IMG/VR virus record: IMGVR_UViG_3300044798_000210
Location: 1 to 26,192 of that record
Length of the DNA stretch: 26,192 nt
Reading direction: 5' to 3' (one strand)
From: a virus
In this document: in pieces, positions 1 through 26,192 of the stretch
Numbering within the stretch: position 1 is the stretch's first letter
Layout of the letters: each line of letters opens with the position of its first letter
Notes under the pieces: generated by a model
Databases searched by the model: none
What the model saw: the letters and a program-made list of their open reading frames with translations, nothing else
What the model was told of the DNA's origin: nothing
Position numbers and translations under genes: made by a program

Positions 1-1329
1 TTCGGCGTCAAGCCGGGGCCGTTCCAGACCAAACGATATATCGTCGCCAACTTCTGCGGATTGATCTCGAAGTTGTGCGCCGACCTCCTCTTCGGTGAAG
101 AGCCGGATTTCCTGAATCCGGACGAGGACGAGAAGGGGCAGGAGGCGCTGGATCGCCTGACCGGCGCTTCTTTCCACACCATGAACTACGAGTCGGAATT
201 GTCCAACTCGTTCCGCGGCGATGCGGTCTACAAGGTGCGGTGGGGCGAGCGCGTCCCGAAGTCCGGGAAATCCGAGGCGCTGATTGAGGAGATTTCGCCC
301 TCGCTTTACTTCCCCGAGGTGAACCCGGCCGACTTTCGCCAGGTGACGCGCGTCGCCTTGGCGTGGAAGGTCGCCGCGGACCGGCGGTTCTTTCTGCGCG
401 CCGAGGTGCACGAACCCGGGATCGTCCGGCAGGAGCTGTGGCAGTTGTCGCCGGGCGGAAAGATCGGTGCGCAGGTCCCGCTCAACACCGTCGAGGCTTT
501 CGCCGACCTAGTGGAAGAGGAGCCGACTAAGCTCGACCACATCCCGGTCTTCCACGTCCCGAATTTCCGCTATGGCAGCCGCTTCTGGGGCATGAGCGAT
601 TACGAGGGCATCGAATCGCTATTCGAGGCGGCCAACAACCGCCTGACGCAGATGGATCAGATTCTCGACAAGCACGCTGGGCCGAAACTCTCCATTCCCG
701 ACAGCATGGTCAACGAGGATGGCACGATCCGGCTGACCTCGCTCGAACTCATCCCGTTGAAGCCGGGCGAACAACCGCCGTCGTATCTGACCTGGGAAGG
801 TCAGCTCCTGGCGGCCGACCGGCAGGTAGACCGCCTGATCGAGTTGATGCTCATCCTATCGGAGACCTCTCCGGCGACGCTGGGACTCGACAAGTACGGC
901 GTTGCCGAGTCCGGACGCGCCCTGAAATTGCGACTCCTGCGGACACTGGCGAAGGTGAACAGGAAGCGGCTCTATTACGACGCCGCGCTCCGAGCCGCGT
1001 TGCTGACGGCGCAGCAGTTCGAGGCCGTCTTCGGCAAGACTGACTACGAACCGGCCGAGCCGACGATTCAGTGGGCCGACGGTCTGCCGGAGGATATGAT
1101 GGAGCAGGCGCAGATCGAGAACTTGCGCTTCGCCGCCGGCAACACCTCTGTCGAGTCTTCGATTCGCCGCCTGGACGGCCCGGATGCCGTCACGGCTGAA
1201 CTCGACCGGATCGCCACTGAGCAGGGTCAGGAGCGGACGCTGACGGGCGCCGGAGGTCCGGGCGAACGGCAGACCGAACCGGTGCCGCCGGTAACGCCCG
1301 AGCAGGTGGCCGCGGGTGCGGGGCGATGA
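1..1329 (+). CDS. Phage portal protein, SPP1 gp6-like (5' end outside window)
   Basis: The portal forms the dodecameric ring at the capsid vertex through which DNA is packaged and ejected. The frame is open from base 1, so the N-terminus lies upstream; 442 residues are visible to the TGA at 1327-1329. The C-terminal half has the long helical region typical of SPP1-type portals (LTQMDQILDKHAGPKLSIPD, then DRQVDRLIELMLILSETSPA and GRALKLRLLRTLAKVNRKRL), followed by a Pro/Glu-rich tail. It stands directly upstream of a minor capsid protein, scaffold and major capsid gene, the usual head order; a terminase gene is expected just left of the window. The family call rests on pattern recognition and order. 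The TTG at 61 is not needed as a start because the frame is open before it. Confidence 0.9.
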   Translation, partial: FGVKPGPFQTKRYIVANFCGLISKLCADLLFGEEPDFLNPDEDEKGQEALDRLTGASFHTMNYESELSNSFRGDAVYKVRWGERVPKSGKSEALIEEISPSLYFPEVNPADFRQVTRVALAWKVAADRRFFLRAEVHEPGIVRQELWQLSPGGKIGAQVPLNTVEAFADLVEEEPTKLDHIPVFHVPNFRYGSRFWGMSDYEGIESLFEAANNRLTQMDQILDKHAGPKLSIPDSMVNEDGTIRLTSLELIPLKPGEQPPSYLTWEGQLLAADRQVDRLIELMLILSETSPATLGLDKYGVAESGRALKLRLLRTLAKVNRKRLYYDAALRAALLTAQQFEAVFGKTDYEPAEPTIQWADGLPEDMMEQAQIENLRFAAGNTSVESSIRRLDGPDAVTAELDRIATEQGQERTLTGAGGPGERQTEPVPPVTPEQVAAGAGR

Positions 1330-1565
1330 GCCGGGTTTTTCACAGCAAAATTTTCGGGTGCGTGAACAAGCGGCGCCGTCGCCAGCTCGGCTTTGCCGGC
1401 CGTCGCCGGGAAGATGTGTGGCGGCTCATGGCCGAGCAGGAAGCGAAGCTGACGGCCGTGGCGAGGCTGGCCGCGTATCGGCGGCTCCCCTGGTGGCGGC
1501 GGCTGTGGGCGCGTCTGCGGGCACTGTGCGCGCGGATCTGGTCTCGACTGGTGCGGGAGAGATAG
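1326..1565 (+). CDS. Small Arg/Trp-rich hypothetical protein
   Basis: This 79-residue ORF starts with an ATG that overlaps the portal stop (ATGA), an arrangement that suggests translational coupling, and stops immediately before the GTG of the sigma-like gene. It is very basic (KRRRRQ near residue 16) and has an amphipathic, Trp-rich C-terminus (RLPWWRRLWARLRALCARIW). No family is recognised. It could bind nucleic acid or associate with membrane; both are inference. The tight packing between two real genes is the main support. An overlapping frame starting at 1316 is less convincing because it runs through the start of the next gene. Confidence 0.5.
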   Translation: MSRVFHSKIFGCVNKRRRRQLGFAGRRREDVWRLMAEQEAKLTAVARLAAYRRLPWWRRLWARLRALCARIWSRLVRER

Positions 1566-2183
1566 GTGACCGGCGAAATCCACTCCGGCAACGGAGCAAT
1601 GTCCCCTGTCGTGGCGGAGCAAATTCGGTATTTCATCAGCACCCTGAGACAGGACTGGGATACCTCCCGTGATCTCTACCAGGAGGCCGAAGTGGCTATC
1701 TGGGAGGCGGCCACCCAGCGGGCCACTGAGGACTGTCACGCCTACCTCATCAAGACTGGAATCGGCGCTATCCGTCATTGGCTCCGTGACCGGTCTCGTC
1801 TGATCCGGATTCCCGGCTACCTTCAGGAAAGCGGTCAGACCGCCACCTACGCCAAAACGATTGTCCCTCTGGATGATGTCAGCGAACATCTGGGGACCGA
1901 CTTCGAGCACGAGGACCTGGACCGCATCCGCCTGGACGACCAGCGCTCCATGGTCGAGCAGCTCCTCCCCCGGCTGACTCTCGCCGAGCGTAACGTGATG
2001 CAACTCCTCCTCCGCGGGCGCAGCATCCGCGAGATCGCCCGCCAGCGGCAAGTGGAAGAGGGGTGTATCTATGCCCAGCAATCCCGGGCCGTTCGTAAAC
2101 TTCGCCGTCTCCTGAAGGTGAGGGCGACATGGCCCGTCGCCGGATCGCTGCGGTCCGCCACCAGCCGCGGCCGGGAGAAGTAG
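1566..2183 (+). CDS. RNA polymerase sigma-70-like factor
   Basis: This 205-residue protein resembles small ECF-type or phage sigma factors. Residues about 18-80 form a helical region like sigma region 2 (DLYQEAEVAIWEAA...AYLIKTGIGAIRHWLRDRSR). After a linker, residues about 135-185 match a region 4 helix-turn-helix (LTLAERNVMQLLLRGRSI, then REIARQRQVEEGCIYAQQS and a basic RAVRKLRRLLK), which in this family contacts the -35 element. The GTG at 1566 is chosen because GGGAGA lies 6 bases upstream; the ATG at 1599 has a badly spaced site. It abuts the 79-aa ORF and is followed by the minor capsid gene after one base. Its place in the head operon suggests control of late transcription, possibly of the promoters seen at 3129 and 23579 (inference). 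The alternative is a sigma-like HTH regulator without core-binding activity. Confidence 0.75.
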   Translation: MTGEIHSGNGAMSPVVAEQIRYFISTLRQDWDTSRDLYQEAEVAIWEAATQRATEDCHAYLIKTGIGAIRHWLRDRSRLIRIPGYLQESGQTATYAKTIVPLDDVSEHLGTDFEHEDLDRIRLDDQRSMVEQLLPRLTLAERNVMQLLLRGRSIREIARQRQVEEGCIYAQQSRAVRKLRRLLKVRATWPVAGSLRSATSRGREK

Positions 2184-2184
2184 G

Positions 2185-3132
2185 ATGAAGGGCGCACTGA
2201 ACCCCGAACGCGTCAAGGCGTTCACCGATGCCTTCGACGGTCCGCTGGATTCGCTGGCGGCGCTCTACCGCAAGGCGGCGGCGGACGCGCTGCGAATCCT
2301 GACCGACGCGTCGTCCACGTTGGCGGCCCGGCAGCGCGCCAAGGCCTTGCTGCGCCAGTACCAAGTCATCCTCGCCAACCTGCGCGACGAGTCCGCCTTG
2401 TGGATCGAGACGAACCTGCCGAAGGCCTACGGCCTCGGACTGTCGTTCGCTGATGAGGGCGTAGCGAATATCCGACGCGCCGGCATCAACCTCGGCACGC
2501 CGCAACGGGCGGCTTTCGCCCAGGTGCACCGCGAGGCCGTGGCGGCGGCGGTCCAGGAGATGCTGCGGACCGCAGACTTTGCCCTCGCCCAGATTGGGCG
2601 CCGGGCTGGCGATACGTTCCGCAAGGTCGGCGTCGAGGAGGTGGCCAGGGGCGTGGCCGAGGGGCTGAGCCGCGTCGACGTGAGCCGGAACATCAAGGCC
2701 CGGCTACTGGCGGAGGGCAAGCACTACTTCACGGACCGGAGAGGCCGGAAGTGGGACCTCGACCGCTATACCGAGATGGTGGCGCGCACGACCACGCGGG
2801 AGGCGACGGTCCAGGGAAGCGTTAACCGGATGCTGGAGCACAATGTCCAGCTCGCTCGGATCGTACCCCACCCGGCCATAGATTTCTGCCTTCCGTTCCA
2901 GGGCAAGGTTTTCTACATCGGCCCGGAGCCGAACCCGACGCAGTATCCCGGTATCTCGGCCATGCCGGGAGGCAAGTTGCCGCCGTGGCACCCTCAGTGC
3001 AAGGATTCAATCGCTCCCTTCGTCCTGGCCCTCGCCACGAAAAAGGAAATGACGGCTGGCGAGATAGACCCGACCTGGCTCGGAAGGACGCCGGCGGAAC
3101 TGGAGCGGCAACTTCGGCGCAGTCGCCCTTGA
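2185..3132 (+). CDS. Phage minor capsid / head morphogenesis protein (min_cap2-like)
   Basis: This 315-residue protein follows the sigma-like gene by one base. The N-terminal ~150 residues are helical. The C-terminal half has the family hallmark YTEMVARTTTREA, then an HNVQLARIVPHPAIDFCLPF segment, QGKVFYI, and a final PPWHPQCKDSI. The Cys and His residues of the CLPF and WHPQCKDS motifs resemble the metal-binding C-terminal domain of phage minor capsid 2 / Mu gpF-type proteins. These are low-copy head proteins, usually near the portal, that may be ejected with DNA. Its place between portal and scaffold agrees. The stop at 3130-3132 overlaps the -35 box of the promoter at 3129. Confidence 0.85.
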   Translation: MKGALNPERVKAFTDAFDGPLDSLAALYRKAAADALRILTDASSTLAARQRAKALLRQYQVILANLRDESALWIETNLPKAYGLGLSFADEGVANIRRAGINLGTPQRAAFAQVHREAVAAAVQEMLRTADFALAQIGRRAGDTFRKVGVEEVARGVAEGLSRVDVSRNIKARLLAEGKHYFTDRRGRKWDLDRYTEMVARTTTREATVQGSVNRMLEHNVQLARIVPHPAIDFCLPFQGKVFYIGPEPNPTQYPGISAMPGGKLPPWHPQCKDSIAPFVLALATKKEMTAGEIDPTWLGRTPAELERQLRRSRP

Positions 3133-3156
3133 CAACCTAGCCGGCCGTGGTATGAT
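3129..3156 (+). promoter_or_regulatory. Sigma70-like promoter P1
   Basis: A perfect -35 TTGACA (3129-3134) is separated by 16 bases from TATGAT (3151-3156), five of six matches to the -10 consensus. Transcription would start near 3163, so the RNA begins at or just before the CRISPR-repeat-like sequence at 3166. The -35 overlaps the stop codon of the minor capsid gene. It probably drives the repeat-like RNA and, by readthrough, the genes from 3357 to the capsid gene. Confidence 0.75.
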
Positions 3157-3165
3157 GGACTTGTC

Positions 3166-3201
3166 GTCGCGTCCCTCATCCAGGGGGACGAGGATTGAAA
3201 C
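3166..3201 (+). CRISPR. Solitary CRISPR-repeat-like unit (36 nt)
   Basis: One 36-nt sequence looks like a type I/III CRISPR repeat. It begins GTCGCGTCCC, has a hairpin CGTCCCTC (3170-3177), loop ATCCA, GGGGGACG (3183-3190), and ends AGGATTGAAAC. The last eight bases, ATTGAAAC (3194-3201), match the common 5' crRNA handle left after Cas6 cleavage 3' of the hairpin. No second repeat, spacer array or cas gene is present in the window. A strong promoter sits directly upstream and an intrinsic terminator about 100 nt downstream. This is the layout of phage solitary repeat units that act as RNA anti-CRISPRs. The sequence match is seen directly; the function is inferred. Copies at 4761 and 9065 also have a hairpin before the TTGACAA motif but lack the ATTGAAAC tail, so convergence remains possible. 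Confidence 0.6.
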
Positions 3202-3305
3202 GTGACAACCGAATAGCCGCCCACCCACATCACGCAGATGAGGCGGGCTTGTCGGCAGAACCCTTGAACGGAAACGAGGGCTGTGCCCGACAAGCCCGCT
3301 TTTTT
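3202..3305 (+). ncRNA. Conserved leader element, copy 1
   Basis: This is the first of four related intergenic elements. GTGACAACCGAATAG (3202-3216) is followed by hairpin CATC-ACGCA-GATG (3228-3240). CCGCC (3217-3221) can pair with GGCGG (3242-3246) to enclose it. The same GCGGG bases also begin the terminator stem, so the two folds exclude each other. It lies just after the CRISPR-like repeat and upstream of the gene at 3357. Relatives are at 4772, 9082 and 23621. The role is unknown; attenuation or a 5' UTR function is inferred. Confidence 0.7.
3243..3305 (+). terminator. Intrinsic terminator in leader copy 1
   Basis: GCGGGCTTGTCGG (3243-3255) pairs perfectly with CCGACAAGCCCGC (3287-3299), 13 bp, followed by six T (3300-3305). 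An inner CCCT/AGGG stem extends it. It is strong and has no gene between it and the promoter at 3129, so it should define a short RNA of about 140 nt. A further 7-bp hairpin, GCCCGCC/GGCGGGC (3310-3337), follows and lies just before the ribosome binding site of the next gene. Confidence 0.85.
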
Positions 3306-3356
3306 GTTGGCCCGCCGTCGCCAAGGCTATGGCGGGCAGGCCCCGCGGAGGCAACA

Positions 3357-3629
3357 GTGCAGGCGACGATCGAGACGATAGCGGTTGAGCGCCAGACCGC
3401 CGAGGCGCTGGCGGAGGAGTGCGTCCGCTGCATGGAACTGCTCGACCAGCTCCAGCGGCGGTTCCAGTCGCTGGCGATGGCGGTCGCGAAGTTGGAAGTC
3501 GGACGTTCGCTGGATTCGGGTACGCAGGCCTGTTTCCATCGCGTATGCGAGGCGGCCGCCGCCGGCGCCCCCGAAGCGCTCAAGCAGTGGGCGGGATTCC
3601 GGGCGGGCCCGGGGCCGTCGAGCGACTGA
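3357..3629 (+). CDS. Hypothetical protein (90 aa, helical)
   Basis: The GTG at 3357 is chosen because GGAGG lies five bases upstream (3347-3351), after the terminator; the more upstream ATG at 3195 would start inside the leader RNA. The product is a mostly helical protein, with a likely coiled coil at residues 3-50 (VERQTAEALAEECVRCMELL, then DQLQRRFQSLAMAVAKLE). No family is recognised. It lies in the small-gene cluster between minor capsid and scaffold and is the first gene after leader copy 1. Confidence 0.6.
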   Translation: MQATIETIAVERQTAEALAEECVRCMELLDQLQRRFQSLAMAVAKLEVGRSLDSGTQACFHRVCEAAAAGAPEALKQWAGFRAGPGPSSD

Positions 3630-3639
3630 GGAGAGGACG

Positions 3640-3777
3640 ATGCCGACTCGCAAGGTGAAGGGTGGATACAAGTGGGGCGGCCACGGCAAAGTCTTCCCCA
3701 CCAAAGCGCAGGCCGACGCGCAGGGGCGAGCGGCCCACGCCGGCGGCCACAAGGGCGGCGGTAAAAAGGGGAAATAG
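3640..3777 (+). CDS. Small Gly/Lys-rich phage protein (45 aa)
   Basis: An ATG at 3640 is preceded by GAGGAGAGG. The 45-residue product is highly basic, MPTRKVKGGYKWGGHGKVF followed by PTKAQADAQGRAAHA and a GGHKGGGKKGK tail. Short proteins with the pattern GGYKWG..GK.(F/Y)PTKAQAEAQGRA are common near head genes of many phages, without assigned function. The charge suggests binding of DNA or RNA (inference). Confidence 0.7.
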   Translation: MPTRKVKGGYKWGGHGKVFPTKAQADAQGRAAHAGGHKGGGKKGK

Positions 3778-3780
3778 GTC

Positions 3781-3963
3781 ATGGCTGAGACGGGCAAGGA
3801 TGTCTACATCGTGCCGAAGGCGCAGTGCAACAACTGCGGGGCGACCTCGACCAGCCTGGTCATCCCGCGGGGCAAGCGCGTGAATGAAGCGATCTGTCCG
3901 GAGTGCGGGTGCAAGGATGTGCTCTACCGGATCAGCGAGGACGGTCCGGGGATGGTGGGATAG
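3781..3963 (+). CDS. Zinc-ribbon protein (60 aa)
   Basis: The product has two CxxC pairs, C16-N-N-C19 and C39-P-E-C42, about 20 residues apart, the spacing of a rubredoxin-like zinc ribbon, with basic IPRGKR between them. The ATG follows the previous stop by three bases and comes before a short hairpin (3964-3980). Such small ribbons are frequent in phage head operons. Metal binding is likely; the partner is unknown. Confidence 0.75.
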   Translation: MAETGKDVYIVPKAQCNNCGATSTSLVIPRGKRVNEAICPECGCKDVLYRISEDGPGMVG

Positions 3964-4015
3964 ACGGAGATCTTCTCCGTTTCCATAGACGCGGCCCGGC
4001 GCGGTGAAGCCGGGC
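3964..4015 (+). terminator. Two weak hairpins after the zinc-ribbon gene
   Basis: ACGGAGA (3964-3970) pairs with TCTCCGT (3974-3980) right after the stop codon, followed only by TT. A second stem, GCCCGGC (3994-4000) with GCCGGGC (4009-4015), follows. Neither has a proper T run, so termination would be weak. They may instead protect or space the mRNA ahead of the scaffold gene. Confidence 0.35.
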
Positions 4016-4051
4016 GAGACGCCGACGGGCGGTTAAAAACGGGAGGGAATC

Positions 4052-4759
4052 ATGGCGGAAGTGGCGGGACAGAATCAGCCCGGGCAAGCGGCTCCAGCGG
4101 GTGACAGCACGCCTCCCGCGGACGCAGGCCAGCCGGGGGGAGGTCCGACCGAGACGCCGGGGTTACAGGCGGAGGGCTTTCCTATCGTGCTGACGGACGA
4201 GCAGAAGGCGGCCATTGCGGCGGGTCGGCCGCTCGTGCTGAGCGATGACCAGTATACGAGCGGAGTCCGCTCGCAGATGGAATCCGAGCGCCGCGGCCGG
4301 CGCGTAGCCGAGAAGTCGTTGGCCGACATCGCCGTGCAGAAGGAAGCCGCTGATCGCGCGGCACTGGAGGAGCAGAAGCGGTATCAGGAACTGTACGAGA
4401 AGGAAAAGGCGGCGGGCGAGAAGGTCAACGCCGAACGCCGCTCCGAGCTGATTCGCTCGGACTTCCTCGTGCAGGCGATCCAGGCCGGCGTTGCCGACCC
4501 GAAGGTCGCCTACCTTGTCGCGCAGACCATGCCGGAGTTCTCCGGTGTCACGATCGGAGAAGACGGCGCGATCGTCGGCGTGGAGAAGGTCCTCAAGGCG
4601 CTCGTGGAGGCCAAGCCGTACCTTGTCACCACGACGCGACCGCCGAGTGTGGGAGCGGCGACGAATCCGGGACGGACCGACACGTCGGCCCCGGCTCCCA
4701 AGACGGTTCAGGAAGCGGGTGAGGCGCTGTCCGCGTGGGGTCGCTCCCAGGCCGGATAG
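4052..4759 (+). CDS. Capsid scaffold protein
   Basis: This 235-residue protein lies directly upstream of the major capsid gene, the standard place of a scaffold. The N-terminal ~45 residues are Pro/Gly/Ala-rich and probably disordered. Residues about 75-130 are a highly charged helix likely to form a coiled coil (GVRSQMESERRGRRVAEKSL, then AALEEQKRYQELYEKEKAAG). The next part (SDFLVQAIQAGVADPKVAYL) resembles phage scaffolds of the GP20/DUF4355 type. It would act inside the procapsid during assembly and then be lost. GGGAGGG precedes the ATG. Identity rests on composition and position. Confidence 0.8.
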   Translation: MAEVAGQNQPGQAAPAGDSTPPADAGQPGGGPTETPGLQAEGFPIVLTDEQKAAIAAGRPLVLSDDQYTSGVRSQMESERRGRRVAEKSLADIAVQKEAADRAALEEQKRYQELYEKEKAAGEKVNAERRSELIRSDFLVQAIQAGVADPKVAYLVAQTMPEFSGVTIGEDGAIVGVEKVLKALVEAKPYLVTTTRPPSVGAATNPGRTDTSAPAPKTVQEAGEALSAWGRSQAG

Positions 4760-4760
4760 C

Positions 4761-4859
4761 GGTTCGCCGCATTGACAACTGAATAGCACCCACCTACGTC
4801 ACGACGACGAGGCGGGCTCCCTCGGAATCGCAAGGGGATTCCGGGCGGGCCCGTTTTTT
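4761..4859 (+). ncRNA. Conserved leader element, copy 2 (before the capsid gene)
   Basis: A GCGG-TTCG-CCGC hairpin (about 4759-4770) precedes TTGACAACTGAATAG (4772-4786). Hairpin CGTC-ACGAC-GACG (4797-4809) follows. CCCACCT (4789-4795) can pair with AGGCGGG (4810-4816) with one mismatch, excluding the terminator. Relative to copies 1 and 4, the stem pair A-T is G-C here, a compensatory change. No -35/-10 pair is seen upstream, so it is probably entered by readthrough from the scaffold gene. Confidence 0.7.
4813..4859 (+). terminator. Intrinsic terminator in leader copy 2
   Basis: CGGGC (4813-4817) pairs with GCCCG (4849-4853), with an inner GGAATC/GATTCC stem (4824-4829, 4837-4842), followed by six T (4854-4859). 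It lies between scaffold and major capsid genes, so capsid expression needs partial readthrough, antitermination or RNA processing. Confidence 0.75.
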
Positions 4860-4891
4860 GTTGGCCGTGACGAGAGAACGAGGAGAACATC

Positions 4892-5875
4892 ATGGCGCTG
4901 ACGCCTACCGACCTGGCTGAACAGGTCATCAAGTTGTACGGCCCGGCGTTCGTCGAGACGATCAAGCGGGAGTGCTTCCTGCTGACTCGACTCGAAGAGC
5001 GCGGGCTGATTCGCGACGGCAAACCCGTCATCGTTTGGCAGGCGAACTATGCCGGCAACACGTCGGTTGGTTCGTACGGCCCGGGCGACGCCGCGGGTGG
5101 GGCTGGTAAACAGTCCTTCAAGCCGGCGGCTCTCGATTACAAGTCCGTGCGCGGCGAGGTGGCGATCGCGGGTCAGACCGTGGCCATCAGCGAAGCGGGC
5201 GGATATTTCGTGGATACGGTGCGCACCGAACTTGACCTCGTAGTCAAAGACCTACGCAAGGACATCAACGGTCAGCTCCTCTCGGATGGCACCGGGAATT
5301 CGGCCAAGGACATCACCGGCATCCTCGCTGCGATCAGTGACGCCGGTACTTACGCCGGGATTGCCCGCGGCACCTATACCTGGTGGAAGTCCGCTGTGGA
5401 CGAGAACGGCGGCGACCCGCGCAATCTGACCGAGGCCCTGATCGCGGGTGTTGTGGATGAGGTGACCGACCGCGGAGCCGACCCGATGTCGCTCGAACTC
5501 TGGTGCGGCCCGACCCAGTGGCGGAAGTTCGGCGCACTCTATAAGGGCGAGCGGCGGCAGACTCCCATCTCGTTGACGGGCGGCTACCAGAAGCTCGATT
5601 TCGAAGGCACTCCCGTCATCAAGGTGCCCGGCTACGCGTCCGGGCGCATGGACGCGGTCGACGTGAGTAAGTTCACTTACGAAATGCTCCCGGTGACTGC
5701 GAATTCCGAGTTGGCGCGCTCGCTCCGCAATGTCGTGGCCGTGCCGGGAATTCCGGGCTTTGGGATTCTACTGCTCGGCAACACCGCGGACATCGCCGGC
5801 TTCTGGGTGATCCACTACGGCCAACTGAAATGCTCGAACCCCTATGTCCAGGGCAGCATTCAGGACCTGGCATAG
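4892..5875 (+). CDS. Major capsid protein (HK97 fold)
   Basis: This 327-residue protein has the length and position of an HK97-fold major capsid protein. Recognisable segments are an N-terminal helix (LAEQVIKLYGPAFVETIKR), the E-loop-like stretch (SVGSYGPGDAAGGAGKQSF), the spine and domain region (ELDLVVKDLRKDINGQLLSD) and a late GTPVIKVPGYASGRMDAV segment typical of the family. It builds the icosahedral shell. GAGGAG precedes the ATG. It is the first gene after leader copy 2, probably the most expressed gene of the module. Confidence 0.9.
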   Translation: MALTPTDLAEQVIKLYGPAFVETIKRECFLLTRLEERGLIRDGKPVIVWQANYAGNTSVGSYGPGDAAGGAGKQSFKPAALDYKSVRGEVAIAGQTVAISEAGGYFVDTVRTELDLVVKDLRKDINGQLLSDGTGNSAKDITGILAAISDAGTYAGIARGTYTWWKSAVDENGGDPRNLTEALIAGVVDEVTDRGADPMSLELWCGPTQWRKFGALYKGERRQTPISLTGGYQKLDFEGTPVIKVPGYASGRMDAVDVSKFTYEMLPVTANSELARSLRNVVAVPGIPGFGILLLGNTADIAGFWVIHYGQLKCSNPYVQGSIQDLA

Positions 5876-5888
5876 GAAGGGGGGCAAT

Positions 5889-6452
5889 ATGCCGATTGAC
5901 AACGACAAGAAGGCATTGCTCAACCAGGCCATATGCCCGAACCTTGGGGCGGTGGAACTCGGCACGGTCATCCAGGACCTGCAGGTCGGGATCGTCACCG
6001 CGCATGTCGACGACGTGACCCTTGAGGTCAACATCTCGGACGAGGTGCAGATCAAGGATGAGGGAGTCGACACCGCGCAGCTCGCAGACGGGGCGGTGAC
6101 GAGTGCCAAGTTCGCGGAGGACGTGCCGCCGGGTGTCCTGGCGGGGATCGCCGAGTATCTCACCGCAACACCCGGCATCGCGAATGCGTTGGTGGCGGCG
6201 GCGGGCACCTACCTGGATGAGAATCCGGGAGTGGCGGCGGCGCTGGTGACGGCCATGGGCGACTATCTGGTTGCCAATCCTGAGGCCGTGGCGACGATGG
6301 CGGAAGCCCTCGTGCACGCGCTCGCGGCGAGCGGAAACCTGCACGTCAAGGGGACGGATTACGTCCCCGCGAATCCGGTCGTGGACATCTCGTTCGGGTA
6401 TGACGGCACGGTGTACCATGCCTTCCTCTACTCGGCGAATGGAGACGAGTAG
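5889..6452 (+). CDS. Head-fibre/decoration-like structural protein
   Basis: The ATG at 5889 is preceded by a run of G residues (5878-5884) and follows the capsid stop; the ATG at 5844 lies inside the capsid gene. The 187-residue product has the motif VDTAQLADGAVTSAKFAED (residues 60-78), widespread in phage head-fibre and tail-fibre stalks. It also has three 18-residue tandem repeats starting YLTATPGIANALV, YLDENPGVAAALV and YLVANPEAVATMA (residues 90, 108, 126). The location after the capsid gene favours a capsid fibre or decoration protein. This is inference from motif and order. Confidence 0.6.
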   Translation: MPIDNDKKALLNQAICPNLGAVELGTVIQDLQVGIVTAHVDDVTLEVNISDEVQIKDEGVDTAQLADGAVTSAKFAEDVPPGVLAGIAEYLTATPGIANALVAAAGTYLDENPGVAAALVTAMGDYLVANPEAVATMAEALVHALAASGNLHVKGTDYVPANPVVDISFGYDGTVYHAFLYSANGDE

Positions 6453-6490
6453 CTGACGGCGCTAGGCGCCTGATGCCATAGACTGACCCT

Positions 6491-6517
6491 GGGGGCCGGG
6501 CGATGGTTCCGGCCCCC
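6491..6517 (+). terminator. Strong hairpin without T run
   Basis: GGGGGCCGG (6491-6499) pairs perfectly with CCGGCCCCC (6509-6517) around a nine-base loop, just before the next ribosome binding site. The lack of a T run argues against efficient intrinsic termination. It could slow polymerase or ribosomes, or stabilise the abundant upstream capsid mRNA. Confidence 0.4.
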
Positions 6518-6534
6518 CAACGACAGGAGACGAG

Positions 6535-6861
6535 ATGGACTCCGATCACGACGTATCCGAGGAAGCGAAGGCGAGCGCGCCGGTCGAGGAAAGCGATGCT
6601 CCGCCGACGCCAGCGAAACTCCGGGTGACACTGGCGGCCCGCCTGGCTCTGGCAGAGCCGCAGCGGACCGAGGCGCTGGAGAAAGCCGTCCAGGAAGGCG
6701 AGGGATTCTTTCTCCGATCCCGCGACGGCAAGGAGATCAAGCGGCGCTTCGGCCGCGCGATCCTGAAGTTGGGCGACAAGCCCAAGGCCGTCTCGGCCGA
6801 GCACGCCATTCAGTTGCTCTTCTACCTGGGCGACCGGGTGGAGGAGGTCGAGGAGGAGTAG
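6535..6861 (+). CDS. Hypothetical acidic protein (108 aa)
   Basis: An ATG at 6535 follows CAGGAGACGAG. The N-terminus is acidic and disordered; residues about 28-100 look folded and helical (KLRVTLAARLALAEPQRTEA, EGFFLRSRDGKEIKRRFGRA, HAIQLLFYLGDRVEEVEEE). No family is recognised. Its place between capsid and connector genes suggests a head or neck function. It ends one base before the next GTG. Confidence 0.7.
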   Translation: MDSDHDVSEEAKASAPVEESDAPPTPAKLRVTLAARLALAEPQRTEALEKAVQEGEGFFLRSRDGKEIKRRFGRAILKLGDKPKAVSAEHAIQLLFYLGDRVEEVEEE

Positions 6862-6862
6862 C

Positions 6863-7426
6863 GTGGCGGACAGCCTGATCAAGGCGACGCTGGGGGCGGA
6901 TGACGCCAACTCCTATGTCGACGGGACCTATGCGGCCGCGTATTTCGCGACCCGGTTGGGGGCGGAGACGTGGACGGCGGCGGCGACCGTCGACCAGGAA
7001 AGGGCGCTGATCACGGCGTGTCGGAACATCGAGGTCGGCCGCGTGGCGATCAACCGCTACATCGCGGACTACGACCCGCTGGCGCCCTATCAGATCGATC
7101 AGGCCCTCTCATTTCCTCGGCAGAAAGACCGGGACGCTTCCGGCGCCTACATCATTCCGGAGCCGATCAAGCAGGCGCAGTGCGAGGAGGCGCTCGCTCT
7201 CCTGTCGTTCTTGACCGAGCATCAGCGGCGCCGGCGCTTGCAGGCGGCCGGTGTCACGTCCTTTTCCGTGGACGGACTGTCGGAGACCTATGGGAAGCCG
7301 GAGGGGGCTTCCAGCCCGCTACTGAGTCTCGAAGCGCGGCAACTAGTCGCGCCCTACTTGCGGCGGGGCGGAGTGATCGCCACCTCGGACTTGCCAGCGG
7401 GCGAGTTCACGCCGGGGAGCGGATGA
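6863..7426 (+). CDS. Head-tail connector / adaptor (DnaT-like family)
   Basis: This 187-residue protein has the pattern of phage proteins often labelled putative DnaT-like ssDNA-binding: NSYVDGTYAAAYFATRLGAE, then WTAAATVDQERALITACRNI, ALSFPRQKDRD, and IPEPIKQAQCEEALALL. In phages these sit after the capsid gene and are thought to be head completion adaptors bound under the portal; the DnaT name is misleading. The GTG start at 6863 follows the previous stop by one base, with GAGGAGGAG just upstream. The last three bases overlap the next start (ATGA). Confidence 0.75.
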   Translation: MADSLIKATLGADDANSYVDGTYAAAYFATRLGAETWTAAATVDQERALITACRNIEVGRVAINRYIADYDPLAPYQIDQALSFPRQKDRDASGAYIIPEPIKQAQCEEALALLSFLTEHQRRRRLQAAGVTSFSVDGLSETYGKPEGASSPLLSLEARQLVAPYLRRGGVIATSDLPAGEFTPGSG

Positions 7427-7611
7427 TGCCAACTGTTTCCGCGAACATGACGGCCCACGTGCCGCGGCGGACGCGGCTGGCGTTGCGCGCCGTCACCCTA
7501 CTGCTGCGGTGGCGCCTCCTCCGCCCCGCGTTGGCGGTTCGCCTGGCCGATGCCGTGATCAAGCGGACCATCTTCCGCATAGTTCCCGACGGCCGGATCG
7601 TGCGTAGATGA
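7423..7611 (+). CDS. Small Arg-rich hypothetical protein (62 aa)
   Basis: The ATG at 7423 overlaps the preceding stop (ATGA) and the stop at 7609-7611 overlaps the next start in the same way. A second in-frame ATG follows directly. The product is basic with a hydrophobic-Arg helix (LALRAVTLLLRWRLLRPALA). No family is recognised. It fills the gap between two connector genes and is comparable in size, charge and ATGA coupling to the 79-aa ORF at 1326. Confidence 0.55.
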   Translation: MMPTVSANMTAHVPRRTRLALRAVTLLLRWRLLRPALAVRLADAVIKRTIFRIVPDGRIVRR

Positions 7612-7913
7612 TCTCCGATTACCTCGCCCAGGGGATCTGGCGGAAGACGCGGACCGGGGTTGACGGATACGGTCAGCCCGCCTTCGCCGCGGTTGTGCAG
7701 ACGACGGGGCGGTGGCTGGAGAAGCGCCGACTCGTTCGGAACCTGGAGGGCGAGCAAGTGATCTCGGAAGTGACTGTGACTCTCGGCCCGGACGAAAGTG
7801 TCGCCGTGGGCGACCGACTTTCCGCGGACGGGACCGCGTATCACGAGGTGATCGCGGTGTCGGTGGCACGGGGACTCGGCGGCGCGGCCGAACTGAAGCG
7901 GGCCTACCTGTGA
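7608..7913 (+). CDS. Head-tail joining / head closure protein
   Basis: This 101-residue protein resembles small beta-rich head closure (stopper) proteins: a conserved GRWLEKRRLVRNLEGEQVIS segment followed by strand-rich EVTVTLGPDESVAVGDRLS and AYHEVIAVSVARG. These form the neck ring that closes the filled head and receives the tail. Its position between the adaptor and tail completion genes fits. The start overlaps the upstream stop (ATGA). The family call is by pattern and order only. Confidence 0.65.
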   Translation: MISDYLAQGIWRKTRTGVDGYGQPAFAAVVQTTGRWLEKRRLVRNLEGEQVISEVTVTLGPDESVAVGDRLSADGTAYHEVIAVSVARGLGGAAELKRAYL

Positions 7914-7920
7914 GGACGGC

Positions 7921-8082
7921 ATGAAATGGAATAAGGCGGCAGTCAAAGCGGTTTACCAGGCGGGCTACGTCGCCGCCGGTCTGGCAGTGCTGACCCTGGC
8001 CAACCGCTCGCAATGGTGGGCGGTGATGATCGTCGGGGCCGCGACGGCCTTCGTCAACTGGTACAAGCACCGGGGGGATTGA
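7921..8082 (+). CDS. Small two-helix membrane protein (53 aa)
   Basis: A 53-codon ORF starts MKWNKAAVKAVYQAGYVAAG. It has two hydrophobic segments, about residues 14-26 (AGYVAAGLAVLTL) and 31-47 (WWAVMIVGAATAFVNWY), and a charged C-terminus KHRGD. GAGGA (7912-7916) lies five bases before the ATG, and the next gene starts three bases after the stop. It is probably a real membrane protein. Holin-like or superinfection-exclusion roles are possible, but its place among neck genes, away from the endolysin, leaves the role open. Confidence 0.65.
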   Translation: MKWNKAAVKAVYQAGYVAAGLAVLTLANRSQWWAVMIVGAATAFVNWYKHRGD

Positions 8083-8085
8083 GCG

Positions 8086-8664
8086 ATGGCCGACATCGGC
8101 AAGATCATCTCGGGAATGCCCGGCAGTCGGAGCGGCGCGCTGACCATCGAGTTCAGCGGGATCGCCGAGCTGACGCGCGCCCTCTCTCGAAACGGTGAGG
8201 TGTGGAAGCGCATCCAGCAGGCCGCCGTGGACGGCATGATCGAGAACAGCGAGCACCTGCTCGGCAAGGCGATGGAAGAGGCCCCGATAGACGAGGGGAC
8301 GCTCCGCGCCAGCGGCACGGCGACGGTCTACGCCAATGGCCGTGCTGTCTCCCGTCAGGGCATTCGGTCGTTCGTTGAGGAGACCGGGAAAACCATCGCC
8401 AAATCGAAACTCCACGAGACGGCCATGGCTGACACCGAAATCGGCCAGGAGACTCTCGATCCGAGAACCTTGATCGAGGGTGGCGCGGGCGATGCCATTG
8501 TCGGCGAGGTCGGGTTCAACACGCCCTACGCTTTGGCGCAACACGAACGCCTGGACTTCCACCACCCACAGGGTGGCAAGGCGAAATACCTGGAGGACCC
8601 ACTCAAGGAGAACTCCGGCCGTTACCAGGAAAACCTGGAGCGGCACCTGCGAGAGACACTGTGA
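8086..8664 (+). CDS. Tail completion protein, HK97 gp10-like
   Basis: This 192-residue protein has the family pattern APIDEGTLRASGTATVYANG in the middle and VGFNTPYALAQHERLDFHHP, then GGKAKYLEDPLKENSGRY, near the C-terminus. HK97 gp10-type proteins take part in head-tail joining and tail completion. The central part (AMADTEIGQETLDPRTLIEG) is an insertion relative to shorter members. The next gene starts on an overlapping GTG (GTGA). Confidence 0.8.
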   Translation: MADIGKIISGMPGSRSGALTIEFSGIAELTRALSRNGEVWKRIQQAAVDGMIENSEHLLGKAMEEAPIDEGTLRASGTATVYANGRAVSRQGIRSFVEETGKTIAKSKLHETAMADTEIGQETLDPRTLIEGGAGDAIVGEVGFNTPYALAQHERLDFHHPQGGKAKYLEDPLKENSGRYQENLERHLRETL

Positions 8665-9062
8665 GCCTGCTGATAGACCAAATGGCGACGTGGCTACAGA
8701 CCCAGGGCGAGGGCACGGTCGGGACCACGATCTTCAAGATCAACCGGCCGCCGACTCCCGTCGCCTGCGTCAGTTTGCACGCCACTGGCGGCTATCCGCC
8801 CGATAACTATACAGCGATCGAGCGGCCGACTCTCATGTTCTTCGCCCGGGCCGCTACACCAAGCGCGGCGCTGCAGAAGGCCTACTCGCTCTGGCGCCGG
8901 CTGCATAGGCGGTCGAACCTCAACCTGGGCGGCAACCTCTGGGCACTGAGCATCCTGGCGATCGCCAGCCCGGCTTATGTCGGCACGGAACAGGCGGCCG
9001 ACCAGACCGCGCACCTGGTGAGCTTCAACATCGCGCTACAACTGCGCGAACCGAGTTCATAG
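8661..9062 (+). CDS. Tail terminator-like protein
   Basis: The GTG at 8661 overlaps the previous stop. The 133-residue product begins with a helix (LLIDQMATWLQTQGEGTVGT), then strands including RPTLMFFARAATPSAALQKA and LWALSILAIASPAYVGTEQA, ending in HLVSFNIALQLRE. Length, fold pattern and place between gp10-like and tail tube genes match tail terminator (gpU-like / minor capsid) proteins, which cap the tail tube. There is no unmistakable motif. Confidence 0.7.
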   Translation: MSLLIDQMATWLQTQGEGTVGTTIFKINRPPTPVACVSLHATGGYPPDNYTAIERPTLMFFARAATPSAALQKAYSLWRRLHRRSNLNLGGNLWALSILAIASPAYVGTEQAADQTAHLVSFNIALQLREPSS

Positions 9063-9064
9063 CG

Positions 9065-9176
9065 CGTCCGCCTCGCGGACGTTGACAATCGAATAGCAAC
9101 CGCCCACGTCGCGCAGACGAGGCGGGCTCTTCCAGCGGAGGGGTGGCTCTCACCGCTGGGGGCGCCCGCCTTTTTT
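9065..9176 (+). ncRNA. Conserved leader element, copy 3 (before the tail tube gene)
   Basis: A perfect hairpin CGTCCGC-CTC-GCGGACG (9065-9081) is followed by TTGACAATCGAATAG (9082-9096) and hairpin CGTC-GCGCA-GACG (9107-9119). CCGCC (9100-9104) can pair with GGCGG (9121-9125), the same bases that open the terminator stem. The upstream hairpin resembles that of the CRISPR-like repeat in copy 1 (CGTCCC...GGGACG) but lacks the AGGATTGAAAC tail. No promoter is visible upstream. Confidence 0.7.
9121..9176 (+). terminator. Intrinsic terminator in leader copy 3
   Basis: GGCGGGC (9121-9127) pairs with GCCCGCC (9164-9170), enclosing CCAGCGG/CCGCTGG (9132-9138, 9153-9159), followed by six T (9171-9176). 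It separates the neck genes from the tail tube gene. Confidence 0.8.
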
Positions 9177-9207
9177 GTTGAGCGTGGAGCACCGAGGAGG
9201 AACGAAC

Positions 9208-10035
9208 ATGGCTGCTGCAACGATTACGGATGTGCGTCCAGGGGTCGGAAAACTGAGTGACACCGACCTCATCACGATCATCGGGACGAACTTCGCCGAC
9301 TCGCCGAGCCTGACGAAGGTCTACAAGCGCAAGCACGGCGCCACCAGTTGGGAGGCGGTGACCGCCGGTAACATCGCCTGGGTCTCGGCAACGGAAATCG
9401 CCGTCACCCTGAAGGTCGGCGACGCGTGGGACGGCGGCATGAACGACATCGGCGTGTCGGTCAGCACGGAGTCCGCTCCCGAGGACAGCATGGAGCAGGC
9501 GCTGTGCTTCTACACCGCCGGCGCCGATGCCAGCGCCAACATCATAGTCGGTCCGCCCGACGGGGTCTACATCTCCGGCCTCTATATGGGCGACCTGGCC
9601 GCGGCCTCCGAGTTTGCCTGGGAGGAAGAGATCAAGAAGATCTACACCCAGCACTCGCGCCTGCCGGTCAAGACCTACAAGGGCGATTCGACCTACACCC
9701 TCAGCGTCCCGCTGGCCGAGTGGTCGCTTGAGAACATCAAGGTCGTCATGGGCAGCGCGGCCAGCATCACCGCGGAGGGCGCAGGGCGTCGGCGCCTGAC
9801 CTTCGGTGGCGGGACCAGTCTCGTCGTCTACGACGACGTGCTGCTGATCCTGCCGGGTCCGGACGGGAAGAAGGTCGCCCTCGTCCTCTATCGCTGTTCG
9901 ATCAGCGCGAGCGGATCGATCAGTTGGGCCAAGGACGAGAACGCCAAGCTCCCCCTGAAGATTCAGGTGCTGGCCGACACGTCCCGCGCCGTCGACGACC
10001 AGGTCGGCTACTGGGAAGAGTGGACGGTCGCTTAG
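9208..10035 (+). CDS. Major tail tube protein with N-terminal Ig/TIG-like domain
   Basis: The ATG at 9208 is chosen for the GAGGAGGAAC site upstream; a TTG at 9175 would start in the terminator tail. Of 275 residues, about 1-95 look like an IPT/TIG Ig-like domain (TITDVRPGVGKLSDTDLITI, IGTNFADSP, ISVSTES-like end). Residues about 110-275 look like a tail tube (EFAWEEEIKKIYTQHSRLPV, KTYKGDSTYTLSVPLAEWSL). Position after the terminator protein and before the tail chaperones supports the tube call. Ig domains on tail tubes usually decorate the surface and bind host glycans weakly. An N-terminal position is less common than a C-terminal one. Confidence 0.75.
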   Translation: MAAATITDVRPGVGKLSDTDLITIIGTNFADSPSLTKVYKRKHGATSWEAVTAGNIAWVSATEIAVTLKVGDAWDGGMNDIGVSVSTESAPEDSMEQALCFYTAGADASANIIVGPPDGVYISGLYMGDLAAASEFAWEEEIKKIYTQHSRLPVKTYKGDSTYTLSVPLAEWSLENIKVVMGSAASITAEGAGRRRLTFGGGTSLVVYDDVLLILPGPDGKKVALVLYRCSISASGSISWAKDENAKLPLKIQVLADTSRAVDDQVGYWEEWTVA

Positions 10036-10108
10036 TCCGCTCGGGTGACTGAATCGAACGGGAGGAGGGCCGGTCCGTCGGCCGAGCGAGCGTCGCTCCG
10101 GGCCGGCC
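10036..10108 (+). other. Intergenic hairpin region, possible degenerate leader copy
   Basis: GTGACTGAATCGAACG (10045-10060) resembles the TTGACAATCGAATAG core with a two-base insertion. GAGCGA-GCG-TCGCTC (10084-10098) forms a hairpin enclosed by GGCCGG/CCGGCC (10068-10073, 10103-10108). Only CTTCCT follows, so a terminator would be weak. The relation to the four clear copies is tentative. Confidence 0.3.
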
Positions 10109-10133
10109 GCTTCCTACAAACACGGGAGGCGAC

Positions 10134-10643
10134 ATGGACGGTCTCTTGGACGGGCTCCTGAAACGGGTCGGCTTGCGGCCGGCCGTGAATCCGTGGCCCG
10201 AGGTGTCACCGGCCCCGCCGGCGGCGCCGACGCCCGACGAGGTGATCGCGGGCCTCGAGCGTCGGGTCATGCTGGGCGACGCCGAGGTCGTGGTGCGGCC
10301 GCTGGTCTGGGAAGACTACGAGCGGGTCAGCCGCGATATCGGCGGATTCGTTCAGCGGATCGTCACCGAGCACCCCGAGGTTGACCTGCAGAACCTCCAG
10401 GCTCACGTCAGCACGATTCTGCCGCTGTTGCTGACGCAGGTCGGGCTTCGCCTCTTCGCGGCCCTGGTGGGCGACGAGGAGGAGTTGCTGCGGAAGCACA
10501 TGACCCTCGCCGTCGCACTGCGGCTGTTCGTGGCGGTTCTCGAAGTCAACGAACTTCCCGACATACGAAAAAACGCCGAGCGCGCTCTTCAGATAGTGAA
10601 GGGGTTGGCGAAGTCGCCGGTCCCGATCCCGCCGACGCCGTAG
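10134..10643 (+). CDS. Tail assembly chaperone G (short form)
   Basis: This 169-residue protein lies between tail tube and tape measure genes, the fixed place of the lambda G / G-T chaperones. The N-terminus is Pro-rich; residues about 35-160 are mainly helical (RPLVWEDYERVSRDIGGFVQ, HVSTILPLLLTQVGLRLFAA, TLAVALRLFVAVLEVNELPD). It binds the tape measure protein and recruits tube subunits during tail assembly and is absent from the virion. It contains the slippery site at 10568. GGGAGG precedes the ATG. Confidence 0.8.
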   Translation: MDGLLDGLLKRVGLRPAVNPWPEVSPAPPAAPTPDEVIAGLERRVMLGDAEVVVRPLVWEDYERVSRDIGGFVQRIVTEHPEVDLQNLQAHVSTILPLLLTQVGLRLFAALVGDEEELLRKHMTLAVALRLFVAVLEVNELPDIRKNAERALQIVKGLAKSPVPIPPTP

Positions 10644-10975
10644 CGGTCCTGGCGAGCGCGTTCGACATCCTGCAGTCGGAATACGGGTGGACCAGATGCT
10701 ATATCTGGCAGCACTGTACGCCGGCCGAGACGTTGGTCTGGGCGGACCGCATCGAGCGGCGCCAGGCGCTTCGGTTGGCCCAGGAAACCGAACTGAACTT
10801 CATAGCGGCGGCCTCGGCCCAGGGCGGCAAGCAATCGTTCAACGCCTTGCAATCCGTGTTGCGCAACCTGCGCGACGAACCCGACAAACCCATCGATGCT
10901 GCGAAGGTGGCGCGCCAGTTAGGGTTGCGGCGGCGCTCGCGAAAGGGGCCGCCTGATGGCGCTGACAGTCGGTAG
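10134..10975 (+). CDS. Tail assembly chaperone G-T fusion (via -1 frameshift)
   Basis: A -1 shift at 10568-10574 lets ribosomes leave the G frame after codon AAC (10572-10574) and continue at 10574 in the second frame, which is open from well before the site to the TAG at 10973-10975. The predicted fusion is 280 residues; T-specific sequence includes VAVLASAFDILQSEYGWTRC, TPAETLVWADRIERRQALRL and KQSFNALQSVLRNL. In lambda and most siphoviruses the long form is made at a few per cent and is essential. The internal ATG-free start of T agrees with expression by frameshift only. T overlaps the tape measure start by 20 bases. Confidence 0.8.
10568..10574 (+). other. Programmed -1 slippery heptamer A_AAA_AAC
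   Basis: In the G frame the sequence reads CGA AAA AAC, so bases 10568-10574 form A AAA AAC, a canonical X_XXY_YYZ slippery site. Both tRNAs can re-pair on AAA AAA one base back. A small GAG-CGCG-CTC stem (10578-10587) follows immediately. The overlapping T frame is open on both sides. Confidence 0.85.
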
Positions 10976-13900
10976 CATCGTCGCGCGGATGCAACTCGAC
11001 CTGACCGGCTTCCGGGAAGGCCTCCAGCGCGCCAACTCCCTGCTCGAGCAGTACGGTGGGACGGCGATGCGGTCGGCCATGATGCTCGGCGGGATGAGCG
11101 CGGCCATCGGCGGCTTGGCAGGGGAGGCGGTCAAACAGGCCGGCGAAATGGAATCCTCCCTCACTCAGTTCAACATGGTCGCGAAGCTTACTCCCGAGGC
11201 ACTGGCGAAAGTCACCGAGGAGATCCATGCCTTCGCCCGTGAAGCCGGAGTCGCCGACGAAGTACTCCTCGGATTGCTGACCCGCGTTCACGAGCACGGG
11301 TTCGCCGGCGCGGAAGCCATGGGCGTGCTCGAATCGGCGACGCGGGCGGCGGTGGCCCGCAAGGCCGACGTGGCGGCCTTCGGCGAGTCGCTGGTATCGG
11401 TCATGCGGGCCTATAACTTGGGCGCCAGCGAGGCCGCCAAGGTCACTGATTCCCTCTACCAGGCGAGCGTCATCGGCGCCGGCAGCCTTAACGAGGTGGG
11501 CGGGGCCATGCAGGGCCTGGCTCCGTTGGCGTCGGCCCTGCACATCGGCTATAACGAGGTGCTCGCCGCCCTCGCTACTACCCACACGGTCGGACTCCCA
11601 GCCGAGCAGGTCTACCTCGGGCTGAGTACCGCCATGATGAAGCTCACCAATCCGACCAAGGAACTCAAACGGGCGCTGCAAGATGCCGGTTACGAGTCCG
11701 GGCAGGCCCTGATCCAGGCGCAGGGATTCGCTGGAGCGATCAAGTTCCTGACGGACACCGCTGGCGACGATGAAGCGATGATGATGCAGATGGGTGGCGG
11801 CGTCCGGTCCTTCCGGATTCTGGCTGCCCTGGCCAGCAACGACTCGGCTCTGTTCGCCCAGAAACTCCAGGAGATGGCCGGCGCCGCCGGCGCGGCTGGC
11901 AAGGGGTTCGAGGAATCCGCGAGGACCTGGGAAGTCCGGTGGGCGTCGTTCAAGGTGCAGCTCGCCCAGACCTTCGAGGCCTTCGGGGAGAAGGTCCTGC
12001 CGGTACTCAAGACCTTCGCCGTCGTGCTGGCGGCCTTGCTGCTGCCGCTTCAAATGATGCCGGGACCATTGCGCGTCATCGTCGTGACGGCCGGACTCCT
12101 GTTCGCCGGCCTGGCCTCATTGACGGCGGGCTTCGTCATGTGGCGCATGGGGATGGCCGGCGCCGGAATGGCCTCCTACGGCCTCATGGGCGCCATGGCG
12201 CAGATGGTGGTCGGACTGGGGACGACCGTCCGGACCTGGTTGGCCTCGGTCGCCGCCTTCGTGACCGGAGCCAGAGCTGTCGCCGCCAGCGCCGTCGTAC
12301 TGACAGACGAAATGGCCCTCGCTGGCGCCGGAGTCGGAGCCGCCGGGGCCGCGGCGGGAGCGGGAGTGGCCGCTGTCGGAGGGCCCGTCGGCTGGATTAT
12401 CGCCGCGGTCATCATCATTCCGGCGCTCATCGCGGGACTGGTGTCCTGGCGGGACGCCCAGGCGGCGGCGAATGCCGAGGCGGCGAAGAGCGCCCAACTT
12501 ACTGCGGAGCAGGTAACCGAGGTCCGGGGCCTCATCGACCACCTGCGGGAACTGAACCAGCAGGAGGCCGACGCCCAGGCGAAGGGCCTGAAGCCCGGCG
12601 CCGACCTGCTGAAGGACCAACTCGACACGCGGAACAAGATCGCCGCGCTCTTCCCACAGATCATCGCGGGCTGGGACGCGGAGGGAAACGCTATCCTCGC
12701 CGTGGCGGACGCGACGAAGGCGCTCACGGAAGCACAGAAGGCCAACCTGACCGTGATGCGGGCCAGTGCCGTCGTCGCCCTGGATGCGGCGAAGGTGGCC
12801 GCCAAGGCCGCCGCGGACAAACTAAAGGCCGACGAGAATGCCTTCAACCAGATACAGGCGAGATACAAGGCGGCTCCGGGCGGCAAGGGCGAACAACGTT
12901 CGTGGTTGGATATACCCGGCCCCTTGGGGGCGATGCTTGGGGCCTATGAGCCGGCCGATTTCCCGGCATTGAAAGGCGCGGCTGATGCGGTCATCGTGCA
13001 GGCAAAGGCCGTAGCAGATGCCAACGCGGCTGTCAGATCCACGACGGCCCAGTTGAAGGTCATCGACGACGCCATGGGCGGTGCGGCAAAAAGAGACGCG
13101 GAGGCCATCGCGACCGCAACGGCGGCGCGCCAGACGCTCCAACAGAAGCGCCTCGCCGAGATCGACGCCGAGGAAGCCGCCCTGCGGAAGGCGGGCGTGT
13201 TCGCAGCGACGGCGGCGCAGTTCGCCGAGGCCCAGCGGGTTGCCGCCAAGAAGTCTGCCAATCCGAAGATGCTGGCGCTGGAGACCGACCTGCTGGAGGC
13301 CGAGGGCAAGGTCACCGAGGCGCGGTTGCTGCGGATCGCCGTCGAGCGAGACGCGGAGATCGCCAAACTCGTCGAGATACAGGAGGCCGAAAAGGCGGGG
13401 GCGAGCAAGAGCGACGAGGCCAAGGCCGCGCAGCAGGCCGTCGGACAGCGGGCCGTGCTGGCCGGGATGCGCACTTGGTGGAAGGAGCGCCGCGACCTGA
13501 CCCTCGAATCGGAGCGCGACCTCGCCGATGCGATCATGGGCATGGCCGAGCATACCCTGGAACAGGAAGCCTATGTCCGACAGGTGCGGTTGCGCGAGAT
13601 CAAGGCCGAGGGCGTGAAGATTCACGATGAGTGGATTGCCCGCGGCGCGAAACAGGCGGACGCGGTCGCGGCCGCGAACATCAAGGTCGCCGCACTGACG
13701 CAGACGATGGACAAGGAGTTGGCGGACGCCCGCCGGCGCCTGTTCGAGACCACCGCGGACTTCATCGTGGGCACCTGGGGCAACCTGACGACCCAGTTGG
13801 GCGAGATCGAGACCATGGCGCTGACCCAGCAGGCGGAGCGGCGCGGCAGGGCTCGCCGGGCCGAAGCCGGCGTCGCCCTGGAGCGGGCGCGGCCCACCCT

Positions 13901-14879
13901 GACGCCGGAGGCCTACGCGGCCCGGGCCGAGACCACGGAGGCGCACCTGCGGGCCATGGACGAGCGGGACCTGCAGATCGCCTCGGCGGCGGTGGCGCGG
14001 GATAAGATCAGCATCATGGAGCGGCAACTCGCCCTCCAGCATCAGATCAACGCGGGCCTACAGGGGCAAGCGGCCCTGGAGGGGCAGGCGAAGGAGTTCA
14101 AACTCGCCCAGGACATCCACGCCGCGCAACTCTCGATGGTCGCCGACCTGGAGGACGCGGACCGCAAACTCGCCGAGGAGAAGATCGGCTGGCTCCGGGA
14201 GGAATTGGCCGAGCGCAAGCGGATGCATGACTACGAGTTGTCGGCTATCTCCCTGGTGGCGAACTACCAACGCGACCTCGCCACGGTGCGCGGGGCCACC
14301 GACGAGACGACGATGGCCCGGATCGCCGGCAACGAACTGCAGATGTTGCGGGCGCGGCGCGCCGGCGAGGTGCTCACCGCCGAGGAACGGATGCAGTCGC
14401 TCCAACGGGAGCGCGAACTCATCCTAGAAATGTCCAGGGCGGGAGTGCTGGCGGGTCCACAGTCCCAGGTTCTCTTGCGGGAGACCTACGGGGCCATGAA
14501 TGTGGCGCAACGCGAACTGAAGGCGGCGGATCGGGCCGCCTTCGAGGAGAAGCGCCGGCAGCACGCCGAGTATATGGCGCAGATCCGCAATGAGCAGAAC
14601 TCTCTGCTCGGGATGCTCGACACCATCGGCCGGGGCCTGATCGGGCGGGTGGACGAGATCTTCAGCCGCATACGCTACCAGGTCGGTCTGATGGGCGGCA
14701 TCCGCCTGCAGTCCGAGCTCGCCGCCGCTGGCGGCGCGGCGCCGGCCCTCGCGGCCGGGCCGCGGATCACCAACATCTATCTGGGCAACCGCCAGCTCGC
14801 GGTCTCTTCCGACGCCCAGAAGCTGGCCGACCAGCTCGCCGACTTGCTCATTCGCGAGGAGAACTACCCGAGGGACTGA
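10956..14879 (+). CDS. Tail tape measure protein (1307 aa)
   Basis: The longest gene of the window follows the chaperones, as expected. The N-terminal part (VGSIVARMQLDLTGFREGLQ, ...LTPEALAKVTEEIHAFAREA, ...SLNEVGGAMQGLAPLASALH) matches the TP901-type tape measure domain. Two hydrophobic segments lie at residues about 350-390 (TFAVVLAALLLPLQM onward) and 475-497 (GWIIAAVIIIPALIAGLVSW), probably for membrane insertion during DNA entry. The remainder is long charged helix or coiled coil, up to a short C-terminal domain (RITNIYLGNRQLAVSSDAQK). By the family rule of about 0.15 nm per residue the tail would be roughly 200 nm long. No lytic transglycosylase motif was recognised. Confidence 0.9.
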   Translation: MALTVGSIVARMQLDLTGFREGLQRANSLLEQYGGTAMRSAMMLGGMSAAIGGLAGEAVKQAGEMESSLTQFNMVAKLTPEALAKVTEEIHAFAREAGVADEVLLGLLTRVHEHGFAGAEAMGVLESATRAAVARKADVAAFGESLVSVMRAYNLGASEAAKVTDSLYQASVIGAGSLNEVGGAMQGLAPLASALHIGYNEVLAALATTHTVGLPAEQVYLGLSTAMMKLTNPTKELKRALQDAGYESGQALIQAQGFAGAIKFLTDTAGDDEAMMMQMGGGVRSFRILAALASNDSALFAQKLQEMAGAAGAAGKGFEESARTWEVRWASFKVQLAQTFEAFGEKVLPVLKTFAVVLAALLLPLQMMPGPLRVIVVTAGLLFAGLASLTAGFVMWRMGMAGAGMASYGLMGAMAQMVVGLGTTVRTWLASVAAFVTGARAVAASAVVLTDEMALAGAGVGAAGAAAGAGVAAVGGPVGWIIAAVIIIPALIAGLVSWRDAQAAANAEAAKSAQLTAEQVTEVRGLIDHLRELNQQEADAQAKGLKPGADLLKDQLDTRNKIAALFPQIIAGWDAEGNAILAVADATKALTEAQKANLTVMRASAVVALDAAKVAAKAAADKLKADENAFNQIQARYKAAPGGKGEQRSWLDIPGPLGAMLGAYEPADFPALKGAADAVIVQAKAVADANAAVRSTTAQLKVIDDAMGGAAKRDAEAIATATAARQTLQQKRLAEIDAEEAALRKAGVFAATAAQFAEAQRVAAKKSANPKMLALETDLLEAEGKVTEARLLRIAVERDAEIAKLVEIQEAEKAGASKSDEAKAAQQAVGQRAVLAGMRTWWKERRDLTLESERDLADAIMGMAEHTLEQEAYVRQVRLREIKAEGVKIHDEWIARGAKQADAVAAANIKVAALTQTMDKELADARRRLFETTADFIVGTWGNLTTQLGEIETMALTQQAERRGRARRAEAGVALERARPTLTPEAYAARAETTEAHLRAMDERDLQIASAAVARDKISIMERQLALQHQINAGLQGQAALEGQAKEFKLAQDIHAAQLSMVADLEDADRKLAEEKIGWLREELAERKRMHDYELSAISLVANYQRDLATVRGATDETTMARIAGNELQMLRARRAGEVLTAEERMQSLQRERELILEMSRAGVLAGPQSQVLLRETYGAMNVAQRELKAADRAAFEEKRRQHAEYMAQIRNEQNSLLGMLDTIGRGLIGRVDEIFSRIRYQVGLMGGIRLQSELAAAGGAAPALAAGPRITNIYLGNRQLAVSSDAQKLADQLADLLIREENYPRD

Positions 14880-14881
14880 CG

Positions 14882-15271
14882 ATGGCCGAGTGCGTACTGA
14901 GCGACCTGGACGACGGCAATCCGGTCACCTTCGACGTGGACCCGTCGGTCTACGACGACCGGCCCGCGACGCGGCGCGGTTCGTCCCACGCCGTCCTCAA
15001 CGGGGAGCGGGTCTGGCAGGACTGGGGGCCGAAGGACGCTGACCGGCGCATCAAGTTGAAAACCGAATGGATGGAATCCGCGACGCTGGCCAGCCTCCAG
15101 AGCATGTTTGCGGCGGCGGCCACGCTCTACAAATGGGTGGATCACTTCGGCAACACCTACACGGTGATCTTTGCCGAGCTGGCGCCGACGGCGATTCGCG
15201 GCTACGACGCCTACGAGGTCGAGATGACATTCGAGGTCGTCCAGGTGGGCGTCCCCGAGGGGGAGGGCTGA
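14882..15271 (+). CDS. Small tail protein (129 aa)
   Basis: The ATG follows the tape measure stop by two bases. The product is strand-rich: VTFDVDPSVYDDRPATRRGS, RRIKLKTEWMESATLASLQS, LYKWVDHFGNTYTVIFAELA and AYEVEMTFEVVQVG. Proteins of this size and pattern directly after tape measure genes are often small distal tail or tail tip components. No firm family assignment can be made. Confidence 0.65.
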   Translation: MAECVLSDLDDGNPVTFDVDPSVYDDRPATRRGSSHAVLNGERVWQDWGPKDADRRIKLKTEWMESATLASLQSMFAAAATLYKWVDHFGNTYTVIFAELAPTAIRGYDAYEVEMTFEVVQVGVPEGEG

Positions 15272-15272
15272 C

Positions 15273-15983
15273 ATGGCGAAAGTCGTTGAGGTCTACGAGA
15301 CGGATGGCGTGACCGAGGCGCAGTCCTCCTACGACGAGGGCACGGTGCGGGACGGCGCCACCACCACGGCGCGCCGGGTCTGGTTCAGGAACGCCAGCAC
15401 GGCCGGCGAGGAGTTCTCCGACTGCGAGATCCGCCGCGTCGCCGTCGGTGCCAATGATGGCATCGGCTTCCTGGAGACCGCTCCGGACGTGCCCAAGGCG
15501 GCGCCGGGCGCGCCGACCCTGGCGCTCGCCGCGGGGGCGGGCCTCGGGATCGGCGTCTATAAGTACGCCGTCACCTTCATCGCCGCGAACGGCGAGACCG
15601 ACGCGGGCACCGAGGCCCAGGTCGAGACGACGGGCGGAAACCAGCAGGTGCAGTTGAGCAACATTCCGCTCGGGCCGTCCGGCGTGAGTTTTCGCAAGAT
15701 CTACCGCACCGCGGTGGGCGGCAGCCAGAAGAAGTTGGTCTACCTAATCCCGAACAACAGCGCGACGAGTTACCTCGACTCGACGGCGGACGGTTCCCTG
15801 GGCGCCGACGTGCCGACGCTGAACACCTCGGGCGCCGCCGGCACCTGGGGCGCCGCTGACATCACGGTCGGCGACATGGCGGTCGGCGATTACGCCGCCT
15901 GCTGGATGCGTTACGACGTGCCGATCGGCACCAGCCAGGTCGGCAATCCGCGGGCCGCGGACGTGCGGCTGCAGGAGACCTAG
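15273..15983 (+). CDS. Tail structural protein with Ig/FN3-like domain
   Basis: This 236-residue protein has an N-terminal strand-rich domain (TTTARRVWFRNASTAGEEFS, DCEIRRVAVGANDGI) and a central fibronectin-III-like domain at residues about 75-175 (GVYKYAVTFIAANGETDAGT, then VSFRKIYRTAVGGSQKKLVY, LIPNNSATSYLDSTADGS). That FN3-like pattern is common in phage tail and fibre proteins. It is a probable virion protein in the distal tail. It starts two bases after the previous stop and ends directly before the next ATG. Confidence 0.65.
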   Translation: MAKVVEVYETDGVTEAQSSYDEGTVRDGATTTARRVWFRNASTAGEEFSDCEIRRVAVGANDGIGFLETAPDVPKAAPGAPTLALAAGAGLGIGVYKYAVTFIAANGETDAGTEAQVETTGGNQQVQLSNIPLGPSGVSFRKIYRTAVGGSQKKLVYLIPNNSATSYLDSTADGSLGADVPTLNTSGAAGTWGAADITVGDMAVGDYAACWMRYDVPIGTSQVGNPRAADVRLQET

Positions 15984-16184
15984 ATGGGCACTAGGATCGT
16001 GGAGCAAAACGGCAAGCAGTATCTGATCGTTGACGATAGGGCCATGCTAATCGATCATTTCGACGAACAGGGCCAACCGGTCATCAAGGTGGAGACGGAA
16101 GAGACCGTGCACCCCGACGGCCGGCGGGACGTGACGGTGACAGTACCATTCCTGCGGGTAACCGCAGAGAACGAGGAGGCCTAA
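15984..16184 (+). CDS. Hypothetical small protein (66 aa)
   Basis: The ATG follows the previous stop directly (TAG ATG). The product is strand-rich (NGKQYLIVDDRAMLIDHFDE, RRDVTVTVPFLRVTAE). No family is recognised. Position and composition suggest a small tail-associated protein, and the tight spacing on both sides supports its reality. Confidence 0.6.
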   Translation: MGTRIVEQNGKQYLIVDDRAMLIDHFDEQGQPVIKVETEETVHPDGRRDVTVTVPFLRVTAENEEA

Positions 16185-16185
16185 A

Positions 16186-16605
16186 ATGGCCAGCGGGATT
16201 TACAACCGAGCGAAGTACAACATGATGTCCAAGGTGATGAACTTGGCGGCGAGCGGCGATGCGATCCGAGTGATGCTCCTGACGAGCAGTCACGCCTTCA
16301 CCGCCGCCCACAATCAGAAGTCGGAGATCGTGGCGAACGAGATCGCCAACGGCAACGGCTACGTCACGAACGGGGCGCTCCTGGCGAACCAGTCGGTGAC
16401 TCAGGCGGCGACGACCAAGTTCGACGGTGACGATACCGCCTGGACCTCGGCCTCCTTCACCGCGGCCCATGCCGTGCTCTACGACGACACCCTCGCCAAC
16501 GACGACTTGATCGCCAGTTTCGACTTCGGCGGCGACAAGACCGTGAGCAATGGCACGTTCACGATCCAGTGGCACGCCAACGGGATCTTGACGTTGACCT
16601 CGTAG
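16186..16605 (+). CDS. Phage virion-associated protein (139 aa, common family)
   Basis: The sequence follows a pattern frequent in phage tail regions: MASGIYNRAKYNMMSKVMNL at the start, VMLLTSSHAFTAAHNQKSEI, FDGDDTAWTSASFTAAHAVL, YDDTLANDDLIASFDFGGDK and FTIQWHANGILTLTS at the end. The function is not known to me; relatives are annotated as phage structural or hypothetical. It is probably a small beta-structured virion protein. Confidence 0.75.
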   Translation: MASGIYNRAKYNMMSKVMNLAASGDAIRVMLLTSSHAFTAAHNQKSEIVANEIANGNGYVTNGALLANQSVTQAATTKFDGDDTAWTSASFTAAHAVLYDDTLANDDLIASFDFGGDKTVSNGTFTIQWHANGILTLTS

Positions 16606-16645
16606 AGATGGGCGGTTGATCGTCACTCTGGCATAGGGAGCAGGA

Positions 16646-17452
16646 ATGGCAATCACTACCATAGACCAGGCGCTCGCCGGGATGCAGTATCCTCGCGAGT
16701 TCGTCAAGGCCGTGACCGGGACGATGGTGGCGGGGCGGCCGCATTCGCTCTTCTATCTGGCCGGCATCCCCGGCGCAGGCGTCGCCCCGAGTCCGGGTAT
16801 CGGTGGCGAGGTGTTGACGGCTCTCTCTGGGCAGATTCCGTTCACCAACCCGGTGAGCGGGAATTCCTACCTCGCGAGGCTCCAGGCGATGGCGACGCAG
16901 GCCGGTTCGCTCTTGCTCTGCGACCGCCTCTGGCAGAACAGCGGCATCAGCATCACGACAACCACCGAGCAGACGTTCACGGGGGCGGCGCAGATTCCTG
17001 CGAGAGATGGCAAAGGCTTGAATGAGGGTTGGGAGGTCTACGGCGCCATTGAGGTCTCCGCGGCCACCGGCGCTGGCGTACCCACGCCGACGCTGAAATA
17101 CACGAATGAGTCGAACGTCGCGGACAAGGTCGGGGCCAACATCGTCGCCTGCGTGGCGAGTTCCATCGCTGGGACATTCCACCCGTTTGGCTTGGCCGCC
17201 GGTGACAAGGGAATCCGCAAGGCGCAGTCCATCACTCTCGGAGTGAGCTGGACCTCGGGGACGATCCATGTGGTGCTCTACCGCGTTCTGGCGAGAGTGG
17301 AGTTGACGGTCCCGAATGTGCCCAACGCCATTGACGCGCTCACCAGCGGCTTCCCGCGACTCTACGACAACACGGTGCCGTTCCTGGTGTTCATTCCGAA
17401 CGCCGTTACCACCTCCAACATCACGGGCCACGTGATTTGGACTCAAGGCTGA
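16646..17452 (+). CDS. Probable tail/fibre structural protein (268 aa)
   Basis: The ATG follows GGGAGCAGG. The protein starts with a helix (MAITTIDQALAGMQYPREFV), then a Gly-rich region (FYLAGIPGAGVAPSPGIGGE) and strand-rich segments (SGISITTTTEQTFTGAAQIP, SITLGVSWTSGTIHVVLYRV, TVPFLVFIPNAVTTSNITGH). It resembles phage proteins found next to the 139-aa family above. It is a likely virion component; no specific role is recognised. Confidence 0.65.
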   Translation: MAITTIDQALAGMQYPREFVKAVTGTMVAGRPHSLFYLAGIPGAGVAPSPGIGGEVLTALSGQIPFTNPVSGNSYLARLQAMATQAGSLLLCDRLWQNSGISITTTTEQTFTGAAQIPARDGKGLNEGWEVYGAIEVSAATGAGVPTPTLKYTNESNVADKVGANIVACVASSIAGTFHPFGLAAGDKGIRKAQSITLGVSWTSGTIHVVLYRVLARVELTVPNVPNAIDALTSGFPRLYDNTVPFLVFIPNAVTTSNITGHVIWTQG

Positions 17453-17455
17453 GAA

Positions 17456-18538
17456 ATGGCTGGCGATACCGGAAAACTTAGATCGGCGTGGGCTTTCCAG
17501 GTAGGGAGCGGGCGACGCGCGGCCCTTCTGATGCGCGAGGTCCGTTCGCCCCGATCCGAAGATGACGCGCTGATCTCTTGGTGGCAATCGTGGGCGGCGG
17601 CCGGCGCCGCGGATCAAACCGTCACGCCCGCCGCGCAGGTCCTGACCGCGGCTCAGCAATCCCTGGGGTTCAATCGAACGGCATTGCTCTTTCCCGATGT
17701 GCAGGCCTTTATCATGGCACAGGAAGCGCCCCAGTTCAACCGGACGGCCCTATTCCTTCCCGATACTCAGTCCCTGGCGTTGGCGCAACAGACGGCAGTC
17801 TCGGCATGGACGCACACCAGTACACCCTCGGTGCAGGCGCTTACGGTCGCCCTGCCGACGCCCAGCGTCCTCTACGATTATGTCCATGCGGTGGCGGCGG
17901 CGGGCGCGCTCAGTCTCGCTCCAAATCCGCCATCTTACTCCTATGACTTCGTGCATGGAGTTGATGTTGCGGCGTTGGGCCTGGCGCAGAAGGCGATCGA
18001 CCTGAACCTCAGTGCTACCGTCGCCGCCCTACTATTGGAACTCATCGCGGCACCGCAGAATCCGGCATTGGCCTGGGGTTCCACCATCACCCCGGGCGCT
18101 GGGGCCCTGCGGGTGACCGGAATGGCTCCCAACCTGGCCTGGGATCGGAGTCTGCGAGTCGCCGTTCTGGAATTTGCCTCTGTTCTCCATGCACCCTCGG
18201 TACGGGCTTCCGCCATCTTCGAGGCTGTGGCGCAGTCTCTCACCGCGGCCCTGCATGCCCCGACTGTCGATGTTCGTGTACTTACTCTCGTGGCGGTTTT
18301 GACTCTGGCCTCCTCCCTGGAGGAACTGGACCTTCAGATTGATTCTTCGATTCTGGCGGCGGCGCAGAACATCGTGGCCAGCCTCGAAATGCCGGCGTTC
18401 CCGATATTCCTTGCCTGGCTGCTGTCTCTCATCCTGGCCACGGATCTGGAATTTCCTGTCGACCTGGCAACAGACCTAAAAGTAACGGTGGACCTGGCCG
18501 GCAAGTCCTTCGCCGTGGAACTCTGGCCGGACGACTAA
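17456..18538 (+). CDS. Repeat-containing fibre-like protein A
   Basis: This 360-residue protein begins with a basic ~45-residue segment (RSAWAFQVGSGRRAALLMRE) and then carries 22-residue tandem repeats whose first residue is Pro at about 58, 80, 102 and 124: PAAQVLTAAQQSLGFN, PDVQAFIMAQEAPQFN, PDTQSLALAQQTAV, PSVQALTVALPTPS. Repeats decay towards the C-terminus, which ends with parallel strand-like segments (LATDLEFPVDLATDLKVTVD). The same repeat occurs in the gene at 18878. The repeats may form an elongated stalk. It is a probable tail fibre component; no enzymatic motif is seen. Confidence 0.65.
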   Translation: MAGDTGKLRSAWAFQVGSGRRAALLMREVRSPRSEDDALISWWQSWAAAGAADQTVTPAAQVLTAAQQSLGFNRTALLFPDVQAFIMAQEAPQFNRTALFLPDTQSLALAQQTAVSAWTHTSTPSVQALTVALPTPSVLYDYVHAVAAAGALSLAPNPPSYSYDFVHGVDVAALGLAQKAIDLNLSATVAALLLELIAAPQNPALAWGSTITPGAGALRVTGMAPNLAWDRSLRVAVLEFASVLHAPSVRASAIFEAVAQSLTAALHAPTVDVRVLTLVAVLTLASSLEELDLQIDSSILAAAQNIVASLEMPAFPIFLAWLLSLILATDLEFPVDLATDLKVTVDLAGKSFAVELWPDD

Positions 18539-18548
18539 GGAGGGCAAC

Positions 18549-18842
18549 ATGACCGACTTTGTCGTCGGCGATTGGGGCATACAGATCGGGATTTCCTTCG
18601 CCAAAGAAGGGATCGCTTTTGATCCGGCCGGCGGCGAGGTGACATTGGAATTTCGGAAGCCGAATGGTGTGGTGGTCCGAAAATCCGCCACCATTGCCGA
18701 CCAGAAGGCCCACTATACGGTAGAAGAGAATTTCCTCGACCAAGACGGAATCTGGCAACTGCTGATCATCCTGACGCATCCGGCCGCGGAACCCACGCTT
18801 CGCGTGCACAAACGGACTACCTTTCGGGTGGGCGTCGCATGA
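18549..18842 (+). CDS. Small beta-sandwich baseplate-like protein (97 aa)
   Basis: AAGGAGGG directly precedes the ATG, one of the strongest ribosome sites here. The product is entirely strand-like (WGIQIGISFAKEGIAFDPAG, EVTLEFRKPNGVVVRKSATI, GIWQLLIILTHPAAEPTLRV, KRTTFRVGVA), recalling the N-terminal Ig-like domain of phage upper baseplate (BppU-type) proteins. It may act as adaptor between fibres. The call is by pattern and position. Confidence 0.6.
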   Translation: MTDFVVGDWGIQIGISFAKEGIAFDPAGGEVTLEFRKPNGVVVRKSATIADQKAHYTVEENFLDQDGIWQLLIILTHPAAEPTLRVHKRTTFRVGVA

Positions 18843-18877
18843 ACCGAACCAGTTGCGACGCGCGACGGAGAGCATAG

Positions 18878-20059
18878 ATGGCTGACCCAACTGTAACCCT
18901 CCACCCCAACGGCGCCGGCGCAACGGTTCAGTGGACGCCCACTAGCGGCACAAACTGGGCGGCCGTCGTGACGCAGGATGCTCTCAACGTCTACGCCGGG
19001 GACGACGGAAAGACCGACGAAGATGCGATGGAGACCGTTACGGTCGCCTCCGCCTCCCAGGTCGTCGTCCAGGTGCTCTGCTACCTCGCCAGTGACGCCG
19101 ATTACAATTCGCTCGGTATCCAAATCTACATGGGCGGCGCCTGGTTGACAGAGCAGATACAGGTGCCGGGTGCCGGGTGGGGAACCCTCTCGTTCACCTT
19201 CGCGAAAACGGGTGCGCCCTGGACGCAGGCGGACGTCGACGCCCTTCAGATTCGCCGAATCAAGCACAATTCGGACTCAGACTATAAGTCCACCATCTAT
19301 GTTGATCGCAGCCAGGCGGTTCTGACCTATGTTGCTCCAACGGTTAACCAGACTGTCACGCCCTCGGTACAGGTTCTCACCGAGGCACAGCAGACGCCGA
19401 CCATCAACCGCTCGGCTCTGCTTCTACCCGCCGTGCAAACCCTGACCGTGGCCCAACTGGCACCAACCGTAGGTTTGTCCCCGGTCGTGCTGCCCTCGGT
19501 GCTCGCGCTGACGTTGGCGCAACTCGAGCCAACGGTCTACATTCCGGCCGACATCTACATCTACCCGGCGGCCCTCGAACTACTGTTGGCGCAGTCCGAA
19601 CCGACGATCAGTTTGAGCGTGGTGGCTACGCCCGCCGCGCTCGAGTTACTCCTGGTCCAACCGGCCCCGGCGATCGGGCTGGGCGTGCTGATCGAACCCT
19701 CGATGCTGGCGCTGACGTTGGCGCAGGAGAGTCCGGCAATTGCCCTGAGCGCGGTGATCTCGCCCGCGGCGCTCGAGTTGCTGTCGGCGCAACTCGGCCC
19801 GGAGATCGTGCTGCCGATCGTGACCGACGTGCGGCTGGATGTTTCGGTCACGCCAGCCATCTACGCCGACGTGGAGTTGCTGGTCTCCGTCTTCATGGAC
19901 CGCGTGGATGTCGGGGTGACGCTGGAGGCCACCATCGCCGAAGCGATCAATCAACCCGTCCGCCTGCGTTGCCGCGTCGCCAATGACGATTTCGATACCC
20001 GGGCCCTGGCGCCCTATGCCTACCTCGGCCCCTATGCCGAGATCACGGTCACGGAGTGA
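18878..20059 (+). CDS. Repeat-containing fibre-like protein B
   Basis: Of 393 residues, about 1-155 form a strand-rich, lectin-like domain (NGAGATVQWTPTSGTNWAAV, SQVVVQVLCYLASDADYNSL, KSTIYVDRSQAVLTYVAPTV). Residues about 162-318 are seven tandem repeats of 22 residues (one of 24), with Pro starts at 162, 184, 206, 230, 252, 274 and 296 and the pattern P-x-x-L-x-L-x-x-A-Q-x-x-P-x-(I/V), for example PAALELLLAQSEPTISLSVV. The C-terminus is a separate short domain. A carbohydrate-binding head on a repeat stalk is a reasonable reading, but binding is not shown. It shares its repeat with the gene at 17456. Confidence 0.65.
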   Translation: MADPTVTLHPNGAGATVQWTPTSGTNWAAVVTQDALNVYAGDDGKTDEDAMETVTVASASQVVVQVLCYLASDADYNSLGIQIYMGGAWLTEQIQVPGAGWGTLSFTFAKTGAPWTQADVDALQIRRIKHNSDSDYKSTIYVDRSQAVLTYVAPTVNQTVTPSVQVLTEAQQTPTINRSALLLPAVQTLTVAQLAPTVGLSPVVLPSVLALTLAQLEPTVYIPADIYIYPAALELLLAQSEPTISLSVVATPAALELLLVQPAPAIGLGVLIEPSMLALTLAQESPAIALSAVISPAALELLSAQLGPEIVLPIVTDVRLDVSVTPAIYADVELLVSVFMDRVDVGVTLEATIAEAINQPVRLRCRVANDDFDTRALAPYAYLGPYAEITVTE

Positions 20060-20062
20060 GAT

Positions 20063-21727
20063 GTGGCAATCGAGATCAAGCCGCTGAGTTGCGAGATAGA
20101 TAGCCGGCTGGGCAACCTCGCCGACGCCATCTCGCTCATCGTAGTGGAGCAGGACCCGGCCGCGCCGGCGACGCCCACGGCGGCGGCCTGGCGCACTCTC
20201 GACCGCGAGTCCCTGATCTCTGTCAAGCTCGGCCTGACGGATCTCGACCTGGTCGACTATGGCGAATACCGGGTCGACAACTGCGAACTCGATACCAGCG
20301 GGTTCGGCCGGAAGACCCGCATCCAGGCCCGGGACAAGGCGGCCAAGTTGATCGAGGACCCGCTCAACGCCGGCTTCGAGTATGGCACCTGGGTGGACGA
20401 CGACCCGGCCTTCACTATCTACCCCTCCGCGCGCAGCATTATCAAAAACCTCGCATTGCGCCAGAGCCTCGGGCTGATCTGGGACGCGCCGAACTATACA
20501 CCCTCGGGATTCTCCGTGCAGGCGAACGAGCCGGCTAGCTCGGCCATCCTGCGGCTGCTGGCGCCGCTGCGGGCATCCCTGCGCCATCCCGTGGACGCCT
20601 GGGTTGACGGCGACGACCTGGTAGTCCGGCGGCGGGGCAACGGCACGAACGTCGGCGAACTCGACTGCGCCCTGGGCGAGGTGCGGTCGCTGAAGCGCAG
20701 CCAGGAGCTCCTGAAGGGCAACATCGTCGTCTTCGGGGCCGACTACTCCTACCTGGAGCCGCAGTCCACCGATCCCGAACTGCTCCGGGCGATTCCGCCG
20801 ATGCCGGCGGCGGTTCCGCCGAGCCAACCGCCGACCAACGCCTCGGCCGCCGACAACGCCGCCGAAGTCGTCATCACCCAGCTCGGGCCCAACAGCAAGC
20901 GGACCGAGACCTACATCACAGACGCCGACGGCAAACGCGTCCTCGCTACGCGGGAGACCGAGCAGTCGGTCTACCAGGACGCGCTCGATCCCGACACCGG
21001 GCGATGGCTGGGCCGCGTGCTCTACCAGTCCATCACCACCGAAGAGCTCAACCTGCACCTGGAGGCGCCGCGCACCGAGCGCAAGAGCGTGACCTTCGGC
21101 TATGATGAACAGTGGCGGACCGTCCTGCGCGATGAGCGGAACGATACCTATGACGAGGACGGAAAGCTCGTCTCGGGCACGCACGTCGTGGTGCGTTACG
21201 AACAGATCACGCCGACCGATGTGCGTACCACCACGACGGAATACCGGGTCGACAGCGAGGGCGCCGAGACGGTGAAGACGGGCTACCCGAAGTGGGAGCA
21301 GGCGCCCGGCACGCTCCAGAACGGCATTCAGCAGTCGCAGGACGAGAAGGCTGTATGGGCCTTCGACCCACAGGGAGGCTCGCCCAGCCTCGTCAAGTGG
21401 CAGAAGCACACGAGCCGCTACTACGCCATCGCCTCCGGCGGCGGGCTGGTGGCCCGGGCCGAACGCGTTGATCTCGTGACCGGGAACGCGGCCTGCCAGG
21501 CCATCGCCGACGACCTCGCCGCCGAGTCGGGCAAGTGGCGGTACGAGATTCAGCTTTTCTGGCCGCGTCCCTTCTCCTACCGCAAGGGGCAGGTCGTGAA
21601 CCTCGTGAACCTGCCGAGCGGCCCGGATCTCGACGACGCCATCATTACCGCGGTGCGGACGACCTATGACGAGGGGCAGGGCGTGTGGACGCACGATGTC
21701 GAACTGGAGTGGTGGGGCGATGCTTAG
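20063..21727 (+). CDS. Baseplate hub / tail tip protein (554 aa)
   Basis: A GTG start follows the previous stop by three bases. The N-terminal ~330 residues look like a tail hub of the gp27/gpD type: SLISVKLGLTDLDLVDYGEY, RKTRIQARDKAAKLIEDPLN, AILRLLAPLRASLRHPVDAW, VDGDDLVVRRRG and ELLKGNIVVFGADYSYLEPQ. A Pro/Ala linker at about 250-272 (IPPMPAAVPPSQPPTNASAA) leads to a second strand-rich domain, and a C-terminal hub-like segment (RYEIQLFWPRPFSYRKGQVV, VRTTYDEGQGVWTHDVELEW) returns at the end. It would close the tail tip and carry fibres. The order tape measure, distal genes, hub agrees. Confidence 0.7.
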   Translation: MAIEIKPLSCEIDSRLGNLADAISLIVVEQDPAAPATPTAAAWRTLDRESLISVKLGLTDLDLVDYGEYRVDNCELDTSGFGRKTRIQARDKAAKLIEDPLNAGFEYGTWVDDDPAFTIYPSARSIIKNLALRQSLGLIWDAPNYTPSGFSVQANEPASSAILRLLAPLRASLRHPVDAWVDGDDLVVRRRGNGTNVGELDCALGEVRSLKRSQELLKGNIVVFGADYSYLEPQSTDPELLRAIPPMPAAVPPSQPPTNASAADNAAEVVITQLGPNSKRTETYITDADGKRVLATRETEQSVYQDALDPDTGRWLGRVLYQSITTEELNLHLEAPRTERKSVTFGYDEQWRTVLRDERNDTYDEDGKLVSGTHVVVRYEQITPTDVRTTTTEYRVDSEGAETVKTGYPKWEQAPGTLQNGIQQSQDEKAVWAFDPQGGSPSLVKWQKHTSRYYAIASGGGLVARAERVDLVTGNAACQAIADDLAAESGKWRYEIQLFWPRPFSYRKGQVVNLVNLPSGPDLDDAIITAVRTTYDEGQGVWTHDVELEWWGDA

Positions 21728-21753
21728 CCAGCGGCAACAGATAACCGCGCTAT

Positions 21754-21812
21754 CCTCCTTGACGCCAGGGGAAACCCGAGTGATCATTGACGCGGGAATT
21801 TCCACAAGGAGG
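21754..21812 (+). promoter_or_regulatory. Inverted repeat covering the ribosome binding site
   Basis: CCTCCTTG (21754-21761) is exactly complementary to CAAGGAGG (21805-21812), which contains the Shine-Dalgarno site of the GTG at 21818. GGGGAAACCC lies in the loop and TTGACGC occurs twice inside it. Folding would hide the ribosome site, suggesting regulated translation of the receptor-binding candidate. No known riboswitch is recognised. Confidence 0.5.
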
Positions 21813-21817
21813 GTATC

Positions 21818-23311
21818 GTGAGTAAGTTGGTCGGAGTGCTACGGAAGATTCTGGACGCCGGGCGGACCATGGGGATGGGGACCGTCTCCCGGATCGTGCG
21901 ACCCGGCGAGGTGACGCTGGAGGGCCGGCCCGAGCGGGTGCTGATCGCGGGCAATCGCTACCCGTCAGTCGGCGAGCTGGTGCCCTGGATCGTGCTCGGG
22001 GTCGGGCTCCTGGTGGCGCCCTGCTACGCGGCGCCACGAGCGCCGCAGCCGCCGCCACGTCCATCCCAGTGGTATTTCGAGTCACCGTCGAGCGTGCCTT
22101 GGTTTACGCCGCCGATCATCCCTGCCACCGGCCAGGCACAGGCGGATTCGACGGGGGCCATCTGGGGATGGAACCACAGTTGGACCCTCGCGAGCCTTTA
22201 CCGCGCCGACCTGCCAACTGCACACCTGACGAGCGGCTGGACAGAGAAGGTCACGATGCTACCCAGCGAAGGGCGCTCAATTGACCCATACCTGGCTGGA
22301 ATCAGCACTCTGATAACCCGAGATAATCGCATCTTCGCCTGGTGGGGAGAGCACAAGCTCTCGGACCCAACCGACACGAAGTTGACTTTCGTTGAAGGGA
22401 GTATCGGCGGAAATGGGATGGTGACCGTTTCCCACACGACCCGTCTCGATCCTCCGCAATATCCAATTCCGCTCTACGGCGTGAGCAGGTCGGCCGTGCC
22501 CTACCGCGGCGCTTCCGTCTGCCTCGCTCCAGACGGGCATCTTTTCGTGGCCTACACGGGAGGCTATTTCTGGACGCCCGGAGACCCGAACAACCAATAC
22601 TGCCGTTGCGTCGTAGCGGGTCGCTCGAACTCGGTCGGAACCTTCGCGGACGGTATCACTTGGAGCCTAATTCGCCCCTGGGAGGAGGTCTTCGACTATA
22701 CCGCAGAGGCATTCGAGACGGTCGCCCTCTGCGCGACGGCCGCCGGCAACGTGGCCTGTCTCTACAATGATGGGGCGGGAACCATTCGCGGACGCCGGCT
22801 GACGGGCGGCGCTTGGGAGGCGGAGGTGCTCCTGCGCGCGGCATCGCCGAACGACTCGGCGCGTCTCGAATCCCTTGCCCATCGCGGCAGCAGTTTGGAG
22901 CAGGCCGTCGTAGCCTACCACCTGAAGCAGATTGCCGGCGGGGCCGGCATCATAGAGTGTGCCAACCTGGACGGAGACGGCGCTGTGCTTACCCTCTCCA
23001 ATATTCGCGCTCTCGGTGCGCTACCCCTCGCCTATGGCGGGAAGCTCGGGTTGACATGGAATCAGGCGATGGGAGTGCTCTTTCTGTATGGGAAGACCTC
23101 GACCAATCCCATTGACGTGCGAGAGGTGACGGCGACCGGACTTCAACTTCCGAGTATTGAGATTGTGGATGGTAGACTCGGCAATTGGCGCACCTGGCCT
23201 CTCGCGGTCTTTGGCTATCCCGACTGGGTGCCCGGGCCGGACTGGTGGGCCATTGGCGGGCAGGGTTCGGGAGGCAGGCGACTGCTCTTTCGGTGGACGC
23301 TGGAGGAATGA
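21818..23311 (+). CDS. Candidate receptor-binding protein, propeller-like
   Basis: The GTG at 21818 has AAGGAGGG five bases upstream. Of 497 residues, about 1-70 resemble the 81-aa protein at 23328 (MSKL start, a GTV motif at residue 21, PGEVTLEG, then VGELVPWIVLGVGLLVAP), suggesting a shared OB-fold-like docking domain. A Pro-rich linker (PRAPQPPPRPSQ, about 73-84) follows. Residues about 105-497 look like a beta-propeller, with repeated hydrophobic strands and turns (ITRDNRIFAWWGEHKLSD, APDGHLFVAYTGGYFW, FADGITWSLIRPW, TAAGNVACLYNDGAGTIRGR); FADGITW resembles a sialidase Asp-box. No catalytic set is evident, so a carbohydrate-binding receptor protein is favoured over an enzyme. Confidence 0.6.
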   Translation: MSKLVGVLRKILDAGRTMGMGTVSRIVRPGEVTLEGRPERVLIAGNRYPSVGELVPWIVLGVGLLVAPCYAAPRAPQPPPRPSQWYFESPSSVPWFTPPIIPATGQAQADSTGAIWGWNHSWTLASLYRADLPTAHLTSGWTEKVTMLPSEGRSIDPYLAGISTLITRDNRIFAWWGEHKLSDPTDTKLTFVEGSIGGNGMVTVSHTTRLDPPQYPIPLYGVSRSAVPYRGASVCLAPDGHLFVAYTGGYFWTPGDPNNQYCRCVVAGRSNSVGTFADGITWSLIRPWEEVFDYTAEAFETVALCATAAGNVACLYNDGAGTIRGRRLTGGAWEAEVLLRAASPNDSARLESLAHRGSSLEQAVVAYHLKQIAGGAGIIECANLDGDGAVLTLSNIRALGALPLAYGGKLGLTWNQAMGVLFLYGKTSTNPIDVREVTATGLQLPSIEIVDGRLGNWRTWPLAVFGYPDWVPGPDWWAIGGQGSGGRRLLFRWTLEE

Positions 23312-23327
23312 TGTCCGAGGCGCGCGA

Positions 23328-23573
23328 ATGAGCAAACTCCTCTCCGCCCTGGAGCGCCTGAAGGGCCGCGGGGACCGCGCCCGGCTCGGCACGGTCGAAG
23401 CCTACCTCGGCGATGGCCGCTACCGGGTCTCGATCCAGGGCGTCTCCTACGACGTGGCGGCGGTAGCGCAGGTGCAGGCGGCGGTGGGGCAGTCCGTAGC
23501 CCTGTTGGTCAGTGGCGAGACCGGGGCGCCGTTCGCCCTGCTCGGGCCGGTGAGCCCGGAGGTGGCCACCTAG
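23328..23573 (+). CDS. Small OB-fold-like tail protein (81 aa)
   Basis: The ATG at 23328 has GAGG seven bases upstream; an earlier in-frame ATG lies inside the previous gene. The product MSKLLSALERLKGRGDRARL continues GTVEAYLGDGRYRVSIQGVS and ends in VGQSVALLVSGETGAPFALL, the five-strand pattern of phage OB-fold proteins (gpV / gp5 N-domain type). Its start and strand order match the N-terminus of the preceding protein. It may be a tail tip adaptor or a copy of the docking domain. Confidence 0.6.
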   Translation: MSKLLSALERLKGRGDRARLGTVEAYLGDGRYRVSIQGVSYDVAAVAQVQAAVGQSVALLVSGETGAPFALLGPVSPEVAT

Positions 23574-23578
23574 CGCGG

Positions 23579-23607
23579 TTGACAGTTCGGGGTGGCGGCA
23601 GTACGAT
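23579..23607 (+). promoter_or_regulatory. Sigma70-like promoter P2
   Basis: TTGACA (23579-23584), a 17-base spacer and TACGAT (23602-23607) make a good promoter. The start point would be near 23614, only a few bases upstream of leader copy 4, so that RNA would begin almost with the conserved core. It would serve the structural, holin and endolysin genes that follow. Confidence 0.65.
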
Positions 23608-23620
23608 AGATAGGTAGCGG

Positions 23621-23713
23621 TTGACAATCGAATAGTTCCCGCTTACATCACGCAGATGCGGCGGGTTCTGCTTGCGGCAGCCGGGCGGCGGCCTCGAGCG
23701 GGACCCGCCTTTT
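23621..23713 (+). ncRNA. Conserved leader element, copy 4
   Basis: TTGACAATCGAATAG (23621-23635) is followed by CATC-ACGCA-GATG (23646-23658). CCCGC (23638-23642) can pair with GCGGG (23661-23665), bases also used by the terminator. The inner hairpin equals copy 1, while the enclosing stem is CCCGC/GCGGG instead of CCGCC/GGCGG. It has its own promoter immediately upstream. A further GGCCC-GAC-GGGCC hairpin (23719-23731) lies just before the next ribosome site. Confidence 0.7.
23660..23713 (+). terminator. Intrinsic terminator in leader copy 4
   Basis: GGCGGGT (23660-23666) pairs with ACCCGCC (23703-23709), enclosing CTGC/GCAG (23668-23671, 23677-23680), followed by TTTTCTTTT. The closing T-A pair replaces the C-G of copy 3, a compensatory change. 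The interrupted T run may make it leakier than the others. Confidence 0.75.
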
Positions 23714-23742
23714 CTTTTGGCCCGACGGGCCGAGGAGGCGAC

Positions 23743-24105
23743 ATGCCAAGAAGCTACCATGAGGCCGTCACAAAGACCGCGGTCAGCAAGAGCGCACTGG
23801 AAGTAGTGCTACCCCCGCGCGACCTCGGCGAATACGCCCGCCGCGCGCTCACCTTTGCGGTGGCCGACGGCGACGGCAAACTGGGACTCGCCGACGCGAC
23901 GGTAGAGGTGGGCCCGACCGCAACCGGCCCGTGGCTGGCGGTCTCCCTGAGTGGCCTCGGGGTCACCAATCTGGCCGCGGGCGCCACCGCCGCGGTACGT
24001 ATGGATCTGGTGGACCGTTGGCTTCGGGCCTCGGCCAAGGGCGCGGACAACACCGGCCAGACCGACCTCACCATCTACCTCGACGCGATGCCGATAAACT
24101 CCTGA
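23743..24105 (+). CDS. Small structural protein (120 aa)
   Basis: The ATG at 23743 has GAGGAGG upstream, after the terminator of leader copy 4; earlier in-frame starts lie within the leader. The product has a short helical start (MPRSYHEAVTKTAVSKSALE) and then a beta-sandwich-like pattern (RRALTFAVADGDGKLGLADA, TVEVGPTATGPWLAVSLSGL, VRMDLVDRWLRASAKG, TDLTIYLDAMPI). It is probably a virion or decoration protein; no family name can be given. It follows a leader element, as the capsid and tail tube genes do. Confidence 0.65.
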   Translation: MPRSYHEAVTKTAVSKSALEVVLPPRDLGEYARRALTFAVADGDGKLGLADATVEVGPTATGPWLAVSLSGLGVTNLAAGATAAVRMDLVDRWLRASAKGADNTGQTDLTIYLDAMPINS

Positions 24106-24121
24106 CGACGAAGGGACAGAC

Positions 24122-24337
24122 ATGGACCCGACAACTCTGCAACTGATCGCCGGCCTTGGCCCAACGGCGGGGTGCGTGGCGATCGTCTACCTGTTCAACC
24201 GCTATCTCGCCAACCATCTGAGCGCCAATACGCTGGCTCTGCGGGATACCTGCGTGGTGCTTTCCGCGCTGAAGACCGCGGTCGAAGGTTACCCGCGCCG
24301 GACGGAGTCGCGAGGGACGGAGTCGCGAGAGGTCTGA
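24122..24337 (+). CDS. Holin-like small membrane protein (71 aa)
   Basis: GAAGGGAC precedes the ATG. The protein has one clear hydrophobic stretch (LIAGLGPTAGCVAIVYLF, residues about 8-25), followed by a charged helix and an Arg/Glu-rich tail (YPRRTESRGTESREV). The last part repeats RRTESRGTESRE from a short duplication in the DNA. Its place two genes before the endolysin supports a holin or related membrane role, but a single segment is minimal evidence. Confidence 0.55.
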   Translation: MDPTTLQLIAGLGPTAGCVAIVYLFNRYLANHLSANTLALRDTCVVLSALKTAVEGYPRRTESRGTESREV

Positions 24338-24338
24338 G

Positions 24339-24551
24339 ATGCCGTCGGAGCGGGCGCAGCAGTATCTGGCGAAGCTCCTGAACCGATTGCCCGAGACCAT
24401 GCCGACTTCCCACCGGGAAGCCTTGGCGGACTGGTTCCGCGCTGGCTACCGGTTCTGCCGCATCGAGACGGCCGCGGCGCGTACCCGGGTTGCATCGAAG
24501 CCAACCCGGGGCGAACGATCGGGGAAAGGAAGTCGCAATGGCACTCAATGA
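24339..24551 (+). CDS. Hypothetical small protein (70 aa)
   Basis: The ATG follows the previous stop by one base. It is helical and basic (RAQQYLAKLLNRLPETMPTS, HREALADWFRAGYRFCRIET). No family is recognised. The end overlaps the endolysin start by 14 bases, suggesting coupled translation in the lysis module; a spanin role is not supported, since no lipobox or membrane segment is seen. Confidence 0.55.
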   Translation: MPSERAQQYLAKLLNRLPETMPTSHREALADWFRAGYRFCRIETAAARTRVASKPTRGERSGKGSRNGTQ

Positions 24552-25068
24552 CGCGACCTGGGTCCACCTTTTCGGGATCTTCGCGTATCGAGAGGCGAAG
24601 GACGGCGCGATAGTGATCGACCCGGCCTGGGTCGCCCAGAATATCCGAACCATCAACGCGCCCTTCGCGATGCCGACCTATGGTGGGGGCGTCACCCGAC
24701 GCATCCAGTGCCACCGTCTGGTCGTCAAATCCCTTCTCGGCGCGCTGGGCGATCTGGCCGACCAAGGACTCGAATCGCTGATCACCTTCTACGGCGGCAT
24801 GTTCGTCCCGCGGCACCAGTACCACAGGGCCAGCAATCCGCTGAGCCGCCATTCCTGGGGCGCGGCCATCGATCTCAACCCGACGACCTATCCGGTCGGC
24901 GCCCACATCGAGCAGGATGATCAGCTCATTGAGATCATGGCGGCCCACGGGTTCGGGTACGGCGGTGGGCATTCGCCGGGCGCCTCCGCCATCGCCCGGG
25001 CTCACGCGCTGTGGCGAAGCACCCAAGACCCGATGCACATGGAATGGGCTCTGCCTCAACTGCCCTGA
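24538..25068 (+). CDS. Endolysin, peptidase M15-like (176 aa)
   Basis: The ATG at 24538 has AAAGGAAG upstream; the frame is open further left but within the preceding gene. The protein shows the M15 (VanY/L-alanyl-D-glutamate peptidase-like) metal motif S-R-H-S-W-G-A-A-I-D, giving H105 and D112, and a C-terminal P-M-H-M-E-W with H167 and E169, the third zinc ligand region. Such enzymes cut peptide cross-links of peptidoglycan at the end of infection. No signal peptide or wall-binding domain is seen, so export would depend on a holin. The 3' end overlaps the convergent HNH gene by 13 bases. Confidence 0.8.
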   Translation: MALNDATWVHLFGIFAYREAKDGAIVIDPAWVAQNIRTINAPFAMPTYGGGVTRRIQCHRLVVKSLLGALGDLADQGLESLITFYGGMFVPRHQYHRASNPLSRHSWGAAIDLNPTTYPVGAHIEQDDQLIEIMAAHGFGYGGGHSPGASAIARAHALWRSTQDPMHMEWALPQLP

Positions 25069-25538
25069 CGAGGATACGAGGGAATGGGAGTCCAGTCGAT
25101 ACCAGTAGAGGCCTTGCGGGGATGACAACCGAGATGGTTTTTCTGCCAACTGGCGCGATGGTAACAGGTCTTGCAGCAACCTCTGGCGAGAATCCGTTTG
25201 ATCTCCCCGCAGATGCGGCATGGCCGCTCCGGGACACGTCGCCAGTCGTGACTCTTATGCGCCAGATTGTTCTGGTGTTCGGAGTCGGTAGAAAAGAGCA
25301 CGAGATTCTCGGGTCGGTTATCCGTTTTGTTGCCATTCAGGTGATGCACGCGCTCTTCCCGCCGGAGGTAGCGTCCGAGTTTACTCTCCATCACCAATCG
25401 GTGCTCAAATATATAGCCCACCCTCGACGCGCACGGATGGTCGGGGCGGTAGCACACGACATAACCCGCCCTGGTGACATAACGGCGGTCCACTCGGTCT
25501 ACTCGTTGTTTGCGCACTGGATGTTCCTCTCTGTTCAT
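25056..25538 (-). CDS. HNH homing endonuclease
   Basis: This is the only minus-strand gene. Start ATG is at 25538-25536, with AGGA upstream on that strand; an extension to 25685 would overlap the next gene's promoter-side region and is not preferred. The 160-residue protein carries the HNH_3 pattern: FEHRLVMESKLGRYL (H46, R47), RVHHLNGNKTDNRPENLVLF (H65, H66, N74) and H88. A C-terminal zinc-finger-like pair follows (C107-x-x-C110 and C122-x-x-C125). Free-standing HNH genes move within phage genomes by cutting copies that lack them. Base composition appears less GC-rich than in the flanking genes, consistent with recent arrival. It lies between the endolysin and the gene at 25617. Confidence 0.85.
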   Translation of the reverse strand: MNREEHPVRKQRVDRVDRRYVTRAGYVVCYRPDHPCASRVGYIFEHRLVMESKLGRYLRREERVHHLNGNKTDNRPENLVLFSTDSEHQNNLAHKSHDWRRVPERPCRICGEIKRILARGCCKTCYHRASWQKNHLGCHPRKASTGIDWTPIPSYPRQGS

Positions 25539-25616
25539 AGTGTATCCTGTCTGTGGCCGCAAGTCAAGGGACGTTTCGAGATCGCCATTACGGATCTGGG
25601 GCAGTAGGAGGGCGAT

Positions 25617-25970
25617 ATGCCGGACGACAAGCACGGCTTCCTGACGTCGCTGCGGGCCGCCGCCATCGAGCGCGTCGTGCAGCACCTGGCGCCGAAGTTA
25701 GTGCCGGCTGCGAAGTGGCTGGCTGGCGCCGGCGCGCAGACCATCGTGGCGACCGTGGACGCGGTCACCGCCGAGCAGATCACCGGGTTGGTGTACGGGC
25801 TGACGCACCGCAAGATCGGCGAGTATCTGGAGCAGGGCGCAGACTCCTTGCGCTGGGCGATCACGCCCGTCGCTAAGTTCTTCGGCGTCGAAGAGGCGGC
25901 GATCGAGGACATCTTCGGCACCGCGATTGATTCGCTCGACGAGGCCACCCAGGCGGCGCGCCCAAATTGA
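25617..25970 (+). CDS. Hypothetical protein (117 aa)
   Basis: GGAGGG lies six bases before the ATG. The product is helical (RAAAIERVVQHLAPKLVPAA, AGAQTIVATVDAVTAEQITG, EEAAIEDIFGTAIDSLDEAT) with weakly hydrophobic segments but no clear membrane helix. No family is recognised. It follows the lysis module and would be next to the endolysin if the HNH gene were absent. Confidence 0.6.
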   Translation: MPDDKHGFLTSLRAAAIERVVQHLAPKLVPAAKWLAGAGAQTIVATVDAVTAEQITGLVYGLTHRKIGEYLEQGADSLRWAITPVAKFFGVEEAAIEDIFGTAIDSLDEATQAARPN

Positions 25971-26192
25971 ACTTGCCCCTTCCCATCGAAGGGGCGTTCC
26001 GGCACTTGGCATTGCGGCTTGACCTGATCGGGGTGGGGACGACGAACGCGCCGACCCTGCTGGAGGTCTTCGCCCGCCGCGGCGCGATCGTGGACGCATG
26101 GGCGCTCGCGGCCACGCGCAGGAAGTTGGCTGGAGACCGGACGGAACTGCCGGACCGCATCAGGGCGGCGGTGGCGAAGCCGGATAATCTTG
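25967..26192 (+). CDS. Partial ORF running off the window
   Basis: A TTG at 25967 overlaps the previous stop (TTGA) and the frame is open to the last base. The product (LPIEGAFRHLALRLDLIGVG, APTLLEVFARRGAIVDAWAL, GDRTELPDRIRAAVAKPDN) looks like genuine protein, but no family is recognised. No good ribosome site precedes the TTG. A GCCCCTT/AAGGGGC hairpin (25975-25995) lies within its first codons, so it may instead begin later or not be expressed. Confidence 0.45.
   Translation, partial: MNLPLPIEGAFRHLALRLDLIGVGTTNAPTLLEVFARRGAIVDAWALAATRRKLAGDRTELPDRIRAAVAKPDNL

What the first reader, a model, noticed from the sequence alone, without database searches (positions are those of the whole stretch)
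3129..3305. Solitary CRISPR-repeat unit in a phage structural operon: candidate RNA anti-CRISPR
Seen: promoter TTGACA-16-TATGAT (3129-3156); a single 36-nt CRISPR-type repeat (3166-3201) beginning about 3 nt after the predicted start point; an 8-bp hairpin; the ATTGAAAC handle; no second repeat; a strong terminator ending at 3305. Known: phages can carry solitary repeat units expressed as small RNAs (Racrs) that imitate crRNA repeats and bind Cas6 or the effector in non-productive complexes. Inference: this locus makes a ~140-nt RNA of that kind against a type I or III system of the host. New aspects would be its position between head genes and its fusion to a leader element found four times in this phage.
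Basis: partly seen in the sequence, partly recalled or inferred. Interest (0 to 1): 0.88.

Follow-up and report, generated by a model that had tools for sequence, protein, structure and literature searches.

The report
Lone CRISPR-repeat mimic in phage genome
A phage genome carries one isolated copy of a CRISPR-type repeat right behind a strong promoter, most likely producing a small decoy RNA that ties up the host's CRISPR machinery, as known RNA anti-CRISPRs do.

Summary
In detail: a strong promoter (3129-3156, 11 of 12 consensus bases), one 36-nt unit GTCGCGTCCCTCATCCAGGGGGACGAGGATTGAAAC (3166-3201), no second copy at up to 3 mismatches, and a terminator ending at 3305. The unit has the architecture of published CRISPR repeats: GTNG, an 8-bp stem, a short loop, then the 11-nt tail AGGATTGAAAC. 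It matches Geobacter metallireducens CRISPR3 and Thermus type I-C repeats at the conserved ends, with compensatory changes inside the stem. In 1.26 Mb of phage DNA no other hairpin of this shape scored above 8 of 11 on the tail, except one in another phage (L021) that was fetched by that tail. The tail length fits type I-C (Cas5d leaves an 11-nt handle). No genome in an 84,980-species collection held the patterned repeat, so host and cognate repeat are unknown. The 'leader found four times' is a separate phage module (boxA-like motif, covarying hairpin, intrinsic terminator) placed before major structural genes; the repeat sits between promoter and leader. Most likely a Racr-type decoy RNA; function untested, with a boxB-like hairpin as the main rival. 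New member of a known kind.

The parts
3129..3156 (+). sigma-70-type promoter TTGACA-16-TATGAT with extended -10 TG
   Evidence: 11/12, best in 1-10000; shuffles mean 0.9 sites of any quality
3166..3201 (+). solitary 36-nt CRISPR-type repeat (GTCG + 8-bp stem-loop 3170-3190 + 11-nt tail AGGATTGAAAC 3191-3201)
   Evidence: repeat comparison
3203..3216 (+). boxA-like motif TGACAACCGAATAG (copy 1 of 4)
3228..3240 (+). small hairpin CATC-ACGCA-GATG with a compensatory A-U/G-C change among the four copies
3242..3305 (+). long intrinsic terminator (GGCGGGCTTGTCGG ... CCCGACAAGCCCGCTTTTTT)
3357..3629 (+). 90-aa ORF downstream (GTG start, GGAGG upstream), no family match; possible accessory gene
   Evidence: identical in L002
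4772..4859 (+). leader copy 2 (boxA-like + hairpin + terminator) before the major capsid gene, no repeat
   Evidence: capsid gene
9082..9176 (+). leader copy 3 before the major tail protein gene, no repeat
   Evidence: tail protein
23579..23714 (+). promoter (TTGACA-17-TACGAT, 23579-23607) and leader copy 4, no repeat; 13 nt between -10 and motif

Best explanation
3166-3201 is a captured CRISPR repeat kept as a solitary unit behind its own promoter, and its RNA acts as a decoy for the host's crRNA-processing protein (an RNA anti-CRISPR, Racr). Shown: promoter, single repeat with CRISPR-repeat architecture, terminator, no cas1 match on the window record. Inferred: transcription starts near 3163 and ends near 3305; the stem-loop is bound by the host repeat endonuclease, most likely Cas5d of a type I-C system (cleavage at the 3' base of the stem would leave exactly the 11-nt handle AGGATTGAAAC), possibly Cas6; the bound stem-loop, and the handle joined to a non-targeting structured tail, then occupy Cas proteins unproductively.
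For: Unit is single and intergenic, a few nt after a strong promoter. Published repeats share GTNG-stem-AGGATTGAAAC: G. metallireducens CRISPR3, Thermus I-C; B. coprophilus GTCG...TGGATTGAAAC. Relative to the first two, stem pairs 2, 3, 5 and 6 show both-sided changes that stay paired. Tail match 11/11 against at most 8/11 for 1,780 other phage hairpins. A scan for GTCGC-N-CGAGGATTGAAAC found seven distinct loci; only this one and L021 form the full stem. An 11-nt handle is the Cas5d product (PMC5965380); a type I-C Racr is known (PMC10651486). No cas1 in the window. Copies 2-4 of the leader lack the repeat.
Against: No matching repeat in 84,980 genomes under two patterns, nor in plasmids or phages by blastn. 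Host unknown. The only relative with the unit is near-identical here, so conservation is untested. RacrIF1 inhibits mainly through RNA upstream of the cleavage site, and here only about 3-7 nt lie upstream of the repeat. L021 has no scored promoter.
Confidence: 0.6

Rival explanations
1. The hairpin is a boxB-like stem-loop before a boxA-like antitermination site, and the CRISPR-type tail is a coincidence. The whole 3163-3305 RNA is an attenuator leader for the downstream gene, like the three other leader copies.
For: The four leaders share a boxA-like motif and terminator. CTTTGACAAYYGAATAG is very common in phages, usually as GYTCTTTGACAAYYGAATAG, sometimes near tRNA genes. Copies 2 and 3 also have a GC hairpin just upstream. 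rrn leaders are ordered boxB-boxA-boxC (PMC10250234).
Against: In copies 2 and 3 the hairpin directly abuts the motif; copy 1 has an 11-nt linker that matches a CRISPR tail 11/11, which chance hairpins do not approach. Only 1 of 127 boxA-like sites has TTGAAAC within 60 nt upstream, and there it lies before the promoter. Copy 4 has no hairpin.
Confidence: 0.2
2. The unit is an inert relic of a CRISPR array or of a recombination with one.
For: Only one near-identical relative is known, so selection cannot be shown.
Against: Intact stem and tail, and position directly behind a near-consensus promoter.
Confidence: 0.1
3. The unit is a one-repeat guide: host Cas proteins process it and the following RNA targets competing phages that share the leader sequence.
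For: Processing would give the handle followed by GTGACAACCGAATAG..., a sequence family shared among leaders.
Against: No second repeat; the would-be spacer is the phage's own repeated leader (three more partial matches in its own genome) and would be structured.
Confidence: 0.05

Closest known systems
RacrIF1 and other Racr candidates (solitary repeat units; PMC10651486)
   Same: Single CRISPR-type repeat in a phage intergenic region, directly downstream of a promoter, small RNA predicted
   Different: RacrIF1 carries inhibitory RNA upstream of the processing site; here almost none lies upstream, and the tail is a boxA-like leader plus terminator. No repeat with the required identity has been found.
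RacrIC1 (type I-C, with acrIC5 in a Bifidobacterium prophage; PMC10651486)
   Same: Type I-C-like repeat; processing protein expected to be Cas5
   Different: RacrIC1 lies 11 nt downstream of an acr gene on a bicistronic RNA; here the repeat is first on its RNA, and the downstream 90-aa ORF has no known relative.
Geobacter metallireducens CRISPR3 repeat (PMC2700814)
   Same: Same ends (GT.GCG and CGAGGATTGAAAC), 8-bp stem, 11-nt tail; 30 of 39 aligned columns identical
   Different: 37 nt, different stem sequence (compensated), found in an array of thirteen
rrn/phage boxA-boxB antitermination sites
   Same: Leader has a TTGACAAYYGAATAG motif like the 3' part of GYTCTTTGACAAYYGAATAG
   Different: The 5' boxA core GYTCT is absent in all four window copies, and each motif is followed by an intrinsic terminator

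Membership tests
Racr / solitary repeat unit | Single repeat with no further full or partial copy nearby | tested here: met
   one copy, one GGATTGAAAC in 26 kb
Racr / solitary repeat unit | Lies outside predicted genes | tested here: met
   between the minor head gene (ends 3132) and the ORF starting at 3357; a longer TTG-start ORF from 3195 in that frame is judged unlikely but is open
Racr / solitary repeat unit | Promoter within 250 bp upstream | tested here: met
   3129-3156, ends 9 nt before the repeat
Racr / solitary repeat unit | At least 90% identity to a known CRISPR repeat (SRUFinder criterion) | tested here: inconclusive
   The 17,823-repeat library is not available here. Patterned genome scans found none; best published repeat in hand is identical in 30 of 39 aligned columns.
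Racr / solitary repeat unit | Repeat-like secondary structure | tested here: met
   8-bp stem, 5-nt loop, z -2.6
Racr / solitary repeat unit | Expressed as a small RNA | not testable with these tools
   needs RNA data from infected cells
Racr / solitary repeat unit | Inhibits a CRISPR-Cas system | not testable with these tools
   needs binding and phage-protection assays
Type I-C repeat mimic | 11 nt between stem base and repeat end | tested here: met
   Cas5d 11-nt handle from PMC5965380
Type I-C repeat mimic | Host carries a type I-C system with a matching repeat | not testable with these tools
boxA antitermination site (leader element) | Complete boxA core GYTCTTTGACAA | tested here: not met
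   the four copies start at (G/T)TGACAA, without GYTCT; so boxA-like, not filed as boxA

The most novel reading that the evidence does not exclude
The repeat is a sensor, not just a decoy: when the host's CRISPR endonuclease binds or cuts the repeat at the head of the leader, it changes readthrough at the boxA-like element and terminator, so that an accessory gene (the 90-aa ORF at 3357, possibly an anti-CRISPR protein) is switched by the presence of CRISPR-Cas.
Probability: 0.07. Interest if true: 0.88.

Novelty: new member of a known kind. Interest (0 to 1): 0.5.

Why it matters
It would extend RNA anti-CRISPRs to a phage lineage without close isolates, with a repeat that differs in the stem from the published repeats compared here but keeps their shape and tail, so identity-based searches could miss it. 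A structure-plus-tail search could find more. It also places a decoy repeat in front of a boxA-like leader, making it testable whether Cas binding affects transcription of the downstream gene.

Tried and rejected
Rfam found nothing in the window. Patterned repeat scans in 84,980 genomes found nothing; the second pattern fixed CCTC within the stem, which compensatory change would break, so it was a poor choice. Blastn of the 36-mer gave only partial chance hits. Relatives by minor head protein: only the near-identical contig; by capsid: none. The first leader pattern had a wrong register. L007 is probably a chance match to the leader pattern; in L009 the motif doubles as a plausible promoter (TTGACA-17-TAGTAT) opposite small hydrophobic ORFs, so neither was counted as support. 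Five other GTCGC...CGAGGATTGAAAC loci lack the proper stem and were set aside as chance. Mini-array reading rejected: no second repeat. Relatives of a virus record cannot be drawn, so no mismatch-tolerant search of host genomes was possible.

Full report
What is there. The window is part of a phage structural operon: portal (1-1329), a sigma-70-like protein (1566-2183), a minor head protein (2185-3132), small ORFs, scaffold (4052-4759), major capsid (4892-5875), major tail protein (about 9211-10035) and a tape-measure-sized protein (10956-14879). Its portal is about 33% identical to those of Paenibacillus, Sporosarcina and Brevibacillus phages and its capsid gives only weak matches, so the host is not told. 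Directly at the end of the minor head gene stands TTGACA-16-TATGAT at 3129-3156, with an extended -10, the best promoter match in the first 10 kb. It is followed at 3166-3201 by GTCGCGTCCCTCATCCAGGGGGACGAGGATTGAAAC, then a leader module, then a long terminator ending in TTTTTT at 3305. The 36-mer occurs once at up to three mismatches, and GGATTGAAAC occurs once.

Is it a CRISPR repeat? It folds as GTCG, an 8-bp stem CGTCCCTC/GGGGGACG with a 5-nt loop, and the tail AGGATTGAAAC. Published repeats with the same plan are Geobacter metallireducens CRISPR3 GTAGCGCCCGCCTACATAGGCGGGCGAGGATTGAAAC (PMC2700814), Thermus I-C GTTGCACCGGCCCGAAAGGGCCGGTGAGGATTGAAAC (PMC6452258 and PMC10989782), and, with a T before GGATTGAAAC, Bacteroides coprophilus (PMC3374615). 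Across window, Geobacter and Thermus I-C, stem pairs 2, 3, 5 and 6 change on both sides and stay paired, while the unpaired ends are kept. As a control, 137 loci (1.26 Mb, most fetched for other reasons) held 1,782 hairpins with a GT start and a 7-9 bp stem. The tail match peaks at 3 of 11, reaches 8 once, and then jumps to 11 for this unit and for L021. L021 was fetched by its tail, so only the window unit is an independent observation; and the window itself came to me because a reader had picked it out, so this is a strong but not a blind test.

A scan of 2.9 million viral contigs for GTCGC-N16-21-CGAGGATTGAAAC gave 13 stretches, seven distinct loci. Five have no proper stem and look like chance hits. 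The other two are this locus (with its near-identical copy in L002) and L021, a 70-kb phage with GTCGCCAAGCAGGTAACCACTTGGCGAGGATTGAAAC, also solitary, lying between a divergent gene that looks like terminase and portal-side genes (by eye). L021 has no scored promoter.

The leader module. The sequence after the repeat is the first of four copies (3203, 4772, 9082, 23621). Each has TTGACAAYYGAATAG (TGACAA in copy 1), a small hairpin whose CATC/GATG pairs change to CGTC/GACG together, and a terminator whose stem has both-sided changes. They precede the ORF at 3357, the major capsid gene, the major tail gene and the ORF near 23746. The motif resembles the 3' part of GYTCTTTGACAAYYGAATAG. This resembles the rrn boxA, which binds NusB (PMC10250234). 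The window copies lack the GYTCT core, so I call them boxA-like only. That these modules act as attenuators or antitermination sites for highly expressed genes is inference.

How the two fit. Copy 4 also follows a promoter, with 13 nt between -10 and motif. In copy 1 the distance is 46 nt; removing the 36-nt unit leaves 10 nt. The repeat therefore looks like a piece inserted between promoter and leader (inference from one comparison). In L002 the portal, sigma-like and minor head genes, the repeat and the 90-aa ORF are 99-100% identical, but part of the stretch between that ORF and the scaffold differs, so this junction exchanges small genes. Anti-CRISPR genes sit in an accessory region in Mu-like Pseudomonas phages (PMC4378225); from my own knowledge this region is next to the head protease/scaffold gene. 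So a head-gene position has precedent.

Mechanism. Most likely the RNA (about 3163-3305) is bound through its stem-loop by the host repeat endonuclease. The 11-nt tail equals the 5' handle left by Cas5d in type I-C (PMC5965380), so Cas5d is the first candidate; Cas6 with an 8-nt ATTGAAAC handle is the alternative. One mechanistic difference from RacrIF1 must be noted: RacrIF1 works mainly through RNA upstream of the cut (PMC10651486), but here only a few nt lie upstream of the repeat, so sequestration by the stem-loop itself or by the handle-plus-tail is more likely. All of this is inference.

Limits. The host is unknown. Two patterned scans of 84,980 genomes found nothing, but the patterns fixed parts of the stem and tail and could miss a compensated or lightly mutated repeat. 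Relatives are few, so conservation could not be tested.

Noticed in passing
window 1566-2183: A sigma-70-like protein (phrog_351, E 2.4e-10) encoded between portal and minor head genes; it may drive the promoters at 3129 and 23579.
   Followed up: partly
window 3203, 4772, 9082, 23621: Four copies of a boxA-like motif + covarying hairpin + intrinsic terminator before major structural genes; a candidate attenuation or antitermination system of this phage.
   Followed up: partly
viral contigs, for example L004 6613-6640 and loci L022-L140: GYTCTTTGACAAYYGAATAG is a very common leader motif in phage contigs, some of it next to tRNA genes; it looks like rrn-type boxA used by phages.
   Followed up: partly
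L008, minus strand, about 2474-2564: A different phage contig with the same order: promoter TTGACA-TAGAAT, TTTGACAACTGAATAG, terminator, gene start.
   Followed up: no
L021 429-465: Second solitary repeat-like unit of the same tail class in a different 70-kb phage, with a partial repeat of GATTGAAAC right after it.
   Followed up: partly
L009 3690-4400, also L034, L037, L038, L114: Tandem promoter-terminator units opposite small hydrophobic ORFs with strong ribosome sites; look like type I toxin-antitoxin pairs.
   Followed up: no
window 25056-25685, minus strand: HNH-endonuclease-like ORF (weak HNH match) on the opposite strand near the end of the window; possible homing endonuclease.
   Followed up: no
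L004 77-317: Group I intron (Rfam RF00028, 56.5 bits) near a cluster of 18 tRNA genes in a 74-kb phage.
   Followed up: no

Follow-up and report, generated by a model that had tools for sequence, protein, structure and literature searches.

The leader ahead of the major capsid gene in this phage is one of four copies of an element found in the window, and the element is best explained as a phage transcription attenuator that acts at multiple sites in the virion-gene region and whose antiterminator hairpin, P1, would be stabilised by a trans-acting factor (probability about 0.6). In other words, the conserved leader probably switches whole blocks of virion genes. The window is the whole stretch of DNA that was analysed, 26,192 nt of IMG/VR record IMGVR_UViG_3300044798_000210 (positions 1-26,192). 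Judged from the DNA letters, the element has a repeated anatomy and is conserved in divergent phages; in most copies P1 and the terminator have an arm in common, and most copies have a promoter just upstream.

Genes and element copies in the window

The genes that locate the copies are:

61-1329: portal gene
1566-2183 (+): sigma-factor-like protein (phrog_351; Sigma70_r2 under its Pfam cut-off), between the portal and minor head genes
2185-3132: minor head gene
4052-4759: scaffold gene
4892-5875: capsid gene, start codon at 4892
from 9208: tail tube gene
10956-14879: tape measure gene

The initial annotation had taken the gene behind 4859 for the major capsid gene and the gene at 9208 for the tail tube gene. 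The first assignment is confirmed by SU10_MCP, which scored over its Pfam cut-off, and by phrog_9953 (major head protein). The second is upheld by phrog_807, with PF25681 slightly under its cut-off.

A repeat search located four copies of the element, starting at 3202, 4772, 9082 and 23621 and all built on one anatomy. Copies 1, 3 and 4 and the sites that adjoin them are:

3129-3156 (+): copy 1 promoter TTGACA-16-TATGAT, from consensus scans
3202-3305 (+): copy 1 (box 3202-3216, P1 3220-3247, U-tract 3300-3305), with small ORFs and the scaffold gene downstream
9064-9081 (+): 7-bp hairpin ending directly 5' of the copy 3 box; a hairpin placed like this occurs at 0.2% of positions
9082-9176 (+): copy 3 (box 9082-9096, P1 9100-9125, U-tract 9171-9176), ahead of the tail tube gene
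23579-23607 (+): copy 4 promoter TTGACA-17-TACGAT, from a consensus scan
23621-23718 (+): copy 4 (box 23621-23635, P1 23638-23665, terminator with TTTTCTTTT)

Copy 3 is the element that had been noted ahead of the tail tube gene as similar to the capsid leader. The copies at 3202-3305 and 23621-23718, the common 5' box and the second hairpin, which overlaps the terminator, were absent from the initial annotation. The genes behind copy 4 encode a 120-aa protein, a putative holin and an M15 endolysin. No promoter-like site was found in consensus scans ahead of copies 2 and 3, which precede the capsid and tail tube genes.

The box and the U-tract each recur far more often than expected. All four copies start with (T/G)TGACAAYYGAATAG, and a search for this pattern with up to two mismatches gave five matches in the window against 0.03 expected; the fifth, at 15056, has two mismatches and was unreported by the covariance model. 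Runs of at least six T occur three times on the + strand of the window, where 200 first-order Markov sequences gave an expectation of 0.43, and every one lies inside an element. These runs are the tails of three copies, and copy 4 has TTTTCTTTT instead. A stem followed by a U-tract was found in 4/4 window copies and also in relatives. A scan of the window against Rfam 15 gave no match at gathering cut-offs. The near misses (anti-hemB, CC3664, mir-145, SR6 antitoxin, MIR5534, Chloroflexi-1, ctRNA_pGA1, RcsR1, mir-1549, L2 leader and Cyano-2) all fell far under cut-off and were rejected.

The leader before the capsid gene

Copy 2 occupies the space between the scaffold and capsid genes:

4759-4770 (+): hairpin GCGG-TTCG-CCGC, 4 bp, directly 5' of the copy 2 box; a hairpin placed like this occurs at 6.9% of positions
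4772-4859 (+): copy 2, whole element (box, hairpin P1, terminator)
4772-4786 (+): copy 2 5' box TTGACAACTGAATAG, its core that of the rRNA-operon boxA
4789-4816 (+): copy 2 hairpin P1, CCC.CCT / CGTC-ACGAC-GACG / AGG.GGG, fold -14.3 kcal/mol
4812-4859 (+): copy 2 intrinsic terminator, stem ~4812-4853, U-tract 4854-4859

The intrinsic terminator proposed for this position is present, since the T run at 4854-4859 has a stable stem upstream of it (fold -30.4 kcal/mol). Set against 200 dinucleotide shuffles, the fold of the 91-nt capsid element beats 198 (z -2.81). The accompanying claim that no promoter lies between scaffold and capsid was also correct in that two consensus scans of the + strand detected no sigma-70-like site. 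What is a strong terminator doing ahead of such genes? The element looks like a regulated terminator. With no visible promoter, the copies at 4772 and 9082 must be read through if capsid and tail tube are to be made, and readthrough or antitermination, both suggested earlier, is therefore the most economical use of the element. The companion proposal, which ties the elements to the most abundant virion proteins, is not supported, because 2 of the 4 window copies precede other genes.

The very stable stems, together with the hairpin that lies directly 5' of the box in both promoterless copies, could suggest mRNA processing or 5' stabilisation, in which the long stem would be cut, or would be left in place to protect the 5' ends of the capsid and tail tube messages. 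This explanation is very improbable, as a U-tract follows the stem in every copy though T runs are rare in the genome, and it leaves the overlap of P1 with the terminator unexplained.

The element in related phages

A search of viral contigs with the P1 pattern gave 31 stretches, of which 26 were set aside as chance by eye, as were 10 of 11 stretches from another stretch search. The other five from the P1 search (L017, L339, L341, L352 and L364; seven matches) carry a promoter or -10 site, the box, P1 and the terminator in that order. As these relatives were fetched by the P1 pattern, P1 is not an independent finding in them; the box, the promoter, the terminator and the gene slot are independent of the way they were fetched. 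Since L352 equals the second L364 copy (L364b) over the element, the two are counted once among the distinct copies.

The whole contig of L017, L181, comes from a close relative, at 98.8% to window 1-3625 and 83% to 3781-4671, and stops short of the capsid gene. Besides copy 1 it carries a fifth copy, c5, directly ahead of the portal gene. The whole contig of L341, L375/L376 (record G053, 30,295 b), comes from a syntenic phage at 42-62% protein identity, and has one copy between the minor head and scaffold genes and another before the portal gene. The portal-side copy (497-546) was found by covariance model R1, which was untrained on it, with an E-value of 1.7e-7. Likewise, a model for which only the window copies served as training set ranked all 8 copies of other contigs at the top among 105,258 bases, each at E 0.0074 or better, and its next match was at 0.32. 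Run on genomes, model R1 gave weak matches in 4/9, and in 2/392 at E 0.001. The matching stretches L382 and L383 look like coding DNA with no adjoining terminator and were taken as chance.

Two gene slots recur. The portal slot holds a copy in L181, L375, L364 and L352, and the slot before a small basic protein (KVKGGYxWGxHGK) holds one in L375, L339 and L364, with a window copy upstream of a like gene. Of the 10 distinct copies, 8 are closely preceded by a promoter or, at the minimum, a -10 site (partly by eye). All copies found in relatives precede the portal gene or the small basic protein, which again speaks against a marking of abundant proteins, and none lies before the capsid or tail tube gene in G053, the sole relative that covers both genes. 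The promoterless copies ahead of capsid and tail tube are seen only in this phage. A capsid protein search of the viral contigs gave no match, and that search was insensitive because L375 encodes a relative at 45% identity; a terminase search returned only an already known contig and one at 25%.

The contig L181 has further features of its own. A sulfatase gene (PF00884) at 11003-12064 (-) is unusual in a phage and may hint at the host. On the - strand a promoter, TTGACA-16-TACACT, lies at ~8723 (reverse complement 10665) before a ParB-like gene, with a simple terminator directly behind it that has neither box nor P1.

An arm common to P1 and the terminator

P1 lies between the box and the terminator and consists of CRUC, a 5-nt loop and GAYG, below which GGCGG(G) and a C-rich strand form the lower helix. 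It is 28-30 nt long and overlaps the terminator by six letters. Because the GGCGG(G) of P1 is also the 5' base of the terminator, the two structures are mutually exclusive. P1 alone folds at -10 to -17 kcal/mol (-10 to -15 in the four window copies) and the terminators at -31 to -44.5 kcal/mol. When the six common letters are left out, the terminators retain -13 to -25.5 kcal/mol, mostly off the U-tract.

P1 pairing holds in 94.4% of cells across nine aligned members, against 29-56% in slid controls. Covariation is limited to a single pair altered on both sides (A-U in six members, G-C in three), and four pairs are invariant. The number of cells altered on both sides exceeds chance (9 of 500 shuffles as high), but the number of pairs so altered does not (380 of 500 as good).

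How well is the common arm supported? Pairing as strong as that observed arose in 93, 7, 6 and 7 of 500 shuffles for window copies 1 to 4, respectively; in copy 2 the common arm is the 3' arm of P1 at 4811-4816. The corresponding counts in relatives were 18 and 30 for L375, 44 for L339, and 45 and 6 for L364. In c5, P1 gives the common arm just -1.2 kcal/mol and 437 of 500 shuffles were as strong. Support for the overlap is thus good in 8/10 distinct copies, weak in copy 1 and absent in c5.

Because P1 is stable alone and forms ahead of the terminator, it might simply compete kinetically. The element would then be a constitutive leaky terminator with a fixed readthrough fraction that tunes stoichiometry with no factor involved, which is near to the stoichiometry idea of the initial annotation. 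We regard this as quite improbable. The letters of the box and loop are conserved where they are unpaired (GACAA is kept in 9/9 members of alignment A3, and the hairpin loop is conserved too), and most copies lie directly behind promoters, where the promoter itself could do the tuning. The conserved unpaired letters suggest a trans-acting factor.

The 5' box and the boxA of ribosomal RNA operons

All the window copies contain the box core TTGACAAYYGAATAG, which in copy 1 differs by one letter. A genome collection contains at least 111 stretches with CTTTGACAAYYGAATAG, and the loci listed among them number 80, with 84 occurrences. In 19 of these 84 listed occurrences a 16S (12) or 23S (7) signal lies 57-322 nt downstream, and the box core is therefore the core of the rRNA-operon boxA; 52 of the remaining listed occurrences have no rRNA signal and 13 are too short to tell. 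Viral contigs contain CTTTGACAAYYGAATAG in at least 120 stretches, whereas the reversed pattern gave 23. Of 119 viral occurrences that were examined, none had a 16S or 23S signal behind it. The boxA-like box points to host Nus factors, which we take as a lead. The CTT of boxA is absent from the window copies, and the match is weaker in relatives, whose box is GACAACYWAGYCG, degenerate in c5 and lost in the L375 copy at 497.

A boxA core followed by a hairpin raises the alternative of processive antitermination of the nut/rrn kind, in which boxA would load NusB/S10/NusA, P1 would act as a boxB-like site for an N-like protein, and the terminator would merely be the first one overrun. The identity of the core with rRNA-operon boxA and the over-representation of the motif in viral contigs agree with this. 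The lambda boxB has a GNR(N)A pentaloop, and the GCGCA loop of the relatives would fit it. However, a processive complex assembled at copy 1 would need no fresh sites at copies 2 and 3, and the CTT is missing from the window copies. Where a copy is linked to a promoter, its RNA would mostly begin at or near GACAA, and the 5' part of boxA would therefore be absent from it. Moreover, lambda boxB does not, to our knowledge, share an arm with a terminator, and no N-like gene occurred among the proteins scanned, with the early region partly covered. This alternative is, on balance, somewhat unlikely.

A general coupling of boxA and terminators in viruses was considered and rejected, as terminators lay downstream of 17/89 viral boxA sites and upstream of 14/89, with 1 and 2 of 14 at control sites. 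BoxA is mostly single in a viral record (48/50 records among those listed, of more than 100 loci). Sequences of boxA type occur in viral contigs such as L018, L074 and L066, and record G019 has two. In genome contigs of Streptococcus porci (L225) and Adlercreutzia (L251), three boxA copies lie within ~600 bases and, on the signals applied, away from rRNA. BoxA outside rRNA operons, at suhB and elsewhere, is described in PMC5725501.

Proposed mechanism and comparison with known systems

Antiterminator/terminator switches are well known from bacterial metabolic operons. In the attenuator that we favour, the 5' box and P1 emerge first in the nascent RNA, and P1 contains the GGCGG(G) required at the base of the terminator stem. 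If P1 were held by a factor, the terminator could not close beside the U-tract and the polymerase would proceed into the downstream genes. If P1 were left without the factor, the far stronger terminator would displace it and transcription would stop. The factor would most likely be the host Nus complex on the boxA-like box, perhaps together with a phage protein on P1; the other option would be a phage RNA-binding protein alone. We infer that P1 is stabilised by a protein and that one signal would serve all copies and switch the virion genes on. The search identified no regulator for the attenuator. The sigma-like protein at 1566-2183 was rejected as a common factor because L375 has no ORF of that size between the portal and minor head genes.

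Among known systems, the RAT of BglG/SacY resembles P1 in that a single ~30-nt hairpin overlaps and excludes an intrinsic terminator (PMC3369931). No RAT sequence was identified, however, and copies of the element recur along the virion region of a phage. No BglG-like regulator was found in the proteins scanned against Pfam, which were part of the ORFs of an incomplete genome. In the targets of the ANTAR proteins EutV, NasR and AmiR a hairpin likewise overlaps the terminator, and the Enterococcus eut cluster has such an element before several genes (PMC3369931). This cluster is the nearest parallel, having a single kind of attenuator ahead of several genes. An ANTAR target was nevertheless rejected, since it needs two hairpins with six-base loops that have A first and G fourth, whereas P1 is a single hairpin with a five-base loop.

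Likeness to rRNA-operon boxA is confined to the core in the window copies. The lambda nut site consists of a box, then a hairpin, then a terminator. The element has the same order, but its P1 has an arm in common with the terminator and no N protein is known here. The roles of boxA and boxB in lambda nut sites are treated in PMC12691694. The same paper describes the leaders of LoaP (dfn, mln), which like the element carry a small hairpin and an intrinsic terminator, and whose hairpin, unlike P1, has a UNCG tetraloop. Among the proteins scanned there was no LoaP. In lambda Q antitermination the late promoter is soon followed by a terminator, and the promoter-linked copies resemble it in having a terminator close behind a promoter. 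Q-type antitermination was rejected because its site must join a promoter and copies 2 and 3 have none. Several other readings were also rejected. The box is not a -35 element, as copies 2 and 3 have no -10 at the proper distance. Leader-peptide attenuation would need a start codon with a ribosome site ahead of P1, and reading of the sequence found none. T-boxes feature stem I and UGG; by reading, the ~100-nt leader is too short for stem I and the window copies have no UGG. No description of this element was found in the literature on phage leaders, boxA and attenuators, as represented mostly by titles and the beginnings of abstracts.

A CRISPR-repeat-like unit at copy 1

One further feature lies between the promoter and the box of copy 1:

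3166-3201 (+): solitary CRISPR-repeat-like unit, ending in GAGGATTGAAAC

The unit matches Rfam CRISPR-DR9 at 31.2 bits, under the gathering score of 45, with E-values of 8e-4 in 12,056 bases and 4.6e-6 in 66 bases. No second such unit was found in the window or in L181. No array with a matching repeat occurred in any of 392 genomes, and no plasmid or phage match was found. A repeat unit that stands alone, in many cases immediately after a promoter, can be an RNA anti-CRISPR (PMC10651486), and the unit behind the promoter at 3129-3156 is a candidate for one. The terminated copy 1 RNA would be ~140 nt. A wider and unlikely reading joins these observations: the attenuator family would have borrowed the ribosomal boxA core and would gate virion blocks at several sites, the terminated RNA of copy 1 would be an anti-CRISPR with a 5' repeat mimic, and the readthrough RNA would be late mRNA.

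Implications

If the attenuator reading is true, it would account for terminators ahead of genes that need high expression. The family would also represent a new way for phages to gate their assembly genes, one that has been kept while the proteins drifted to ~50% identity.
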